Part shown: in pieces, positions 1 to 64,000 of the stretch | How the letters are laid out: each line of letters begins with the position of its first letter | Position numbering within the stretch: position 1 is the stretch's first letter | Source: Gammaproteobacteria bacterium | Lineage (GTDB): Bacteria > Pseudomonadota > Gammaproteobacteria > Burkholderiales > Rhodocyclaceae | Direction: 5' to 3' | Length of the DNA: 64,000 bases | Assembly (NCBI GenBank): GCA_018828385.1 | Contig: JAHJVE010000008.1 | Span: forward strand, 124,001-188,000 | Made by a program: the position numbers and the translations under genes | The notes under the pieces: generated by a model | The model's database searches: none | The model's input: only the letters and a program-made list of their open reading frames with translations | Told to the model about the DNA's origin: nothing

Positions 1-1
1 A

Positions 2-142
2 CAGATTCACGCCGCACTCGTCCAGCACGGCGGTAACAAATCGAGAACGGCCAGGGCGCTGAACCTGACCTTGCGTCAGCTGAATTACCGGATCGAGATT
101 CTCCGCATCGCCGTACCGGCCAAAAAATCAGCCAATTTGTAA
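2..142 (+). CDS. C-terminal end of a sigma-54-dependent regulator (partial)
   Basis: Only the last 46 codons are in the window. They encode a Fis-type helix-turn-helix: GGNKSRTARALNLTLRQLNY is the usual recognition-helix pattern of NtrC/NifA-family activators. The gene lies just upstream of, and on the same strand as, two sigma-54 promoters and a cyanate transport/cyanase cluster. Known cyn clusters of some pseudomonads begin with a sigma-54 activator called CynF, so this is probably the local regulator. The receiver/sensor and AAA+ domains lie outside the window, so the exact family (CynF-like or NifA-like) cannot be settled. Confidence 0.75.
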   Translation, partial: QIHAALVQHGGNKSRTARALNLTLRQLNYRIEILRIAVPAKKSANL

Positions 143-144
143 AC

Positions 145-177
145 AATTTGTGTACAAATTGATTTGTGCACAAATTT
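145..177. promoter_or_regulatory. Palindromic operator array (candidate activator binding sites)
   Basis: Two adjacent inverted repeats are visible: AATTTGTGTACAAATT (145-160) and the perfect palindrome ATTTGTGCACAAAT (162-175), centred 16 bp apart. A further degenerate half-site pair (134-151) overlaps the stop codon of the upstream regulator. They sit about 50-75 bp upstream of the -24/-12 element, the usual place for enhancer sites of a sigma-54 activator. They do not fit the NifA consensus TGT-N10-ACA. Confidence 0.65.
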
Positions 178-219
178 CCAATTTCAAATAAGTTATTGAT
201 TTAATTTAAAAATATCGCC

Positions 220-235
220 TGGCATGCGGCTTGCG
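220..235 (+). promoter_or_regulatory. Sigma-54 (-24/-12) promoter
   Basis: TGGCATGCGGCTTGCG matches the RpoN consensus TGGCAC-N5-TTGCW with exact GG-N10-GC spacing. Transcription would start near 246, upstream of the ATG at 291. This also argues against the alternative TTG start at 231, which would lie inside the promoter. Confidence 0.85.
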
Positions 236-290
236 ATGGAAGAGACAAGCCAAACCCTGTGGGCTCAGCCCATCTGACCAGGAGAAATTC

Positions 291-1484
291 ATGCCCTCTT
301 CCGCACTTGCCGTTCCGGTAGCCGATCAACTGATCCGCGACTACTCCCTCTCGCTATGCGCCTCGGAAGAAAGCCTAGCCGCTGTCCGCGAGGTCATCGC
401 CGCCCAGTTGAAACCGAAGGTCCTCGACATCGATCTGAAGGCCGAATATCCGGAGGAGTTTCTCCGGGCGCTGGGCCGGGCCGGCGGTTTTCGCGGCGCC
501 GTCGACGCCGAGTTCGGCGGCAACGATCTGGGCTTGAAGCACGTCATCCAGGTCATGGAGGAAGTCTCCAAGGAATGCATGTCGAGCGGCTTCCTGGTCT
601 GGTGCCAGACTGCCTGCGCCCGCTACATCCAGCTTTCGGACAACGCCTGGGTGAAAAAGGAATTCCTGCCGCGCATTGCCGCCGGCGAGTTGCTGGTCGG
701 CACCGGTCTCTCCAACACCATCAAGTCCTGCGACAACATCGAGGAATACCGCCTTTCGGCCAAGCGCGTCGAGGGCGGATACATCGTCAACGGCGTTTTG
801 CCCTGGGTTTCCAACCTCGGCCCTGATCACTATTTCACCACTGGCTGCCCGGTGCGCAACGAGGACGGCAGCAACGACGGTCTGGTCTTCATCCTCGTCG
901 ATTGCCAGCAGGCCGGCTTCAAGCTGGTCGATTGCGCCCACTTCATCGGCCTCGACGGGACGCGCACGCTGGCCTGCCAGTTCAAGGAGGTCTTCATTCC
1001 CGACAACATGGTGCTCGCCCAGCCCGACGAGTCGGCCGCCTACGTCAAGCGCATCAAGCCGGGCATGATCCTCGCCCAGATGGGCATGGGCCTCGGCCTG
1101 ATCGATGCCTGCAGCAAATTGATGGCGCAGTCGAACCGGACGTTGGCCCACGTCAATCAATACCTCGATGACCAGTTCGAGGACATCGAATCCGCGCTGG
1201 AGGAAGGCCGCGCCGCCACCTACGCCCTGGCCGATGAAGTGCAACAGGGCCCGGTGGCCGACCGGACGCTGGACATCCTCAAGCTCCGCCTGGCCGGTGG
1301 CGAGTTGTCAGTCCGTGCTGCCCACGCCGCCATGCTGCACCAGGGAGCCAAAGGTTACCTCGTGCGCAATGCCGCCCAACGCCGCCTGCGCGAAGCCTAT
1401 TTCGTTGCCATCGTGACCCCGGCCACCAAGCACCTGCGGCGCGAGATCGCCCGTATCGAGGACGGTTTGTCCTGCACCGCCTGA
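291..1484 (+). CDS. Acyl-CoA dehydrogenase-family flavoprotein
   Basis: A 397-residue protein starting at ATG 291, with an AGGAG ribosome site at 280-284. It has the ACAD layout: N-terminal helical part, middle beta domain (TGLSNTIKS near residue 140) and C-terminal helical bundle ending in a QGAKGY...LREAYF region like the FAD/CoA-binding tail. I do not see a clear canonical catalytic glutamate motif. The gene is first in a cluster with rubredoxin, rubredoxin reductase, a cyanate-type ABC importer and cyanase, none of which belongs to beta-oxidation. Many ACAD relatives are flavin monooxygenases or oxidases acting on S/N compounds. By inference this one may oxidise a nitrogenous substrate, with rubredoxin as electron partner. 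The fold is confident, the substrate unknown. Confidence 0.85.
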   Translation: MPSSALAVPVADQLIRDYSLSLCASEESLAAVREVIAAQLKPKVLDIDLKAEYPEEFLRALGRAGGFRGAVDAEFGGNDLGLKHVIQVMEEVSKECMSSGFLVWCQTACARYIQLSDNAWVKKEFLPRIAAGELLVGTGLSNTIKSCDNIEEYRLSAKRVEGGYIVNGVLPWVSNLGPDHYFTTGCPVRNEDGSNDGLVFILVDCQQAGFKLVDCAHFIGLDGTRTLACQFKEVFIPDNMVLAQPDESAAYVKRIKPGMILAQMGMGLGLIDACSKLMAQSNRTLAHVNQYLDDQFEDIESALEEGRAATYALADEVQQGPVADRTLDILKLRLAGGELSVRAAHAAMLHQGAKGYLVRNAAQRRLREAYFVAIVTPATKHLRREIARIEDGLSCTA

Positions 1485-1516
1485 ACCCAAACGCCACCCT
1501 TCACGAAAGAAAAAAC

Positions 1517-1699
1517 ATGTCTGAAGTTGCCCAAACGACCCAGTGGATCTGCAAGGTCTGCAACTGGATTTACGACGAAGTCGCCGGCGATCCCGAGCAT
1601 GGCCTCGCCCCCGGTACTGCCTTTGCCGACATTCCCGACGACTGGTATTGCCCGGAGTGCGGCGTGACCAAGGCTGATTTCGAAGCATTGACGTTCTGA
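1517..1699 (+). CDS. Rubredoxin
   Basis: A 60-residue one-iron electron carrier. The two iron-binding pairs are plain: CKVC near residue 12 and CPEC near residue 45, with the conserved aromatic DDWYCPECG stretch. It sits 32 bp after the flavoprotein and probably shares its sigma-54 transcript. A rubredoxin reductase lies at the far end of the same cluster (6582), so a NAD(P)H to reductase to rubredoxin to flavoprotein chain is likely by context. Its length is typical. Confidence 0.95.
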   Translation: MSEVAQTTQWICKVCNWIYDEVAGDPEHGLAPGTAFADIPDDWYCPECGVTKADFEALTF

Positions 1700-1798
1700 A
1701 GCGGTGCCGATTCTGCTGTACCGCACAAAGTTGGTGCCGGAATCAGACTGCCGATGCCGAGCAAACCGCAAAAAGGGCCGATAGAGCCCGCTCCGAAG

Positions 1799-1814
1799 TG
1801 GCACGAATGATGCG
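1799..1814 (+). promoter_or_regulatory. Second sigma-54 (-24/-12) promoter
   Basis: TGGCACGAATGATGCG has the full TGGCAC -24 box and a GC at -12 with exact GG-N10-GC spacing; one mismatch (ATGC for TTGC). It lies in the 152-bp gap between rubredoxin and the transporter genes and predicts a start near 1825, 27 bp before the ATG at 1852. The importer and cyanase can therefore be made independently of the flavoprotein. Confidence 0.8.
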
Positions 1815-1851
1815 CCGCAATAAGTAAATTTCAACCTCCAAGGATAACGAC

Positions 1852-3195
1852 ATGTCACTGATTAACCCCTTCGATCCGAATGTCAAACTTCACGCTGGCT
1901 GTAGCTGCGGGCAACACGGCAGCGAAGCCGAGCACCTGGAAGCCGAAAGTGCCGCCTTGAACCGCCGGATGGTGGAAAACACCGTGATGCGCGCACTCTT
2001 TCCTCAGGACGTGGAGCGTCGCCGCTTTCTCTCGGCCGTTGGTGTCAGCACGGCCCTGGCGGCGATTTCCGAGTTCATTCCTTTTGGCGCCTTGGAGGCC
2101 TTCGCGCAAGACAAGGGGCCGCTCGAAACGAAGGACCTGAAGATAGGCTTTCTGCCGATTACCTGTGCGACGCCCATCATCTTCGCCGGCGCAGCCGATT
2201 TCTACGGCAAGGAAGGCCTTAACGTTTCGCTACAGAAAACCGCGGGCTGGGCAATCGTTCGCGACAAGGTACTGGCCAAGGAATTCGATGCGTCGCACAT
2301 GCTGTCGCCGATGCCGCTGGCAATCTCGATGGGGGCGGGTTCAACGGCGACGCCGATGGTCATGCCTTTGATGGAGAACACCAATGGCAACGCCATCACG
2401 CTGCACGTCAAGCACAAGAACAACCGCGATCCGAAGAACTGGAAGGGCATGAAGTTTGCCATTCCCTTCGACTATTCGATGCACAACTTCCTTTTGCGCT
2501 ACTACCTTGCCGCCAACGGCCTAGACCCGGACCGGGATGTCCAGCTGCGCGTCATGTCGCCGCCCGACATGGTGGCCAATCTGCGCTCCGGCAACATCGA
2601 CGGCTTCATCGTCGCCGAGCCCTTCAATCAGCGCGCGGTCTACGAAAACGTCGGCTTCATCCATGCCCTGACCAGCGAGATCTGGAACAACCACCCGTGC
2701 TGCGCCTTTGCCGCATCGGAGGATTTCGTCAAACACAACCCCAATACCTTTGCCGCACTGGTCCGCTCGATCATGCGCGCTACCGTTTTCGTGAACAAGG
2801 CAGAAAACCGCAAGGGCGTAGCGGCGATGATCGCCCCGGCCAATTACCTCAATCAGCCACCGACGGTTGTCGAGCAGGTGTTGACCGGCCGTTTCGCCGA
2901 CGGCCTCGGTCAGGTCCGCAATGAGCCTGAGCGGATCGGTTTCGATCCTTTCCCGTGGCACTCGATGGCGATCTGGATGCTGACCCAGATGAAGCGTTGG
3001 GGCTACATCAAGGGCAATGTCAATTACAAGGAGATTGCCGAAAAGGTGTTCCTCGCTACCGATGCCCGAAAGCGAATGGCGGAACTCGACATCGCAGCGC
3101 CGAAATCGACCTATAGCAAGCACCAGATACTCGGCAAGGAGTTCGATCCGAGCAAGCCGGAAGCGTATCTCAAGAGCTTCGCCATCAAGGCCTGA
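1852..3195 (+). CDS. cynA: ABC transporter substrate-binding protein, CynA/NrtA type
   Basis: A 447-residue periplasmic binding protein of the nitrate/cyanate/bicarbonate (NrtA/CynA/CmpA) family. The N-terminus has a cysteine-rich cytoplasmic stretch (AGCSCGQH, residues 15-22) followed by a twin-arginine signal, ERRRFL at residues 55-60, with a hydrophobic segment; export by Tat is likely. The mature part begins near residue 85 and has the NrtA-type CATPIIFAGAADFYGKEGL start. An AAGGA ribosome site precedes the ATG. Permease, ATPase and cyanase follow, so cyanate is the likely ligand. The symbol is from context, since nitrate or another small anion cannot be excluded from sequence alone. Confidence 0.82.
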   Translation: MSLINPFDPNVKLHAGCSCGQHGSEAEHLEAESAALNRRMVENTVMRALFPQDVERRRFLSAVGVSTALAAISEFIPFGALEAFAQDKGPLETKDLKIGFLPITCATPIIFAGAADFYGKEGLNVSLQKTAGWAIVRDKVLAKEFDASHMLSPMPLAISMGAGSTATPMVMPLMENTNGNAITLHVKHKNNRDPKNWKGMKFAIPFDYSMHNFLLRYYLAANGLDPDRDVQLRVMSPPDMVANLRSGNIDGFIVAEPFNQRAVYENVGFIHALTSEIWNNHPCCAFAASEDFVKHNPNTFAALVRSIMRATVFVNKAENRKGVAAMIAPANYLNQPPTVVEQVLTGRFADGLGQVRNEPERIGFDPFPWHSMAIWMLTQMKRWGYIKGNVNYKEIAEKVFLATDARKRMAELDIAAPKSTYSKHQILGKEFDPSKPEAYLKSFAIKA

Positions 3196-3218
3196 GCCGG
3201 CACCAACAGGAGATCGTC

Positions 3219-3275
3219 ATGTCCGCCAGTCTTTTTGATCAGCCAGCACGGCTCGGCCGCCAGGAGTCGCCATGA
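3219..3275 (+). CDS. Short ORF coupled to the permease start
   Basis: An 18-codon ORF (MSASLFDQPARLGRQESP) preceded by CAGGAG at 3207-3212. Its TGA overlaps the permease ATG (ATGA), and it carries that gene's ribosome site within it. It may be a translational coupler, or the remnant of a longer permease N-terminus lost by frameshift, as MSAS-like beginnings occur in related permeases. No homolog can be claimed at this length. Confidence 0.35.
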   Translation: MSASLFDQPARLGRQESP

Positions 3276-4117
3276 AAACTACCCTGACATTCCGGGCTGC
3301 AGTGCTTTCGCTATTTATTTTTGTGATGTTCATCGGGGTCTGGCACCTCGCCACCCTGGCCCCGAAGGAAAGCGCCGCCACCCAAGCTGCAAATGCCGAA
3401 TACGCCGAACTGATGGGGAAGGGGGCCGAGAAAGCAAGCGGCTTCCCGTCGCCGGAAAAGGTCGGTAGCGCCTTTGTCAAATACCTGTCCGATCCTTTTT
3501 ATGACAACGGTCCGAACGACAAGGGCATTGGCATCCAGGTCGGTTACTCGTTGCTGCGTGTCGGCACTGGTTTCCTGCTTGCCATGCTGTTCGCCTTGCC
3601 TCTCGGCTTCGTGATTGGCATGTCGCCGCTTATGACCAGGGCGCTCAATCCCTTTATCCAGATTCTCAAGCCGATCTCGCCATTGGCCTGGATGCCGCTC
3701 GCGCTCTATACCTTGAAGGACTCGGAAGTCTCGGGCATTTTTGTCATCTTCATCTGCTCGCTGTGGCCGATGCTGATCAACACCGCCTTCGGTGTTGCCG
3801 GCGTGCGGCGCGACTGGATCAATGTCGCCCGGACGCTTGAGGTCAATCCGTTGCGCAAGGCCTTCCTGGTCATCCTGCCGGCTGCGGCACCGACCATCCT
3901 GACCGGCATGCGCATTTCGATGGGGATCGCCTGGATCGTCATCGTCGCGGCCGAGATGCTGGTCGGCGGCACCGGAATCGGCTACTTCGTGTGGAACGAA
4001 TGGAACAACCTGGCTCTCCCTAATGTCATTTTTGCGATCACCATGATTGGTCTGGTCGGCATGGCGCTCGACCTCGGTTTCGGCACCCTGCAAAAATTCG
4101 TCACCTACCGGGAATAA
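3272..4117 (+). CDS. cynB: ABC transporter permease, CynB/NrtB/SsuC type
   Basis: A 281-residue membrane protein of the BPD-transporter family. The first hydrophobic helix is residues 10-28; an unusual charged extracytoplasmic stretch (residues 33-90) follows, then five or so further helices. The coupling-loop EAA region is recognisable around VARTLEVNPLRKAFLVILPA. It lies between the binding protein and the ATPase, 5 bp before the latter, giving a standard three-gene importer. The start has an AGGAG site at 3262-3266 and overlaps the stop of an 18-codon ORF. Confidence 0.85.
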   Translation: MKTTLTFRAAVLSLFIFVMFIGVWHLATLAPKESAATQAANAEYAELMGKGAEKASGFPSPEKVGSAFVKYLSDPFYDNGPNDKGIGIQVGYSLLRVGTGFLLAMLFALPLGFVIGMSPLMTRALNPFIQILKPISPLAWMPLALYTLKDSEVSGIFVIFICSLWPMLINTAFGVAGVRRDWINVARTLEVNPLRKAFLVILPAAAPTILTGMRISMGIAWIVIVAAEMLVGGTGIGYFVWNEWNNLALPNVIFAITMIGLVGMALDLGFGTLQKFVTYRE

Positions 4118-4122
4118 GCATC

Positions 4123-5043
4123 ATGACCTCACATTTTCTCAGCGTTGAAGGTCTCGCCAAGATCTATCCGACGACCGATGGCAAGCCCGGTACGCCGGTC
4201 TTCGAGGACATTCACTTTGCCATCGAAAGAGGCGAATTCATCTGCATCATCGGCCACTCCGGCTGCGGCAAGACGACCATCCTCAATGTCCTGGCCGGCC
4301 TTGAAGAAGCCAGCGCCGGCGGTGCGATCATGGATGACAGGGAAATCGATGGCCCCAGCCTGGATCGCGGCGTCGTTTTCCAGGGCCATGCCCTGATGCC
4401 GTGGATGACGGTGCTCGGCAACGTCGCCTTCGCCACCAAGTCGCGCTGGCCCGAGTGGTCCAAGGCCAAGATTGAGGAGCATTGCACGACCTACCTCGAG
4501 ATGGTCGGCCTTGGTCATGCCATCCACAAGAAGCCGGCCGAGTTGTCGGGCGGCATGAAACAGCGTGTCGGCATCGCCCGCGCCTTTGCCATCGAGCCCA
4601 AGATGCTGCTCCTCGACGAGCCGTTCGGGGCGCTCGATGCGCTGACCCGCGGGACGATCCAGGACGAGTTGCTGAAAATCGTCCGGGCGACGCAACAGAC
4701 CGTTTTCATGATCACCCACGATGTGGACGAGGCCATCCTGCTCGCCGACAAGGTGATCCTGATGAGCAACGGGCCGCTCGCCAAGATCGCCGAGATCGTC
4801 GAGATCACCATGCCGCGCGACCGGACCCGGGCCGAGATGCACCACGACCCGCAGTTCTACCGGATCCGCAATCACCTCGTCGATTTTCTCGTCAATCGCT
4901 CAAAGGGCTATGCCGGCAGCGACGCGGCGCAACTGCATGATGCCAAGCATCCACCGGTGGTCCGCCCCGGCCTCGTTTCCGACGGCACGCCCCCAGGCGA
5001 CAACGGCGGCCGCCCCGTTCTCAAGCAAGTCGTCAATCAGTAA
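4123..5043 (+). CDS. cynD: ABC transporter ATPase, CynD/NrtD type
   Basis: A 306-residue nucleotide-binding subunit. Walker A is GHSGCGKTT (residues 44-52), the signature LSGGMKQR near 140, Walker B MLLLDEP near 160 and the H-loop MITHDVDEA near 193. About 45 residues after the core form a proline/glycine-rich tail that may be regulatory or dispensable. The family energises nitrate, cyanate, sulfonate or bicarbonate import. Cyanase follows 23 bp downstream, which makes cyanate the best guess. Confidence 0.87.
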   Translation: MTSHFLSVEGLAKIYPTTDGKPGTPVFEDIHFAIERGEFICIIGHSGCGKTTILNVLAGLEEASAGGAIMDDREIDGPSLDRGVVFQGHALMPWMTVLGNVAFATKSRWPEWSKAKIEEHCTTYLEMVGLGHAIHKKPAELSGGMKQRVGIARAFAIEPKMLLLDEPFGALDALTRGTIQDELLKIVRATQQTVFMITHDVDEAILLADKVILMSNGPLAKIAEIVEITMPRDRTRAEMHHDPQFYRIRNHLVDFLVNRSKGYAGSDAAQLHDAKHPPVVRPGLVSDGTPPGDNGGRPVLKQVVNQ

Positions 5044-5066
5044 ATCCCCCCAACCAGGAGCTAAAA

Positions 5067-5510
5067 ATGAACCGCAACGACATTACCGAAATGATCATCG
5101 GCGCCAAGATTACCAAGGGCATCAAATGGGCTGACGTCGCCACCAAGATCGGCCTCTCCAAGGAGTGGGTGACGGCGGCCTGCCTTGGCCAGATGGCGCT
5201 CGACGCCAAGCAGGCGGCGATCATCGCCGACACCTTCGAGTTGCCGGCCGAGGCCGTCGCCATCCTCCAGGCCGTGCCCTACAAGGGCTCGCTGCCGACC
5301 GCCGTGCCGACCGATCCGCTGATCTATCGTTTCTACGAACTGATCAGCGTCTATGGCACGACCTTCAAGGAACTGATCCACGAAGAATTCGGCGACGGCA
5401 TCATGTCGGCCATCGATTTCAAGATGGATCTGGCGCGCGAAGCCAACCCGATGGGTGATCGGGTCAGCATCACCATGTCCGGCAAGTTCCTGCCCTACAA
5501 GACCTACTAA
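5067..5510 (+). CDS. cynS: Cyanase (cyanate hydratase)
   Basis: A 147-residue enzyme that converts cyanate and bicarbonate to ammonia and CO2 via carbamate. The N-terminal helical DNA-binding-like fold is followed by the catalytic C-terminal half. The three catalytic residues can be placed at Arg88, Glu91 and Ser114 within YRFYELISVYGTTFKELIHE and FGDGIMSAIDF, and the C-terminus SGKFLPYKTY is typical. An AGGAG site precedes the ATG. It is the best-identified enzyme of the cluster and fixes its role as cyanate detoxification and nitrogen acquisition. Confidence 0.97.
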   Translation: MNRNDITEMIIGAKITKGIKWADVATKIGLSKEWVTAACLGQMALDAKQAAIIADTFELPAEAVAILQAVPYKGSLPTAVPTDPLIYRFYELISVYGTTFKELIHEEFGDGIMSAIDFKMDLAREANPMGDRVSITMSGKFLPYKTY

Positions 5511-5520
5511 TCCCGTTTTG

Positions 5521-5577
5521 CCCCGCCTCGGCGGGGAGTCCCACGCAAGCCGGTGCTGAACGCCCGTTTTGACGGGC
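5521..5577. promoter_or_regulatory. Two stem-loops between cynS and the OsmC gene
   Basis: CCCCGCC-TC-GGCGGGG (5521-5536) and GCCCGT-TTTG-ACGGGC (5562-5577) are perfect hairpins. Neither has a T-run, so they look more like mRNA stabilising/processing elements or a weak attenuator than full terminators. They could set the level of the downstream genes relative to cynS. Confidence 0.5.
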
Positions 5578-5629
5578 TGGGCGGCGCTCAACCTGAAATT
5601 CGTATTTTCCCCATTACTGGAGCTTCAAA

Positions 5630-6172
5630 ATGACTGAAACCACCAAAACCTACCTCCGTCCGATCGACCGCGACGGCCTGGTGAAATTCGCCGCCGGCGG
5701 CAAGGAAAACCCCGAGCGCCGCGGCACCAACAAGGTGCACACCGTGATGCAGGGCCAGTTCCGCTCGTGGAGCTTTGTCGGCATCCATAACCCGGTCGTC
5801 GTCGATGAGCCGCTCCACCTGTTCGGCGAAAACACCGCGCCGGCCCCCGGCGAAGTCGTCCTCTCCGCCTTGGGCGGCTGCCTCGGCGTCGGCATCACGG
5901 CGATTGCCACGCATCGCCAGGTCAAGCTCTCGCGCCTGGAAATCTTCCTCGAAGGCGATATCGGCAACACCGCCGCCTGGGGGGCCGGCGGGGCCGAGCG
6001 CCTGCCGGCTGACATGGGTTTCAAGGAAATCCGCGTCAAGGTCATCGTCGAAGGCGATGCCAGCCAGGAAGAACTCGACGACATCGTACAAAAGGCCAAC
6101 TACTACTCGCCGGTCGCCAACACGATGCGCAACCCGATTCCTTTCACCATCGCCAAGGTTGACGAGGCCTGA
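5630..6172 (+). CDS. OsmC-family protein
   Basis: A 180-residue protein with the OsmC core: GEVVLSALGGCLGVGITAIA carries the conserved peroxidatic-type cysteine near residue 88, followed by KLSRLEIFLEGDI. OsmC/Ohr proteins reduce peroxides or bind electrophiles through thiols. The gene is 1 bp upstream of an AhpD-like gene and belongs to the cyanate cluster. A role in handling a reactive intermediate is an inference. The residues between the core and the C-terminus (AWGAGG insertion) suggest a subgroup other than classical OsmC. Confidence 0.8.
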   Translation: MTETTKTYLRPIDRDGLVKFAAGGKENPERRGTNKVHTVMQGQFRSWSFVGIHNPVVVDEPLHLFGENTAPAPGEVVLSALGGCLGVGITAIATHRQVKLSRLEIFLEGDIGNTAAWGAGGAERLPADMGFKEIRVKVIVEGDASQEELDDIVQKANYYSPVANTMRNPIPFTIAKVDEA

Positions 6173-6173
6173 G

Positions 6174-6518
6174 ATGAGCAAATCGTTTTCGGTCATCACC
6201 GGCGACGTCTCGAAGGCGCTGGGCAAGTTGCGCAGCGCCATTCCGGAGACGATGAAGGGTTTCAGCCAGATGTCGCAAGGCGCCCTGGCCGAAGGCACGC
6301 TGTCGGCCCTGCACAAGGAGCTGACGGCGCTCGCCATCGGCGTCGCCTCGCGCTGCGATGCCTGCATCGGCTTTCATATGAAAGCCCTGATCAAGCTCGG
6401 CGTGACCCGTGAGCAACTGATGGAAACGCTGGCCATCTGCGTTTACATGGGCGGCGGCCCGACCCTGATGTATGCCGCCGAAGCAGTCCGCGCCTACGAC
6501 GAGTTCGAAGGCGCCTGA
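6174..6518 (+). CDS. AhpD-like / carboxymuconolactone decarboxylase-family protein
   Basis: A 114-residue protein starting at ATG 6174, one base after the OsmC stop. It has the AhpD redox motif CDACIGFH (Cys61, Cys64, His68) in a compact all-helical CMD domain. AhpD-type proteins are disulfide reductases or peroxidases. Directly coupled to an OsmC protein, it probably recycles thiols or acts as its partner; that pairing is inferred. Length is normal for stand-alone CMD proteins. Confidence 0.85.
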   Translation: MSKSFSVITGDVSKALGKLRSAIPETMKGFSQMSQGALAEGTLSALHKELTALAIGVASRCDACIGFHMKALIKLGVTREQLMETLAICVYMGGGPTLMYAAEAVRAYDEFEGA

Positions 6519-6527
6519 TGCAGTCCG

Positions 6528-6559
6528 GCCCGCCCCGGTCGATGTGACCGGGGGCGGGC
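6528..6559. promoter_or_regulatory. Strong GC-rich hairpin
   Basis: GCCCGCCCCGGTC pairs with GACCGGGGGCGGGC (one bulged G) around a 5-nt loop in the gap between the AhpD-like and rubredoxin-reductase genes. There is no T-tract. It may be an mRNA stability or processing element, or a Rho/NusG-type pause. Confidence 0.5.
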
Positions 6560-6581
6560 ATCCCGTTGAAAGTCAGCAGAC

Positions 6582-7730
6582 ATGAACCCTCGCACCCTGA
6601 TCATCGGTAGCGGCCTGGCCGGCATCACGCTGGTCCGCGAACTTCGCAAGCTCGACAAGGAGCGCGAAATCATCGTCATCACGGCCGATGACGGCGGCTT
6701 CTATTCCAAGCCCAACCTGTCCAATGCCTTTGCCGCCAACAAGCGGCCCGAGGACATGGTGCTGACCCCGGCCGACAAGCTGGAGCGCGACCTCGGCATC
6801 CTGATCATGGCGAATGCCGCCGTCGCCCGCATCGATGCCGGCCGCCGCGAAGTCGTGTGCACGCAGGGCACGCTGGCCTACGATCAACTCGTTCTGGCCG
6901 TCGGCGCCGCGCAGATTCCGCTGCCGCTGGCCGGCGACGGCGTGCCGGATGCCATCTCGATCAACAGCCTGGCCGACTATGCTCGCCTGCGCAGCCGGCT
7001 GGCCGGCAAGCGCAGCGTCGCCATCGTCGGTGCCGGGCTGATCGGCTGCGAATTTGCCAACGACCTGCGTCTGGGAGATTTCGCCGTTGATGTGTACGAC
7101 CAGATCGAACAGCCCATGGGCCGCCTGCTGCCGCCCGTCGCCGCGCAGCAACTGCGCGACAAGCTGGCCGCCATCGGCGTCGGCTTTCATCTCGGGGCGC
7201 GGCTTGAAGCCATTCGCCGCGATGGCGAGCGTTACGTCCTGATCGACAGCCACGGCAACGCCCGGCCCTACGATCTCGTGCTCTCGGCCATCGGCCTGCG
7301 GCCCAATCTGGCGCTGGCCAAGACGGCCGGGCTGGCCACCGCTCTGGGCATCGTCACCGACGCCTTCCTGCGCACCTCCGACCCGAACATCTACGCGCTG
7401 GGCGACTGCGTCGAACTGGGCGGCCTGTTCCTGCCTTACGTCATGCCGATCATGCTGGGCGCCAAAAAGCTGGCCGGCACCCTGACCGGCAAGCCCGAGC
7501 CGGTCAGTTATCCGGCGATGCCCATCGTGCTCAAGACACCGGCCTGTCCGACGGTCGTTTCGCCGCCGCCCAGCCCTGTCGGTCACTGGGATGCGACGGT
7601 CAGCGAAGACGGCCTGCGGGCGCTTTTCGTCGATCAGGCGAGCGGCCAGCCCAGCGGCTTCGTCGTCCAGGGTGGCTTCACCAGGGAACGCATGGCGCTG
7701 GCTGCCGCGATGCCGAATTTGAGCGCCTGA
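6582..7730 (+). CDS. Rubredoxin reductase-type FAD/NAD(P) oxidoreductase
   Basis: A 382-residue two-dinucleotide-binding flavoprotein. The FAD Rossmann motif is IIGSGLAG at residues 5-12, the NAD(P) motif AIVGAGLIGCEF near 147, and the second FAD motif IYALGDC near 269. The early YSKPNLSNAF segment and the C-terminal small domain resemble rubredoxin-NAD reductases (RubB/AlkT). The rubredoxin at 1517 in the same cluster supports that role. It is the last gene of the sigma-54 group and follows a strong hairpin. Confidence 0.87.
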   Translation: MNPRTLIIGSGLAGITLVRELRKLDKEREIIVITADDGGFYSKPNLSNAFAANKRPEDMVLTPADKLERDLGILIMANAAVARIDAGRREVVCTQGTLAYDQLVLAVGAAQIPLPLAGDGVPDAISINSLADYARLRSRLAGKRSVAIVGAGLIGCEFANDLRLGDFAVDVYDQIEQPMGRLLPPVAAQQLRDKLAAIGVGFHLGARLEAIRRDGERYVLIDSHGNARPYDLVLSAIGLRPNLALAKTAGLATALGIVTDAFLRTSDPNIYALGDCVELGGLFLPYVMPIMLGAKKLAGTLTGKPEPVSYPAMPIVLKTPACPTVVSPPPSPVGHWDATVSEDGLRALFVDQASGQPSGFVVQGGFTRERMALAAAMPNLSA

Positions 7731-7763
7731 GCCAACTTTTTGCCTTGGCTGAGGGCCGGGATC

Positions 7764-7804
7764 GATTGCTACGGTCAACCGGAAAAAACGGCCAAAAATG
7801 AAAT
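7764..7804 (+). repeat. Dispersed repeat copy A (best-formed)
   Basis: Intergenic copy of a ~40-bp repeat containing the core CTACGGTCAACCGGAAAAA followed by cggcCAAAAATGAAAT. Six other copies occur at 11082, 13217, 41952, 44356, 48513 and 55771, in both orientations and both in and between genes. Confidence 0.7.
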
Positions 7805-7820
7805 CGCCGGCAGCGCTCTG

Positions 7821-7849
7821 CTTTTGGGGCTTGCTTCGCCCCCCAAAAG
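7821..7849. terminator. Stem-loop upstream of the HU gene, possible terminator
   Basis: CTTTTGGGG pairs with CCCCAAAAG around an 11-nt loop. It lies between the convergent-free end of the rubredoxin-reductase gene and the HU promoter region, so it could end the cyn transcript. No T-run follows on the plus strand. Confidence 0.4.
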
Positions 7850-7926
7850 CCCTAAAATTGCGCCCCTTCCGGCGCCTTGCTTTTTCCGGTGCGCCAAGCC
7901 TGCTTTGACCACACCGAGGAATGACC

Positions 7927-8205
7927 ATGAATAAATCCGAACTGATTGATGCCATCGCCGAAGAAGCCGGCCTGACCAAGGCAGATGCCGCCAAGGCACT
8001 CGACGCCGTGACCGGCGCCATCGTTGCCGCCGTTGCCGCTGGCGACTCCGTTTCCCTGATCGGCTTCGGCACCTTCAAGGCTTCGGCCCGCGCTGCCCGC
8101 GAAGGCAAGAACCCGAAGACCGGCGAAAAGCTGTCGATTGCAGCGACCACCGTGCCGAAGTTCTCGGCTGGCAGCAACTTCAAGGCCGCCGTCGCCAAGA
8201 AGTAA
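7927..8205 (+). CDS. hupB: DNA-binding protein HU
   Basis: A 92-residue histone-like protein. The N-terminus MNKSELIDAIAEEAGLTKAD and the beta-arm region GFGTFKASARAAREGKNP are diagnostic of the HU family. The ATG at 7927 is used because GAGGA at 7917-7921 stands at correct distance; an in-frame ATG two codons upstream overlaps that site. It is followed directly by a strong terminator, so it is a single-gene transcript. HU compacts DNA and assists replication and recombination. Confidence 0.95.
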   Translation: MNKSELIDAIAEEAGLTKADAAKALDAVTGAIVAAVAAGDSVSLIGFGTFKASARAAREGKNPKTGEKLSIAATTVPKFSAGSNFKAAVAKK

Positions 8206-8220
8206 TCCGGCGTTCTGCCC

Positions 8221-8260
8221 AAAAAGCCCCAGAGTCTGGATTTCTGGGGCTTTTTGTTTT
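8221..8260 (+). terminator. Rho-independent terminator of the HU gene
   Basis: AAAAAGCCCCAGA and TCTGGGGCTTTTT form a 13-bp stem with a 9-nt loop, followed by GTTTT. The A-rich 5' side also makes it usable on the minus strand. Confidence 0.9.
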
Positions 8261-8283
8261 CCGATCCCTCGTTTTTCAAGTGA

Positions 8284-9168
8284 ATGGCCATGACTTTCAA
8301 AGACAGTTCGTCCGATTTCCAGATCATCGATGTCGCCTTGATCGACCCTGATCCGCAGCATCCACGACAGAACATCGACGAAAGCAGCCTCAAGGGCCTG
8401 GCCAATTCGATTGAGAAAATGGGCGTGATTCATCCGCTGGTCGTCCGGCCCGCCAATGCCGCCGGTCGCTACACGGTCATCGTTGGCGAGCGGCGGCGGC
8501 GGGCCGCCATCCTCGCCGGCGAGAGGACGGTGCCGGTCATCGTTCGCGCCTGCACGGCGGCGGAAACCCTCGAGGTCCAGGTTTTCGAGAATATCGGCCT
8601 GGGCGTGCGCGCCCCCTTGGAGGCACGCGAAATGGCCAACGCCATTCAGACCATCGCGGCGCGTTTCGCGTCGCCGGATGAGGCGGCCCAGCACTTCGGC
8701 CGGGCGCCGACCTGGCTGGCTCAGGCAACAGCCGCCGCCAATCTGTCGGAGAAGGTCACCGCCCTGCTCGATGCCGGCAAGATTTCGAGCACCGGTGCCG
8801 CTGTTCAGCTCGAACGGCTGGCGAAGAAGAACGAGGCTAAGGCCGAGGTCCTGATCGACCGGATCGGCCAATTGCCCGAGGGCGAGAAGGTGTCGAAGAA
8901 AGTCGTCGATAACGCGCTTTCGGAAGTCACCTGCGGGCGGAAAAAGAAGGAAAGCGTCGTCGCCGATGACGCCGTGCCGGTCGCCTCGGCATCCGACATT
9001 CCGCCGTGGGAAGAGTTGCCGGACACGCCCCAAATCACCAGCGCCCGGCGTCGGATCAGCCAGGACAAGGTGAAGCTCGTTGCCGAACTGCTCGGCCTGG
9101 AGGATGGCGACGAGGAAGAAGTGCTCATTCGACTGATCGACGAATTCCTCGCCCAGAAGAATTCCTGA
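8284..9168 (+). CDS. ParB/RepB-family DNA-binding protein
   Basis: A 294-residue protein with a ParB N-terminal nuclease/CTPase-type domain: HPRQNIDESSLKGLANSIEK, then GERRRRAA near residue 68 (the arginine patch of box II) and an HTH around residues 135-165. The C-terminal third is charged and unlike chromosomal ParB. No parA is beside it, so this is an orphan ParB-like protein, not the chromosome-segregation ParB. The gene follows the HU terminator and stands alone. Its target is unknown; nucleoid or gene regulation is possible. Confidence 0.85.
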   Translation: MAMTFKDSSSDFQIIDVALIDPDPQHPRQNIDESSLKGLANSIEKMGVIHPLVVRPANAAGRYTVIVGERRRRAAILAGERTVPVIVRACTAAETLEVQVFENIGLGVRAPLEAREMANAIQTIAARFASPDEAAQHFGRAPTWLAQATAAANLSEKVTALLDAGKISSTGAAVQLERLAKKNEAKAEVLIDRIGQLPEGEKVSKKVVDNALSEVTCGRKKKESVVADDAVPVASASDIPPWEELPDTPQITSARRRISQDKVKLVAELLGLEDGDEEEVLIRLIDEFLAQKNS

Positions 9169-9225
9169 TCGGCTTTTGCCGCGCGCAAGGCTAGGCCGCT
9201 TCCGGCGCCATCGCTTGGTATAGTC

Positions 9226-9240
9226 GCGAATCGGATTCGC
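9226..9240. promoter_or_regulatory. Inverted repeat in the gluQ promoter region
   Basis: GCGAATC-G-GATTCGC is a perfect 7-bp inverted repeat, 8 bases after a TATAGT that could be a -10 box. It lies 20 bases before the GTG start of gluQ. It may be an operator or a leader hairpin; no regulator can be named. Confidence 0.35.
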
Positions 9241-9259
9241 TCCTGCCCTCGCTCAAATC

Positions 9260-10171
9260 GTGCCCACCAACGCCTATCGCGGCCGTTTCGCCCCATCGCC
9301 CACCGGCCCCCTGCACTTCGGTTCCCTGGTTGCCGCCGTCGGCAGCTACCTCGACGCCCGCACGCAGGGCGGCACCTGGCTGCTGCGCATGGAGGACGTC
9401 GATACGCCGCGCAACGTGGCCGGGGCGGCCGATGCCATTCTGAACACGCTGGCGGCTTTCGGCTTTGAATGGGATGGGCCGGTGTTGTATCAGAGCGACC
9501 GCTTCGATGCCTATGCGGCGGCGCTCGAGCAACTGAAGCGCACCGGGCTGGCCTACGGTTGCGCCTGCTCGCGCAAGGAGATTGCCGATTCGGCGACGCG
9601 ACCGGCGGTCGATGGCGGGCTGGCTTATCCCGGCACCTGTCGCAAAGGTCTGCCGCTGGGGAAAGCGGCGCGGGCCTGGCGCTTGCGCGTCAATGACGAG
9701 GAAATCGCTTTCGCTGATCGCCTGCAGGGGCGCGTCGCCCAGCGCCTCGAAAGCGATGTCGGCGACTTCGTGCTGCGTCGGGCTGATGGCCTGTTCGCCT
9801 ATCAACTGGCTGTTACGGTCGACGACGATTTTCAGCAAATTTCGCAAGTTGTCCGCGGCGCTGACCTGCTCGCTTCGACGCCGCGCCAGATCTGGCTGCA
9901 ACGCTGTCTGGGCTTTGCCACGCCAAGCTACGCCCATCTGCCGGTGGCGGCCAATGCGGCCGGCGAGAAGCTGTCGAAACAGACGCTGGCCCGCCCTGTG
10001 GCGAGCGAGATCGCGGCGGCCGAACTGGTCCGGGCTTTGGCTTTTCTCGGTCAGGCCGTGCCGGCCGAACTGGCCCGGGCGACGGTGGCCGAAGTCTGGG
10101 CCTGGGCGTTGGCGAACTGGTCGTTCGCGGCCATTCCCCGGCAACTGGCCATCATCGTTCCTCTGGCTTAG
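9260..10171 (+). CDS. gluQ: Glutamyl-Q tRNA(Asp) synthetase
   Basis: A 303-residue truncated glutamyl-tRNA synthetase paralog that attaches glutamate to queuosine of tRNA-Asp. It has the class I signature FAPSPTGPLHFGS (HIGH-like) near residue 12, the zinc-site cysteines CACSRKE and YPGTC, and a KLSKQ loop near residue 238. It lacks the anticodon-binding domain, as expected for GluQ. The start is GTG, since no ATG fits. Its 3' end overlaps the convergent cardiolipin-synthase gene by 20 bp. Confidence 0.93.
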   Translation: MPTNAYRGRFAPSPTGPLHFGSLVAAVGSYLDARTQGGTWLLRMEDVDTPRNVAGAADAILNTLAAFGFEWDGPVLYQSDRFDAYAAALEQLKRTGLAYGCACSRKEIADSATRPAVDGGLAYPGTCRKGLPLGKAARAWRLRVNDEEIAFADRLQGRVAQRLESDVGDFVLRRADGLFAYQLAVTVDDDFQQISQVVRGADLLASTPRQIWLQRCLGFATPSYAHLPVAANAAGEKLSKQTLARPVASEIAAAELVRALAFLGQAVPAELARATVAEVWAWALANWSFAAIPRQLAIIVPLA

Positions 10172-11345
10172 TTTCTTCGACCTGCCAGTGGCGCTGGCTG
10201 TAGCCGGCGATGCCGACCATGGCGCGAACCAGCCCGTAAGCCAGCCAGCGCAGGAAGCGGGAATGCATGGGCTGGCGCGACAGTTCTTCGGCCAGCAACT
10301 CGCGAGCGCCGATGGCCATGGCTTCGTGGAGGCTGGCTTCGAGTTCGCCAGCAAAACCCGCGTCGCGCACGACAAGATTGGCCTCCTTGGCCAGCAGCAG
10401 GCTGAACGGGTCGATGTTCGATGAGCCGACCGTGGCCCACTCGCCATCGACGACGGCGACCTTGGCGTGCATGAAACTTTTTTCGTATTCGAAGATGCGG
10501 ATGCCGGCTTTCAGCGCTGCGGCGTACAGCGTCTGCGTCGCGTAGCGGAATAGCTGGTGATCGCTCTTGCCCTGGAGCAGCACGGTGATGCGCACGCCGC
10601 GCCGGGCGGCGGCGTAGAGCGCGCGGCCGAAACGCAGGCCGGGCAGGAAGTAGGCGTTGGCGATGAGAATCTCGTGCCGGGCGTTGTCGATGGCGTCGAG
10701 GTAAGCGTGCAGGATGTCGTTGCGGTGGCGGATGTTGTCGCGGATCAGGAAGGCGGCATTCTGGTTGCCGGCCTGTTCGCAGGCCGGCGCGGCAATCGGG
10801 GCGAGGCGGAAGCGGCGCTTGAAATTGACCCACGACACGGTTTCCCACATCCGGCGCACGGCATGGTGTATCGGGTGCAGGACCGGCCCTTCGACGCGCA
10901 CGGCGTAGTCGTAGTGCGGGCGCATGTCGAGCGGCGCGTTGTTGTCGTCGATGATGTTGATGCCGCCGACAAAGGCGATGCGCCTGTCGATGACGACCAG
11001 CTTGCGGTGGAGGCGACGCAGGCGGTGGCGCTTGAAGTGGAAACGGCCGATTTCGGGCCGGTAGAACATGGCGCGGACGCCTGCTACGGTCAACCGGGAA
11101 AAGAAGTCGATTTTGAAATTGCGCGCCCCGAAGCCGTCGACCGTGACATTGACCTGAACGCCCCGTTCGGCCGCCCGGCACAGGGCGTTGGCCACCTGGT
11201 GGCCGATCACGTCGTTGGCGAAGATGTAGCTCTCGAGGTAGATCTCGACTTCGGCGGCGTCGATGGCAGCGAGCAGGGCCGGGAAATAATCGTCGCCCGA
11301 GTTGAGCAGTGTGAGCCGGTTGCCCGGCACAAACTCAGCGGCCAT
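10152..11345 (-). CDS. clsB: Cardiolipin synthase B-like phospholipase D protein
   Basis: A 397-residue protein with two HKD motifs: HRKLVVIDRRIAFVGG near residue 118 and HAKVAVVDGEWATVGSSN near residue 300. It lacks the N-terminal membrane helices of ClsA, as ClsB does. It joins or exchanges phosphatidyl groups to make cardiolipin. Its start overlaps the preceding EEP-nuclease gene by 11 bp, the same order as ybhP-clsB in enterobacteria. A copy of the dispersed repeat (11082-11120) lies inside the coding region and encodes the SRLTVAG segment. Confidence 0.9.
   Translation of the reverse strand: MAAEFVPGNRLTLLNSGDDYFPALLAAIDAAEVEIYLESYIFANDVIGHQVANALCRAAERGVQVNVTVDGFGARNFKIDFFSRLTVAGVRAMFYRPEIGRFHFKRHRLRRLHRKLVVIDRRIAFVGGINIIDDNNAPLDMRPHYDYAVRVEGPVLHPIHHAVRRMWETVSWVNFKRRFRLAPIAAPACEQAGNQNAAFLIRDNIRHRNDILHAYLDAIDNARHEILIANAYFLPGLRFGRALYAAARRGVRITVLLQGKSDHQLFRYATQTLYAAALKAGIRIFEYEKSFMHAKVAVVDGEWATVGSSNIDPFSLLLAKEANLVVRDAGFAGELEASLHEAMAIGARELLAEELSRQPMHSRFLRWLAYGLVRAMVGIAGYSQRHWQVEETKPEER
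11082..11120 (+). repeat. Dispersed repeat copy B, inside clsB
   Basis: GCTACGGTCAACCGGGAAAA is shared with copy A (one extra G); the outer part has decayed. It lies in the coding sequence of the cardiolipin-synthase-like gene. Confidence 0.5.
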
Positions 11346-12093
11346 GCCGGGTCAGGTGAGCCGACAGCGCGGCGTGATCGGAAATGGCCGACCACGGCAT
11401 GCCGTGATGGACTTCGGTGCGGATGACGTCGAAGCCGCGGACGTAGATGCGGTCGAGGCGGAACATCGGCATGGCGGCCGGGAAGCTGCACACCGGCTTG
11501 CCGGCCGGGCCGCTGAACACCTCTTGCAGACCGAGGCGGCGCGTCAGGTCCTCGCCGACGCGATTGCGCCAGTCGTTGAAATCGCCGGCGACGATGAGCG
11601 GCGCATTCGGCTCGGCCAGGCGGTCGAGGTAATCGGCCAGCGCCGCCATCTGCTTGCGGCGCGAGTAGCCGAACAGCGACAGGTGGGCACAGACGCAATG
11701 CACCAGCGGCCCGTCCGGCAGTTCGATCCGGCAATGCAGCAGGCCGCGTTTCTCGAACTGGAGGTGGGTGACGTCCTGGTTGTGCGCGTGCAGGATGGGG
11801 AAGCGCGAGAGGATGGCGTTGCCGTGGTGGCCGTGGTCGTAGGCCATGTTGCGGCCATAGGCCGAGGCCGCCCAGACGTCTTCGGCGAGGAATTCGTGCT
11901 GCGGCGAGTCGGGCCAGTCGTCATGCGTTTCGGCATGGCCGAGGTGCAGCCCCTGCACCTCCTGCAAAAACACGATGTCCGGGTTGAGATGACGCAGGCG
12001 CTCGCGCAGCTCATGCACCATCATCCGCCGGTTGAATTGCGAAAAGCCCTTGTGGATGTTGTAGGTGGTGATGTGCAGCGCAGGCTGGGTCAT
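11335..12093 (-). CDS. Endonuclease/exonuclease/phosphatase-family protein (YbhP-like)
   Basis: A 252-residue protein of the Mg-dependent EEP fold. The N-terminal TYNIHKGF, the metal ligand in FLQEVQG, GDFNDWRN near residue 170 and the C-terminal SDHAALSAHL are the standard EEP motifs. It has no signal peptide. It is co-transcribed with the downstream cardiolipin synthase (11-bp overlap), the arrangement of YbhP-ClsB, so a link to phospholipid metabolism is suggested rather than nucleic-acid repair. The substrate is unknown. Confidence 0.85.
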   Translation of the reverse strand: MTQPALHITTYNIHKGFSQFNRRMMVHELRERLRHLNPDIVFLQEVQGLHLGHAETHDDWPDSPQHEFLAEDVWAASAYGRNMAYDHGHHGNAILSRFPILHAHNQDVTHLQFEKRGLLHCRIELPDGPLVHCVCAHLSLFGYSRRKQMAALADYLDRLAEPNAPLIVAGDFNDWRNRVGEDLTRRLGLQEVFSGPAGKPVCSFPAAMPMFRLDRIYVRGFDVIRTEVHHGMPWSAISDHAALSAHLTRHGR

Positions 12094-12097
12094 GGAA

Positions 12098-13195
12098 TCA
12101 GGAAATATCCAGCATGCGGTCGAGGGCCAGCTTGGCCAGCGTTGCTTCGTGGGCCGGCACGGAAATCTGGTTGACCACCTTGCCGTCGACCAGATTCTCC
12201 AGCGTCCACGCCAGATGCTGCGGGTCGATGCGCTGCATGGTCGAGCACATGCAGATGGTGGTGGCCATGAACTGGACGATCTTGTTCTGCGGCAGGACTT
12301 CCTTGGCCAGGCGGTCGACCAGGTTCAGTTCGGTGCCGACCAGCCAGCGCGTGCCTTCCGGCGCTTCCTTGATGGTCTTGACGATGTGCTCGGTCGAGCC
12401 AACGTAATCCGAGGCGGCGCAGACTTCGAAATTGCATTCCGGGTGGGCGATGACCTTGCCTTCGGGGTACTTGGCGCGGAAAGCGTCGATGTGCGATTTC
12501 TGGAACATCTGGTGCACCGAGCAGTGGCCCTTCCAGAGCAGGATCTTGGCTTTCTTGATCTGGGCCGGGGTCAGGCCGCCGAGTTCGAGATCGGGATCCC
12601 AGACGACCATTTCGTCCATCGGGATGCCCATGTTGTGACCGGTCCACCGGCCGAGGTGCTGGTCGGGGAAGAAAAGCACTTTGGGGCGACGCTCGAAGGC
12701 CCATTTGGCGATGGTGCCGGCGTTCGACGAGGTGCACACGATGCCGCCATGCTCGCCGCAGAAGGCTTTCAAATCGGCCGCCGAGTTGATGTAGGTGACC
12801 GGCGTGACTTCCTCCTCGGCGTTGAGCACCGAGTTGAGTTCGCGCCAGCAACGTTCAACCTTGGCCAGGTTGGCCATGTCGGCCATCGAGCAGCCGGCCG
12901 CGAGGTCGGGCAGGATGGCCTTCTGGTGCGGCGCGGTCATGATGTCGGCGACTTCGGCCATGAAATGCACGCCGCAGAAGATGACGAATTCCGAATCGGT
13001 CTGCGAAGCGAGGCGCGACAGCTTGAGCGAATCGCCGGTCAGGTCGGCGTATTGATAGACGTCGGCGCGCTGGTAGTGATGGCAGAGGATGACGGCGCGC
13101 TTGCCGAGCTTGGCGCGGGCGACGCGAATGCGCTCATGGCAGGCTTCGTCGGAAAGGCGGTCGAAGGGGTCGAAGGCGATGGTGGCTGTTTGCAT
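12098..13195 (-). CDS. nadA: Quinolinate synthase A
   Basis: A 365-residue 4Fe-4S enzyme that condenses iminoaspartate and dihydroxyacetone phosphate into quinolinate for NAD synthesis. Family motifs include VILCHHYQRADV, FCGVHFMAEVAD, IVCTSSNAGT and CMCSTMQRIDPQHL; the three cluster cysteines can be placed in the second, third and fourth. I place the start at the ATG at 13195 (MQTATIAF) because the longer start at 13222 lies within a dispersed repeat and lacks a ribosome site. The gene is 4 bp upstream of the EEP-nuclease gene. Confidence 0.93.
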   Translation of the reverse strand: MQTATIAFDPFDRLSDEACHERIRVARAKLGKRAVILCHHYQRADVYQYADLTGDSLKLSRLASQTDSEFVIFCGVHFMAEVADIMTAPHQKAILPDLAAGCSMADMANLAKVERCWRELNSVLNAEEEVTPVTYINSAADLKAFCGEHGGIVCTSSNAGTIAKWAFERRPKVLFFPDQHLGRWTGHNMGIPMDEMVVWDPDLELGGLTPAQIKKAKILLWKGHCSVHQMFQKSHIDAFRAKYPEGKVIAHPECNFEVCAASDYVGSTEHIVKTIKEAPEGTRWLVGTELNLVDRLAKEVLPQNKIVQFMATTICMCSTMQRIDPQHLAWTLENLVDGKVVNQISVPAHEATLAKLALDRMLDIS

Positions 13196-13216
13196 GCTGT
13201 TCTCTGAATCTGGCCA

Positions 13217-13252
13217 TTTCATTTTTGGCCGTTATTTCCGGTTGACCGTGGG
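13217..13252 (-). repeat. Dispersed repeat copy C
   Basis: On the minus strand this reads CACGGTCAACCGGAAATAAC followed by GGCCAAAAATGAAAT, nearly identical to copy A. It fills the gap between the rhodanese gene and nadA and creates a false in-frame ATG for nadA. Confidence 0.65.
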
Positions 13253-13253
13253 A

Positions 13254-13706
13254 TTATCCCTGAATCCACGGCAATCCGGCCTTGCGCCAGCCACCGATGG
13301 TGTTGCGATGCCCGTTGGCGTCCTTGTCCCCCTCGAAGCCTTCGAGGATGTTGTAGCAACTGTTGTAGCCGGCCTCGGTGGCAGCGCTGGCCGCGCCGAC
13401 CGAGCGCACGCCGCTGCGGCAGAGGAACATGACCAGCGCCTCGGGATCGACCTGGCGCTTGAGTTCGGCCACGAAGTTCGGGTTGCGCGTGCCGCCCGGA
13501 TATTGGTTCCATTCGATCTCGACGGCGCCGGCCACGCGGCCAACCCAGTCCCATTCGGCGCGGGTCCGGACATCGACGATTTTGGCGCCGGGCGCCAGGC
13601 GCAACAGCTCGAATGCCTCCTGCGGCGTGAGTTCGCCCTGGTAGGGGCGTTCCAGCGCAGCGCCACGGGCCTGCGCCAGACCCAGTATTTCGCTTATCTT
13701 TCCCAT
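13254..13706 (-). CDS. Rhodanese-domain sulfurtransferase
   Basis: A 150-residue single-domain rhodanese. The active-site loop is CRSGVRS with the catalytic cysteine near residue 96, after the IVDVRTRAEWDWVGRVAGA segment. These proteins carry persulfide sulfur; no partner is evident. I use the ATG at 13706; a TTG at 13715 is possible and neither has a strong ribosome site. It is divergent from the cation exporter and upstream of nadA with a repeat copy in between. Confidence 0.88.
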   Translation of the reverse strand: MGKISEILGLAQARGAALERPYQGELTPQEAFELLRLAPGAKIVDVRTRAEWDWVGRVAGAVEIEWNQYPGGTRNPNFVAELKRQVDPEALVMFLCRSGVRSVGAASAATEAGYNSCYNILEGFEGDKDANGHRNTIGGWRKAGLPWIQG

Positions 13707-13753
13707 GATTTTCAACTGTTAAAATTGCAGTCCAATAGTATAGGGCAGAGATC

Positions 13754-14917
13754 ATGGCGCTTGAGCATCACCCCGCAACCCCGGCAGAACGTTCGGCCGA
13801 GGCGCAGAAGGCAACCTGGGTCAGCGTCGCCGTCAATCTGGTGATGACGGTTGCCCAGCTGATCGTCGGCTGGCTGGCCCATTCCCAGTCGCTGGTCGCC
13901 CACGGCCTGCATTCATTTTCCGATCTGCTCTCTGATTTTCTCGTCATCTACGCCAGTCGGCAGAGCGCCCACCCGGCCGACCGGGCCCATCCCTACGGCC
14001 ATGCCCGCGTCGAAACCGCCGCGACGCTGGTGCTCGGGACGTCGCTGGTTTTGATCGGCGGCGGCATTCTCTGGCAGTCGGGCATGCGACTCCAGCACAT
14101 CGAGGCGCTGCCGACCATCGAATTGGCTGCCTTCTGGGTGGCCGTGGCCACGGTCATTTCGAAGGAGGCCTTGTATCGCTACCTGATCCGCGTCGCCGAA
14201 AAACTGCGTTCCCAACTGCTCATCGGCAACGCTCTGCACACGCGGGCCGATGCGGCGTCGGCGCTGGTTGTCGTGGTCGGCATCGGCGGCGCGCTCATGG
14301 GCTGGTCCTTCCTCGACCTGCTGGCCGCGGCGCTGATGGGCTTCATGATCCTGCACATGGGCGCCCGCCTGGCCTGGGGCGCCATCAAGGAACTTATCGA
14401 TACCGGCCTCGACGACGCGCAGGTCGAAGCCATCCGGACAACGCTGCTGGCCACCCCGGGCGTGCGCGACCTGCACCAGCTGCGGACCCGACGCATGGCA
14501 CATCAGGCGCTGGTCGATACCCATGTCCAGGTCGATTCGCGGATCAGCGTCTCGGAAGGCCATCGCATTGCCGAATCGGCCCGCGCCAGGGTGCTGCGCG
14601 AACACCCCGAAGTGCTCGACGTTCTTGTGCACATCGATCCCGAAGACGATATGGACCCGGACAGCTACGCGACGCGATTGCCGGCGCGGGATGCCCTGCT
14701 CGGCGAACTGCAGCCCTTGCTGGCCGGTTTGCCGGAACCGGAAAAAATCGTGCTGCACTACCTCAAAGGCCAGATCGAGGCAGAAATCTTCTACAGTCAT
14801 GCCCTGTTTGAAAACGGCGAGGCATTGCGTCAGGCCGAGGTCGTGCTGAGCGATCGCCTGAAAGCGCACCCGCTGATTCGGCAAATTTCGCTGAACTGCC
14901 TGGTTGCACCAAATTAG
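13754..14917 (+). CDS. Cation diffusion facilitator (CDF) metal exporter
   Basis: A 387-residue CDF protein with six predicted helices. The metal-site motifs HSFSDLLSD (helix 2) and HTRADAAS (helix 5) give the HxxxD/HxxxD transport site. A cytoplasmic ferredoxin-like domain follows from about residue 215. The C-terminal ~90 residues extend beyond the usual ~300-residue FieF/CzcD length and resemble a second small domain. Likely substrates are Zn, Fe, Co or Cd. Its stop lies within the first NtrC box of glnA. Confidence 0.9.
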   Translation: MALEHHPATPAERSAEAQKATWVSVAVNLVMTVAQLIVGWLAHSQSLVAHGLHSFSDLLSDFLVIYASRQSAHPADRAHPYGHARVETAATLVLGTSLVLIGGGILWQSGMRLQHIEALPTIELAAFWVAVATVISKEALYRYLIRVAEKLRSQLLIGNALHTRADAASALVVVVGIGGALMGWSFLDLLAAALMGFMILHMGARLAWGAIKELIDTGLDDAQVEAIRTTLLATPGVRDLHQLRTRRMAHQALVDTHVQVDSRISVSEGHRIAESARARVLREHPEVLDVLVHIDPEDDMDPDSYATRLPARDALLGELQPLLAGLPEPEKIVLHYLKGQIEAEIFYSHALFENGEALRQAEVVLSDRLKAHPLIRQISLNCLVAPN

Positions 14918-14952
14918 TGCCTGATTTTGTTTTGTTGCACGATGGCGGTGCA
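14905..14952 (+). promoter_or_regulatory. Two NtrC-binding sites upstream of glnA
   Basis: TGCACCAAATTAGTGCC (14905-14921) and TGCACGATGGCGGTGCA (14936-14952) both have the NtrC core GCAC-N7-GTGC. They are 31 bp apart, about three helical turns, and lie 65-110 bp upstream of the -24/-12 promoter. The first overlaps the stop codon of the CDF gene. Confidence 0.88.
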
Positions 14953-15015
14953 TCAATTCTTTGCTTAAACCCTGCATCCCGTTGTGGCAAAATGCAAAGA
15001 TTCCTCGTCGGCATT

Positions 15016-15031
15016 TGGCACGTTTTCTGCT
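15016..15031 (+). promoter_or_regulatory. Sigma-54 promoter of glnA
   Basis: TGGCACGTTTTCTGCT has a perfect -24 box and GC at -12 with GG-N10-GC spacing. Predicted start is near 15042, 64 bases before the glnA ATG. With the NtrC boxes this is a classical nitrogen-starvation promoter. Confidence 0.9.
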
Positions 15032-15105
15032 ATCTGTACCGAGTGCGATTTTTTTGATTGTCGCCGGATAGCCCGGCAACTTGTTTTCTTAGGAGATTAA
15101 GGCAT

Positions 15106-16521
15106 ATGGCAACCCCGCAAGACGTCATCAAGATGATCAAGGAAAACGACGCCAAGTTCGTCGATTTCCGTTTTACCGACACCCGTGGCAAAGAACAGCA
15201 CGTCACCGTGCCGGTTTCGGCCTTCAGCGAAGACAAGTTCGAAAACGGTCACGCTTTTGACGGCTCCTCGATCTCCGGCTGGAAGGGCATCCAGGCTTCC
15301 GACATGCAGCTCAATCCGGATCCGGACACCGCCTACATCGACCCGTTCTTTGACGAAACCACCGTCGTCCTGACCTGTGACGTCGTTGATCCGGCCGACG
15401 GCCGTGGCTACGACCGCGACCCGCGTTCCATCGCCAAGCGCGCTGAAGCCTATCTGAAGTCCTCCGGCATCGGCGACACCGCCTACTTCGGTCCGGAACC
15501 GGAATTCTTCATTTTCGATGGCGTCGAATGGTCTGTTGACATGTCGGGTTGCTCCCTGAAGATCCATTCGGCTGAAGCCGCCTGGGGTTCGGGCGAAAGC
15601 AATGACGGCTCCGGTTCCACCGGTCACCGTCCGACCGTCAAGGGCGGCTACTTCCCGGTTCCCCCGGTCGACAGCCTGCACGACATCCGTTCGGCCATGG
15701 TCCTGACCCTGGAATCCCTGGGCGTCCCGGTTGAAGTTCATCACCACGAAGTCGCCAATGCCGGCCAGTGCGAAATCGGTACCGTGTTCAGCACCCTGAC
15801 CAAGCGCGCCGACTGGACCCAGATCCTCAAGTACGTGGTGCACAACGTTTCGCACCAGTACGGCAAGACCGCCACCTTCATGCCGAAGCCCATCGTTGGC
15901 GACAACGGTTCCGGCATGCACGTTCACCAGTCCATCTGGAAGGACGGCAAGAACCTGTTTGCCGGTGACGGCTATGCCGGTCTGTCTGAAACCGCCCTGT
16001 TCTACATCGGCGGCATCATCAAGCACGCCAAAGCACTGAACGCCATCACCAACCCGGGTACCAACTCCTACAAGCGTCTGGTTCCGCACTACGAAGCACC
16101 GGTCAAGCTGGCCTACTCTGCCAAGAACCGTTCTGCTTCCATCCGCATTCCGTACGTTGCCTCTACCAAGGCTCGTCGTATCGAGACCCGCTTCCCGGAT
16201 CCGATCGCCAACCCGTACCTGTGCTTCTCCGCGCTGCTCATGGCCGGTCTGGATGGTATCCAGAACAAGATTCACCCGGGCGATCCGGCTGACAAGAACC
16301 TGTACGATCTGCCGCCGGAAGAAGATGCAAAGATCCCGACCGTCTGTGCCTCTCTTGAAGAAGCCCTGGCGTCCCTCGACAAGGATCGTGACTTCCTGAC
16401 CCGTGGCGGTGTCTTCTCCAACGACTGGATCGATGCCTACATCACCTTGAAGATGGACGAAGTGAACAAGGTTCGCATGACGACCCACCCGGTCGAGTTC
16501 GATCTGTACTACAGCTGCTGA
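15106..16521 (+). CDS. glnA: Glutamine synthetase type I
   Basis: A 471-residue GSI-beta enzyme that makes glutamine from glutamate, ammonia and ATP. Recognisable are the N-terminal [15 protein letters not shown], the catalytic-site [10 protein letters not shown], the [10 protein letters not shown] loop, and the adenylylation tyrosine in NLYDLPPEE near residue 398. The ATG at 15106 has AGGAG at 15091-15095. Ammonia from cyanase would feed it. The 3' end (DLYYSC, TGA) is the integration site of the element that follows; the reading frame is complete. Confidence 0.98.
16501..16518 (+). other. attL candidate at the glnA 3' end
   Basis: GATCTGTACTACAGCTGC, the last codons of glnA, recurs at 33841-33858 with one difference (T/C at the third base). 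CTGTA-C-TACAG within it is a perfect inverted repeat, as expected for a tyrosine-recombinase core. An integrase gene begins 183 bp downstream. Confidence 0.8.
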
Positions 16522-16568
16522 TGTAAAGCAGGTTGTCAGTGCCGATCATAGGCGCTGACAAAACCTTG

Positions 16569-16594
16569 AAAAGCCCGGTACGCCGGGCTTTTTT
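16569..16594 (+). terminator. Terminator downstream of glnA
   Basis: AAGCCCGG-TACG-CCGGGCTT followed by TTTT. It lies inside attL, so it was brought by, or lies within, the element. A second terminator just beyond attR (33873) may be the one that served glnA before insertion. Confidence 0.85.
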
Positions 16595-16651
16595 ATTGTC
16601 TATGGTTTGCAATGGGCTACAATGGTGTGCATGGAATTCAAGGGTTCAGTA

Positions 16652-16685
16652 AGTAGATTCTGAAATCTACTCGTTGAAATCTACT
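16652..16685. repeat. Candidate integrase arm-type sites (left end)
   Basis: The word AGTAGATT occurs at 16652 and, inverted, at 16664 and 16678 (12 and 14 bp apart). The same word recurs at the right end of the element (33771, 33783). Upstream, 16602-16631 carries three imperfect 10-bp repeats of the form ATGG-N4-CA. These lie just before the integrase start and may be sites for integrase, excisionase or autoregulation. Confidence 0.6.
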
Positions 16686-16700
16686 TGTGGAGATGTGCCC

Positions 16701-17969
16701 GTGGCTGGAATCACTGACAAAGAAGTGCGCTCGCTCATTGCCAGGGCTGAGAAAGAAGGCAAAAAACTGACGCAGGCGGACGGGACGATTCCCGGCCTGA
16801 CGCTGGTTGCCTCTTCCTCCGGAACTGGATCATGGCGCCTTCGCTACTATGCTGGCTCGAAGCAGAAGGAGGCCACTATCGGCCAGTATCCGGCGTGGGG
16901 TATCGCCGAGGCTAGGGAGCGGGCGAAGGAACTTCGCAGGGCTGTCGATGACGGCGTCGACGTGGCCATGGAGAAGCAGCGCCGCAAACAGGAGGCCGCT
17001 GCTGCTGCCACTGTTGATGAACTGGCTAAGGAGTATTTCGAGAAGGCCGAGAAGGAACTTAGCCCGCACACCTTCGGCCAGCGCAAGAGCATTCATGAGC
17101 GCTTCGTTTCGCCGAACATTGGTGCATACCGCGCTGACAGCATCACTCCGGCGCTGATCGTTGATGTGGTCAAGAAGAGCTTGGCAGCAGGTAAAACTCT
17201 GCCGAACATTACCCTGACGCACTGTTCCCTGATCTTTGCGCATGCGGTTGGCAATGCGATTCGAGAAAACAATCCCTGTCGTGATCTGAAGCTATCGGCC
17301 ATCGTCGGGAAACAGGATGCCCCCAAGCAGCGGACTGCACTGACAGCGGAGGAATTGGCTGCATTTCTGCCGGCGCTCGATACGATCCCCCGGCAGTATG
17401 CCTTGGCAATACGCCTGTTGCTGCTGACCGGCGTACGTGTTGGCACGTTGACCGAAGCATTGATTTCCGAATTCGATCTTGATGCTGGGCAGTGGTCGGT
17501 ACCTTGGGAGCGCCGCAAAAATCGTAGGCATACCACCGGCCCGTTCGTTATTCCCTTGCCGGCCGAAGCGGTTGAATGGGTGCGGGAATTGATCAAGCTG
17601 GCTGATCGTGACGCATACCTTCTTCCGGTCGAGTCGCGGCGCCATTCTGATGCCCGCAATTCAATGTCAAAGCGCACCACCATAGGCGATTGGCTCGACA
17701 AGGTGCAGGGGTGCGGGAAGCTCTGGCGCCGTATCACTCCTCATGATTTGCGGTCGTCGTGCAAGTCCTGGCTATCTGCGCTGCGGGTTGATTATGAAAC
17801 CCGGCAACGGTACTTGGATCACGCCCTGGAAGGTATGGATGCGATCTACGACAAGGCCGACTTGCTTGCTGATCGTCTCGTGGCCGCTGACAAGTGGATG
17901 TCTTGTCAGCGTGACATTGAGAGTGGCAAGGAATCAGCGAAGGTAATCAAGTTGCCGAGCGCAGCGTAA
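16701..17969 (+). CDS. int: Tyrosine-type integrase (P4/DUF4102 class)
   Basis: A 422-residue recombinase. The N-terminal DUF4102-like arm-binding domain (residues 1-90, with the LTLVASSSGTGSWRLRYYAG strand pattern) is followed by a SAM-like core-binding domain and the catalytic domain. Catalytic residues are visible: Arg in LTGVRVGTLTEA near 248, HDLRSS near 348 (His-x-x-Arg), His in LDHAL near 373 and Tyr in AIYDKADL near 383. GTG at 16701 is preferred because TGGAG precedes it by 8 bases. It should mediate integration at glnA. It begins 183 bp from attL. Confidence 0.93.
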   Translation: MAGITDKEVRSLIARAEKEGKKLTQADGTIPGLTLVASSSGTGSWRLRYYAGSKQKEATIGQYPAWGIAEARERAKELRRAVDDGVDVAMEKQRRKQEAAAAATVDELAKEYFEKAEKELSPHTFGQRKSIHERFVSPNIGAYRADSITPALIVDVVKKSLAAGKTLPNITLTHCSLIFAHAVGNAIRENNPCRDLKLSAIVGKQDAPKQRTALTAEELAAFLPALDTIPRQYALAIRLLLLTGVRVGTLTEALISEFDLDAGQWSVPWERRKNRRHTTGPFVIPLPAEAVEWVRELIKLADRDAYLLPVESRRHSDARNSMSKRTTIGDWLDKVQGCGKLWRRITPHDLRSSCKSWLSALRVDYETRQRYLDHALEGMDAIYDKADLLADRLVAADKWMSCQRDIESGKESAKVIKLPSAA

Positions 17970-18060
17970 CAAGTTTGGCCACGCCTAGGGTAGCTCCCGA
18001 AAACCCGGCACCCTACCGGGTTGGCGATGGCCTTCTGAATAGGGGCGTGAGGGTAACGCT

Positions 18061-18744
18061 ATGGGAATGAAAGAAGGGCGCGATCAGCGGAGAGACGAAC
18101 TGATTAAACAGTTCGTGAGCGTTGAGAATCTTATAGAACAACTCTCGAAAGAAACGGGCTTGGGCATCGACGAGGTTGCTGCCGAATTCATGCAGATGCA
18201 CCAGAAGGCAGGGGATTCTGACCTTCCAGTGTTTGGATCTATCGACGAATCATTCTTCAGGTTTCGTGGGCTGGAAAACGCGCATCAGCATCGGGAAATC
18301 CTCTACGAAATGCTTGACGAAACCATCGATGGATTTGGTCATGGCGACCGTTCCGATCATTTTGGTTGGATGAATGATGGTCTGATTCCGTTTCTACGGA
18401 AAATTGGATGCGATGTACCTATTGAAATACCTTCTTGGCAACCTCAAGAGATGCATGGGCCAATTACCAATACTGATCATCACACCAAAATTGATCGAAG
18501 CGATGATTCGTTTGGTGGGTGTGAGTTCATCGATCATCCACTTTTCCCCGAGGAACTAAGTATCGCTATTTCAGCTTGGAACGCAGCCGTTGTGCAGTCC
18601 GAAAGGGAGCAGATGCGGCCGGGTGCATTCATTCGAAAATGGTTGAGTGACAATAATCCTGGGTTGACGAAAGAGGCGATCATACGGATTGGAACTATCG
18701 CCAATTGGGAAAAAAATCCTGGCCGGGCAAAGAGTAATAGGTAG
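18061..18744 (+). CDS. Element protein of unknown function
   Basis: A 227-residue acidic, soluble protein. The first 60 residues look helical (RRDELIKQFVSVENLIEQLS); a histidine/aspartate-rich middle has no motif I recognise. The C-terminus AFIRKWLSDNNPGLTKEAII resembles proteins with HTH-like tails. No signal peptide or membrane segment. A short hairpin (AACCCGG/CCGGGTT, 18002-18022) separates it from the integrase. I cannot assign a function. Confidence 0.6.
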   Translation: MGMKEGRDQRRDELIKQFVSVENLIEQLSKETGLGIDEVAAEFMQMHQKAGDSDLPVFGSIDESFFRFRGLENAHQHREILYEMLDETIDGFGHGDRSDHFGWMNDGLIPFLRKIGCDVPIEIPSWQPQEMHGPITNTDHHTKIDRSDDSFGGCEFIDHPLFPEELSIAISAWNAAVVQSEREQMRPGAFIRKWLSDNNPGLTKEAIIRIGTIANWEKNPGRAKSNR

Positions 18745-18908
18745 GGGTTTTCACCCAAGCAATTGCAACGCTTCGCAAATCGGTCGGGGATTTCACTGCG
18801 AAAACCAACGACCTATACGACCTATTTCAGATCATTTTTATGTGAATAATAGGATGCCATAGCAGTTCGCGGCAGTGGTTGTCGCGATGCTTCTTCAAGG
18901 AGCAAGCC
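18745..18908. promoter_or_regulatory. Intergenic region with direct repeats, possible operator
   Basis: A 9-bp direct repeat ACGACCTAT occurs twice ten bases apart (about 18809-18828), upstream of the HTH gene. It may be the binding site of the excisionase-like protein or of a phage regulator. No terminator is evident. Confidence 0.35.
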
Positions 18909-19190
18909 TTGGCATACGATCAATTCAGGGGGCGCATGATCGCCCCGCAAACCTGCGCAGAGGCGCTGGATAACTCCGAGTTCACGATTCATCGCTGGAT
19001 TCGTGAAGGAAAAGTCAAGGCCGTAAAACTGTCGTCGCGTTGCACACGCATCGATGGTGACTCTCTGGCTGATTTCCTCTGTTCGCGCGTTTTCACTCCG
19101 GGCGCCAAGGAAGAACAACCGGAGCCGCTGAAGCGGTCGACCGCAAAGCGCACTAAGCACACCGCAATAGAACTCGCTGGCCAGGCGTAA
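18909..19190 (+). CDS. Excisionase-like helix-turn-helix protein
   Basis: A 93-residue basic protein. The segment MIAPQTCAEALDNSEFTIHR followed by WIREGKVKAVKL has the winged-HTH form of excisionases/AlpA and the HTH_17 family. The start is taken at TTG 18909 because AAGGAG lies 6 bases upstream; the ORF extends further 5' without a better signal. A lysine-rich tail follows. It lies in the control region of the element, between integrase and replication genes, so it may drive excision or regulate the replication operon. Confidence 0.65.
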   Translation: MAYDQFRGRMIAPQTCAEALDNSEFTIHRWIREGKVKAVKLSSRCTRIDGDSLADFLCSRVFTPGAKEEQPEPLKRSTAKRTKHTAIELAGQA

Positions 19191-19201
19191 GAGGCTAAGT
19201 T

Positions 19202-19471
19202 GTGTCTCGCCAGCAAATACACGGCCAGGATCACCGGCCGCCCCGTATGCAGTTTCATGCCCCGGTACGGTTCGAGAATATTCGCGGCCCTTGGCGTGTG
19301 TCTATTGCCTTCGAGGCTCCCGCAATCACCTGGAATGATGAACGCTGCTTTGCCTATTTGCACGACTTCGATCAGCGGTCGCTGTGCCTGATCCTTGATT
19401 CCTGTCGGCAGGCAACCTACGAGCGGCGCGGCGCTTACGTGAATCCATTCTGGCGTGTGGGGGCGTTCTGA
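19202..19471 (+). CDS. Small element protein of unknown function
   Basis: An 89-residue ORF with GTG start at 19202, 11 bases after the HTH gene and 2 bases before the replication protein. Composition is ordinary soluble (VRFENIRGPWRVSIAFEAPA). The tight spacing on both sides supports translation. No family is recognised. Confidence 0.5.
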   Translation: MSRQQIHGQDHRPPRMQFHAPVRFENIRGPWRVSIAFEAPAITWNDERCFAYLHDFDQRSLCLILDSCRQATYERRGAYVNPFWRVGAF

Positions 19472-19473
19472 TC

Positions 19474-20301
19474 ATGGCGCGCTCCCGCAACATCAAGCCT
19501 TCAATCATGGAAAACGAAGATCTGGCCGAACTCGCGCCGATTGCCCGTCTCCTGTTCGTGTATCTCTGGATGCTGGCTGATCGCGAAGGACGGTTGGAAG
19601 ATCGACCCAAGCGCATTGCTGGCCGAGCGCTGCCTTACGACCGTGAAGCGGACGTTGACGATTTGCTCAATCAGCTTGCCAGTGCAGGTTTCATCACGCG
19701 TTACACGGTGGGCGACCTGGCGATCATCCAGATCAACAACTTTGGCAAACACCAGTCGCCGCATGTCCGTGAATCGGCTTCTGAACTGCCGAACATGGAA
19801 CAAGGCACAACTAAGGTAGTGACAAAGCACAACCTTGGCAGTGCCGAAGCATCGCCAAGATCGCCTGATTCCCTCTTCCTGATTCCTGATTCCCCTTTCC
19901 TGATTGCAGAGGTTGCGGCTGACGCCGCTGTTGCCGGCAAGCCGGCAGAGGCAGCAGCGCATCCGACCTGTCCAACTGAAGACCTGATCAAGCTGTATCA
20001 CGAGTTGATGCCACTGAATCCGCCAGTCAAGGTTGTCAACGATGGTCGCCGCAAGGCCATTCGCGCCAGATGGAAGGAAGCGGCACAGCTTTCCTGCCAA
20101 CCGTTTGGATATGGCAACCGTGAAGAAGGGTTGATTGCGTGGCGTCGTTTCTTCCAGGTATGCGCAGAGTCCGAATTTCTGACCGGGAGAGCGCCGGCCA
20201 TGCCAGGTAAGCCCCCGTTCGTTGCTGACATCGATTTCCTGTTCTCGCCTTCTGGCTTTGCCAAGTGCCTTGAGAACAAATACCACCGGGAGGCGGCATG
20301 A
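19474..20301 (+). CDS. Phage replication initiator-like protein (O/DnaT-type)
   Basis: A 275-residue protein. Residues 1-95 (RNIKPSIMENEDLAELAPIA, then RLLFVYLWMLADREGRLED) match the N-terminal winged-helix domain common to phage replication proteins that recruit helicase. A low-complexity linker (residues 128-150, DSLFLIPDSPFLIAE) follows, encoded by GATTCC words at 19867, 19881, 19888 and 19902. The C-terminal half (IRARWKEAAQL...) resembles the DnaT/helicase-loader region. It overlaps the dnaB-like helicase gene by 4 bp, which supports a helicase-loading role. Confidence 0.8.
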   Translation: MARSRNIKPSIMENEDLAELAPIARLLFVYLWMLADREGRLEDRPKRIAGRALPYDREADVDDLLNQLASAGFITRYTVGDLAIIQINNFGKHQSPHVRESASELPNMEQGTTKVVTKHNLGSAEASPRSPDSLFLIPDSPFLIAEVAADAAVAGKPAEAAAHPTCPTEDLIKLYHELMPLNPPVKVVNDGRRKAIRARWKEAAQLSCQPFGYGNREEGLIAWRRFFQVCAESEFLTGRAPAMPGKPPFVADIDFLFSPSGFAKCLENKYHREAA

Positions 20302-21662
20302 TCGATTTCGCCCGCCTGCATAGCCCCGATTCCGAACAGGCTGTTCTCGGCGCTCTGCTGCTGCCAGGATCGAATGCCGTCGACCGCATCGGTCAACTGA
20401 AGCCCGGCCACTTTTTCACCGAAGCACACCGCATCATTTTCGGTGAGATCGTGGCCATGGCAGCGCAGGCGATAGCCATAGACCCGGTGACCGTTGCCGA
20501 GCGCCTTGACGTTGCCGGACTGTCCGAGAAAACCGGCGGCCTGGCTTACCTGGGCGAACTGTCGCTGAACACACCATCGGCAGCCAACATCGGCCGCTAT
20601 GCTCAGACCGTGGTCGACAAGGCGCTTGAGCGTGAGTTGCTCGCAGCCTCCGAGCAGATTCAGGCGATTGCTTCCGGAGTTGGGCCGACCAAGGACAAGC
20701 TGGCCGCTGCACAGTCGGCAATCATGGCCATCACCGAATCGGCCGAGCCGAAGAAGCCGAAGCTGATTCGTGAAGTTCTGATACGTGCCGTTGCCACCAT
20801 CGAACGGCGTGGTGATGGCACCGACAACGCGATGTCGACCGGCTTTGATGCGATCGACAAAAAGCTGTCGGGCGGTTTGCGTCACCCCAATCTGGTCATT
20901 GTCGCGGCTAGGCCTGGGATGGGTAAAACAGCTTTGGCCGGATGCGTTGCGCTCAACACAGCTTCCAACGGAACGCCAACACTGTTTCTTTCAATGGAAA
21001 TGGCAGACATTGAATTGGCAGACCGACTGATTGCCATTGCTGGCCGCGTGCCACTGGATGACATCTTGGCCGGCAACATGAACGGCGATGCTGGCGACCG
21101 CATTCTGGCAGGAACTGCCCGGCTTCACGAATTGCCGTTGCTCATTGACGAGCAGGGAGGTTTGTCATTCTTCGACGTCGCCAGCAAGGCCCGCAGCGTA
21201 AAGCGGCAGCACGGCCTTGGCCTGCTGATCATCGACTACCTGCAACTGATGGTAGGCGATGGCGACTCTAGAAATAGCCAGATCGAGGGCATTACCCGAG
21301 GGTTGAAGGCGCTGGCCAAGGAACTGGAGATCCCGATCATCGCTCTGTCGCAGCTATCGCGAAATTGTGAAAGCCGACCAAACAAGAGACCGATGCTCTC
21401 TGATCTGCGCGAGTCTGGCGCCATCGAGCAGGACGCAGACATTGTTCTGATGTGCTACCGCGACGAGTACTACAACCCATCAAGCCCAGATGCCGGTACG
21501 GCCGAAATCATCGTGGCCAAGAACCGTCAGGGTTCAACAGGCATGGCTCGGCTTGCATACATCGCCCCACAAACCCGTTTCGAAACACTGGACAGCACTT
21601 GGCGCCCGGCACCCGTCGAGCAGCCGTTCGCGCAGAAAAACAGAAAGGGATTCTCAGCATGA
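20298..21662 (+). CDS. Replicative DNA helicase, DnaB family
   Basis: A 454-residue hexameric helicase. The N-terminal DnaB domain (SPDSEQAVLGALLLPGSNAV) is followed by a RecA-like C-terminal domain with Walker A ARPGMGKTAL near residue 205, Walker B LLIIDYLQLM near 312 and the EIPIIALSQLSRN segment. It is element-encoded, not the host dnaB. The ATG overlaps the upstream replication gene. It implies that the element replicates its own DNA after excision. Confidence 0.93.
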   Translation: MIDFARLHSPDSEQAVLGALLLPGSNAVDRIGQLKPGHFFTEAHRIIFGEIVAMAAQAIAIDPVTVAERLDVAGLSEKTGGLAYLGELSLNTPSAANIGRYAQTVVDKALERELLAASEQIQAIASGVGPTKDKLAAAQSAIMAITESAEPKKPKLIREVLIRAVATIERRGDGTDNAMSTGFDAIDKKLSGGLRHPNLVIVAARPGMGKTALAGCVALNTASNGTPTLFLSMEMADIELADRLIAIAGRVPLDDILAGNMNGDAGDRILAGTARLHELPLLIDEQGGLSFFDVASKARSVKRQHGLGLLIIDYLQLMVGDGDSRNSQIEGITRGLKALAKELEIPIIALSQLSRNCESRPNKRPMLSDLRESGAIEQDADIVLMCYRDEYYNPSSPDAGTAEIIVAKNRQGSTGMARLAYIAPQTRFETLDSTWRPAPVEQPFAQKNRKGFSA

Positions 21663-21919
21663 GCGCTCTCGAAAATCTTGCGGCAACCAAAGCCCGCGCC
21701 GATTCACGCGCCAACTTTGAAAGCTTCATCGCTGGCCGTCGTGCCGCTGGCTGGATTGAGGCAGACATCGCCGACTACACCGAATCTATCCGCGTGCTGA
21801 TGGGTGAAGACGATGCCGCGGCGCTGGCGCTGTTCCCAGCGGGCTCCTACCAGAGCGCAGAACACGCTAGGCAGGGCGCCCGCGAGTATTGGGCGCTACA
21901 ACTTCATTCAATCAACTAG
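21659..21919 (+). CDS. Small helical element protein
   Basis: An 86-residue, alanine-rich, probably helical protein; the ATG overlaps the helicase stop (ATGA). The sequence SRANFESFIAGRRAAGWIEA suggests a small DNA- or protein-binding helical bundle. No family is recognised. Its coupling to dnaB suggests a part in replication. Confidence 0.6.
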   Translation: MSALENLAATKARADSRANFESFIAGRRAAGWIEADIADYTESIRVLMGEDDAAALALFPAGSYQSAEHARQGAREYWALQLHSIN

Positions 21920-21935
21920 ATCAGGAGAAGCACGA

Positions 21936-22283
21936 ATGACCGAATCAACAACCTCCCCAACGATCCTCGCCGACCAACTTGCTTGCCGTGGTTGCATCAA
22001 TTTCTCCGAACTTGATGGCGCCATGGAGTGCATGAACTTGATCAGCTTCGATGGCGGTGTTCCGAATGCGCCGCCGTGCTTCGAGTTCCACTCGTCGTTC
22101 CTTGAAGCGTTGAAAAACCACAACGCAATCGTTCACCGGTGCGGCGCAGGTTCGCCCGAGCAGCGGCGAGCACTGGTGATCCTGATGGAAGTTTCACCTC
22201 CAGTCCTTATCGAGTTGGTTGGAGGTGTTTTCACAAACCCGTACCTGATCAGCGCAATTAACCAGTCAAGGAGAGCAGCATGA
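21936..22283 (+). CDS. Element protein of unknown function with Cys pairs
   Basis: A 115-residue protein with AGGAG at 21923-21927. A CRGC pair near residue 17 and further cysteines (ECM, PPC) could bind a metal. No known domain is recognised. It overlaps the next gene by 4 bp (ATGA), so it is part of the same operon. Confidence 0.55.
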   Translation: MTESTTSPTILADQLACRGCINFSELDGAMECMNLISFDGGVPNAPPCFEFHSSFLEALKNHNAIVHRCGAGSPEQRRALVILMEVSPPVLIELVGGVFTNPYLISAINQSRRAA

Positions 22284-24124
22284 ACATAGAAGAACAAGGA
22301 ATTCTCGCTCAGCTGAAAAAGCCTGGGACGCTTACTCGAGCTGCTATCGCATCCGGCATCGCACAAATCCCGATTCTTCCCGAGCAGCGTATTGGTTTCG
22401 CGGATGGAGGAAGTCTCGCCAATGGCGGAATCACCCGCTCGGAAACCGCCGACGAGTTGATGGCCAGAATGGCGGCCAAGTATGGCGCTCCGTCTGCCGG
22501 TCCTGTGCAACAACCGGCGCCAGTGGTTCAACAGCCGGCACCGAAACCTGCGCCGATGCAGCCGGCCACCTCCATACAGGGCGTCATGGGTATTCTCCGT
22601 GGCCGGAAGGAGGCCATCGACAAGGCGGCAGGTTTCGCCAATGGCGGGAAGATCAGCGGCCCCGGAACCCAGACATCGGACAGCATCCCGGCGAAAGTTC
22701 GGGAGACCGGTGAGGGCATCTTGGTTTCGAACCAAGAGCGCATCGTCAGCGCCGATCAGGAAAAGGCGTTGCAGCATGTTGCCAATTCGCAGGGCTTCGA
22801 GTCGGTTGATTCGATGCTGGCGCAGATGACCGGCAAGCCGGTTGGTCCGACGATCAAGAGTGCTCAGCGGGCAGCAGCAGACGGATTGTCACCAGAGACC
22901 GACCCGGATACTGATGGCCGGCGCCAGTACAGCCCAAATTACGGCGATGCGTTCGCCAATCGTGGTGGTTCGTTTGCACCGCAGGGACCGTCGAATGGCC
23001 CTGATTCGATCCTGGCGACGCCGACAATTCCCGGTATTACCACCCGAAGCGCCAGCGCCCCGGATTCGCTGCAGAGCATGACCGCACCACAGGGGAGCAT
23101 GGCCGTAGCAAAGCCGGAAGTACGCGAGGCATCAGGCGAACATGCTCCATCCAGCAATCAGGGAATTACGGGTATTGCCGCGCTGCCGGCAGGTCGCAAC
23201 GAACAGGGTGTGATTACTGCGGAGTCCGCGCAGTCCGTGATGGGAAATCCCATGACGCGTTCGGGTGGCATCGCCGGATCCATCGACATGGCTGGGGTCA
23301 ATGGCATTCTGGCCCGCGAGAACCAGGCGCGCGGCGAGATGATCGATAGTTCGATCAAGGCCAACGGTGGGAACGGTATCGGCATCCTGGGCGGTGATAC
23401 GACTGCTGCCGACAATGCCGAGAAAACCAACCGCTGGGCGCTTGATGACTTGCGAAGCGCAATCAAAGGGGCAGGTTCTCGTACCGAGCGCACGGCCCTA
23501 GGTCAGGCGCTAAGTCAAACGATTGCTGGGCAGAACCAGCAGGGTGCCGAGACCATACGGCAGCAGGGCGCCATCGAGCAGCGCGGCATACTGGCCGGGA
23601 TTGAGCAGGCGAAGCTGTCAGGTACTGACCAACGGGCAGCAGATCGCAATCGGGTTCAGATACGTGCCCAAGATTTGAAGGCTACGACTGCCGCAGATCG
23701 GATGGACAGCCAGGAGCGTATCGCCGAGCAGCGCACGCAGGACGCTGGAACGCGCTTGACGCTCCCGCAACGCCGCTCGAATTTCGAAATCACGGCTGCA
23801 CGCAAGGCTGTTGCTGGCCTGACGCCAGATGAGATCAAGCATAAGACCGCGAACTACACCGCGACCGGCCGAGAAAATCCGGACTACGACCCGACACTAG
23901 CCAAGGCTGTATCACTGGCCGGACGCCGGATGTATGGCGATGACGCGGAGTTTGATCAACGCCAGCAGAAGGAACAGGCACAGCAACCGGACGGTAACGA
24001 TGGCGACGTGACGACCCGCTTCCGTGCCGATGCCGGTATGAAGGGTCACACCATGGGCAAGCAGACCGACCATGGAACGGAAGTTCTGGACGCCTCCGGC
24101 AAGCTAATTGGGCATTACAAATGA
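22280..24124 (+). CDS. Large phage-type protein with GGKISGPGT motif
   Basis: A 614-residue protein. The N-terminal third has glycine-rich segments (FADGGSLANGG; FANGGKISGPGTQTSDSIPA near residues 115-140), a motif I know from phage/prophage virion-associated proteins of unclear role. Residues 75-100 are a Pro/Gln repeat. The middle is low-complexity; from 390 on it is charged and coiled-coil-like (AIEQRGILAGIEQAKLSG). No signal peptide. By position before the polyvalent protein it is probably an internal virion or ejection component, but this is inference. Confidence 0.6.
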   Translation: MNIEEQGILAQLKKPGTLTRAAIASGIAQIPILPEQRIGFADGGSLANGGITRSETADELMARMAAKYGAPSAGPVQQPAPVVQQPAPKPAPMQPATSIQGVMGILRGRKEAIDKAAGFANGGKISGPGTQTSDSIPAKVRETGEGILVSNQERIVSADQEKALQHVANSQGFESVDSMLAQMTGKPVGPTIKSAQRAAADGLSPETDPDTDGRRQYSPNYGDAFANRGGSFAPQGPSNGPDSILATPTIPGITTRSASAPDSLQSMTAPQGSMAVAKPEVREASGEHAPSSNQGITGIAALPAGRNEQGVITAESAQSVMGNPMTRSGGIAGSIDMAGVNGILARENQARGEMIDSSIKANGGNGIGILGGDTTAADNAEKTNRWALDDLRSAIKGAGSRTERTALGQALSQTIAGQNQQGAETIRQQGAIEQRGILAGIEQAKLSGTDQRAADRNRVQIRAQDLKATTAADRMDSQERIAEQRTQDAGTRLTLPQRRSNFEITAARKAVAGLTPDEIKHKTANYTATGRENPDYDPTLAKAVSLAGRRMYGDDAEFDQRQQKEQAQQPDGNDGDVTTRFRADAGMKGHTMGKQTDHGTEVLDASGKLIGHYK

Positions 24125-24160
24125 ACTCGATGATTCCTACGGCAACTGCCTTTTACCGCT

Positions 24161-24361
24161 TCATGACGAAGGATCGGAAAGCGAAGCAACCTGTTTTTCC
24201 AAGTCCAAAAACACTTGCTTTGGAACCGGAGAGTCATAGCTCAGGGTTGTCAGGCTGTTTAGAAGATCAGCCTTTGAAATTACCCCCTTTGAGATCAATG
24301 CCTCCGCAATCGCCGTTGTCAGGACGAGATTCGAAGTGAGGATTTTGTCTAGCTCGTTCAT
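24161..24361 (-). CDS. Small antisense-strand protein between the two large genes
   Basis: A 66-residue ORF on the minus strand, start ATG at 24361 with AAGGA 8 bases upstream. The product MNELDKILTSNLVLTTAIAE, continuing into ALISKGVISKADLLNSL, looks like a real soluble helical protein. The plus-strand ORF in the same place (24121-24339) does not. It is the only minus-strand gene seen in the element. Function unknown; it could be a small regulator. Confidence 0.5.
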   Translation of the reverse strand: MNELDKILTSNLVLTTAIAEALISKGVISKADLLNSLTTLSYDSPVPKQVFLDLEKQVASLSDPSS

Positions 24362-24453
24362 GGGCCGTTCCTTCTGTGAAAAAACTATGAGACTGGAATC
24401 CATAGTCTATCCCAATGGAATTGGCTGCCATATTCATTGAGAGTACCTCAGTC

Positions 24454-27400
24454 ATGCCATTCATTCCGCTTGAACAGTCCAACGATATTCAGCCTAGAGG
24501 CTTCATCCCGTTGCCCGGTGCTGAGAAGGATCGGCCGCGCCGCGGCTTCACTCCACTGCAAGCAGACCCCGAGCGCCCGAGCATGGCCAAGCAGCTTGCC
24601 CTGGAAAACCCGGCAGCGGCCATTGCCGAAACCGGACTTAACCTGGCATCGCAGGCGGTGGCGCTCCCGGTTGCTGGCCTCGCAGGACTGGCGACAGAAG
24701 CAGGCAACGCTCTGGGCCTGACTGAGAAGAAGGGCGCCGATGTCGTGCACCAGGTGGGCGAGGCCATGACCTACCAACCCCGCGGCGAATTGGGGAAGGC
24801 GACTACCGAGCTTGCAACCTACCCATTCCAGAAATTGGCCGAAGCTGGCCAGTACTTGGGCGGCAAGACCTTGGAAGCAACCGATAGCCCGCTGGCGGCA
24901 ACGGTGGTCGACACGGCGATCAATGCCTTGCCGATGGTCATTGATCCGGCGATGCGTGCAGCCAAAAAAGCGAAGGCTGGAAATGTCGAGGCGATACCGG
25001 CAGAACAGGCAACCAGTGTTACGGGGGCGGATGTAACAGCGCCCGTAACAGAAAAAGGCGGAGGTGCATCGCCCGTGGTTACACCTGAAGTTACACCGAA
25101 ATCCCGTGGTTTCGTTCCACTCGATGATGCACCGCTCGCTGCAATGGCGAAGTCTGGTGAAGCAAATGCCGATGCATCCGCGGGTGCGTACCGGCAGGCC
25201 GTTGATAACGCCGCTGGCGTAGTTTCTGGCGATCCGGCCCCGCGCGGTTTCCAATCTATGAAGGAGGCCGGTGATGGCATCGCTCAAGAAAACGTACAAG
25301 CGGGAGTACGCCGCTCTCCAATGGGCGATTCGTTGGTGCTCAGACACGACGCACCGGAACTGGCCATGGTACGGGGGGCGGGGGATAACGGTTTGCCCGG
25401 AGTGGCAGAGCAGCTTCGAGACGTTCCTGCGCGACGTTGGTCCGAAGCCGAAGCACAGCAAGAGCCGGTCAATCTGGCTGGGCAGGCTGGACGTGAACGG
25501 GAACTACGAGCCGGGGAATTGCGCCTGGGTGCCGAGGCAGCGCCAGATTACACACCGCCGGTTCTGTCACCGGATTCAATGCAACGACAAGGAATTGACC
25601 ATAGAGGAGGCGGCGCGGGATCTGGCGATTTGCTCGGAGCGTCTCAGGCTGCGGATCGTGCAGCAGGGGATGGAGCCGGCCGAGGCAATTACTCGCAGTC
25701 TCAGAAAGTACCGGAAGTGTTCGGTGTTCCTGACGCACGGCGGGCTGACACTGTCGACGCTGGAATGGGAAAGCAAGCTGTGCCTGACACGAGGCAACTT
25801 GCGCAAACGACTCAGGCGCGGGATGCCGCTGGAAAAAGCATTGCAACCGGGCGACTTCCGGAAACTCAGCCGTCCGCGAAAGGCTTCCAGCCCCTAAACG
25901 CAGAAGTGCAGCCGATGGCCGGCAAGGTGCAGAACAGTTGGGCGCCGGGGGCAAATTACGCCCCGTTGATCGATGACGCCAAGAGCCCGGCCGGCGCCGC
26001 CAGTGTGGTCGACCTGCCCAATCCTGTTCGTCGCGAGAACATCATCAAGGATTTCACACGGGCGCTCGACAGCACGATCTACGAAGGCAGGGTGAAGGGC
26101 AAGAAACGTCTCGGCTTCTTCCGGCCAGGTGTCGAAGAGGTGCGAATCAAGCGGTTCAACGACATCGAAGTGGCCAGCCACGAAATGGCCCACCTGATTG
26201 ATCATCGCGTGCCTGAACTCTCGCAAGCGATGAAGGCCGATAAGGCTCTGGCGGCCGAGCTGCGCAGTGTGTCCTACGATCAGCGCAATATCGCTGAAGG
26301 TTTTGCCGAGGGCATGCGCTTGTGGATGACGCAGCCAGACGTTCTGCAAGCCAGAGCGCCGAAGGTTGCCGCCTTCCTGGATGGTTTCGCCGCCAAGCAC
26401 GCCTACGGCCCGGCACTGAAGAAGGCACAGGCCGATATGGTTGGCTGGTTCGGTCAGGATGCACTTAACCGCGCCCGCTCGAAGATCGGCACGGATAAGC
26501 CATTCGCTGAGTTCGTGGACCGCGCTTTCGACAAGTTCCGACAGTCCGTTGTGGATGACCTGCACGGTATCTACGTTATGGAGCGCGACATGACCGGCGG
26601 CAAAATCAAGCCCGGTGGAACCTACGAAACTGCCCGGCTATCCCGTGCCTCTGCCTCGATTGCCGATGGCGCGATCAGGTACGGCTATCCGGTCGTAAAG
26701 GCGGACCGTAGTTTCACCTTTGCAGGGAAGGGTTTGGAGGAAATTCTGCGTCCGCTGGCTGGCAGCATGGATGATGCGCTGCTGTACTTCGTCGGAAGGT
26801 CTGCACGCGAGCTGATGATGCAAGGCCGGGAGCATCTTTTCACCAAGGCCGAGATCAAGGGCATGCTCGAGCTGCATACACCTGAGAGGTTGCAAGCATT
26901 CCGCGAGTACCAGAGGTGGAATAAGGGCATCCTCGATTTCGCCGAGGCCCAAGGTGTGCTGAATCCGGAAACGCGCAAGCTGTGGAAGCGGACCGAATAC
27001 CTGCCGTTTCATCGCGTGCAGCAGCCGGGAAGCCTGAAGGGCAAGCCTGGTGACTGGTCGGGCGTCAAGGCACTGACCGGCGGCACGGACAATATTCGCG
27101 ACGTTCTCGGGAACATGGTCGCGAACGCCGCACAACTGATTGACGTGGCGGTGAAGAACGAAGCACGCCTGAAGGTTGCCGAACTGGCCAGCAAGCCAGG
27201 TGGCGGCAAGTTCATGGTCAAGATCGATTCCGAATCTCGACCGGTGAAGATTGCCGGCAGTCAGATCATGGATGAAATGCTGAAGCGCTACGGCATCGCA
27301 ATTGATGGCCAGCCGCCCGCTTTCTTCGAGTTCTTTCTGCAAGGACAGCCGCCAGCCGGTGGCAATGTCGTTGCCGTGCTGAAGGGCGGGAAGCCCGTCT

Positions 27401-28983
27401 GGTACGAAGTCGGAGATCCCATCTTGTACCGGGCATTGTCGTCACTCGATCGGGCTCCCATGCACTGGCTGACCCAGTGGCTCGGCATGCCCAAACGTAT
27501 CGGACAGGCAACGATCACCCTGACCCCTGATTTCATGGTGGCGAACATTGCCCGCGACACAATCATGGGCGCCGTGATGTCGCGTTCTGGCTTTCGGCCA
27601 GTGCTCGATTCGTTAAAGGGAATGCGCCTGCGGATGACGAATGATCCTCTGTATAAGGACTACATCGCCAACGGCGGCGGGCTCTCCAGTTTGTACCTGG
27701 ATGAGCATCATCTGCGCACGAAGCTGGAGAAGTTTTACAACCGGCAGGGGATTGATTACCGAACGGTGCTGGATACGCCCGACAAGGTTCTCAGCGCAAT
27801 CGAAACGATGGCCGATGCTTTCGAGATGTCGACGCGTATGGGCGAGTACGGTCGTGCCATCAAGGCCGGGGAGCATCCACGCCATGCTGCATACCAGGGC
27901 CGGGAAGTCTCGACTGACTTTGCCATGAAGGGCGATAGCAAAGCTCTCGGCTTCATGTACGACACGGTGATGTTCCTCCGGCCTGCTGTCGTTTCCATGG
28001 ATCGCCTATATCGCGGCGTTGCCCACGATCCGAACCGGGCAGCCATCGGCATCAAGACGGCGATGATTGCGCTGTCGTCTGTCGGGCTGTACCTGCTGAA
28101 CCGTGACGATCCGCGCTATGCCGATTTGCCGGATTGGGATCGGGATACGAATTGGCACTTCTTTGTCGGCGACCAGCATTTCCGGTACCCAAAAATATGG
28201 GAAATCGGCGCCGTGGCCAGTTCGGCAGAGCGCACCGTAGAGCGCCTGATGGAATCGAACCCGGCAGGGTTGGGCTCCGATTTCGCCCGAATAATAGGCC
28301 ATACCTTCAGCCTGAACCTGATGCCGCAGATCCTGGCACCGATCTACGAGCAGGGGGCCAACAAGAACAGCTTCACGAAGGCGCCCATCGAAACGCCGGG
28401 CATGGAGAACGTGCAGCCATTCCTCCGGGCCAAGCCGAACACCAGCGAAACGATGCGAGCGCTTGGCATGGCCACACGGAACATGCCGGAGGGCTTGCAA
28501 GTGAATCCAGTTCGCACAGAGGCGCTGCTGCGGGGCTACCTGAATACCTGGGCAACTTACGGCTTGATGATGACCGACAAGGCTTTCTTCAACGATGCCG
28601 GCCCGACGATGCGCACCGATGAATTGCCCGTGGTTCGCCGCTTCTACGCTCAAGAGCCGGCTAAGCACACCAAGTTCGAAACGCAGTTCTACGACATGTT
28701 GGGCGAGGCCAAGCGCTTGCAGGGAACCATGCGGGAATTGGATCGCACTGGCCGTCCGGAGATTGCCGATGAGAAGGAGCGCAGCCCGCTTGCCGGCGAA
28801 TCCAAGCCCCTGGAGCGAGCTCAGCAGAGCATCAAGGCAATCAACGCCGAGATGATGAAGACGCACCGCGACAAGTCCCTGGCACCAGATGAAAGGCGCC
28901 AGCGCATAGACGAACTGATTGCCGAGAAGAACCTGCTACTGAAGGCGACCGTGCAGGACGCCAAAGCAGCGCAGAAACGATAA
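24454..28983 (+). CDS. Giant polyvalent phage protein with HExxH and LPD38-like region
   Basis: A 1509-residue protein from ATG 24454 (GAGAG nearby; an ATG 13 codons earlier lacks a ribosome site). Five copies of [RK]GFxPL-like motifs occur near residues 15, 30, 218, 263 and 475. A zinc-protease-type HEMAH lies near residue 575. From about 740 to the end it resembles the 'large polyvalent protein-associated' (LPD38) regions of phages and conjugative elements, ending in a charged helical tail. Such proteins are thought to be injected with DNA. Residues 274-481 are encoded by a stretch that also holds another gene in a different frame, and residues ~188-215 by triple-word modules. Confidence 0.75.
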   Translation: MPFIPLEQSNDIQPRGFIPLPGAEKDRPRRGFTPLQADPERPSMAKQLALENPAAAIAETGLNLASQAVALPVAGLAGLATEAGNALGLTEKKGADVVHQVGEAMTYQPRGELGKATTELATYPFQKLAEAGQYLGGKTLEATDSPLAATVVDTAINALPMVIDPAMRAAKKAKAGNVEAIPAEQATSVTGADVTAPVTEKGGGASPVVTPEVTPKSRGFVPLDDAPLAAMAKSGEANADASAGAYRQAVDNAAGVVSGDPAPRGFQSMKEAGDGIAQENVQAGVRRSPMGDSLVLRHDAPELAMVRGAGDNGLPGVAEQLRDVPARRWSEAEAQQEPVNLAGQAGRERELRAGELRLGAEAAPDYTPPVLSPDSMQRQGIDHRGGGAGSGDLLGASQAADRAAGDGAGRGNYSQSQKVPEVFGVPDARRADTVDAGMGKQAVPDTRQLAQTTQARDAAGKSIATGRLPETQPSAKGFQPLNAEVQPMAGKVQNSWAPGANYAPLIDDAKSPAGAASVVDLPNPVRRENIIKDFTRALDSTIYEGRVKGKKRLGFFRPGVEEVRIKRFNDIEVASHEMAHLIDHRVPELSQAMKADKALAAELRSVSYDQRNIAEGFAEGMRLWMTQPDVLQARAPKVAAFLDGFAAKHAYGPALKKAQADMVGWFGQDALNRARSKIGTDKPFAEFVDRAFDKFRQSVVDDLHGIYVMERDMTGGKIKPGGTYETARLSRASASIADGAIRYGYPVVKADRSFTFAGKGLEEILRPLAGSMDDALLYFVGRSARELMMQGREHLFTKAEIKGMLELHTPERLQAFREYQRWNKGILDFAEAQGVLNPETRKLWKRTEYLPFHRVQQPGSLKGKPGDWSGVKALTGGTDNIRDVLGNMVANAAQLIDVAVKNEARLKVAELASKPGGGKFMVKIDSESRPVKIAGSQIMDEMLKRYGIAIDGQPPAFFEFFLQGQPPAGGNVVAVLKGGKPVWYEVGDPILYRALSSLDRAPMHWLTQWLGMPKRIGQATITLTPDFMVANIARDTIMGAVMSRSGFRPVLDSLKGMRLRMTNDPLYKDYIANGGGLSSLYLDEHHLRTKLEKFYNRQGIDYRTVLDTPDKVLSAIETMADAFEMSTRMGEYGRAIKAGEHPRHAAYQGREVSTDFAMKGDSKALGFMYDTVMFLRPAVVSMDRLYRGVAHDPNRAAIGIKTAMIALSSVGLYLLNRDDPRYADLPDWDRDTNWHFFVGDQHFRYPKIWEIGAVASSAERTVERLMESNPAGLGSDFARIIGHTFSLNLMPQILAPIYEQGANKNSFTKAPIETPGMENVQPFLRAKPNTSETMRALGMATRNMPEGLQVNPVRTEALLRGYLNTWATYGLMMTDKAFFNDAGPTMRTDELPVVRRFYAQEPAKHTKFETQFYDMLGEAKRLQGTMRELDRTGRPEIADEKERSPLAGESKPLERAQQSIKAINAEMMKTHRDKSLAPDERRQRIDELIAEKNLLLKATVQDAKAAQKR
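25017..25096 (+). repeat. Two triple-word modules inside the giant gene
   Basis: TGTTACG/TGTAACA/CGTAACA begin at 25017, 25032 and 25044 (15 then 12 bp). GGTGCATC/GGTTACAC/AGTTACAC begin at 25063, 25077 and 25089 (14 then 12 bp). Word and spacing match modules of the intergenic array at 29737-30057. In frame they encode VTGADVTAPVT and ASPVVTPEVTP. Confidence 0.75.
25274..25897 (+). CDS. Nested gene: HNH/homing-endonuclease-associated type protein
   Basis: A 207-residue ORF wholly inside the giant gene, in another frame. A perfect AAGGAGG at 25261-25267 stands 6 bases before its ATG. The segment WPWYGGRGITVCPEWQSSFE, then FLRDVG and LDVNGNYEPGNCAWV, is the well-known phage motif of small HNH/AP2-type homing-endonuclease-related proteins. 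The C-terminal half is basic with an HTH-like ARDLAICSERLRLRIVQQGM. The host frame over this stretch is low-complexity (GAGSGDLLGASQAADRAAGD), so the nested frame is probably the conserved one. Confidence 0.75.
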   Translation: MASLKKTYKREYAALQWAIRWCSDTTHRNWPWYGGRGITVCPEWQSSFETFLRDVGPKPKHSKSRSIWLGRLDVNGNYEPGNCAWVPRQRQITHRRFCHRIQCNDKELTIEEAARDLAICSERLRLRIVQQGMEPAEAITRSLRKYRKCSVFLTHGGLTLSTLEWESKLCLTRGNLRKRLRRGMPLEKALQPGDFRKLSRPRKASSP

Positions 28984-29008
28984 CCACCACCACAGAAGGA
29001 GATTCACC

Positions 29009-29485
29009 ATGTTGCCTGAAGCACAAGAACACGTTGCCGCCCTTGAGGCCAAGGAAACCGCCGAACGCCAGGCGACGCTGCAGCAAACCGAGCGGGTGCG
29101 AATGATCGGCGTATTGCAGCAGACAATCGCCGATGCTGAGCGCCGCAAGGTCGCGCCGATTTTCTCGAATGAGACGGCCGAGCTTTCTAACTCATCCATG
29201 CAGAGCCGCGTCGACCGACTGGCGAATGATTACGAGAACCGTTTGTGGCACGAACTGCAGGCAGGCCGGCGGTATCCCCTCGACCTGTGCAGCGAAGGTG
29301 CGATCGCCTATTTCTGCCGTGACCTGATCCTAAGTAAATTGCCCGCACTGGCAGCGAAGATCAGCAGCCGCGATTTCAAGGGTGAAGTGGCCAGCGAAGA
29401 GAAGCGTGCCGCTGTTGTTGCCGATTGCGACCGGATTATTTCCGAAGCCAAGGTCAGGCTGGCTGAATTGGCCGTGCCTAGCTAA
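29009..29485 (+). CDS. Helical element protein of unknown function
   Basis: A 158-residue protein with AGGAG at 28998-29002, 25 bp after the giant gene. Residues 1-75 are strongly helical/coiled-coil (VAALEAKETAERQATLQQTE); the C-terminus is another charged helix. No family recognised. A long hairpin follows 23 bp after the stop. Confidence 0.6.
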   Translation: MLPEAQEHVAALEAKETAERQATLQQTERVRMIGVLQQTIADAERRKVAPIFSNETAELSNSSMQSRVDRLANDYENRLWHELQAGRRYPLDLCSEGAIAYFCRDLILSKLPALAAKISSRDFKGEVASEEKRAAVVADCDRIISEAKVRLAELAVPS

Positions 29486-29508
29486 AAATACAGCCAAGTA
29501 CCCAAAGG

Positions 29509-29549
29509 CTGCCCAAATGGTCAGATTTGAAATCCGACCATTTGGGCAG
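29509..29549. terminator. Long near-perfect hairpin after the late genes
   Basis: CTGCCCAAATGGTC pairs with GACCATTTGGGCAG (14 bp); inside, GATTT pairs with AAATC after one A/C mismatch. There is no T-run. It may end or stabilise the late transcript, and it opens the 750-bp non-coding region. Confidence 0.6.
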
Positions 29550-29556
29550 GGGTGAA

Positions 29557-29738
29557 TACAAAGGTTTTACAAAGGGTGAATGTCAAGGTTTAGCCAAGGG
29601 TCGGCGTTGTTCCTGTTGGTCTTCGAATGCACAGGTTGCGGCTAGGGTGGAGCGGCTACTGCCTAAATCGAATAGCAAGGTTTCCACAAGGGTGTCGCGA
29701 CTTACGCAGACGCTTGAATGCTAGGTTTTGCTAAGGGT
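29557..29738 (+). repeat. Five AGGTTT/AGGGT paired repeats
   Basis: Pairs of the form YAAGGTTT..YAAGGGT occur at 29557, 29583, 29631, 29674 and 29719, with the two AGG words always 11 bp apart. The base(s) preceding each AGG co-vary between the two halves: TACAAAGG/TACAAAGG in copy 1, CAAGG/CAAGG in copies 2 and 4, TGCTAGG/TGCTAAGG in copy 5. No convincing gene is present here. Confidence 0.7.
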
Positions 29739-30057
29739 ACGCAGAGCGCAGTACGCAGCCAGGTACGCGCGGAAACCGATGGTTCGCAGGATCAGGTTAG
29801 CAGCAAAAGCGCAGTGCGCAAATCAGAAGTGCGCAGCATAGTGCGCACGGAAATGATGGTATCCAGATCCCGGTATCCAACCTGGTATCCACGAAATTGG
29901 CAGTGACGGGCAATGGTTACACAGGCTGAGGTTACACCTCTGGTTGCACCAAAAAGGGCCGCTTTCCTGGACGGCCAGAATGTAACAACACCGATGTAAC
30001 AGCCGGTGTAACAGAAAATCGCAGGTTTCCAGGCCGAGGTTTCCAAGGTGGTTTCCA
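29737..30057 (+). repeat. Array of triple-word modules (W-14/15-W-12-W)
   Basis: Six clear modules each repeat their own 7-8-bp word three times at 14 or 15 then 12 bp. GTACGCA: 29737, 29751, 29763. GTGCGCA: 29814, 29829, 29841. GGTATCCA: 29858, 29872, 29884. GGTTACAC: 29915, 29930, 29942 (last GGTTGCAC). TGTAACA: 29981, 29995, 30007. GGTTTCCA: 30024, 30038, 30050. A degenerate seventh (GGTTCGCA/GGTTAGCA/AAAGCGCA) starts at 29781. The array is followed by the hairpin TGACGCA-GATT-TGCGTCA (30063-30080). The stretch 29486-30238 holds no gene I can support. Confidence 0.85.
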
Positions 30058-30238
30058 AGGAATGACGCAGATTTGCGTCATGGCGAATAGTCCAAAGATG
30101 CAAGCGGATTTACAACTGAGATCAAGCGTCCGAAAGATCTGTCCTTTGCCCTCGTCCGAGGTGCGTCAAGCGCAAATACCTTGCGCATAAATGCTGGTAG
30201 TATATCCACAGGAGTGAACCATCCCTTTGGAGCAACTT

Positions 30239-30886
30239 ATGTCGCGAAGCAAGACGCTTCTATTGCTGTTGGTCTGCTTGATAAATGGTTCATCTCAGGC
30301 AGCTATTTTGAGGTCATCGTATGGTCTCATTGATACGGCGACAGGTCTTGAATGGTTAAAGCTGACAATTACTGCTGGCCAAAGTTACAACTCGGTGGCC
30401 TCCGGTTGGGGTGGCTTTGTCGGAAGTGGATGGGGATTCGCATCTGTCGACGACGTGGCCACCCTGTTCACGGATGCCGGAGGTACGGTTGCCCCTAGTG
30501 GTACCGATGGCATCTATCAACCCACGAACTACGAACCTGCACGTACCCTAATCGGCATTCTTGGAGCTACTATTTCGATAGTTAATGAGGGTGGCGAGAC
30601 ATTCGGCGTCCGAGGGATATTGGGAACCAGCAACTACGACAGGACACATCAGACCGCTTACTTGCAAACCACTATCTTTGTTCATGGGATGCCAAGTCAA
30701 GGTTTGCTCTGGGCCGATGGAGGTGGGCAAGATTACTGGGATTGGTATGCAACACCCGAGACTGGATCATTCCTCGTACGCGCCGCTTCGACCCTATCTG
30801 TTCCTGAGCCAGGAACCTGCACATTGCTGTTGATAGGGATTGGTCTAGCGGTTGGCATTTCCAGATTCAAGCGAAAGCTGGCTTAG
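30239..30886 (+). CDS. PEP-CTERM sorted exported protein
   Basis: A 215-residue secreted protein. An N-terminal signal peptide (SKTLLLLLVCLINGSSQA) is followed by a soluble domain rich in Gly/Trp (YGLIDTATGLEWLKL resembles the DUF1566-like lectin style). The C-terminus has the exosortase signal VPEPGTCTLLLIGIGLAV followed by basic residues RFKRK. The ATG at 30239 has GGAG 6 bases upstream. A PEP-CTERM protein depends on a host exosortase, so this is cargo suited to exosortase-bearing Rhodocyclales. Confidence 0.85.
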   Translation: MSRSKTLLLLLVCLINGSSQAAILRSSYGLIDTATGLEWLKLTITAGQSYNSVASGWGGFVGSGWGFASVDDVATLFTDAGGTVAPSGTDGIYQPTNYEPARTLIGILGATISIVNEGGETFGVRGILGTSNYDRTHQTAYLQTTIFVHGMPSQGLLWADGGGQDYWDWYATPETGSFLVRAASTLSVPEPGTCTLLLIGIGLAVGISRFKRKLA

Positions 30887-31328
30887 CCTCCCTGTTTTGT
30901 ACTGGTGGCATTCATCGAATCCGAGGAACCGCTGCTCGAATCTGAGCAGCGGTAAATTGCCTCGATAGGTATCTGCGCCCTATCGGTCGACAGCATCTTG
31001 GCGTGGCGGCTGCGCTACGCCCCGACGTGGTTGAAATCATACTCCGCTGGCATTGAACATTGGAGCAAGTCCATCGGCGGCAACAATGAAAATATTTTTC
31101 ACTGACCAGGCGCCGTTTATCACGAATCAACATCCGAGATAGCCTGTTACGCAGGCGTTTCAACAGATTTGATTACCGGAGATTGCTTGCCGTTAAGCGC
31201 GCAAAATTGGACTATTTTTATTGGAACAACATAGGCATGATGATGCTGTGCAAGGCGCACAAGCGAACGCCCCGAGGACTGGCATCCAGGGGGCGCTCTG
31301 ACCAGACAGACTATCAAGGAGTCACATC
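30887..31328. other. Intergenic region, hairpin and no supported gene
   Basis: Just after the PEP-CTERM gene, ACCGCTGCTC-GAATCT-GAGCAGCGGT (30928-30953) is a perfect 10-bp stem and could be a terminator without T-run. The remaining ~370 bp has only short ORFs on both strands with shadow-like composition; it may be a decayed gene. AAGGAG at 31316-31321 belongs to the next gene. Confidence 0.5.
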
Positions 31329-31592
31329 ATGGCTGCTATCAATTCTACGACCACAACGACCGGCAACGATGCCGACTACGTTTCTGGAAGTCTCGCCGAT
31401 GTTTTTATGCTGGTATCCGCTGCAAGGCGGCTGATCGAAAACAAGGATGGTGAAGCCTCTTGTCTGCTGGAAAAGGCCATGTCTGAAATTCGTGCTGCCC
31501 AGGACTATCTGGAGGCCATGGACCCGATTGAATCGCCGATCTCTCATGACGTGGCCAAAATGCTCGGTCGGATCGGCAGGCCACGGATGTAA
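31329..31592 (+). CDS. Small helical protein of unknown function
   Basis: An 87-residue protein with a good AAGGAG site. After a Thr-rich start it is a helical segment (DVFMLVSAARRLIENKDGEA). No domain recognised; similar four-helix small proteins occur in accessory DNA. It lies 17 bp before the DUF2513 gene and probably shares its transcript. Confidence 0.6.
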   Translation: MAAINSTTTTTGNDADYVSGSLADVFMLVSAARRLIENKDGEASCLLEKAMSEIRAAQDYLEAMDPIESPISHDVAKMLGRIGRPRM

Positions 31593-31609
31593 TGAAAGGG
31601 GAGTGAGCG

Positions 31610-31999
31610 ATGCGCCGCGATATGGACCTGATTCGAGAACTGATGCTGAAGTTGGAGTCAGTGCCGAGAAAGCCGGGAATCGTTGAGGAATTATCCGCTG
31701 GCGAGGGTGAAATGATTTTCGAGGGCTATTCGTCGGACGAAATCGACTATCACTTGAATCTGATCGTTGAGGCCGGTTTTCTCGCGACCCACGGGATGAT
31801 GATGTCTGGAGCCGTTCTGTTTGATCGACTGACGTGGGCAGGGCATGATTTTGTTGACTCCGTTCGCAGCCCCGAAGTCTGGGCCAAGACCAAGAAAGGA
31901 GCCGAGGCTGCTGGCGGCTTCACTGTTGATCTGCTCAAGGATCTGGCAAAGGGTTTCATCAAGAAGCAGATCGAGGAATACACCGGGGTGAAGCTTTGA
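31610..31999 (+). CDS. DUF2513-family protein
   Basis: A 129-residue protein. The start MRRDMDLIRELMLKLES and the winged-helix-like middle (SSDEIDYHLNLIVEAGFLAT, then LTWAGHDFVDSVRS) match DUF2513, a family common on mobile elements and near phage-defence genes. Fold and role are likely DNA-binding (winged helix). It is followed within 49 bp by the HipA-like kinase gene. Confidence 0.8.
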   Translation: MRRDMDLIRELMLKLESVPRKPGIVEELSAGEGEMIFEGYSSDEIDYHLNLIVEAGFLATHGMMMSGAVLFDRLTWAGHDFVDSVRSPEVWAKTKKGAEAAGGFTVDLLKDLAKGFIKKQIEEYTGVKL

Positions 32000-32048
32000 T
32001 GTGGCGGCGAGATGATCAACCGGGATGTGCTGAAGGGTGATTCCTGAG

Positions 32049-32990
32049 ATGCGCGACCAAGGTTTGCAATTGATCGATGTGGCAGACTGGCCGGCAGACG
32101 ATTTCTTTGCAACATATCCCGAAGGGGCGCGGGATAAGCGGGCATTTTTTCCGCCAGATAATTGCGCTCTGCCATTCATCAACAAGTCGCGCCGCTACCT
32201 GTTTAAGCTCTCTGATAAGCGATACAAGGAGCAATTCTGGGGAGAGATCGTAGCCCACAGGGTTGGGCAAATGATTGGTGTTTCAGTGCCGCCTGCCTAT
32301 CCTGCAATCGACAGCAGCAGAAATGAAGCTGCAGCACTGATCGAGTGGTTCTATGAAGATGGAAAACAAGCTTCTGTCCATGGTGGTAGGTTCATGCAGC
32401 AGATGATTCCAGGGTTCGATATGAAAACCGGGAAACAGCATAACTTCAGGGCGATTCGCAGGCTTTTCGGTTTGTTTCAGAAATCAAACTCTCTCGCCAA
32501 TCCTCATTGGTTAGAGGCATGGGCAAAGGTGTTTATTTTTGATGCTTTGATTGGCAATACTGATCGGCACCAGAACAACTGGGGATTGCTGTTTGATTCC
32601 AGTCGGGAACAGGGCCCGGTAGATTTGGCGCCTTGGTTTGACAACGGCACTAGCCTTGGTTGTGAGCGGTGGGAGGCTAATGTTTCAGGGTGGTCCTTAG
32701 CCCGCTTGGATAAGTATCTGTACAATGGTAATCACCATATGCGCTGGGATAAGGCGAGTCCGAATCGCTGCGGTTTCTTCGAGATGCCAAAGCTGCTGAT
32801 TGAACTTGCTCCATCTCTGCGTGATCCAATGTTGAATTGTATTGAAGCTGTTGATTTGACCGAGCTTTCCGCGTTCATGAATCAATGCACAGCGATTCCA
32901 AGCTATGTTCCTCTCAGCCCGTGGCGGGCTGGTTTCATGTTGCGCTTGATTGAGCGCAGGCAAGAAATTCTTGCGGAGATTTTGTTGTGA
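32049..32990 (+). CDS. HipA-like (phosphatidylinositol-kinase-fold) protein kinase
   Basis: A 313-residue kinase-like protein. The nucleotide-binding part RRYLFKLSDKRYKEQFWGEI is followed by the catalytic loop ALIGNTDRHQNNWGLL (Asp near residue 171, Asn near 177) and the metal-binding WFDNGTSLG near 197, so the key residues are present. It lacks the HipA N-terminal subdomain; that portion appears to be in the next gene, whose GTG overlaps this stop. ATG 32049 is chosen over a GTG at 32037 for ribosome-site spacing. HipA kinases act as toxins that phosphorylate translation factors. The base composition is more AT-rich than its host neighbours. Confidence 0.8.
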   Translation: MRDQGLQLIDVADWPADDFFATYPEGARDKRAFFPPDNCALPFINKSRRYLFKLSDKRYKEQFWGEIVAHRVGQMIGVSVPPAYPAIDSSRNEAAALIEWFYEDGKQASVHGGRFMQQMIPGFDMKTGKQHNFRAIRRLFGLFQKSNSLANPHWLEAWAKVFIFDALIGNTDRHQNNWGLLFDSSREQGPVDLAPWFDNGTSLGCERWEANVSGWSLARLDKYLYNGNHHMRWDKASPNRCGFFEMPKLLIELAPSLRDPMLNCIEAVDLTELSAFMNQCTAIPSYVPLSPWRAGFMLRLIERRQEILAEILL

Positions 32991-33694
32991 CCCCGATTTC
33001 GCATTTGCTTGAGCCGTCGCGGCTCCTGCTGGTTTGGCAGCGTCCGCTGATTGACAGTGGTCGGCGTAGCCGTCGAGTGATCGGGGAGATTGTGCGAAAT
33101 GGCGAAGGTGAAACAGTCTTCCGGTACATGAGCCAATCAGATGACTTTCGGCTTGCTGCCGGTGAAGGATTCCAGGGCTATCCGGCATTTCGTCTAGCTC
33201 GAGCGCAACATGATGAAAATGTTCTTGAGGCCTTCACTTGTCGCCTGCCATCGCGTAAGCGTGGCGACTTCACGGATTACCTGGCCGCCCATGGTTTGCC
33301 GAGTGACTTCTCCGGATCTGATTTCTCGTTGCTTGCTCACACCGGCGCCAAATTGCCTGGCGATGGGTTTGAGATAATTCCCGATCTTGCTGGTATTGCG
33401 GGGCACTTTGACTTGATCGTTGAAGTCGCAGGAACGCGCCACCAAGAAGGTGTTGATCTTGGCGCAGTGTCTGTCGGTGATAGTGTTTCATTGCTGCCTG
33501 AACCAACCAATGAATTTGATCCTGCGGCTATTGAGATAGTGCATTCAGCTGGCGGAAGGATCGGATATGTTCCAAAGCCATATTGCGAGATGCTTCGTCC
33601 ATGGCTTGATGATGGTCGCCTGTCTGCGTCTATTCAAAAGCTCAACGGCCGCCCAGATCGTCGGCTCGTCTACCTTCGGGTAAGCGTGACCTAG
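32987..33694 (+). CDS. HIRAN-domain protein with HipA-N-like start
   Basis: A 235-residue protein, GTG start overlapping the kinase stop by 4 bp. Residues 10-55 (RLLLVWQRPLIDSGRRSRRV then IGEIVRNGEGETVFRYM) look like the N-terminal subdomain found in HipA/antitoxin-linked proteins. Residues ~150-235 are a HIRAN domain (SLLPEPTNEFDPAAIEIV, IGYVPKPYCEMLRPWL), a fold that binds damaged or ss/ds DNA ends. With the kinase it forms a two-gene unit: DNA-sensing subunit plus kinase effector is a plausible defence or toxin design, by inference. Confidence 0.75.
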   Translation: MTPISHLLEPSRLLLVWQRPLIDSGRRSRRVIGEIVRNGEGETVFRYMSQSDDFRLAAGEGFQGYPAFRLARAQHDENVLEAFTCRLPSRKRGDFTDYLAAHGLPSDFSGSDFSLLAHTGAKLPGDGFEIIPDLAGIAGHFDLIVEVAGTRHQEGVDLGAVSVGDSVSLLPEPTNEFDPAAIEIVHSAGGRIGYVPKPYCEMLRPWLDDGRLSASIQKLNGRPDRRLVYLRVSVT

Positions 33695-33770
33695 CCGCAT
33701 TGGACGAGCTTTTCTTGATTCATGCACCAACTTGGAATTGTCTGCACGTAATTGGTGCGCTGCTTGATAG

Positions 33771-33790
33771 AGTAGATCAGCAAGTAGATT
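33771..33790. repeat. Candidate integrase arm-type sites (right end)
   Basis: AGTAGATC at 33771 and AGTAGATT at 33783, 12 bp apart, match the words before the integrase gene. They lie 50-70 bp inside attR, as expected for arm sites. Confidence 0.6.
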
Positions 33791-33840
33791 ATTTGGATAA
33801 CGTTTTAATTTGTCTAGTATTGGTGGGGAATAAGCCGCAT

Positions 33841-33858
33841 GACCTGTACTACAGCTGC
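33841..33858 (+). other. attR candidate
   Basis: GACCTGTACTACAGCTGC repeats the glnA 3' end with one synonymous difference (GAC for GAT). The sequence beyond continues as host DNA with a terminator and the DUF4124 gene. In the glnA frame the bases after attR (AAT) do not give an immediate stop, so the exact crossover and ancestral glnA end are unresolved. Confidence 0.78.
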
Positions 33859-33872
33859 AATCGGCGCTGTGT

Positions 33873-33901
33873 AAAAAGGGCGGGTTTCCCGCCCTTTTTT
33901 T
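33873..33901 (+). terminator. Terminator beyond attR, probably the original glnA terminator
   Basis: AAAAAGGGCGGG-TTT-CCCGCCCTTTTTTT is a strong bidirectional terminator. Its position directly after attR suggests it once followed glnA. Confidence 0.88.
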
Positions 33902-33966
33902 GTCCACTTTTCCGTGTCTCTGCCGTTAAGTCCAGTACACTAAAATGGTTACAAGGAACAATGACA

Positions 33967-34416
33967 ATGACACGTAGCCCGCTTGCCCTGCTGATTGCCA
34001 TGTTGCCGCTCACGGCTTCGGCGCAGACTATTTACAAGTGCGTCGACGGGAACGGTGCGACAACCTATGCGAGTTCCCGTCTCGAGAAGAACTGCAAGGT
34101 GATTTCCAGCGGGACGGAAAATAGTTTTCCTGCCCCCCGGGCCAGAAAGCCGATGGGGGCTGCGGCCAATCCCTCGCCAGCGGATTTTCCACGCGTTCAG
34201 GAAGACACCCAAAAGGCGCGCGACGGTGATCGTCGCCACATTCTCGAACAGGAGCTGAGTGGCGAGCTGCGCAATTTGAAGCAGGCCCGCGAGGATCTTG
34301 CCGCCCAGCAGGCCGCCGGCGTGAACGGCGGCACCCTGGCTCCTTACCGCGACCGCATTGGAAGGCATGAGCGGAACATCCAGGCGATCGAGAAGGAACT
34401 GGGGAATCTTCGGTAG
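33967..34416 (+). CDS. DUF4124-domain exported protein
   Basis: A 149-residue protein with a signal peptide (LLIAMLPLTASAQ) and a DUF4124 motif (TIYKCVDGNGATTYASSRL) right after cleavage, then a coiled-coil tail (LKQAREDLAAQQAAGVNGG). Two in-frame ATGs (33961, 33967) share one AGGA; the second has better spacing. DUF4124 genes often sit between glnA and ntrBC in betaproteobacteria, which supports that this is host DNA displaced from glnA by the element. Function is unknown, periplasmic. Confidence 0.82.
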   Translation: MTRSPLALLIAMLPLTASAQTIYKCVDGNGATTYASSRLEKNCKVISSGTENSFPAPRARKPMGAAANPSPADFPRVQEDTQKARDGDRRHILEQELSGELRNLKQAREDLAAQQAAGVNGGTLAPYRDRIGRHERNIQAIEKELGNLR

Positions 34417-34447
34417 TTGTTAGCTATCAGTTGCTAGCGAAGTTTGA

Positions 34448-34472
34448 GGGGCGCCGAGGCGCCCCCTGTTTT
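34448..34472. terminator. Bidirectional terminator
   Basis: GGGGCGCC-GA-GGCGCCCC followed by CTGTTTTTG. It separates the DUF4124 gene from the convergent RND efflux operon. Confidence 0.8.
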
Positions 34473-34502
34473 TGCTCAAAACTACCGACTAACAACTAAC
34501 TA

Positions 34503-37500
34503 CTAGCCTTTCACCTTGTACCAAGCCGCATAAAGTGCCGGTAGGAAGAGCAGGGTGAGCGCCGTGGCGACGATCAGGCCGCCCATGATGGCGACGGCCA
34601 TCGGCCCGAAGAAGTCGTTGCGCGATAGCGGAATCATGGCCAGCACCGCAGCCGCGGCGGTCAGCACGATGGGGCGGAAGCGCCGAACGGTTGATTCGAC
34701 TATGGCTTCCCGGCGAGGCTTGCCGGCCGCCATGTCCTGCTCGATCTGGTCGACGAGAATCACCGAGTTGCGCATGATCATGCCGAACAGCGCAATGCTG
34801 CCGAGCAGGGCCATGAAGCCGAAAGGCTGCCGGAAAACGAGCAGGAACAGCGCGATCCCGATAATGCCGAGCGGTGCGGTGAGCAGCACCATGACAACGC
34901 GGGAGACGCTTTGCAACTGGATCATCAGGATGGTGATCACGGCCAGTACGAAGAGCGGAATGCCGGCCATCACCGAGCCCGAGCCCTTGGAGGATTCCTC
35001 GACCGAGCCGCCGGTGGCGATGCGGTAGCCGTCGGGCAAGGTGGCCTGAATGGCATCGATCTCCGGTTTGATGCGGTCGACGACAGTGGCGGGCTGAATC
35101 TTGCCGTACAGGTTGCCGCGCACGGTGATTGTTGGCTGGCGGTCGCGGCGCCAGATCAGACCGGGTTCGAAGCTGTGCTTGAGATGGCCGATCTGGCTCA
35201 GCGGCACGCTCTTGCCAGCCCGCGTCGGCACCGACAGGTCGTCGAGTGAAGAGAGGTGGCTGCGTTCTTCGCGGTCGCCACGCAGCACGACATCGATGCT
35301 CTTTTCCCCTTCGCGGTAGCTGGTCACCGTGTAGCCGTTCAAGGACATGTTGAGCAGGGCGGCAATGTCCTGGCTGGAGACACCGAGCAGGCGAGCCTTG
35401 TCCTGATCGATTTCGACCTCTACCGCTTTGGACAACTCGCTCCAGTCCATGTTGATGTTTGATAGTTCCGGATTCTGGCGCATGACCTTGGCGATCTGGC
35501 CGGCCACCTCGCGCAGTGTGGCGATGTCCTCTCCGGAAACGCGGTATTGCACGGGGTAGCCCACCGGCGGCCCGTTTTCGATGCGGGCGACGTTGCCCCG
35601 GGCGGCGAAGCTTTCATTTTCGAACAGTTTGACCAGTCGACCGCGGAGTGCCTCGCGTGCTTCGATGTCACGCGTCACGATGACGAGCTGGCCGACATTG
35701 CTGGCCGGCAGTTGCTGGTCCAGTCCGAGGTAGTAGCGCGGAGCGCCGGAGCCGACAAAGGCCATGTAATGCTCGAATTGGTCGAACTCAGCCTGGTCCT
35801 TGTCCAGCCATTGCTCCAGGTGCTTGGCCTCGGCGTCGATGGCAGCAATCGACGCCCCTTCGGGCAGGCGCAATTCAACGTTGAGTTCAAGGCGCGTCGA
35901 GTTCGGGAAGAACTGCTTTTGCACCTTGATCATGCCGACGATGGACAGTGCAAACAGGATGATGGTGACGCCAATGACCAGCCAGCGCCGCCCGACGCAC
36001 CAACTGACCAGTTGGCGAAAGCGGGTGTAGAACGGCGTGCCATAGACGTCATGGTCTTCGGCGTGACCCGGTCCGTTCAGGCCGAGCTTGTCGACCAGGC
36101 GGGCGAGGCGGGGCAGGCGTTTTTCCAGGCGGCTGCCCTGGTGTGCTGCCTGGGGGTTGGGCAGCAGTTTGTAGCCCAGCCAGGGGATGGCAATGACCGC
36201 GGCCAGCCACGAAATAAGCAGGGCGACGACATTGATCTGGAAGAAGGCGAAGGCGTATTCGCCGGTCGATGACTTGGCCAGGGCAATCGGAATGAAGCCA
36301 GCGACGGTGACCAGCGTGCCGGAGAGCATCGGCCCGGCGGTGCTGGTGTAGGCGAAGGAGGCGGCACGGGTGCGCTCCCAGCCCTGCTCCATCTTCACCC
36401 ACATCATCTCGACGGCGATGATCGCGTCGTCGACGAGCAGGCCGAGCGCCAGCACCAGGGCGCCGAGCGACACCTTGTGCAGGCCGACATTGAGCAGATA
36501 CATGGCGAGGAAGGTGGCGGCCAGAACGAGTGGAATCGAGATGGCGACAACCAGGCCGGTGCGGATGCCTAGGCTGATGAAGGTGACGAGTAGCACGACG
36601 ATCACCGCTTCGGCCAGGGCCTGCGTAAAGGCCTTGACCGAGCGGGCGACGGCGTCCGGCTGGCTGGTCGCGACGCCGATGTCGACGCCGACCGGCAAGG
36701 CTTCCTGTAGCTTGGCAATGCGCGAGTTCAGGGCCTTGCCGAGTTCGATGATGTCGCCGCCCTTGGCCATGGCGACGCCGATGGCAAGAGCTGGTTTGCC
36801 GCCGAAGCGGACTTGGGTGCTGGGTGGGGCGATGGTGCCGCGCCGGATTTCGGCGATGTCGCCGAGCCGGAAACTGCGGCCACCAGCCCGGATCAAGGTG
36901 TCGGCTACCGCCTGCACGCTGTTGAACGCGCTGCCGGGGCGGATCTGGATGCGCTCGCTGGCGGTCTCGAAGAAGCCGCTGCCGGCGACGGCATTTTGTT
37001 GATTCATCGCCTGGACGATGGTCGTCTGGTCGATGCCCAGCGTGGCGAGCTTGGCGTTGGAGAGTTCGACGTAAATCTTTTCGTCCTGAATGCCGAATAT
37101 TTCAACCTTGCCGACCTGCGGCACGCGCAGCAGTGCATCGCGAATGCGCTCGGCCTGGTCCTTGAGCTGCGGGTAATCGAAACCTTCTGCGGTCAACGCG
37201 TAAATATTGCCAAAAACGTCGCCGAATTCGTCGTTGAAAAACGGCCCCTGAATGCCGGCCGGCAAGGTGTGGCGGATGTCGCCGACCTTCTTGCGTACCT
37301 GATAAAAAACGTCAGGCACAGTGGCGGGCGGCGTGCTGTCCTTGGCGAAAAACATCACCGTCGATTCGCCGGGCCGGGAGAAACTCGAAACACGGTCGAT
37401 GTGGGGCGTTTCCTGCAGTTTTTTCTCGATCTTGTCGGTTAGTTGCTGCTCGACCTGACGCGCCGTGGCGCCCGGCCAGAAACTGCGGATCACCATCAGC

Positions 37501-37640
37501 TTGAAGGTGAAGGGCGGATCTTCGGCCTGACCGAGCTTGCCGTAAGCAAAAACACCCATCAGCGCGATGGCGAGCAGGAAATAACCGACCAGCGTGCGGT
37601 GATGCAGCGTCCAGTCCGACAGATTGAAGCGGTGGCTCAT
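34503..37640 (-). CDS. RND efflux transporter permease
   Basis: A 1045-residue inner-membrane pump of the AcrB/VexK family (HAE1). The first helix (LVGYFLLAIALMGVFAYGKL) and the QAEDPPFTFKLMVIRSFWPG segment are typical of a subgroup distinct from AcrB. Twelve membrane segments and two large periplasmic loops are expected; the fourth-helix acidic pair DDAIIAVE is visible near residue 405. It follows its membrane-fusion partner by 3 bp and forms a two-gene operon. No outer-membrane gene is present. Substrates unknown. Confidence 0.9.
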   Translation of the reverse strand: MSHRFNLSDWTLHHRTLVGYFLLAIALMGVFAYGKLGQAEDPPFTFKLMVIRSFWPGATARQVEQQLTDKIEKKLQETPHIDRVSSFSRPGESTVMFFAKDSTPPATVPDVFYQVRKKVGDIRHTLPAGIQGPFFNDEFGDVFGNIYALTAEGFDYPQLKDQAERIRDALLRVPQVGKVEIFGIQDEKIYVELSNAKLATLGIDQTTIVQAMNQQNAVAGSGFFETASERIQIRPGSAFNSVQAVADTLIRAGGRSFRLGDIAEIRRGTIAPPSTQVRFGGKPALAIGVAMAKGGDIIELGKALNSRIAKLQEALPVGVDIGVATSQPDAVARSVKAFTQALAEAVIVVLLVTFISLGIRTGLVVAISIPLVLAATFLAMYLLNVGLHKVSLGALVLALGLLVDDAIIAVEMMWVKMEQGWERTRAASFAYTSTAGPMLSGTLVTVAGFIPIALAKSSTGEYAFAFFQINVVALLISWLAAVIAIPWLGYKLLPNPQAAHQGSRLEKRLPRLARLVDKLGLNGPGHAEDHDVYGTPFYTRFRQLVSWCVGRRWLVIGVTIILFALSIVGMIKVQKQFFPNSTRLELNVELRLPEGASIAAIDAEAKHLEQWLDKDQAEFDQFEHYMAFVGSGAPRYYLGLDQQLPASNVGQLVIVTRDIEAREALRGRLVKLFENESFAARGNVARIENGPPVGYPVQYRVSGEDIATLREVAGQIAKVMRQNPELSNINMDWSELSKAVEVEIDQDKARLLGVSSQDIAALLNMSLNGYTVTSYREGEKSIDVVLRGDREERSHLSSLDDLSVPTRAGKSVPLSQIGHLKHSFEPGLIWRRDRQPTITVRGNLYGKIQPATVVDRIKPEIDAIQATLPDGYRIATGGSVEESSKGSGSVMAGIPLFVLAVITILMIQLQSVSRVVMVLLTAPLGIIGIALFLLVFRQPFGFMALLGSIALFGMIMRNSVILVDQIEQDMAAGKPRREAIVESTVRRFRPIVLTAAAAVLAMIPLSRNDFFGPMAVAIMGGLIVATALTLLFLPALYAAWYKVKG

Positions 37641-37643
37641 GGC

Positions 37644-38729
37644 TTAGCGCTGCCGATCCGGCGTCGTGGCCGCCTTGGCCTGAACTTCCTGGCCGTCGAC
37701 CAGCCGGCCGGCGCCGCTGATGATGACCTGTTCGCCGGCCGCCAGTCCGCTGCTCAACTCGACGCCATCCTCACGGAAGCGAGCAACCTTGACCGGGCGG
37801 GAGACAACCTTGCCGTCCTCGACGACACGGACCAGCGGCCCTTGCCCGGCGTCGATGACGGCACCCAGCGGGACGAGCAGCACGCTTTCGACAGCGCCAT
37901 CGAGGGCGACGCGGGCCGTCATGCCGAGCCTGACATCGGGCGTCGGATTGAGAATGCGGATGCGTGCGGCGTAGGTGCGGGTCGCCGGGTCGGCGGCGGG
38001 CGACAGTTCGCGCAGTTCGCCGGGCAAAGTGATTTTCGGATCGGCCCACAGGCTGACTGCGAGGTTTTTGGCGGTTTTCAGTTCGACCAAACGGCTTTCG
38101 GGAATGGCAATGGCGACCTCCTTTTCTTCCGGGCGGGCGACGCGCATAACCGCCTGACCGGCCCCGACGACCTGGCCGGCGTCGGCGAGAACGGACGTGA
38201 CGATGGCCGGAAATTCGCTGCTCAAGGTGCCGTACGCCGCCTGATTGCCGCTCATCCGGCTTTGCGAGCGGGCTTGATCAAGGCGCGCCAGCGCGCTGTT
38301 GTAGGCGTTGTCCTTGGCCTCGAAAGCGGCCTGGCTGACGAATTTTCTGGCGATCAGGTCGGCATAGCGGGCGCGCTCGGCGCGAGCCGTGGCGTGCTCG
38401 CTTTCGGCGGCGGCCAATTGGGCTCGGGCGGCGGCAGCTGCCAGTTCGAGGTCGGCCGGGTCGAGGCGGGCAAGAGCCTGACCTGTCCTGATTTCGGCGC
38501 CGACATCGACGAGGCGGGCGGCGATCCTGCCGCCGACGCGAAAGGCCAGGTCAACCTCGTGTCGGGCACGGATTTCGCCGGTATAGACGCCACCTGTCGA
38601 GGCCGCCATTGCGGCGGGCTGGACAAGGACGATCCGGGCCGCTGGCTGTGGCTCACTCTTGCTGCAGCCGCCGAGGAGGGCGGCTAGGGCCAGCAGCAAA
38701 GCGGCGGCACGAGGAGTGATGTTGATCAT
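37644..38729 (-). CDS. RND efflux periplasmic adaptor (membrane fusion) lipoprotein
   Basis: A 361-residue adaptor with a lipoprotein signal (LLALAALLGGC, Cys near residue 22). It has a split lipoyl domain (VGGRIAARLVDVGAEIRTGQ and FPAIVTSVLADAGQVVGAGQ) around a coiled-coil hairpin, then beta-barrel and MP domains. It links the RND pump to an outer-membrane channel. An inverted repeat upstream (38758-38797) may be its operator; no regulator gene is next to it. Confidence 0.9.
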   Translation of the reverse strand: MINITPRAAALLLALAALLGGCSKSEPQPAARIVLVQPAAMAASTGGVYTGEIRARHEVDLAFRVGGRIAARLVDVGAEIRTGQALARLDPADLELAAAAARAQLAAAESEHATARAERARYADLIARKFVSQAAFEAKDNAYNSALARLDQARSQSRMSGNQAAYGTLSSEFPAIVTSVLADAGQVVGAGQAVMRVARPEEKEVAIAIPESRLVELKTAKNLAVSLWADPKITLPGELRELSPAADPATRTYAARIRILNPTPDVRLGMTARVALDGAVESVLLVPLGAVIDAGQGPLVRVVEDGKVVSRPVKVARFREDGVELSSGLAAGEQVIISGAGRLVDGQEVQAKAATTPDRQR

Positions 38730-38757
38730 TTGAAGGGGGTCCGGTGAGTGGTCTCCG

Positions 38758-38797
38758 GATGATAATGAACGATTGGTCAGTAACGCAAGTTATCATC
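38758..38797. promoter_or_regulatory. Inverted repeat upstream of the efflux operon
   Basis: GATGATAA and TTATCATC flank a 24-bp spacer containing TGAACGATTGGTCAGTAA, a sequence style I associate with TetR-type operators of RND operons. It lies between the divergent efflux and ntrB genes and so could affect either. Confidence 0.45.
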
Positions 38798-38812
38798 AGT
38801 AGGGGGTGTCGA

Positions 38813-39892
38813 ATGGCTACAATGGCGGGCATGAACGTTACTCACTCTTCCTTTGCCGGCCTTGATCTGCTCGCTTCGGCGGTGCTCTTGCTCGATGAGG
38901 GCCTGGCCATTCGCTACATCAACGCAGCCGGTGAGAACCTGCTGGCCGTGAGCAGTCGCGCCGTGATCGGGCAGCGGTTGACGGCGGTCTGTACCTGTTC
39001 AGCGACCTTGCAGTCGGCGCTCGACAACGGGCTCAACAACAACTGGGGTTACACCGGCCAGAATATCGAGTTGAAGCGCAGCGATGGCGAAGCGCTCAAC
39101 ATCAACTGCACGGTGACGCCGCTGCGTCCGGATATCGCGCCGGGCGTTCGCCTGCTGCTCGAATTGCAGCCGATCCAGCATCATCTGACGGCGACCCGCG
39201 AAGAGCGGCTGATCGAACAGCAGCAGGTCAGCCGTGAGCTGATCCGCAATCTGGCCCATGAAATCAAGAATCCGCTTGGCGGCATTCGGGGCGCCGCCCA
39301 GTTGCTCGAACACGAATTGGCCAACCCCTCGCTCAAGGAATACACCCAGGTCATCATCAAGGAGGCGGACCGCCTGCAGGACCTGATGCAGCGCCTGCTG
39401 ACCCCGCATCGGGCGATGTTGCCGACGACGGTCAATATCCACGAAATCCTCGAGCGGGTACGCAGTCTGCTGACTGCCGAGTTCCCGGGGTCGTTGAGTG
39501 TTCGTCGCGATTACGATACCAGCCTGCCGGAACTGGTCGGTGATCGCGAACAACTGATTCAGGCGGTACTCAATATTGCCCGCAATGCCGCACAGGCCAT
39601 GGGCGGCGAAGGCGAGATCGTGCTCCGCACGCGTTCGTTGCGGCAGGTGACCCTGGCCAAAAAGCGCTATCGTCTGGCCATGGAGATCAAGGTTATCGAC
39701 AACGGCCCGGGTATCTCCGATGCGATCCGCGAGCGCATGTTCTACCCGCTGGTTTCCGGGCGTGAAGGTGGCAGCGGCTTGGGCCTGACCATCGCCCAGA
39801 ATTTCATCCAGCATCATCATGGGACGATCAATTGTGTCAGTCGGCCCGGCCACACGGTCTTCACGCTGAATCTGCCGGTTGAGCAGGCTTGA
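38813..39892 (+). CDS. ntrB: Nitrogen regulation sensor kinase NtrB
   Basis: A 359-residue cytoplasmic PAS kinase. The PAS domain is residues ~20-130; the H-box is HEIKNPLGGIRGAAQLLEHE (His near 148), then N-box NIARNAAQA and G-boxes (DNGPGIS, GREGGSGLGL). It phosphorylates NtrC when nitrogen is short, under PII control. ATG 38813 has AGGGGG 6 bases upstream; a later ATG at 38831 is also possible. ntrC follows within 35 bp. The glnA NtrC boxes at 14905 are its indirect target. Confidence 0.93.
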   Translation: MATMAGMNVTHSSFAGLDLLASAVLLLDEGLAIRYINAAGENLLAVSSRAVIGQRLTAVCTCSATLQSALDNGLNNNWGYTGQNIELKRSDGEALNINCTVTPLRPDIAPGVRLLLELQPIQHHLTATREERLIEQQQVSRELIRNLAHEIKNPLGGIRGAAQLLEHELANPSLKEYTQVIIKEADRLQDLMQRLLTPHRAMLPTTVNIHEILERVRSLLTAEFPGSLSVRRDYDTSLPELVGDREQLIQAVLNIARNAAQAMGGEGEIVLRTRSLRQVTLAKKRYRLAMEIKVIDNGPGISDAIRERMFYPLVSGREGGSGLGLTIAQNFIQHHHGTINCVSRPGHTVFTLNLPVEQA

Positions 39893-39926
39893 GTCTTGCT
39901 TCTATCAAGGCCATTCTGAACACATA

Positions 39927-41354
39927 ATGAGCCAACAAAATATGAAACCGGTCTGGGTCGTAGATGACGATCGCTCCATTCGCTGGGTGCTGGAAAAAAC
40001 CCTGTCCCGCGAAGGAATCCCGTTCAAGAGTTTTGCCTCGGCCAGCGAGGCCATTTCGCAGCTCGAACAAGGCCTCGAGCCGCCGCAGGTACTGATGTCC
40101 GACATCCGCATGCCCGGCCAGTCGGGGCTGGAGCTGCTGCAGGAGGTGAAAACCCGTTTCCCGTCGGTGCCGGTCATCATCATGACGGCCTACTCCGATC
40201 TCGAAAGTGCGGTCGCTGCATTCCAGGGAGGCGCCTTCGAATACCTGCCGAAACCTTTCGACGTCGATCAGGCGGTCGAACTGATTCGCCGCGCTATCGA
40301 CGAATCGATGCACCAAAGCGGTGCGGCCGAGGAAGAGGGGCTGGTGCCGGAGATTCTCGGCCAGGCGCCGGCCATGCAGGAAGTCTTCCGCGCCATTGGC
40401 CGGCTGGCCCTGTCGCATGCGACGGTGCTGATTACTGGCGAGTCGGGTTCGGGCAAGGAGCTGGTGGCGCGCGCCCTGCATCGCCACAGTCCGCGTGCCG
40501 ACAAGCCGTTCATCGCCATCAACACGGCGGCGATTCCCAAGGATTTGCTCGAGTCGGAACTGTTTGGCCATGAGCGCGGCGCCTTTACCGGCGCCCAGGC
40601 TCAGCGCCGCGGCCGCTTCGAGCAGGCCGAGAGCGGCACGCTGTTTCTTGATGAAATCGGCGACATGCCGGCCGAACTGCAGACCCGTCTGCTGCGCGTT
40701 CTGTCGGACGGGCATTTCTACCGTGTCGGCGGTCATTCGCCGATCAAGGCCAACGTCCGGGTCATCGCGGCGACGCACCAGAATCTCGACACGCGGGTCA
40801 AGGATGGCCTGTTCCGCGAAGACTTGTTCCATCGCCTGAACGTCATTCGCGTTCGTTTGCCGGCCCTGCGTGAACGGCGCGAAGACATTCCCTTGCTGGC
40901 TCGCCATTTCCTGCAAAAGAGCGCACGGGAACTGGGCGTCGAAACCAAGCGGCTGACAGAAGCAGCCCTGAAATACATGAGCGGCCTCGATTTTCAGGGC
41001 AACGTGCGGCAACTGGAAAACCTTTGCCACTGGCTGACCGTCATGGCGCCGGGCCAACAGGTCGATATCAGCGACCTGCCCGGCGAACTGCGCGAGGCCA
41101 CACCGGTGTCGCTGGCCACCGATTGGGAAAGCGCGCTGGAAGGCGAGGCCGACCGCATGCTGGCGCGCGGCATTCCGGATATCCACGGCGTTCTGTCGCA
41201 GGTTTTTGAGCGCATCCTGATCGCCCGGGCGCTGGCCCATACCGGCGGTCGACGCATCGAAGCGGCGCAGGCGCTGGGCATCGGGCGCAACACGATCACC
41301 CGCAAGATCGCCGAACTCGGCATCGATGGCGGCAAGGAGCACGCGGCGGAGTAA
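39927..41354 (+). CDS. ntrC: Nitrogen regulation response regulator NtrC
   Basis: A 475-residue sigma-54 activator. Receiver domain with phospho-acceptor Asp in MSDIRMPG near residue 58; AAA+ domain with Walker A GESGSGKEL near 171, the sigma-54-contacting ERGAFTGAQ near 219, Walker B TLFLDEIGDM; C-terminal Fis-type HTH (RIEAAQALGIGRNTITRKIA). It activates glnA and perhaps other RpoN promoters in the window. The start is taken at ATG 39927; the longer ORF overlaps ntrB. Confidence 0.94.
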   Translation: MSQQNMKPVWVVDDDRSIRWVLEKTLSREGIPFKSFASASEAISQLEQGLEPPQVLMSDIRMPGQSGLELLQEVKTRFPSVPVIIMTAYSDLESAVAAFQGGAFEYLPKPFDVDQAVELIRRAIDESMHQSGAAEEEGLVPEILGQAPAMQEVFRAIGRLALSHATVLITGESGSGKELVARALHRHSPRADKPFIAINTAAIPKDLLESELFGHERGAFTGAQAQRRGRFEQAESGTLFLDEIGDMPAELQTRLLRVLSDGHFYRVGGHSPIKANVRVIAATHQNLDTRVKDGLFREDLFHRLNVIRVRLPALRERREDIPLLARHFLQKSARELGVETKRLTEAALKYMSGLDFQGNVRQLENLCHWLTVMAPGQQVDISDLPGELREATPVSLATDWESALEGEADRMLARGIPDIHGVLSQVFERILIARALAHTGGRRIEAAQALGIGRNTITRKIAELGIDGGKEHAAE

Positions 41355-41364
41355 AATCCGCGGC

Positions 41365-42156
41365 ATGACACTGATCGATCCCGTCTTGCTGAAAGCGCGG
41401 CTGGCTAATTTGGCCGGCCGCTTTGACGTCGACGCGCTGGACGACTGCGACTCAACGAGCAGCGAACTCATGCGCCGGGCCGAGCGCGGTGCACCGTCCG
41501 GCTCGGTCGTCGTCGCCGACCGGCAAAGCGCCGGGCGCGGGCGTCGGGGGCGCAGCTGGTTGTCATCGCCCGAATCCAGTTTGACCTTTTCCTTGCTCTG
41601 GCGATTTCCCGGCAATGCGGCCAGCCTGAGTGGCTTGTCGCTGGCGGTCGGCGTTGGTCTGGCTCAGGCCATGGAAAGCCTGGGTGCCAAGGGCGTTTGC
41701 CTGAAATGGCCGAACGACGTGCTGCTGCGTTCCGGCGACGATTTTGCCAAACTGGCCGGCATCCTGGTCGAACTGTCGTCTGACCGCCGTGGCACACAGG
41801 CGATCATCGGCATCGGCCTCAACCTTGTGCCGCCAACGGGTGACTTGCCGCAGCCGGCGGCCGGTTTGAGTCAGGCTTGTCCGCATCCATGTGATCGCCA
41901 CGATGTCCTGGCCGCCATCCTCGGCCAGTTGGCGGCCGCCCTCGATACTTTCACGGTCAACCGGTTTTTTGGCCTGAAAATGAAATGGCAGAGTTATCAC
42001 GCCTGGCAGGATCAGACCGTACAAATCCTCGGCGAGGGTGAAGAACCGAAGCGCGGCCGCTGCCTGGGTGTCGATGACGAAGGTGCCTTGCTGCTCGAAA
42101 CCACGGCCGGGATCGAACGCATCTTTTCCGGCGACGTCAGCCTCCGCCGCGCATGA
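41365..42156 (+). CDS. birA: Biotin-[acetyl-CoA-carboxylase] ligase
   Basis: A 263-residue biotin protein ligase without the N-terminal repressor HTH. Motifs: STSSELMRRA, the adenylate-binding ADRQSAGRGRRGRSW near residue 50, and LKWPNDVLL near 112. It attaches biotin to carboxylase carrier protein. The C-terminal domain contains a copy of the dispersed repeat (encoding FTVNRFFGLKMKWQ). It overlaps coaX by 4 bp, a common pairing. Confidence 0.93.
   Translation: MTLIDPVLLKARLANLAGRFDVDALDDCDSTSSELMRRAERGAPSGSVVVADRQSAGRGRRGRSWLSSPESSLTFSLLWRFPGNAASLSGLSLAVGVGLAQAMESLGAKGVCLKWPNDVLLRSGDDFAKLAGILVELSSDRRGTQAIIGIGLNLVPPTGDLPQPAAGLSQACPHPCDRHDVLAAILGQLAAALDTFTVNRFFGLKMKWQSYHAWQDQTVQILGEGEEPKRGRCLGVDDEGALLLETTAGIERIFSGDVSLRRA
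41952..41987 (+). repeat. Dispersed repeat copy D, inside birA
   Basis: CACGGTCAACCGG then GGCCTGAAAATGAAATGG matches both ends of copy A with a divergent centre; it is read through in the birA frame. Confidence 0.5.
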
Positions 42157-42869
42157 TCGTCTGTCTCGACAGCGGCAATAGCCGCATCAAATGGGGCGTC
42201 CATGACGGCAAGCAGTGGCTGGCCCAGGGCGCAGTCGCCCACGCCGAGATCGAGCAGCTGCGGCAGCTGGTCAGCGACTGGCCGCATCCGGCCAAGGTCA
42301 TGCTGGCCAATGTCGCCGGTGCCGAGGCTGGTGAGCGAATTCGCCAGCAGTTGGCACCATGGCTGCCGGTGTTTTTTGAAGTCGGCTCGGAAGCTGCGCG
42401 GTGCGGTGTCACCAACCATTATCTAAAACCCGAAAAGCTCGGCGTCGACCGCTGGTGCGCGCTGATCGGCGTCCGCGGCCTGAGCCGGACGGCGGCCATC
42501 GTCGTCATGGCCGGAACGGCGACGACCATCGATACGCTCGACGCCGACGGCAATTTCCTCGGCGGACTGATCCTGCCCGGCGGCGATCTGATGCGCCGTT
42601 CGTTGGCTGCCGACACGGCGGCCCTTCCGTTTGCCGATGGCCGCCACGCCGACTACCCGCGCTGCACGGACGATGCCATCGTCACCGGCTGCATCGAGGC
42701 GCAGGTCGGCGCCATCGAACGGGCCTGGCAGCGACTCGGCAATATCGACAAGGTCTGCCTGCTGTCCGGCGGCAACGCGGCCAGCCTGGTGCCGCATCTC
42801 GGAATCCGCTGGCGGGCGGTCGCCAATTTGCCGCTGGAAGGTTTGCTCCGTCTGGCGTTCGACGCTTGA
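42153..42869 (+). CDS. coaX: Type III pantothenate kinase
   Basis: A 238-residue kinase of the ASKHA superfamily, first step of coenzyme A synthesis. The N-terminal phosphate loop DSGNSRIKWG, the substrate-site KLGVDRWCALIG and AGTATTIDTL near residue 122 are characteristic. It overlaps birA (ATGA). Size fits the family. Confidence 0.93.
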   Translation: MIVCLDSGNSRIKWGVHDGKQWLAQGAVAHAEIEQLRQLVSDWPHPAKVMLANVAGAEAGERIRQQLAPWLPVFFEVGSEAARCGVTNHYLKPEKLGVDRWCALIGVRGLSRTAAIVVMAGTATTIDTLDADGNFLGGLILPGGDLMRRSLAADTAALPFADGRHADYPRCTDDAIVTGCIEAQVGAIERAWQRLGNIDKVCLLSGGNAASLVPHLGIRWRAVANLPLEGLLRLAFDA

Positions 42870-42926
42870 ACAAACCTCGGCGAGCGGTGACAATCCGCTG
42901 TCATTGCGCCACCTCCGGGAGATTCC

Positions 42927-43328
42927 ATGTTCGATCCGGTCATTAGCAGCCTGCCGGCCTTTGCCGGCTATTTCGCGACAGCCGTCGGCTTGCTCGCCGT
43001 TTTTCTCGTGCTCTATATTTTCGTCACGCCCTACAGCGAGCTGGCCCTGATCCGCGAGGGCAATACCGCGGCGGCGATCAGCCTCGGCGGCGCCATCATC
43101 GGCTACGCCCTGCCGATTGCCGTTTCGGTGGCGGTCAGCCATAACATTGGTGCCATGATCGGCTGGGGCGTCGTCGCCTGCCTGGTCCAGCTCATGGCCT
43201 ACATCGTCGCCCGCTTCGCGCTGCCGCAGATCAACCTGAACATTCCGCAAGGCAAGGTCGCCTCCGGGATTTTCCTCGCTTCGCTTTCCCTCGGCATCGG
43301 CATCCTCAACGCCGGCTGCATCGCCTGA
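42927..43328 (+). CDS. DUF350 membrane protein
   Basis: A 133-residue protein with four hydrophobic helices, including the TPYSELALIREGNTAAAISL loop typical of DUF350 (YjfL-like). It begins a run of genes (SPFH, DUF4178, small membrane protein, Gly/Cys-rich protein) often found together. Its function is unknown; a membrane-stress role together with SPFH is suspected. Confidence 0.88.
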   Translation: MFDPVISSLPAFAGYFATAVGLLAVFLVLYIFVTPYSELALIREGNTAAAISLGGAIIGYALPIAVSVAVSHNIGAMIGWGVVACLVQLMAYIVARFALPQINLNIPQGKVASGIFLASLSLGIGILNAGCIA

Positions 43329-43346
43329 CCATTCAAGGAGAAACTC

Positions 43347-44360
43347 ATGGCTCTGATGGACTTCATCAAGAAACAGTTTATCGACATCCTGCAATGGACC
43401 GAGGATGGCGACGGGACGCTGGCCTGGCGTTTTCCGATGGCCGAGATGGAAATCCAGAATGGCGCCAGCCTGACGGTGCGCGACTCGCAGATGGCGATCT
43501 TCGTCAACGAAGGCACGGTGGCTGATGTCTTTGGCCCCGGCATGGTCAAGCTGACGACGCAGACCCTGCCGGTCCTGACCTACCTGAAGAACTGGGACAA
43601 GCTGTTCGAATCCCCGTTCAAGTCCGACGTCTACTTCTTCTCGACGCGTACCCAGCTCGACCAGAAGTGGGGCACGCCCAACCCGATCACCATCCGCGAC
43701 CAGGAATTCGGCATCGTCCGCCTGCGCGCCTTCGGTATCTATTCGTATCACTTGACCGACCCGAAAGTTTTCTACCAGAAGATTTCCGGTACCCGCGACG
43801 CATACACGCGCGAAGAGCTCGAAGGTCAGCTGCGTAACACCCTGGTTGCCGGCCTGACCGACCTCTTCGGCGAATCCGGCGTGCCCTTCATCGACATGGC
43901 GGCCAACCAGGACGAGTTCGGCAAGGCAATGTTCGCCAAGGCGGCGCCGATGTTCGCCGAGTACGGTCTGGCGCTCGATTCGCTGGTCGTCCAGAACGTT
44001 TCTCTGCCCGAAGAACTGCAGAAGATTCTCGACCAGAAGATTGGCATGAACATGATCGGCGACATGCAGCGTTATACCCAGTACCAGGTCGCCAACAGCA
44101 TTCCTGATGCGGCCAAGAACGAGGGCGGCATGGCGGCGATGGGCGTTGGCTTGGGGGCCGGTGTCGGTTTCGGCCAAGTCATGGGGCAGGCGATGGGCGC
44201 TGCATTGCAGCCGACGGCACCAGCCTCCGCAGCGGCGCCGATGTCGGCTGACGAAGTCGTCGCGACGCTTGAAAAGCTGCACGGGCTGGTCGAAAAAGGC
44301 ATTCTGAGCCAAGCCGAGTTCGATGCCAAAAAAGCGGAATTGCTAAAAAAACTGAGTTGA
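43347..44360 (+). CDS. SPFH/band-7 domain protein with SHOCT tail (YdjI-like)
   Basis: A 337-residue cytoplasmic SPFH protein ('virion core protein'-like family). The SPFH domain spans residues ~20-230 (QMAIFVNEGTVADVFGPG, FRAFGIYSYHLTDPKVFYQ-like pattern). A Gly/Met-rich segment (GLGAGVGFGQVMGQAMGAAL) and a C-terminal SHOCT helix pair (LVEKGILSQAEFDAKKAELL) follow. No signal peptide. It probably forms oligomeric scaffolds with the DUF350/DUF4178 neighbours. Its stop codon lies in a repeat fragment (44356-44369). Confidence 0.9.
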   Translation: MALMDFIKKQFIDILQWTEDGDGTLAWRFPMAEMEIQNGASLTVRDSQMAIFVNEGTVADVFGPGMVKLTTQTLPVLTYLKNWDKLFESPFKSDVYFFSTRTQLDQKWGTPNPITIRDQEFGIVRLRAFGIYSYHLTDPKVFYQKISGTRDAYTREELEGQLRNTLVAGLTDLFGESGVPFIDMAANQDEFGKAMFAKAAPMFAEYGLALDSLVVQNVSLPEELQKILDQKIGMNMIGDMQRYTQYQVANSIPDAAKNEGGMAAMGVGLGAGVGFGQVMGQAMGAALQPTAPASAAAPMSADEVVATLEKLHGLVEKGILSQAEFDAKKAELLKKLS

Positions 44361-44369
44361 CCGTAGCAA
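44356..44369 (-). repeat. Dispersed repeat fragment E
   Basis: GTTGACCGTAGCAA is the core of the repeat on the minus strand. It supplies the stop codon of the SPFH gene and lies immediately before the GTG of the DUF4178 gene. Confidence 0.45.
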
Positions 44370-44370
44370 C

Positions 44371-46296
44371 GTGGCTGTAACTGCCCACTGCCCTTCCTGC
44401 GGGGCGCCGGTTGTCTTCAAATCGGCGTCCTCGGTCTTTGCCGTCTGCGAATATTGCCAGAGCACGCTGGTTCGCCACGACCAGAATCTCGAAGACATCG
44501 GCAAGATGGCGGCGCTGGTCGAGGACCGTTCGCCGCTGCAACTGGGGGCCGAAGGCAGCTACAAGGGCGTCCATTTCGCGCTGATCGGGCGCATCCAGAT
44601 CAAGTACAGCCAGGGCATCTGGAACGAGTGGCATCTGCTTTTCGACGACATGCGAAACGGCTGGCTGTCGGAGGCGGGCGGTGAGTATGTGCTCACCTTT
44701 GCCGAGCATGTCCAGGAGCCGCTGCCGGCGTTTGACGACCTCAAGATCGGCCAGCGTTTCGTGCTGGCCAGCCAGACGTGGACGGTCAGCAATATCGAAA
44801 ACGCCGAGTGCGTGGCCGGTCAGGGCGAGTTGCCGTTCAAGGTCGGCGCCGGCTATCCGGTTGCTGCGGTCGACCTGAGAAATCAGGCCAATTTCGCCAC
44901 GCTGGATTATTCGGAAACGCCGCCGCTGTTGTTCGTCGGCGAGGCGGTCGAGTTCAGTTCGCTGAAAATGGCCAACCTGCGCGACGGCATGGCCATTCCG
45001 ACCAAGGCCGTCGAAGCCCGCGTTTTTCGCTGCCCGAGCTGCGGCTCGCCGATGGCGGCCCGCTCGCGGGAAATTCTCGCGGTCGGCTGTGTTTCGTGTG
45101 GCGCTGTGGTCGATACGGCGGATGAGAGCCACAAGATTCTGTCGAAGGCGCTCGGCATGCGGGACGAGAAATATTCGCCACGCCTGCCGCTCGGCAGCAA
45201 AGGGCGCCTTGACGGCAAGTCGGTCGAAGTCATCGGTTTTCTCGTCAAACGCTGCGTGGCCGAGGGGCTTTTCTACCATTGGAGCGAATACCTGCTGGCC
45301 GGCGAGCAGGGCAGCTATCGCTGGCTGACCGAATACAACGGCCACTGGAATGTCGTCGATGTGCTGTCCAAGCCCCCGGCGGGCGGCATTGTCGAGGTCG
45401 AGAACGTTCGCTTTGGCGGGCAGGCTTTCAAGCATTTCTCGACGACGCAGGCGGCTGAGGTCGCGCAGGTCGCTGGCGAATTCACGTGGCGGGTCCGGCG
45501 CGGCGAAACCAATCGCGTTGTTGATTACGTGGCGCCACCGCTCATGTTGTCGAGCGAATCGACAGGCAACGATCTGACCTGGTCGCAAGGCTGCTACGTC
45601 GAGCCGCAAGAGATCGCCGAGGCTTTCAGGCTGAAAGCAGATTTGCCCGAGCCGACAGGCGTTTTCGCCAACCAGCCGAATTCATGGAGCGAGACGAATC
45701 GGCGGATCTGGGGGCTGTTCTGGAAGCTGGCGCTGGCCGCCATTCTGGTTCAGGCCTTCTTCATCTTTGTTTCCAGCGGCAAATTGCTGCTGCGTCAGGA
45801 TTTCACCTTCGAACCCTTGCGCGGCGACGAGGTGCTAACCCGCGAATTCGAGATCACCGGCAAGGCGCGCAAGATCGCCGTGCACAACCAGACCTCACTC
45901 GACAACAACTGGATCGGCCTCGACATGATGCTGGTCAACAAGGCGACCGGTGCCGCCTGGCCTGCCGCCCGCGAGTTGTCGTTCTACAGCGGATACGACG
46001 ACGGGCGGTGGACCGAAGGCAGCCAGAGCGACGAAATCGTCTTCCTGAATATTCCGGCCGGCACCTACTACCTGACGCTCGACCCCGACATGGCGCCGGA
46101 AAAGCCGGTGGCTGTGCGCGATCGGGTCGAAGTGCATACGGCTGGCGCCGGTTGGTCCAACTTCGTGCTGGTGATGATTTTCCTGATCATCTTCCCGATC
46201 TTCACCGCCACCCGCCATGCCGCCTTCGAGGCGCGGCGCTGGGCCGAAAGCGACCACGCGCCGGTGAGCAGTGACGATTCGGACGGAGACGACTGA
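44371..46296 (+). CDS. DUF4178 zinc-ribbon membrane protein
   Basis: A 641-residue protein, GTG start. Two zinc ribbons (CPSCGAP...CEYC near residue 7-30; CPSCGSP...CVSC near 225-250) precede two DUF4178 repeats (SYKGVHFALIGRIQIKYSQG and SVEVIGFLVKRCV). Two membrane helices lie near residues 450 and 600 (FWKLALAAILVQAFFIFVSS; NFVLVMIFLIIFPIF). It is coupled to the SPFH gene upstream and overlaps the 47-residue gene downstream. Biochemical role unknown. Confidence 0.87.
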   Translation: MAVTAHCPSCGAPVVFKSASSVFAVCEYCQSTLVRHDQNLEDIGKMAALVEDRSPLQLGAEGSYKGVHFALIGRIQIKYSQGIWNEWHLLFDDMRNGWLSEAGGEYVLTFAEHVQEPLPAFDDLKIGQRFVLASQTWTVSNIENAECVAGQGELPFKVGAGYPVAAVDLRNQANFATLDYSETPPLLFVGEAVEFSSLKMANLRDGMAIPTKAVEARVFRCPSCGSPMAARSREILAVGCVSCGAVVDTADESHKILSKALGMRDEKYSPRLPLGSKGRLDGKSVEVIGFLVKRCVAEGLFYHWSEYLLAGEQGSYRWLTEYNGHWNVVDVLSKPPAGGIVEVENVRFGGQAFKHFSTTQAAEVAQVAGEFTWRVRRGETNRVVDYVAPPLMLSSESTGNDLTWSQGCYVEPQEIAEAFRLKADLPEPTGVFANQPNSWSETNRRIWGLFWKLALAAILVQAFFIFVSSGKLLLRQDFTFEPLRGDEVLTREFEITGKARKIAVHNQTSLDNNWIGLDMMLVNKATGAAWPAARELSFYSGYDDGRWTEGSQSDEIVFLNIPAGTYYLTLDPDMAPEKPVAVRDRVEVHTAGAGWSNFVLVMIFLIIFPIFTATRHAAFEARRWAESDHAPVSSDDSDGDD

Positions 46297-46439
46297 TGTT
46301 CGACAAATTTACGCTCGCCACCGGTGTCTTCGCCGTGCTGCTTTTTGCCTACGCCCAGCAGCAGGGCTGGAACCTGTTCGACAACGTGGCCAACCCGGCG
46401 CATGGTGGCTCGGGCAGCAGCCGGACTTATCACAAGTAG
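46296..46439 (+). CDS. 47-residue membrane protein
   Basis: ATG overlaps the DUF4178 stop (TGATG). One helix (LATGVFAVLLFAYAQQQG) is followed by a polar Gly/Ser tail ending SRTYHK. The coupling suggests it is a real small component of the DUF350/SPFH/DUF4178 unit. Confidence 0.65.
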   Translation: MFDKFTLATGVFAVLLFAYAQQQGWNLFDNVANPAHGGSGSSRTYHK

Positions 46440-46443
46440 CCGG

Positions 46444-47112
46444 CTAGTCTCCGCCTCCGCCGCAGCCCCCACCACAACCGCCGCCATCGCCACCGCTGTC
46501 GGAACTTCCGGAGTCGCCTGAGCACCCGCCGCTACCACCGCCACAACCGATGTGGCTGGCGCAATAACCGGTTCCCGCCGCGCCGCCACTGGCTGCCAGG
46601 CAGTCCAGTTGATAGACGAAGCCACCGGCGATGCCCAGCGCGGCATCGAGGGCAAACAGGCGGGGCAGGCGTTCCGGGGCTTTCGGGTTGATTTTCTCGT
46701 GCGCGCAGGCCAGCCGCCAGGCGCGCTTGAGGCCATCGCTGGCCTGGGTCGGTGTGCGCATCGCTTCGGCCGGCGTGTGGTGCAGAAAGCGGCCGAAGGC
46801 GTGGCGGCAGAACTTGTCGTACTGGCGCGTGAACAGGATGAACTCGTGCCACGCATCATCGACCGCCTGCGACGGCATGGCGACCATGTGCCGGCCGGCC
46901 TTGCGGCAAAGCTGGAAGTAATCGTCGAGCGCCGCGAAGACCTCCTGGCGCTGCCCGGCGCTCAGTTCCGGGCGGCGCGCCGCCAGCCGTTTGTCGAGAA
47001 AACGCTGGTAAGGATAGGCGGCGATATACGCCCCGCGCCGCTGCCGGCTCCAGTTCCGCCAAAGCACCACGCTGGCGAGAACCAGCAGTGAAACGAGGAT
47101 GATCTTGCCCAT
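46444..47112 (-). CDS. Membrane-anchored Gly/Cys-rich protein
   Basis: A 222-residue protein with one N-terminal helix (KIILVSLLVLASVVLW), a helical domain (residues 30-155, including MPSQAVDDAWHEFILFTRQY) and a tail of Gly, Ser and Cys (CGGGSGGCSGDSGSS). Related Gly-rich-tail proteins occur near SPFH/DUF4178 genes. It starts 2 bp after the dehydrogenase stop. A much longer ORF in this frame is an artefact of the dehydrogenase gene. Function unknown. Confidence 0.75.
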   Translation of the reverse strand: MGKIILVSLLVLASVVLWRNWSRQRRGAYIAAYPYQRFLDKRLAARRPELSAGQRQEVFAALDDYFQLCRKAGRHMVAMPSQAVDDAWHEFILFTRQYDKFCRHAFGRFLHHTPAEAMRTPTQASDGLKRAWRLACAHEKINPKAPERLPRLFALDAALGIAGGFVYQLDCLAASGGAAGTGYCASHIGCGGGSGGCSGDSGSSDSGGDGGGCGGGCGGGGD

Positions 47113-47114
47113 GC

Positions 47115-48569
47115 TCAGCCGTTGATGTCGAAGCAGAGATACTTGATTTCGAGGTAATCCTCGATGCCGTACTTCGAGCCTTCGCGGCCGAGGCCGGACT
47201 GCTTGATGCCGCCGAAGGGCGCGACCTCGTTGGAAATCAGCCCGGTATTGACGCCGACCATGCCGTATTCGAGGGCCTCGCCGACGCGCCAGCAACGACC
47301 GACATCGCGTGTGAAGAAATAGGCGGCCAGGCCGAATTCGGTGTCGTTGGCCATGGCGATGGCTTCGGCCTCGGTTTCGAATTTGAAGAGCGGGGCGACC
47401 GGGCCGAAGGTTTCTTCGCGGGCGACCTTCATGGCTGTCGTCACGTCGGCCAGCACGGTCGGCTGGAAGAAATTGCCCCCGCGTTCGTGACGGGCGCCAC
47501 CACACAGCACGCGGGCGCCCTTGCTGAGCGCATCGGCGACGTGAGCCTCGACCTTGCTCAGGCCGGCGGCGTTGATCAACGGGCCTTGGGCGACGCCGGC
47601 TTCGGTGCCGTCGCCGACCTGGAGGCGGCTCGCCTTCTCGGCGAACTTGCCGGCGAATTCCTCGTAGATGCCCGACTGGACGAGGAAGCGATTGGCGCAG
47701 ACGCAGGTCTGGCCGGTGTTCCGGTATTTTGCCGCCAAAGCGCCGTCGACCGCCGCATTGACATCGGCGTCGTCGAAAACGATGAACGGCGCGTTGCCGC
47801 CGAGTTCCAGCGACAGCTTCTTGATGGTCGGCGCGCATTGCGCCATGAGCAGGCGACCGACCGCGGTCGAGCCGGTAAATGACAGCTTGCGGACGATGGG
47901 ATTGGCGCACAGTTCGCCGCCGATGTCGGCCGGCTTGCCGGTTATCACGTTCAACACGCCGGCCGGGAAACCGGCTTGCTCGGCCAGCACGGCCAGCGCC
48001 AGGGCGCTGAGCGGCGTCGCTTCGGCCGGCTTGATGACGACTGGACAGCCGGCGGCGAGAGCCGGGGCGACCTTGCGGGTGATCATGGCGAACGGGAAAT
48101 TCCACGGCGTGATGGCGGCGCAGACGCCGATTGGCTGTTTGATGACGATCAGCCGTGTGTTCGATGCCGGGCTGGGAATGCTCTCACCATAAGTGCGCTT
48201 GCCCTCTTCGGCAAACCATTCGATGAAGGAGGCGCCGTAGATGACTTCGCCCTTGGCTTCGGTCAGCGGCTTGCCGCATTCGGCCGTGATGATCTGCGCC
48301 AGGTCATCGGCGTTGTCGAGAATCAGCCGGTTCCAGGCCTGCAGGATCTGGGCCCGACGGCGGGCGGTCAGGGCGCGCCAGGCCGGCCAGGCAGCATTGG
48401 CGGCATCGATGGCGCGGCGCGTTTCAGCGGCGCCGCAGAGCGGCACTTGGCCGATCTGCTCGCCGGTCGCCGGGTTGATCACGGCGAAGGTCGCGCCGTC
48501 GTCGGCGGCATTCCAATTTTGGTCATTTTTTCCGGTTGACCGTAGCAATTGCGGATTCTGAAGATTCAT
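47115..48569 (-). CDS. gabD: NAD(P)-dependent succinate-semialdehyde dehydrogenase
   Basis: A 484-residue aldehyde dehydrogenase. The NAD site (ITPWNFPFAMITRK), catalytic Glu in LELGGNAPF near residue 256 and catalytic Cys in GQTCVCANRF near 290 are present. It is closest in style to GabD, which oxidises succinate semialdehyde in GABA degradation. The N-terminal ~15 residues (QLLRSTGKNDQNW) are encoded by a dispersed repeat copy, so the true ancestral start may be later. Confidence 0.9.
   Translation of the reverse strand: MNLQNPQLLRSTGKNDQNWNAADDGATFAVINPATGEQIGQVPLCGAAETRRAIDAANAAWPAWRALTARRRAQILQAWNRLILDNADDLAQIITAECGKPLTEAKGEVIYGASFIEWFAEEGKRTYGESIPSPASNTRLIVIKQPIGVCAAITPWNFPFAMITRKVAPALAAGCPVVIKPAEATPLSALALAVLAEQAGFPAGVLNVITGKPADIGGELCANPIVRKLSFTGSTAVGRLLMAQCAPTIKKLSLELGGNAPFIVFDDADVNAAVDGALAAKYRNTGQTCVCANRFLVQSGIYEEFAGKFAEKASRLQVGDGTEAGVAQGPLINAAGLSKVEAHVADALSKGARVLCGGARHERGGNFFQPTVLADVTTAMKVAREETFGPVAPLFKFETEAEAIAMANDTEFGLAAYFFTRDVGRCWRVGEALEYGMVGVNTGLISNEVAPFGGIKQSGLGREGSKYGIEDYLEIKYLCFDING
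48513..48551 (-). repeat. Dispersed repeat copy F, in the gabD start
   Basis: On the minus strand ATTGCTACGGTCAACCGG then AAAAAATGACCAAAATT, close to copy A. It forms codons 5-18 of gabD. Confidence 0.65.
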
Positions 48570-48632
48570 GGACTTGAAAATTCCTGTAAAAACGCTAAGT
48601 TGGCGTGTGTTTCAAGAGAGAGCCTGAGCCCG

Positions 48633-49133
48633 ATGCCTGTCCCGACCCTGTTGCTTTCCATTCTTTTGACCCTGCTCGTCGCGGCCTGTGGCAGTCCTTC
48701 GCCACGCTCCGGGTCATCGCCGGAAACTATAGCGCAAGGCTCGAGGCAGGTCAGCGAAAAGGGCAACGAAGTCGTGTTTTACGCGCTCGGCCTGATCGGC
48801 ACCGGCTATCGTTTCGGCGGCAAGAACCCCGAAGCCGGACTCGATTGCAGCGGCATGGTCAGCTACATCTACGGCCGGGCGGCCGGCCTCAAGGTCAGCG
48901 GCAGCGCGGCCGACATCGCGCGCCATGGCCGGGCGATCGAGCGGGCCGAATTACGGCCCGGCGACCTGGTTTTCTTCAATACACAGAATCGCTCGTTTTC
49001 GCATGTCGGCATCTTTATCGGCGAGGCACGCTTCATCCATGCCCCATCAACCAACGGCAAGGTCCGCATCGACCGCCTCAGCGACAGCTATTACGCCTCG
49101 CGTTTCGAGGCGGCCCGAGCCTTTTTCGACTGA
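48633..49133 (+). CDS. NlpC/P60 peptidoglycan hydrolase lipoprotein
   Basis: A 166-residue protein from ATG 48633. Lipoprotein signal with lipobox LVAAC (Cys19). The NlpC/P60 domain has catalytic Cys72 in LDCSGMVSY and His in FSHVGIF near 127. Such endopeptidases cut stem peptides or cross-links in the wall (Spr/MepS-like). It stands alone; no regulatory site seen. Confidence 0.9.
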   Translation: MPVPTLLLSILLTLLVAACGSPSPRSGSSPETIAQGSRQVSEKGNEVVFYALGLIGTGYRFGGKNPEAGLDCSGMVSYIYGRAAGLKVSGSAADIARHGRAIERAELRPGDLVFFNTQNRSFSHVGIFIGEARFIHAPSTNGKVRIDRLSDSYYASRFEAARAFFD

Positions 49134-49135
49134 AC

Positions 49136-50011
49136 TCAGTTGGCGGCCGATTCAATGGCCGCGGCGACGCGGTGCCGAAGTTCATCAAGGTCGTCGTCGG
49201 AAATGCCGAGAAAACCAATCGCTCGCTCGAACAGGGCGTCGCGGATCTCGAAATCCTCATTGAGAACCTCCCAAACCAACTGTTCGGCAACCTGAGTGAC
49301 GGCAATCAGGGAAAGTGCGCCGCCCGGCAAAGTTCCATCTGGCAGATCGTAGACATCCGTTTCGTGGTGAAAGCGAATGGCCTGGCCGAGAATCGGCGGT
49401 AGCCCCCAATTGCGGACGAGCAAGGCGCCGACAACCGGATGGGAGCACGGAAAATACTGTTCTTCCGCCAGGTTCAGCGCAATGCCCTCGGTGCGGGATT
49501 TTTCCAGGACCTCACCGTAATTCGGAAAGCGACGCATCATCAGCGGTATCGCAGCATCGTGAAACAGGGCATAGGTGTAGGCCGCATCCGCCGAAATGCC
49601 AAACTGGCGGCGGGCAATCAGGCTTGAGGCCAAGGCCAGCAGCATCGTCCTCTGCCAGAACTGCTCGATCCAGGCCGTCGGCAGCCCGGCGATGCTGGCG
49701 CGCAATGCCGATGCGACGGCAACGCAAACCACGTTCTTCGTACCCAGGCGCTCGACCGCCTTGCGTACGCTGGAGACCGGACTACTCGTCCCGAACAGCG
49801 GTGAGTTGGCCAGCTTCAGCGCCGCGGCCGACATCCCCACATCGTTGCAAATGATTTCGGCGAGCCGGCCCTGATCCGGGTCATCCTTCTGGCCCTCCTG
49901 CAATACCTCGCCAACCATCGCCGGGCAACTGGGAATATCAATGGTGGCAATGACCTTTTGCAGGTTTTCTGGAGAGAGCTCACTTCTGTTTAAGGGCATA
50001 GCGTTTGACAT
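49136..50011 (-). CDS. HDOD-domain signalling protein
   Basis: About 291 residues from ATG 50011 (MSNAMPLNRSEL). The HDOD domain covers residues ~20-215: IPSCPAMVGEVLQ, LAEIICNDVGMSAAALKLAN, ALFHDAAIPLMM, HPVVGALLVRNWGLPPIL. HDOD proteins lack HD catalytic residues and act in two-component or c-di-GMP circuits. The start is uncertain; ATGs at 49999 and upstream are possible and none has a clear ribosome site. It is 2 bp from the convergent NlpC gene. Confidence 0.85.
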   Translation of the reverse strand: MSNAMPLNRSELSPENLQKVIATIDIPSCPAMVGEVLQEGQKDDPDQGRLAEIICNDVGMSAAALKLANSPLFGTSSPVSSVRKAVERLGTKNVVCVAVASALRASIAGLPTAWIEQFWQRTMLLALASSLIARRQFGISADAAYTYALFHDAAIPLMMRRFPNYGEVLEKSRTEGIALNLAEEQYFPCSHPVVGALLVRNWGLPPILGQAIRFHHETDVYDLPDGTLPGGALSLIAVTQVAEQLVWEVLNEDFEIRDALFERAIGFLGISDDDLDELRHRVAAAIESAAN

Positions 50012-50102
50012 TTTATGCAAAATTATTAATTCGGAAGAGCTTAATCGGTAGCCTTGCATGGACGCAAGCCTTCGCATGGGGGTAGAATGCCTCCCTCCCA
50101 AA

Positions 50103-50179
50103 GCGCTCGTAGCTCAGCTGGATAGAGTACTGCCCTCCGAAGGCAGGGGTCGGACGTTCGAATCGTCTCGGGCGCGCCA
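50103..50179 (+). tRNA. tRNA-Arg (anticodon CCG)
   Basis: A 77-base cloverleaf with CCA encoded. Acceptor GCGCTCG/CGGGCGC (one G-T), D-arm AGCTCAGCTGGATAGAGT, anticodon arm CTGCC-CTCCGAA-GGCAG (anticodon CCG) and T-arm GACG-TTCGAAT-CGTC. It reads the CGG codon. Confidence 0.96.
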
Positions 50180-50193
50180 GCATTCAATGATTG

Positions 50194-50217
50194 AGGCCAC
50201 TTTCGAGTGGCCTTTTT
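50194..50217 (+). terminator. Terminator after tRNA-Arg, shared with the signalling operon
   Basis: AGGCCACT-TTCG-AGTGGCCT followed by TTTT. It ends the tRNA transcript and on the other strand abuts the stop of the hemerythrin kinase gene, so it may serve both. Confidence 0.85.
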
Positions 50218-52271
50218 CATGTCGCACAGGTGTTCGCAATTGACGATGGCTCCTTGGCGTCAATAGGCAGCCAGATGCGGAAACAGGTGCCCTGGCCGGG
50301 CGTGCTGCGGACATCGAGGCTGCCGCCATGTTTCTTGACGATGATGTCGTAAGAGATCGACAGCCCAAGCCCGGTTCCCTTGCCGACAGGTTTGGTCGTG
50401 AAGAACGGCTCGAATATGCGGTTACGGACTTCTTCGGTCATGCCTTTTCCGGTGTCCTCGATTTCGAACCAGACCTGCCGGTTCTCGGTGCCCGAACGCA
50501 CAAAAATCTTGCCCTGTTGCTCGATGGCATGGGCGGCGTTGACCAGCAAATTCATGAATACCTGATTGATCTGGGCGGGAACACAGTCGACGGCGGGGAT
50601 GTCGCCCAGTTCACGAATGACTTCGGCCTTGTACTTCAGTTCGTTCCAGACCACATTCAGGGTGCTTTCAATCGCCGCGTTGAGGTCGGCGTGTTGGCGC
50701 TCGGCCTGATCGACGTGGGAGAAGTCCTTGAGGTCCTGCACGATCTTGGTGACGCGACTAAGGCCTTCCTGCGATTCGGCGACCAATGAAGGAAGGTCTT
50801 CGCGAAGAAAGTCGATATCCGCTTTCTTGCGCGCGGCTGAAATTTCGTCGGGCCCCCCGGCTTCGTAGGCGCTGATGACGTTGAGCAGTTGGGCAACATA
50901 GGTTTTCAGCGTGCCCAGGTTGGAATTGACGAAGCCGACCGGATTGTTGATCTCATGCGCGACGCCCGCCGCCAACTGGCCGATGGAGGCCATTTTTTCG
51001 GATTGCAGCAGTTGCTGTTGCGAATCTTCCACTTTGCGCAGCAGCACCTCGAGTTCCTTGCGGTCGCTTTCCAGTTTGACATTGGCTTCGCCAAGCTGGG
51101 AGGTGCGCTCGGCCACGATTTCTTCCAGGCGATTCTGGTATTGCCGCAGGTCGTCCTCGGCACGGTGGCGTTCAGTCACGTCCTGCAAGGTTTCGATGGC
51201 GCCTATGCGTTGCCCGTCGGCATCGCACAGCGGCGCCGCGGTGAAGAACAGCCAACGCCCTTGCTCTCCCATGTGGGGAAAGAAAGCCTCACCCTCAAAG
51301 GCGCCGCCGATATTGGCCGAGCGCCGAAAATGGCCGTGGTAGTAGGTATCGAACTGCTCCTCAAGACTGCCATCGACGATCAGGTCGGCCATGACCGGGC
51401 GACTTGCCGGATAAAAAGCCTTCCATTGCTCATTTGTGCCAACCATGTCGGCTGCCGGCAGACCGCTGATCATCGCGCACGCCTGGTTCCAGTGGGTGAT
51501 TTGATGGTTGGCATCGATGACGAAGGTCGGGACTGGGTCGCCATCGATAATCTGGGCGAGCAATTGCTGCATGTTGCGGCGGCTCGCTTCGGCTCGCCGG
51601 TGTTCCGACTCGAGCAGTTTTCTCTGGGTCATCTCGACCTGTTGCATGGCCAGTTTGATACGTCCCTGTTCGACCAGCAGTTGTTCGTTGGTCTGCGTCA
51701 GAGCCCGGGTGCGTGCCGCGACCTGGGCTTCCAGCGTTGTGTTGGCTTTTTCCAGTTCATCGTTGCGCGCCGCGATCATCCGGAACATCGCATTCATGCC
51801 GCTGAGCAGGCTCGTCGTCGCCGGGTCGGCGACCATATGTTTTTCCTCTTCGAAAGCCTGCTCCGGCGTCATGCCGGCGCGGATTTTCCTGATCTGGCGG
51901 GCCATCGACTGATCGATGCCGAGGATGTGATGGGCCAGCCAGCTACTCAGGAAGCGCAACAGGAATTCCAGGTCGCCGCTATGCATGGTGCGCATCCTGA
52001 CCACCTGATGCTCGAAGTCGGCATGTACTTTGTGGTGGATTTCGACAAATCGTGCGGCGCAGCCGGCGCTGGCCATCAACTCTTCTTCATGCCGGAAGTG
52101 CGTAACCGCGTACTCAATGAGCTGCACCAGCACCTTGTCGATTTCTTCCGGCGACGTCGAGGTCGACTGGTGCTCGATAAGCTGGTTGATCAGGCTGACC
52201 AGGCCCTGGTGCTCGGTATCGACGACCGGCTGGCCGGTAACAAAACTGTCGTTCCAGACAAAAATGTCCAT
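50217..52271 (-). CDS. Hemerythrin-PAS sensor histidine kinase
   Basis: A 684-residue kinase. Residues 1-135 are a bacteriohemerythrin domain (DTEHQGL, HFRHEEELM, HHKVHADF, WLAHHILGID give the iron ligands), suggesting O2/NO sensing. A coiled-coil, a PAS domain (DGDPVPTFVIDANHQITHWN), then HisKA (AAGVAHEINNPVGFVNSNLG) and HATPase (NAAHAIEQ, DTGKGM, GKGTGLGLS). It is the last gene of the signalling operon, 2 bp after the receiver-ATPase gene. ATG 52271 is preferred to the upstream TTG. Confidence 0.92.
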   Translation of the reverse strand: MDIFVWNDSFVTGQPVVDTEHQGLVSLINQLIEHQSTSTSPEEIDKVLVQLIEYAVTHFRHEEELMASAGCAARFVEIHHKVHADFEHQVVRMRTMHSGDLEFLLRFLSSWLAHHILGIDQSMARQIRKIRAGMTPEQAFEEEKHMVADPATTSLLSGMNAMFRMIAARNDELEKANTTLEAQVAARTRALTQTNEQLLVEQGRIKLAMQQVEMTQRKLLESEHRRAEASRRNMQQLLAQIIDGDPVPTFVIDANHQITHWNQACAMISGLPAADMVGTNEQWKAFYPASRPVMADLIVDGSLEEQFDTYYHGHFRRSANIGGAFEGEAFFPHMGEQGRWLFFTAAPLCDADGQRIGAIETLQDVTERHRAEDDLRQYQNRLEEIVAERTSQLGEANVKLESDRKELEVLLRKVEDSQQQLLQSEKMASIGQLAAGVAHEINNPVGFVNSNLGTLKTYVAQLLNVISAYEAGGPDEISAARKKADIDFLREDLPSLVAESQEGLSRVTKIVQDLKDFSHVDQAERQHADLNAAIESTLNVVWNELKYKAEVIRELGDIPAVDCVPAQINQVFMNLLVNAAHAIEQQGKIFVRSGTENRQVWFEIEDTGKGMTEEVRNRIFEPFFTTKPVGKGTGLGLSISYDIIVKKHGGSLDVRSTPGQGTCFRIWLPIDAKEPSSIANTCAT

Positions 52272-52273
52272 GT

Positions 52274-54514
52274 TCAATCTTCTCCAGTCACCGGGCCGAG
52301 TACCCGAAGAATTTCATCTGGTGTGGTGGCGCCGGCCAGAACACGTTCTGCGGCGTGATGAATGATGCTGCGCAGCCCTCTTTTTCGGGCCTGGCGGCTG
52401 ATCTCGAGCACGCTGGCGCCGCTGCCTATGCAGTCCCGCAATGGGTCGTCGAGGGTGAGGATTTCGTAAATGCCGAGGCGGCCCTTGTAGCCGCTGCCGT
52501 GGCAGGTGCTGCAACCCTGGCCCCGGCGGATTTCGCCGACATTGGCGAAGGCCCTCCCAAGGCGGGACAGGATGGCCGGGTCCGGCGCTGCCGGCTGGCT
52601 GCAGTCCGGGCAGACGCTGCGCACCAGGCGCTGGGCGATGATGCCTTCGAGGGCGGTGGCGACGACATAGGGTTTGAGGCCGAGATCGACCAGCCGGGCT
52701 ATGGTGGCAACGGCCGAGTTGGTGTGCAGGGTCGAATAGACCATGTGCCCGGTCAGCGCCGCGTGAAAGGCGACTTCAGCGGTGTCGAAATCGCGGATTT
52801 CACCGAGCAGGATGACGTCCGGATCTTGCCGGAGCAGGGCGCGCAGGACGGATGGAAAGGTCAGCCCGATTTTTTCGCGAATGAGCACCTGGCCGGCCAT
52901 GTCGAGGTAGTACTCGACCGGGTCTTCGATGGTGACGTAATTCTTGTCGGGCGTGGCGTCGTGCTGGAGCAGCGAATAGAGTGTCGTCGTCTTGCCGCTG
53001 CCGGTCGGGCCGGTGGCGAGGATGATGCCTTGCGGCTTGGCCACCATGTCGGTGACGCGCCGCAGATCACTGCTCGAGAAACCGAGTTTCTCGATGGTGT
53101 GGACTGCCGCATTCCGGTCGAGGATGCGCATGACGACTTTTTCGCCATTGATTGTCGGCAGCGTGGAGATGCGCAGGTCGACCATGCGCATCGGCGTCTT
53201 GACGGTGATGCGGCCATCCTGGGGGCGACGTCGTTCGGAGATGTCGAGTTCCGACATGATTTTCAGGCGCGAGACGAGGGACTGATGCAGGTGGTGCGGA
53301 ATATGAATCTTGTCGGTGAGCACACCGTCAATCCGGTAGCGCACGACGACGCTGTTGGTGCGTGGCTGGATGTGGATGTCGGAAGCGCCCAGGCGGATGG
53401 CTTCGAGAATGATGGCGTTGGCCAGCCGGATGGCCGGCGGCGCCTCGGTGTCGCGCAGCAGGTCTTCGAGCTTGGCGGCATCTTCTTCCTCTATGACGAT
53501 CTCGATGCCTTCGTAGGGGTCGGGCGAACTGACCAGCGTTTCCAGCTCCTTGAAGTCGACTTCGCCGCCGCCGTAGATTTCATCGACTTTCTTGCGGATA
53601 GCGGCGATGTCGGCTGTCACCGCATTGATGTCGAGGCCTGCCGTGAAGCGGACTTCGTCGATCAGGCCTTCGTCGAGCGGGTCGGCCATGGCCAGCATCA
53701 GGCGGCGACCGTCGAGCTTGAGCGGGACGACGCCCTGGCGCAGGCAGAAGCTGCGCGGAATCAGGTCGGTCAGGGCGGCATCGACGCGGAATTCCGGCAA
53801 CTGGACTTCCTCGATCATCATGTCGATCTTGAGCAACTCACGGATCCGTCGTTCAGGCACCCAGTCCTTTTCGAGGAGCAGGGTGATCAGCGGCTCCTTG
53901 CGCCGTTCCTGCTGCAGGGTCAGTTCCTGCAACTGGCTATCGGTCAGCAGGTTTTTCTTGTGCAGCATGATGCCCAGCCGGCTGCGGTGGGTCGCGGCGA
54001 GCCTCGACAGCGCCGAGATTTCCTTGGATTTGAGATCGTTTTCGGCGCGCAGACTCTTGTTGCGGCTGATCAGGTCGAACTGTTCGAGGGCGAGGGCGAC
54101 GGTGACGCGCAGATCATCGTCGTTCCACGGTTTGAGAATGAACTTGTAAACGGCGCCTTCGTTGATGGCACCCATCACGGCATCGGTGTTGGCGTGGCCG
54201 GTGAGCATGATGCGGATGGTGTCGGGCGAGCGCTTTTTGACTTCCTGCAGGAACTGCGCACCGTTCATGCCGGGCATCATGAAATCGCTGATGACGAGGT
54301 GGATGGTGCCGGAAGCGAACTTTTCCAGCCCTTCCTTGGCGCTCCAGGCGGTGATGACTTCGTAGTTTTCCTGATGGAACACGCGACTGAGCGCCTTGAC
54401 GATGCCCGGCTCGTCGTCGACAAAGAGCAGGCGGTAACGCGGCGGTGTCAGGTGCGTCGCCGGGGCCTGAGGGCTGGCGGTCTTGCCGGTGAATAGCGCG
54501 GAATAATCGGTCAT
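52274..54514 (-). CDS. Receiver domain fused to a GspE/PilB-type ATPase
   Basis: A 746-residue protein. Residues 28-145 are a receiver (Asp77 in VISDFMMPG; FILKPWNDDDL). Residues ~190-330 look like the MshEN/GspE N-terminal domain (LITLLLEKDWVPERRIRELL). The rest is a complete type II/IV secretion ATPase: GASDIHIQP, Walker A GPTGSGKTT near 500, LLGEIRD near 570, and a tetracysteine zinc element CPDC...CSTC near 645-680. Phosphorylation-controlled pilus/secretion motor or a signalling offshoot. It overlaps the upstream kinase (ATGA). Confidence 0.9.
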   Translation of the reverse strand: MTDYSALFTGKTASPQAPATHLTPPRYRLLFVDDEPGIVKALSRVFHQENYEVITAWSAKEGLEKFASGTIHLVISDFMMPGMNGAQFLQEVKKRSPDTIRIMLTGHANTDAVMGAINEGAVYKFILKPWNDDDLRVTVALALEQFDLISRNKSLRAENDLKSKEISALSRLAATHRSRLGIMLHKKNLLTDSQLQELTLQQERRKEPLITLLLEKDWVPERRIRELLKIDMMIEEVQLPEFRVDAALTDLIPRSFCLRQGVVPLKLDGRRLMLAMADPLDEGLIDEVRFTAGLDINAVTADIAAIRKKVDEIYGGGEVDFKELETLVSSPDPYEGIEIVIEEEDAAKLEDLLRDTEAPPAIRLANAIILEAIRLGASDIHIQPRTNSVVVRYRIDGVLTDKIHIPHHLHQSLVSRLKIMSELDISERRRPQDGRITVKTPMRMVDLRISTLPTINGEKVVMRILDRNAAVHTIEKLGFSSSDLRRVTDMVAKPQGIILATGPTGSGKTTTLYSLLQHDATPDKNYVTIEDPVEYYLDMAGQVLIREKIGLTFPSVLRALLRQDPDVILLGEIRDFDTAEVAFHAALTGHMVYSTLHTNSAVATIARLVDLGLKPYVVATALEGIIAQRLVRSVCPDCSQPAAPDPAILSRLGRAFANVGEIRRGQGCSTCHGSGYKGRLGIYEILTLDDPLRDCIGSGASVLEISRQARKRGLRSIIHHAAERVLAGATTPDEILRVLGPVTGED

Positions 54515-55713
54515 GGTGGTGTCGGGAAGAACAGGCTGACGGTGGTTCCCGCGTCGGGCTGGCTGTCGAGGCTGATGCGTCCGCTGTGTGCCTGGACGAC
54601 GTTGCGGGCCGTGGCCAGGCCGAGTCCGACGCCGGAGCCGACCGGCCGCGTCGTATAGAACGGCTCGAAGGCGTGTCCGATCTGCTCGGCAGTCATGCCG
54701 ACCCCGGTGTCGTGGATGCGGATGTGGATGCCCGTCTCGTCGGCTTCGGACGAGATCTTGACCTCGCCCGGCCGGCCGCTGTCGGCGATGGCCAGGACGG
54801 CGTTGCGGATGACGTTGAAAAACAGCTGATTGATATGCCCGGGCAGGCAGACGATGCCGGGTAGCGGAAGCAAGTCGAGGCGGAACTGGATGCCGGGTGG
54901 TATTCGCGCTTCGACCATGCTGACCGCCTCGCGCAGGCAATTGTTGAGGTCGGCGTATTCCTGGCTGGCCCGGTCCACATTCGAAAATGCCTTCAGGTCG
55001 GCGACGATGCGGGCAATGCGCTCCATCCCCTTGGCGCTGTCGTGGAGGAGATCGATGCCGTCTTCGAGAATGAAGTCGAGATCCAGCGCTTGCCAGCCCT
55101 CGGCAAGCGGACCCGGGTGCGTTTTCAGTTCGCCAAATTTGCCGAGATATTTTTCGAAGGTCGTCAGGTTGCTGCGCACGAAGCCGAGCGGGTTATTGAT
55201 CTCGTGCGCCATGCCGGCTGCGAGTTGGCCGACCGAGGCGAGTTTTTCCGCCTCGTAGAGCATCTGCTGGCGCTCTTCGAGTTCGCCGACCTGTTTCTTG
55301 ACGCGAGCTTCCAGTTCGCCCGAAAGGGCTTTGTAGCGCGCCTCGGATTCGCTCAGGCGGGCGTGTTCGCGCTTGAGCGATTCGAAGTCTTCGGCTACCG
55401 ATTCGAGGTGCAGGGTCGACGCCATCTTGAAGCGGACCTGGGCGCGGAGCAGGTTCTGCATGAGCTGGCGAGCGGCGCTCAGCGCAGCCGGCGTGGCGCT
55501 GCTGCTGAGCAGGTAGCCGACTGGTTCGAGTTCAAGGATCAGCGCTTCGCGGCGCGCCTCGGGCGAGGGCTGCCCCCAAAGCGCTTTTCCCGCCTGGTCG
55601 GTCAGGGCAAAATCGCCGCCGAGCAATGCGCTGAGCGCCGGGCCGATTTTTTCCTGGCTGGCGGCATCGAGCAATTCGTCGAGTTGCCACTCGCGGTCGA
55701 AGCCCCGGGTCAT
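54511..55713 (-). CDS. Cytoplasmic sensor histidine kinase
   Basis: A 400-residue kinase with no membrane segment. The N-terminal ~120 residues are a sensor-like region (WQLDELLDAASQEKIGPALS) resembling the roadblock/GTPase-partner size range but not assignable. A coiled-coil (ARVKKQVGELEERQQMLYEA) precedes HisKA (AAGMAHEINNPLGFVRSNLT) and HATPase (RNAVLAIADSGRPG, GVGLGLATARN). Start ATG 55713 overlaps the GTPase stop by 4 bp; it pairs with the receiver-ATPase that follows. Confidence 0.9.
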   Translation of the reverse strand: MTRGFDREWQLDELLDAASQEKIGPALSALLGGDFALTDQAGKALWGQPSPEARREALILELEPVGYLLSSSATPAALSAARQLMQNLLRAQVRFKMASTLHLESVAEDFESLKREHARLSESEARYKALSGELEARVKKQVGELEERQQMLYEAEKLASVGQLAAGMAHEINNPLGFVRSNLTTFEKYLGKFGELKTHPGPLAEGWQALDLDFILEDGIDLLHDSAKGMERIARIVADLKAFSNVDRASQEYADLNNCLREAVSMVEARIPPGIQFRLDLLPLPGIVCLPGHINQLFFNVIRNAVLAIADSGRPGEVKISSEADETGIHIRIHDTGVGMTAEQIGHAFEPFYTTRPVGSGVGLGLATARNVVQAHSGRISLDSQPDAGTTVSLFFPTPP

Positions 55714-56357
55714 GTGCTTTTCCCCAGGGCGCCGGCCACGAAGGCGTCTTCGCTGAGGCCGTGTTCGGATTGCAATTTCAATTTTTGGCAAAAATTCCGG
55801 TAGACCGTGCGAATCAGCAATTCGAAGCTCGTTTCGACGCCTTGCCCGGTCAGGGCGATGGCGAAGACCAGCGGCCAGGGTGCCGCCGACCAGCGTTCGC
55901 GGATTTCGGCTTCGGGCACGGCGCTCGGCAGGTCGCACTTGTTGAACTGGACGACCATAGGCAGGTGCTCGAAATCGAGGCCGACGCGGGCGCAGTTGGC
56001 GGCCAGGCTCTGGAAGGATTCGCCGTTGTTGGTTTCCTGGGCGCGGTCGGCATCGGCCACGAAAACGACGCCATCGGCCCGCGACAGCACAGCCTTGCGC
56101 GTGCCGTCATGGGCCACTTGCCCAGGTACGGTGAACAGCCGGAACTTGATGAGCAGCCCCGACGGTGCGCGAAAGCCGAGCGGCAGCAGGTCGAAGAACA
56201 GCGTGCGGTCGTCCTTGGTCTCCATGGTCATGACCTCGCCCTTCAGTTCCGGGGCGAGCAGGTCGTGCAGGCGTAGCAGATTGGTTGTTTTGCCGCTCTG
56301 CGCCGGGCCGTAATAGACCAGTTTGAAAGTCAGGTGCTGGGCATCGCTTTCGGGCAT
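55710..56357 (-). CDS. MglA-like small GTPase
   Basis: A 215-residue Ras-type GTPase of the bacterial MglA/SRPRB-like family. P-loop GPAQSGKTT (residues 17-25), switch II region FTVPGQVAHDGTRK, and NKCDLP near 139 are clear. MglA GTPases control polarity of type IV pili and gliding motility; a PilB-type ATPase is in the same operon. The C-terminal end contains a copy of the dispersed repeat. Confidence 0.88.
   Translation of the reverse strand: MPESDAQHLTFKLVYYGPAQSGKTTNLLRLHDLLAPELKGEVMTMETKDDRTLFFDLLPLGFRAPSGLLIKFRLFTVPGQVAHDGTRKAVLSRADGVVFVADADRAQETNNGESFQSLAANCARVGLDFEHLPMVVQFNKCDLPSAVPEAEIRERWSAAPWPLVFAIALTGQGVETSFELLIRTVYRNFCQKLKLQSEHGLSEDAFVAGALGKST
55771..55813 (-). repeat. Dispersed repeat copy G, in the GTPase gene
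   Basis: Minus strand: CACGGTCTACCGGAATTTTT then GCCAAAAATTGAAATTGC, a diverged copy of the family. It encodes the RTVYRNFCQKLKL segment. Confidence 0.5.
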
Positions 56358-56365
56358 GACTGCTG

Positions 56366-56932
56366 TCAGTCCTTGCTCTGGAACTCGGGGTCGAGCACGA
56401 CGGAGCCGTCCGGGCCCCAGTTCACTTCGGTGATGCCGGGTTCGATGCGCTCCAGTCGTTCAGCCTCGACCTGCTGCGGCGTGATGTCGCCCATTTCAAG
56501 ACGAACCAGATTGGCCAACTGGCGGTTTTCCAGCATCAGATCGCGGTGAGCCAGCGCCTGGCCGATGGCCGACATCAGGTCGTAGTCGTTCCACGGCTTG
56601 CCGATGAAGCGGTCGATGCCCACTTCGTTGACGGCGCGAACCAGGGCGTTGAGATCGGCGTAGCCCGAAAGAATCAGGCGGGCCGCATCGGGCTGGATGG
56701 CCTTGGCCGCCTTGAGGAACTCAATGCCATCCATGCCCGGCATCCGGTAGTCGCTCATGAGCAGGTCGAATTCTTCGTTCTGCACCGCTTCCAGCGCAGC
56801 CAGGGGTGAATTGAAATCGACTATCTCCAGCGTGTAGTTCTTGTTGCCATAAGCGCAGGGTGCCAGACGCAGGACGCGTTTGAGGGCCTTGAGGATGGAT
56901 TCCTCATCGTCGACGATCAGGATGCGGCTCAT
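56366..56932 (-). CDS. Stand-alone response regulator
   Basis: A 188-residue receiver protein. Asp61 in LLMSDYRMPG is the phospho-acceptor; IGKPWNDYDL matches the other receivers of the operon. A stretch of 60 residues after the receiver has no known domain. It has a 9-residue insertion near residue 25 (APCAYGNKN). It is 8 bp before the GTPase gene. Confidence 0.9.
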   Translation of the reverse strand: MSRILIVDDEESILKALKRVLRLAPCAYGNKNYTLEIVDFNSPLAALEAVQNEEFDLLMSDYRMPGMDGIEFLKAAKAIQPDAARLILSGYADLNALVRAVNEVGIDRFIGKPWNDYDLMSAIGQALAHRDLMLENRQLANLVRLEMGDITPQQVEAERLERIEPGITEVNWGPDGSVVLDPEFQSKD

Positions 56933-58245
56933 TTTTCCTCCTGGCGAATGTAGACCGTGAGCATTTGTTGCTCCGAATGTTCCATTCTGGTCAGTTGGCC
57001 GATGATTTCAGCAGTCAGCGCCGTTCCCTTGGCGAGCAGCAGGTAGCCGTCGCGGTGCATGAGGTCGCGGCTCAGCACCATTCCGGACTTCAAATGCATG
57101 GTGCGCAGCGGGGCTTCCGTGAATCCGGTTTTCACCGTTTCGGCGAGCAGCGCAGCGAAGGCGTCAACGGCCGCCGGGTCGTAGCGCTTGCCGCGGTTCT
57201 CGATCAGGAAATTGAGCGCCTCGACGGGCTTCAGCGGACGCTGGGCCAGCGTGCCAATGATCAGCGAGTCATATTCGTTCACCGCATGAAGGATGCGGCT
57301 GCCCTGCGGAATGGCAATGCCCGCCAGATGGTCGGGATAGCCGCTACCGTCATAGTTTTCGTGATGATGGCGGACGAGGATGGCGGCCTCCTTGAACTTG
57401 TCGATGCCCATCAGGATGTTCTGGCCGATGACCGGATGTTTCATGACAAGCGCCCGTTTTTCAGCGCTCAGCGAATTGAAGGGCTTGCCGAGCAATTCGT
57501 CGGGCAGGCCGAGTTTGCCGATATCGTGGAGCAACCCGGCCAGCATGATGTTCTGGACCTCAACGTCGGGGAGAGCGAGGCGTTGGGCAACGCTGCGCGC
57601 ATGCTCGGCGACCCGTCGACCGTGACCGGAAATCTGGCTACCGGCCGGACCGCTGCGCAGTTCGACCAGGCCGGCAAAGACCTGGACACTGGTCAGAAAC
57701 GCCTTCTTTAATTCGCTGTGGGTTTGCTCGACAAAAGTCAGCGCCTGGCTCAACTCCGCTGTACGCTCGGCGACCTTCTGCTCAAGGCTGGCATTGAGTT
57801 CCTTCAGTTGCTCGTTCTGCTCCTGGGTCAAGGACGTCAGACGGAGATTTTCCCGCTTGAGATTCTGGTGCTCGATCGCTTCGGCAACGATGGTGACGAT
57901 TTCATTGTCGTCCCAGGGCTTGGATATGTAGCGATAGATTTCGCCCTGATTGATCGCGGCAACGGTCGAAGTGATGTCGGCGTAACCGGTGAGCAGGATA
58001 CGCATGACATTGGGCCAGCGACTGCGAACCTCCTTGAGGAAGGTGGCGCCGTCCATCTCCGGCATGCGCATGTCGGAAATGACCAGGTCGATTTCTTCCT
58101 TGGCCAGAACCTCCAGCCCGGCGGCACCGCCTTCGGCAATGAAGATGCGGTAGCCGTGCGGACGGAACAAGCGGCGCAGTGCGGAAAGAATGCCCGGCTC
58201 GTCATCGACGAAGAGCAGGGTGGGTTGGGCGATTTCCTCGCTCAT
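56929..58245 (-). CDS. Response regulator with HD-GYP c-di-GMP phosphodiesterase domain
   Basis: A 438-residue protein. Receiver residues 8-125 (Asp58 in VISDMRMPEMDG), coiled-coil linker to ~185, then HD-GYP with LLHDIGKLGLPDEL near 240 and YDGSGYPDHLAG near 297. Metal and GYP residues are intact, so it should hydrolyse c-di-GMP. It overlaps both neighbours by 4 bp. Confidence 0.93.
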   Translation of the reverse strand: MSEEIAQPTLLFVDDEPGILSALRRLFRPHGYRIFIAEGGAAGLEVLAKEEIDLVISDMRMPEMDGATFLKEVRSRWPNVMRILLTGYADITSTVAAINQGEIYRYISKPWDDNEIVTIVAEAIEHQNLKRENLRLTSLTQEQNEQLKELNASLEQKVAERTAELSQALTFVEQTHSELKKAFLTSVQVFAGLVELRSGPAGSQISGHGRRVAEHARSVAQRLALPDVEVQNIMLAGLLHDIGKLGLPDELLGKPFNSLSAEKRALVMKHPVIGQNILMGIDKFKEAAILVRHHHENYDGSGYPDHLAGIAIPQGSRILHAVNEYDSLIIGTLAQRPLKPVEALNFLIENRGKRYDPAAVDAFAALLAETVKTGFTEAPLRTMHLKSGMVLSRDLMHRDGYLLLAKGTALTAEIIGQLTRMEHSEQQMLTVYIRQEEK

Positions 58246-60938
58246 GATGAAGTCTCCGGGTCCTGTATTTGAGTGTTGTGCTTCGGATTGATGGGCAGTA
58301 CCAAACGAAACGTGGTGCCCAGGCCTACGCTGCTTTCAACCTCGATCTGGCCACCGTGCCGCTTGATGATTCCATAGGATAGCGAAAGTCCGAGGCCGGT
58401 CCCCTTGCCCACCGGCTTGGTTGTAAAGAACGGCTCGAAAATCCGGTTGATGTGCTCCGGTTCGATACCCTTGCCGGTGTCGCTGATTTCGACACAAACC
58501 TTGTCGTCGTCCTGGCAACGGGTACGGATCGTGATTGTGCCCTGGGTTTCGATGGCATGGCCGGCGTTGACCAGCAGGTTCATGAACACCTGGTTGAGCT
58601 GCGAAATGAGGCAGAACACATGCGGGATTTCGCCGTATTCCTTGACCACCTTGGCCTTGTACTTGAGCTCGTTCCAGACGATGTTCAAGGTTGAGTCGAG
58701 GCCCTGGTGCAAGTCTGCCTCCTGCCACTCCTGTTCGCCGACGCGCGAGAAATTCTTGAGATCCTGGACAATCTTGCGCACCCTGCCCAGGCCGTCCTTG
58801 GACTCGGCGAGAAGGCTGAAAATGTCTTCCTTGAGAAAGGCGAAATCGTGTTGCTCCATGATTCTGCGGATGCCATCTTCATGTTGACTGGCTTCCCCGG
58901 GTTTGGCGAGCATGGCTTCAAAAGAAGCAATGATGGACATCAGGTCGCGCACGTAGCCATCGAGTGTGCCCAGATTGGAATGGACAAAGCCGATCGGGTT
59001 GTTCAGCTCGTGGGCGACCCCGGCCGCCAGCTGGCCGATGGATGCCATTTTTTCCGATTGCATGAGCTGGTTGTTGGCTTCTTCCAGGCGCTTGTTGAGC
59101 TTTTTTTGCTGGCTGATGGTCTCGTTCATCAAGGCTTGCTGGGCTTTGCGCTCGGAAATGTCGGTCAAAACGCCATCGTAGAACTCGGCCTTCCCTGCCG
59201 CGTCGAAATGGACCGTGGTGCGCCCGAGAACCCAGACCACCTGACCGTCGGCGGTGACCAGACGGTATTCCTGAGCGAAGCGCGACAGCCCGGCCGCGAT
59301 GTTGCGGTTGGTTTCCTCCCTTATCCGCGGCAGGTCATCGGGGTGAATCAAGTCGTTAACGGCCGGCGTTCCCGTCAGGAGTTGGTCGGGGTTGTAGCCC
59401 CATTGCCGCACGTTGTCCGAAACAAAGACCACTGGCCAACCCTCGCCGGTGCCGCAGCGATAGCAAACCACCGGGCTTGCATTGACTACCTGGGTGGCCA
59501 GCAGTAGCGCATTTTCCGAGCGTTGCCGGCAGACGATGCGCCAAGTCTCGCTGCCGATCAGTTGTACGGTTTCGACGTCGAAATCGTTGTAGTCGTCTGC
59601 CTTGTTGCCGACGCCGGTCATCATGCGGACCTTGCCGCCTTCCATGACCGGCACGCTGAGCAGCCGGACCAGGGCTGAATGCCCGGCCGGCAGGCCGCGT
59701 TTGTTCTCGGCGCTGGCATAGTCGTTGATGACGACGGGCTGTTTGTTGCGGGCCGCATCGGCCCAGATGCCCGCCTCGGAAATCGGGTAATGGCGGTCGA
59801 AGGCTGCCGTGCAGTAATTTTCCAGAGTTTTGGTCGACCAGGCGACCAGTTCGATGGTCAAGCCATCGTCATTGATGAGGTGGATGAAGCCAATGGCGCT
59901 TTGCGTCAGCTCTTCGGCACGTTCCAGGGCGTGCTGCATGAATTCTTTTTCCGGCAGCTCCCCGGCTTTTTGCGGCAATTCCAGCAGGATGGCGGAACGC
60001 CGGGCCTGCTGGAAAAGTCTGATTTCAGCCTGACGCCGCTCGGAGACGTCGAGCATGATGCTGCCCAAGTCTGCGCTGCCGTCATCACGGGGAATGACGA
60101 ACTTGATGCTTTCGTAAAAGCGCCCGTTCCATTCGTCTTCGATTCGTTCGGTGACGCCCGTGGCCAGAATGCGGGCATCGTCATCGCCAATTTTCTCGCC
60201 GAGCGGAGCCGGAAAGGCATCGATTGAGAGGCGGCCGACCATGCCGTCCGGATTGATCCCGAAATGATCCTGAAAGCCTCTGTTGGCGATCAGGATGCGC
60301 GAATCGGCGGCCTTGACGTAGGCGCTCCCGGGCAGGTGGTCGATAAAGCGCTGCAGGGCTTTGACCGAGGAACTCCATTCGTGTTCGGCAAGTACCCAGT
60401 TGGTGATGTCCTCAACGATGACGACGAGAAAATCAATTTCTCCTGCAGCATTCCGGATCGCGCGCGCCGAAATTGCGGCGTGAACAATGGCCCCGTCTTT
60501 GCCGACAAAGCGTTGTTCCATCGCATAACCATCGGACTCGCCGCGCAAGGCAGCATCAAATTTTTTGATGCCCGTCTCCGTATCGTCCGGGTGAGTCAGC
60601 TCGGACCATGATTTTTGCTGCAATTCGTCGGCGCCGTAGCCCAAAATGCGACACAGCGCCGGGTTGACCGAGAGCCAGGCCTTGTTGGGAGAAATCGTCG
60701 CGATGCCGACCATGGCATAGTCGAAAATAGCGCGGAATCTTGCCTCGTGCTCCATCTCTCGAGTTTGTAAGCCTAGCCAGGCGAAGATGCTCAGCGCGGC
60801 AACAAGGACCAGGGCGCCGGCAATAATCCATTTCGCAAGTGCTCCGTCGCTGTGGTCAGCGAGCCAGGTGCCGACGATGATCACCAAAGCGACCGGCAGG
60901 AAGCGCCGGAGGAAGGGGATTTGCCAGCTGGGCGCCAT
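58242..60938 (-). CDS. Membrane multi-PAS/GAF sensor histidine kinase
   Basis: An 898-residue kinase. Two N-terminal helices (FLPVALVIIVGTWLADH; WIIAGALVLVAALSIFAWLG), PAS (~65-185), a second PAS (~195-310), GAF (~330-475, with the HYPISEAGIWADAARNKQPV style), a third PAS (~480-600), then HisKA (AAGVAHELNNPIGFVHSNLG) and HATPase. Its kinase core is paralogous to the hemerythrin kinase in the same operon. Ligands unknown. Confidence 0.93.
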   Translation of the reverse strand: MAPSWQIPFLRRFLPVALVIIVGTWLADHSDGALAKWIIAGALVLVAALSIFAWLGLQTREMEHEARFRAIFDYAMVGIATISPNKAWLSVNPALCRILGYGADELQQKSWSELTHPDDTETGIKKFDAALRGESDGYAMEQRFVGKDGAIVHAAISARAIRNAAGEIDFLVVIVEDITNWVLAEHEWSSSVKALQRFIDHLPGSAYVKAADSRILIANRGFQDHFGINPDGMVGRLSIDAFPAPLGEKIGDDDARILATGVTERIEDEWNGRFYESIKFVIPRDDGSADLGSIMLDVSERRQAEIRLFQQARRSAILLELPQKAGELPEKEFMQHALERAEELTQSAIGFIHLINDDGLTIELVAWSTKTLENYCTAAFDRHYPISEAGIWADAARNKQPVVINDYASAENKRGLPAGHSALVRLLSVPVMEGGKVRMMTGVGNKADDYNDFDVETVQLIGSETWRIVCRQRSENALLLATQVVNASPVVCYRCGTGEGWPVVFVSDNVRQWGYNPDQLLTGTPAVNDLIHPDDLPRIREETNRNIAAGLSRFAQEYRLVTADGQVVWVLGRTTVHFDAAGKAEFYDGVLTDISERKAQQALMNETISQQKKLNKRLEEANNQLMQSEKMASIGQLAAGVAHELNNPIGFVHSNLGTLDGYVRDLMSIIASFEAMLAKPGEASQHEDGIRRIMEQHDFAFLKEDIFSLLAESKDGLGRVRKIVQDLKNFSRVGEQEWQEADLHQGLDSTLNIVWNELKYKAKVVKEYGEIPHVFCLISQLNQVFMNLLVNAGHAIETQGTITIRTRCQDDDKVCVEISDTGKGIEPEHINRIFEPFFTTKPVGKGTGLGLSLSYGIIKRHGGQIEVESSVGLGTTFRLVLPINPKHNTQIQDPETSS

Positions 60939-60940
60939 GG

Positions 60941-63862
60941 TCAGCTTTTGGCGATCCGGAAGGCTTCGCGAATCTGCTCGCGCAAGAGGTCGTCATCCCA
61001 GGGCTTGGTCAGGAACTTGTAGATGGCGCCGCGATTGATTGCCCCCGTAACCGATTCGATATCGGTGTAGCCGGTCAGCACGATGCGGATGGTGTCCGGA
61101 TAAAGCTGGCGGACCCGAGCGAAGAACTCCGTTCCTGACATCTCCGGCATGCGCTGATCGGAGAGGATGACCTGAACTGGATTCCTGGCCAGATGCTCAA
61201 AGGCTTCGGCCGGCGAACCGGCGGTCAGGATGTTGTAGCCCTCCCGGCGCAGCAGACGAGAAAGCGAGGTCAGGATGTTCGGCTCGTCGTCAACGATCAG
61301 CAGCGTGCGGCTGCTTTCCAGCTGTTTGTCGGCGAGTTGCAGGCTCTTCTTGCCGGCCAGCAATTGTTCGAATTCCTCTGCCGGCACCGGCCGGCTGAAC
61401 AGGTAGCCCTGCATCGCGTCGCAGCGCCGACTGCGCAGGAAGCTGGCTTGCGCTTCGGTCTCGACCCCTTCGGCGAGCACCGACAGGTTGAGGCTACGCG
61501 CCATGACGATGGCGGCCGAGGCAATGGCCGCATTGACCGGGTTTTCCGTAATGTCGCGGACAAAGCTTTGGTCGATCTTGATCTTGTCGAAGGGCAGGCG
61601 CGAAATGTAGGAGAGCGACGAATAACCGGTACCGAAATCGTCCAACGAAATCTTGATGCCAAGGGCCTTGAGGTTTCGGCACTGGTTGATCGCTTCGTCG
61701 ATGTCGTCGATCAACGCGCTTTCGGTGATTTCCAGCTCCAGCGCACCGGCGGGCAGGCCGCTTTCAGCCAGGCACTGGCTGACCAGTCCGGGCAGGTTGG
61801 CCTGGCGAAACTGGCGTGCGGAGAGGTTGACCGCAACGCGCAAGGTAATGAGCCCGAGGTCCAGCCATTTCCTGGCTTGCAGGCAGGCCGTGCGCAACAC
61901 CCATTCGCCGATCGGCAGGATAAGCCCGGTTTCTTCGGCGATGGGGATGAACTCGACTGGCGATACCGGACCGAATTCCGGGGTATTCCACCGCAAGAGG
62001 GCCTCCATGCCGATCATGTTGCCGCTGTCCAGGCTGATCTGTGGCTGGTAATAAAGTACCAGCTCATTTCGTTGCAAGGCTTGGCGAAGGGCGGCCTCGA
62101 GCCCAAGGCGACGGGCGGCATCGGTGTCCATTTCCGGTGAATAGAAACGGAAGACGTTTTGGCCACTCTTTTTGGCCCGGAGCAATGCTGCATCGGCCCC
62201 CTTCATGAGGGTGTCGACATCGTTGCCGTTGCGCGGGGCCAGGCTGACGCCGATGCTCGCCGTCATGCTGATCGAGTGTCCACCAACCTCGAAGGGGACG
62301 GCAATGGCGTCGAGAATGCGTTGGGCCAGGGCGATGGTGTCCCGCTCGTGACTCAGGTTGGCCATCACGAAGCCGAATTCGTTGCCGGAGCGGCGGCCGA
62401 TGGTGTCGCCGTCGCGTACTTGCAAGTTGAGGCGGCGCGCCACCTCGATCAGTATTTCATCGCCAACCGGCGGGCCGAGGGTGTCGTTGATAAAGCGGAA
62501 ACGGTCGAGGTCGAGCAGGATCACTGCTGTTTCCCGGTTGTAGCGGTGCGCGTTGATCAGGGCCTGGCTGAGGCGATCGGCAAACAGGCTGCGGTTGGGC
62601 AGGTTGGTCAGCGGGTCGTAGCTCGACAGGTATTGAATACGCTCGGCCGCGGCGTGGCGCTCCGACAGGTCGCTGAATACGCCGACGTAATTGGTCAGGC
62701 GGCCATTCTTGTCGCTGACGGCCGAAATGTTGAGCCATTCGCTGACCAGTTCGCCATCCTTGCGCCGGTTGGTGATTTCGCCCTGCCAGTTGCCATGCCG
62801 GTTGATGGCATCCCACATGTCGCGATAAAACTCGGGGCCGTGCGTCCCCGAACGGAGGATGCGGGGATTCTTGCCGAGCGCTTCGCTGCTGCTGTAACCG
62901 GTCACTTTTGAAAAGGCCGGGTTGGTGAGCAGAATGTCGGCGTTGGCATCGGTAATGCAGATGCCATCGCTGATGCCGGTAAAGACAACCGACGCCAGGC
63001 GGTGCTCGGCTTCTGCCGCCTTGCGCCGGCTGATGTCGGCCATGGTGCCGAGGACCAGCGCCGGCTTTCCATCGGCATCCCGGCGCAGTATGCGGCCGCG
63101 CCCCTCCATCCATACCCAGTGACCGTCGGCATGGCGCATGCGCAATTCGTCGACGGGTAGTTCGTCGCCCCGGCCGGGTAAGGCCTCCTGGCCCTGCTGA
63201 ATCTTGCCGAGATCTTCCGGGTGGATCAGTTCAAGGCAGGCGGCAATGGTGGCCGGCCCTTCGCTCAGACCGAGAATCCGGGCGAGGCTGGGACTCCACT
63301 GGTTGGTTCCGCGTTGGTGATCGTGTTCCCAGATGCCGAAGCCGGAGGTGGCCAACGCTACTTGCAGGCGGGTATCAAGCTGGATATTTTCGGCCATGCG
63401 CCGGGCAACTTCCTGCTCGAGCCAGGCTTTTTGTCCGGCCACAACGTCCCGCGCCCGCTTCAGTTCGAGCTGGGACTTGACGCGACTGCCGAGAATCGCC
63501 GCATTGATCGGCTTGGTGATGTAGTCAACGGCGCCTTCCGCGATGCCGCGCTCCTCATTCTCGGGATCGTTGAGGGCAGTTACGAATATCACGGGAATGT
63601 CGCGGGTTTCGGCGTCGGCCCGCAAGGTGCGGAGGACGGCATGACCGTCCATTTCGGGCATCATGACGTCGAGCAGGATAAGGTCGGGGTGCGGGGCGAG
63701 CCTGGCGTAGCGAATGGCTACCTGGCCGCTGTTGGCAACCCGGACATCCACGCCCAGGTCGCTGATCATTTCCGAGATGGCGGAGAGGTTGTCGGGGACG
63801 TCGTCGACAATAAGCACAATGGGCTTGCCCGGCCCCTGGTTCTTGTTGTCCTGCTGTGTCAT
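60941..63862 (-). CDS. REC-PAS-PAS-GGDEF(degenerate)-EAL-REC hybrid regulator
   Basis: A 973-residue protein, first of the operon in view. Receiver 1 (Asp65 in LILLDVMMPEMDG), two PAS domains (~170-290 and ~290-410), a GGDEF domain whose signature reads RRSGNEF near residue 494 (degenerate), an EAL domain with intact GMEALLRW near 619 and DDFGTGYSSL, and a second receiver near residue 845-970 (ILSDQRMPE; FLTKPWDDD). It should be a phosphodiesterase controlled by phosphorylation at both ends. Confidence 0.93.
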   Translation of the reverse strand: MTQQDNKNQGPGKPIVLIVDDVPDNLSAISEMISDLGVDVRVANSGQVAIRYARLAPHPDLILLDVMMPEMDGHAVLRTLRADAETRDIPVIFVTALNDPENEERGIAEGAVDYITKPINAAILGSRVKSQLELKRARDVVAGQKAWLEQEVARRMAENIQLDTRLQVALATSGFGIWEHDHQRGTNQWSPSLARILGLSEGPATIAACLELIHPEDLGKIQQGQEALPGRGDELPVDELRMRHADGHWVWMEGRGRILRRDADGKPALVLGTMADISRRKAAEAEHRLASVVFTGISDGICITDANADILLTNPAFSKVTGYSSSEALGKNPRILRSGTHGPEFYRDMWDAINRHGNWQGEITNRRKDGELVSEWLNISAVSDKNGRLTNYVGVFSDLSERHAAAERIQYLSSYDPLTNLPNRSLFADRLSQALINAHRYNRETAVILLDLDRFRFINDTLGPPVGDEILIEVARRLNLQVRDGDTIGRRSGNEFGFVMANLSHERDTIALAQRILDAIAVPFEVGGHSISMTASIGVSLAPRNGNDVDTLMKGADAALLRAKKSGQNVFRFYSPEMDTDAARRLGLEAALRQALQRNELVLYYQPQISLDSGNMIGMEALLRWNTPEFGPVSPVEFIPIAEETGLILPIGEWVLRTACLQARKWLDLGLITLRVAVNLSARQFRQANLPGLVSQCLAESGLPAGALELEITESALIDDIDEAINQCRNLKALGIKISLDDFGTGYSSLSYISRLPFDKIKIDQSFVRDITENPVNAAIASAAIVMARSLNLSVLAEGVETEAQASFLRSRRCDAMQGYLFSRPVPAEEFEQLLAGKKSLQLADKQLESSRTLLIVDDEPNILTSLSRLLRREGYNILTAGSPAEAFEHLARNPVQVILSDQRMPEMSGTEFFARVRQLYPDTIRIVLTGYTDIESVTGAINRGAIYKFLTKPWDDDLLREQIREAFRIAKS

Positions 63863-63957
63863 GCCACATGCCCCCCACGCATTTGAGTCACGAATGCTAG
63901 TCTCCCTCGTCGAGCTCGCTCAGACAAGGCATTCAGCTCACTCAACAGAAATTATTT

Positions 63958-64000
63958 TCAGGCTAGCTGTTTTTTGATTCTTTCGATCAGTGCTGTTGCC
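63958..64000 (-). CDS. Possible 3' end of an upstream gene (partial)
   Basis: The minus strand reads ATALIERIKKQLA then a stop at 63958-63960. This looks like the C-terminal helix of a receiver or Hpt protein, but 13 residues are not enough to identify it. The ~95 bp between it and the EAL-hybrid start would hold the promoter or be read through. Confidence 0.35.
   Translation of the reverse strand, partial: ATALIERIKKQLA

Follow-up and report, generated by a model that had tools for sequence, protein, structure and literature searches.

The window, the 64-kb stretch of DNA analysed here, carries a short intergenic array of repeated words within an integrated element whose features are collected in Table 1. 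Like a phage satellite, the element is att-flanked, encodes its own integrase and has an empty site in relatives: in 6 of 11 loci of the same genus, the glutamine synthetase gene passes at the att core into sequence homologous to the window from 33841-33844 onward, and the other five match the right flank only further along. In the subset of ORFs scanned in the 17.3-kb element, no capsid, portal, tail or large terminase gene is found, while Rep and DnaB are present. Profiles of two families of the small terminase subunit (TerS), PHROG 1206 and PF03592, return nothing convincing from the six frames of the element (best E 0.2), and no TerS of the PHROG 1206 family is found in the host genome; only 10 of 199 genomes of the host's bacterial family contain phrog_1206 matches, four of them strong. 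Relatives of the 1522-aa LPD38 protein occur in phages, and the 614-aa protein has none in the phage collection searched. At its right end (32037-33694), the element has a HipA-like/HIRAN gene pair that matches the candidate anti-phage system PDC-M03A/B (PADLOC). A gene for a PEP-CTERM protein, seemingly an unusual cargo, also lies inside the element (30227-30886).

Table 1 Features of the integrated element and of its word array, in window positions.
Feature	Position	Strand	Description
Integrated satellite-like element	16519..33858	.	~17.3 kb, inserted in the 3' end of the gene for a glutamine synthetase (Gln-synt_C)
attL core	16501..16518	+	Last codons of the glutamine synthetase gene
attR core	33841..33858	+	18-mer near-identical to attL (17/18)
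Tyrosine integrase	16674..17969	+	Pfam PF00589, PHROG 1
int-alpA RNA	17978..18045	+	RF02996
AlpA-like small HTH protein	18909..19190	+	HTH_17, 26.2 bits against a cut-off of 27; PHROG 66 excisionase/regulator, 3.7e-5
O-like replication initiation protein	19474..20301	+	PHROG 16167 and others
DnaB-like replicative helicase	20298..21662	+	PF03796
614-aa protein	22280..24124	+	No family match; relatives in genome G177, of the same genus, and in a second element of the host genome
1522-aa LPD38 protein	24415..28983	+	PF18857; anchor gene for finding relatives of the element
U1 doublet	29557..29575	+	TACAAAGG twice, 11 bp apart; PF03592-TerS type
Four weaker D1 doublets after U1	starts 29578, 29625, 29670, 29715		
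M1	29737..29769	+	GTACGCA, starts 29737/29751/29763; TerS class S[ED]GAIRKR, e.g. phage HK639
M2	29814..29847	+	GTGCGCA, starts 29814/29829/29841; TerS class AESGIRRR
M3	29858..29891	+	GGTATCCA, starts 29858/29872/29884; TerS class THGA[IV]NKR, e.g. Pseudomonas phage USP_18, Acidovorax phage AP1
M4	29915..29949	+	GGTTACAC at 29915/29930, GGTTGCAC at 29942; TerS class SRAA[IM]
M5	29981..30013	+	TGTAACA, starts 29981/29995/30007; TerS class NHVAI[AT]R[RK]
M6	30024..30057	+	GGTTTCCA, starts 30024/30038/30050; TerS class HTAI[NG]KR, e.g. Pseudomonas phage Cruim01

The array consists of six modules (29737-30057), each made of three copies of a short word whose starts lie 14 or 15 and then 12 bp apart, as the initial annotation of this DNA had described. 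Its statement that the three copies are identical in every module needs correction, since the third copies of M1 (GTACGCG) and M4 (GGTTGCAC) depart from their words by a single base. When the + strand of the window is scanned for 7-mers with at most one mismatch at a spacing of 14 or 15 and then 12 bp, six matches are returned, all in the array, and the rest of the window has no triple-word module on either strand. The initial annotation had proposed a comparison with shuffled sequence and a scan of related genomes. One module appears in 2 of 3000 Markov shuffles of 29486-30240 and none in the other 2998, and 10 Markov sequences of 64 kb contain none at this spacing. The (14,12) form is likewise rare in genomes: in the host genome the pattern GGTnnnCA occurs twice, both times within the array, against 0 for the reversed-pattern control, and across 399 genomes of the order three GGTnnnCA words at this spacing give 11 matches in 9 genomes, against 0 for the reversed pattern. 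The three words are identical in five of these 11 matches (two in the window, one each in genomes G062, G473 and G505), agree in two of three in another three, and all differ in the remaining three. With a private word in every module, the array does not have the constant repeat and unique spacers of a CRISPR, an exclusion already made by the initial annotation. Searched as a whole against phages, the array DNA gives short, weak matches, among them that of M6 to the terS gene of Cruim01 (44 bp, blastn E 9). Between the last gene and the array lies a 20-nt inverted repeat with a 1-nt loop (29509-29549), which has the look of a strong hairpin or terminator.

The modules are not a new type of repeat, as the same triple words occur within phage terS genes, directly behind the codons of the helix-turn-helix, at a spacing of 15 and 12 bp. 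The lead case is L003, a locus with a relative of the neighbouring LPD38 gene (84% identical), where the arrangement GGTTGCCA-15-GGTTGCCA-12-GGTTTCCA lies inside the ORF of a terminase small subunit of PHROG 1206. Among 13 inspected terS genes, comprising 12 phage records (11 annotated as terS, one as hypothetical) and the satellite terS of L003, 11 carry a triple with at most one mismatch. GTACGCA is found three times in the terS genes of HK639, GF-2 and Klebsiella 2b, GTATCCA in those of USP_18 and AP1 (the latter with one mismatch), GTTTCCA in Cruim01, GTTGCCA in PSTCR7lys and GTTCGC in PseuP_222; the triple of Orisa03 is weak, and PalP_Y7 has none. In EhrS_49 (GTACGCA) and PS-1 (GTGACCA), the spacing is 12,13 and the third copy falls out of frame, indicating that the DNA, and not the protein, is conserved. 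The array mixes 14 and 15 bp as its first spacing, while the terS genes use 15 (or 12,13).

In a non-redundant set of 46 PHROG 1206 terS genes (below 80% identity between members), a perfect triple is present in 33, compared with 0.38% of synonymous-codon shuffles, and a triple with at most one mismatch in 39, compared with 4.4%. The triple words exceed what codon use leads one to expect, and a constraint at the level of DNA acts inside terS. One wider set lists 159 distinct terS regions, and in another 154 of 161 have a triple with at most one mismatch; the TerS loci L187 and L188 do not match the regular expression used for the former and are left out of it. At the spacings tested, 7 of 59 TerS representatives have no triple. 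All six words of the window have a TerS class. For the words of M4 and M5, IMG/VR was searched regardless of genes and TerS was called by profile: TerS is encoded across the GGTTACA triple (M4) in 9 of 12 contigs, though not in the other 3, and across the TGTAACA triple (M5) in 18 of 28, though not in the other 10. By eye, three M4-class terS genes (L304, L307 and L315) show an extra inverted copy, GTGTAAC/TGTAAC, about 10-11 bp behind the third word. In contig L365 (8695-8728), a TGTAACA triple with TerS-like codons directly follows upstream sequence that is unrelated, a fusion that may represent an early stage of a mimic.

The word is set almost one-to-one by two residues of the recognition helix. 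In 52 representatives, a set that excludes the M4-class TerS (missed by the search pattern) and includes six TGTAACA representatives recruited by their word, the two residues account for 2.85 of the 2.95 bits of entropy in the word, with 1.61 bits as the best of 2000 shuffles. The correspondence runs through eight words: GTACGCA goes with the helix class S[ED]GAIRKR, GTATCCA with THGA[IV]NKR, GTTTCCA with HTAI[NG]KR, GTTGCCA with HTAIQ and HQAIS, GTTACCA with HVA[IV][AGM], GTTAACA with HV[ST]I[NS], GTGCGCA with AESGIRRR, and TGTAACA with NHVAI[AT]R. An exception is L115, whose R helix, SHTAIRKK, is accompanied by GTTTCCA. Where two proteins are less than 30% identical in their C-terminal part, 25 pairs have helix and word in common, 184 have neither in common, and none is mixed; at 70% identity or more, helix and word both differ in 24 of 34 pairs. 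Over all identity bins, 8 pairs share the helix without the word and 30 the word without the helix, the former being consistent with a two-residue key that does not separate GTTACCA from TGTAACA (shared V and A). In HK639-type TerS the two residues, G32 and R35, are predicted to occupy positions 2 and 5 of a third helix (31-41) in an AlphaFold2 model of moderate confidence (pLDDT 74.6, pTM 0.40). A fold search with this model yields nothing below E 0.84, and searching the PDB by sequence gives no hit up to E 1, so the placement of the recognition helix is a prediction of this model only.

The feature is larger than first described, as five weaker AAGGTTTnnnCAAGGGT-like doublets (family D1) precede the array at 29554-29738. 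The only exact doublet in the window is U1, the others being imperfect. A comparable pattern is found in the terS genes of PF03592, in which an 8-mer recurs 11 bp on, a distance that puts the second copy out of frame. With at most one mismatch, this 11-bp doublet is present in 25 of 37 PF03592 representatives, compared with 3.2% of synonymous shuffles, and doublets at the other spacings from 9 to 15 bp occur in 0 to 2 of the 37. The doublets ahead of the triplets resemble this PF03592 TerS pattern. The array of L397, from another genome of the same genus, contains an exact GGTAAGG doublet, as do some PF03592 terS genes.

Comparable arrays are found in other elements. A second LPD38 element of the same genome (L219, G000:C6:309000-328500) has a smaller array with GGTTACA and GGTTCGCA modules. 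Among 26 further LPD38 loci, TerS of either family is found in 11, downstream word-like triples in 6 (L219, L323, L327, L330, L331 and L397, the last recruited by pattern search) and neither in 10; triples judged not word-like were dropped (CGAGAAA and GGCCCAG in L341 and L343, and a second triple, GAGCAGC, in L331), and that of L321, which belongs to the locus's own terS, was not counted as an array. L323 alone combines triples with a TerS, so that 6 of the 7 LPD38 array bearers, counting the window, have no detected TerS. Two LPD38 relatives, L003 and L184 (Dechloromonas sp. Dech2017), encode a phrog_1206 TerS of their own.

Outside the LPD38 family, the (14,12) GGTWTCCA pattern is present in five IMG/VR contigs, in none of them within a TerS gene as judged by profiles. 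Three of these, L316, L317 and L319, have array DNA in common with the element phiAH14b (78-82% over about 135 bp, plus some further stretches) and share 14- to 17-mers with the window modules; L318 has a primase/helicase module, and L320 is the fifth contig of the set. Modules are also found in G505 and in G473, in the latter near a phiAH14b-like integrase (42% over 371 aa). phiAH14b itself (KU708005), a satellite of Pseudomonas, contains five triple modules, of which one overlaps a short hypothetical gene and the other four lie clear of annotated genes, and a 20-mer of M5 is identical in it. It has been shown by experiment to be packaged in phiAH14a capsids, with headful packaging inferred (PMC4936722). 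It resembles the window element in having triple modules that lie outside annotated genes or at their edges, in the M5 20-mer and in packaging by a helper capsid, and differs in its genes (primase/helicase) and in its spacings, mostly 12,13; the words are not mentioned in the accessible text of that report (PMC4936722). In the 55 kb of the helper AH14a there is neither a perfect triple nor a TerS of one of the two families, so the phiAH14a/b pair is not yet proof of a link between word and helper. The 12-mer ATTCTTGACAGG near the AH14a terS candidate recurs in AH14b, with about one such match expected by chance. A TTGAC-rich stretch of phiAH14b (L354, 15540-15600) is similar to the sequence before the AH14a terS candidate (AH14a 28338); it could be the real helper site, but its 12-mer match is within chance.

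With a probability of about 80%, the stretch from 29557 to 30057 is a row of packaging-site mimics, arranged in tandem within a phage satellite and each read by the TerS of a different helper. Words and geometry match those inside terS genes, and the words in these genes are presumably the packaging sites of the helpers; from the sequence comparison, we infer that TerS binds the words, that packaging follows from this binding and that the satellite uses several helpers. In phages, the site for genome selection would sit within the terS gene, and each triple module would reproduce the arrangement that a given TerS class recognises when it selects its own genome. Once a matching helper becomes active in the cell, the TerS of this helper would bind the corresponding module on the satellite DNA after replication and direct the helper terminase to package the satellite, starting at the module. 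The row of modules would then offer alternative entries to different helpers, and many different modules would replace a TerS of the element's own and widen the helper range. Among the options of the initial annotation, protein-binding sites with module-specific readers gain support, the likely readers being phage small terminases; the process that it thought must keep the three copies of a word alike is explained if a single TerS helix-turn-helix reads all three.

On a wider scale, several unrelated satellite families probably keep libraries of helper packaging tags across two TerS families, with modules collected from or fitted to many phages, the triplets corresponding to PHROG 1206 and the 11-bp doublets to PF03592. 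As part of the same reading, the two-residue code would reveal the helper range of a satellite, and phages would diversify word and helix together to escape.

The main rival to the packaging-site reading is that binding of helper TerS by the modules serves chiefly to titrate this protein, and so to hinder the phage's own packaging, with no packaging of the satellite as its purpose. This decoy function draws on the same evidence for TerS binding, and satellites are reported to interfere with the packaging of their helpers (PMC5052747, PMC9026076). It is nevertheless unlikely. All 20 (14|15,12) modules in the six arrays with at least two modules, one of them overlapping another, are co-oriented within their arrays, an order that a sponge does not need and that better suits a directional start of packaging. 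A single copy per specificity makes a poor sponge, and the LPD38 arrays lie mostly in elements without a detected TerS.

That the modules are pieces of the terS genes of several helpers, which recombination has left behind without a function of their own, is less probable still. In M2 and M4, where the spacing is 15 bp, about 12 codons give an in-frame TerS-like reading, and contig L365 has the appearance of a terS fragment joined to other sequence. However, the 14-bp spacing of four of the six modules breaks the frame, the profiles of both TerS families fail to find anything convincing in the six frames of the element, and the design and some exact modules are common to other elements, as in the 20-mer of phiAH14b and the 14- to 17-mers of L316, L317 and L319.

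The words could also serve the satellite's own proteins, as replication iterons or regulator operators, with the resemblance to TerS sites being incidental, and the element does encode Rep and DnaB. Iterons are short direct repeats in mobile elements that share one word, whereas each module of the array has its own and six different words follow one another in place of one word along an origin. The words moreover match those of TerS genes, where they covary with the recognition helices, which leaves this explanation highly improbable.

A structured RNA or a sequence-diversifying element, both raised by the initial annotation, might be suggested by the intergenic position and by the words of M4 and M5, which are reverse complements over their core, yet nothing found here points to either, and both are very improbable. 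Rfam at gathering thresholds finds int-alpA alone in the window and thus no known structured-RNA family in the array, and within phage protein-coding genes a constraint at the DNA level acts on these words and their spacing. A pairing of M4 with M5 is unneeded, as each word has its own TerS class.

Viewed as packaging-site mimics, the modules have known counterparts: satellites that copy a helper cos site (cos-type SaPIs) and triple TerS sites (lambda cosB) are already known. The cos-type SaPIs SaPIbov4 and SaPIbov5 are described as carrying a copy of the helper packaging site and as being packaged by the helper terminase (PMC5052747). Their likeness to the window element would be the satellite-borne helper packaging site; they carry one conserved cos site common to certain cos phages, in contrast to the six words and the doublets of the array. 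In pac SaPIs, which have their own TerS, and in Gram-negative PICIs, which have Rpp, a protein is reported to redirect the terminase (PMC5052747, PMC9026076). Control over which DNA is packaged is the common point, but these PICIs use a protein of their own, whereas the window element carries sites and no detectable phrog_1206- or PF03592-type TerS. PICMI satellites, of the Int/AlpA type like the window element, are described as travelling in helper particles although they encode no recognisable packaging genes themselves; the authors of that report could identify neither cos nor pac sites in the genome of the helper (PMC10803314).

In lambda, the cosB elements R3, R2 and R1 are three copies of one short word read by the helix-turn-helix of TerS, as in the proposed reading of a module, but the R sequences are reported to share about 16 bp, with R2 inverted and an IHF site between them (PMC9026076); the words of the window are 7-8 bp, all direct and close together. 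In P22 and SPP1/SF6, pac is described as lying in or at the terS gene, a position comparable to that of the triple words, and the SPP1 pac has direct repeats, while the P22 pac is one 22-bp sequence, unlike triple words (PMC9611059, PMC4737164). The DNA-binding domain of SF6 is reported to show little sequence specificity in vitro, whereas word and helix covary in PHROG 1206. A literature search across titles and abstract openings, with few subscription papers, returned no in-gene triple words, no helix-word code in PHROG 1206 TerS and no multi-word arrays; within it, the view of the initial annotation that no element of this form had been described holds for the multi-word array.

A 2022 review names DNA recognition by the small terminase as a key unanswered question (PMC9611059), and the covariation of word and helix offers a directly testable code for one TerS family. 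If the proposed reading is true, the arrays explain how a TerS-less satellite uses many helpers, and the packaging partners of a satellite would be predictable from sequence. With tags that at least six kinds of phage packaging protein seem to use for recognising their own genomes, such a satellite could ride in the particles of many unrelated phages.
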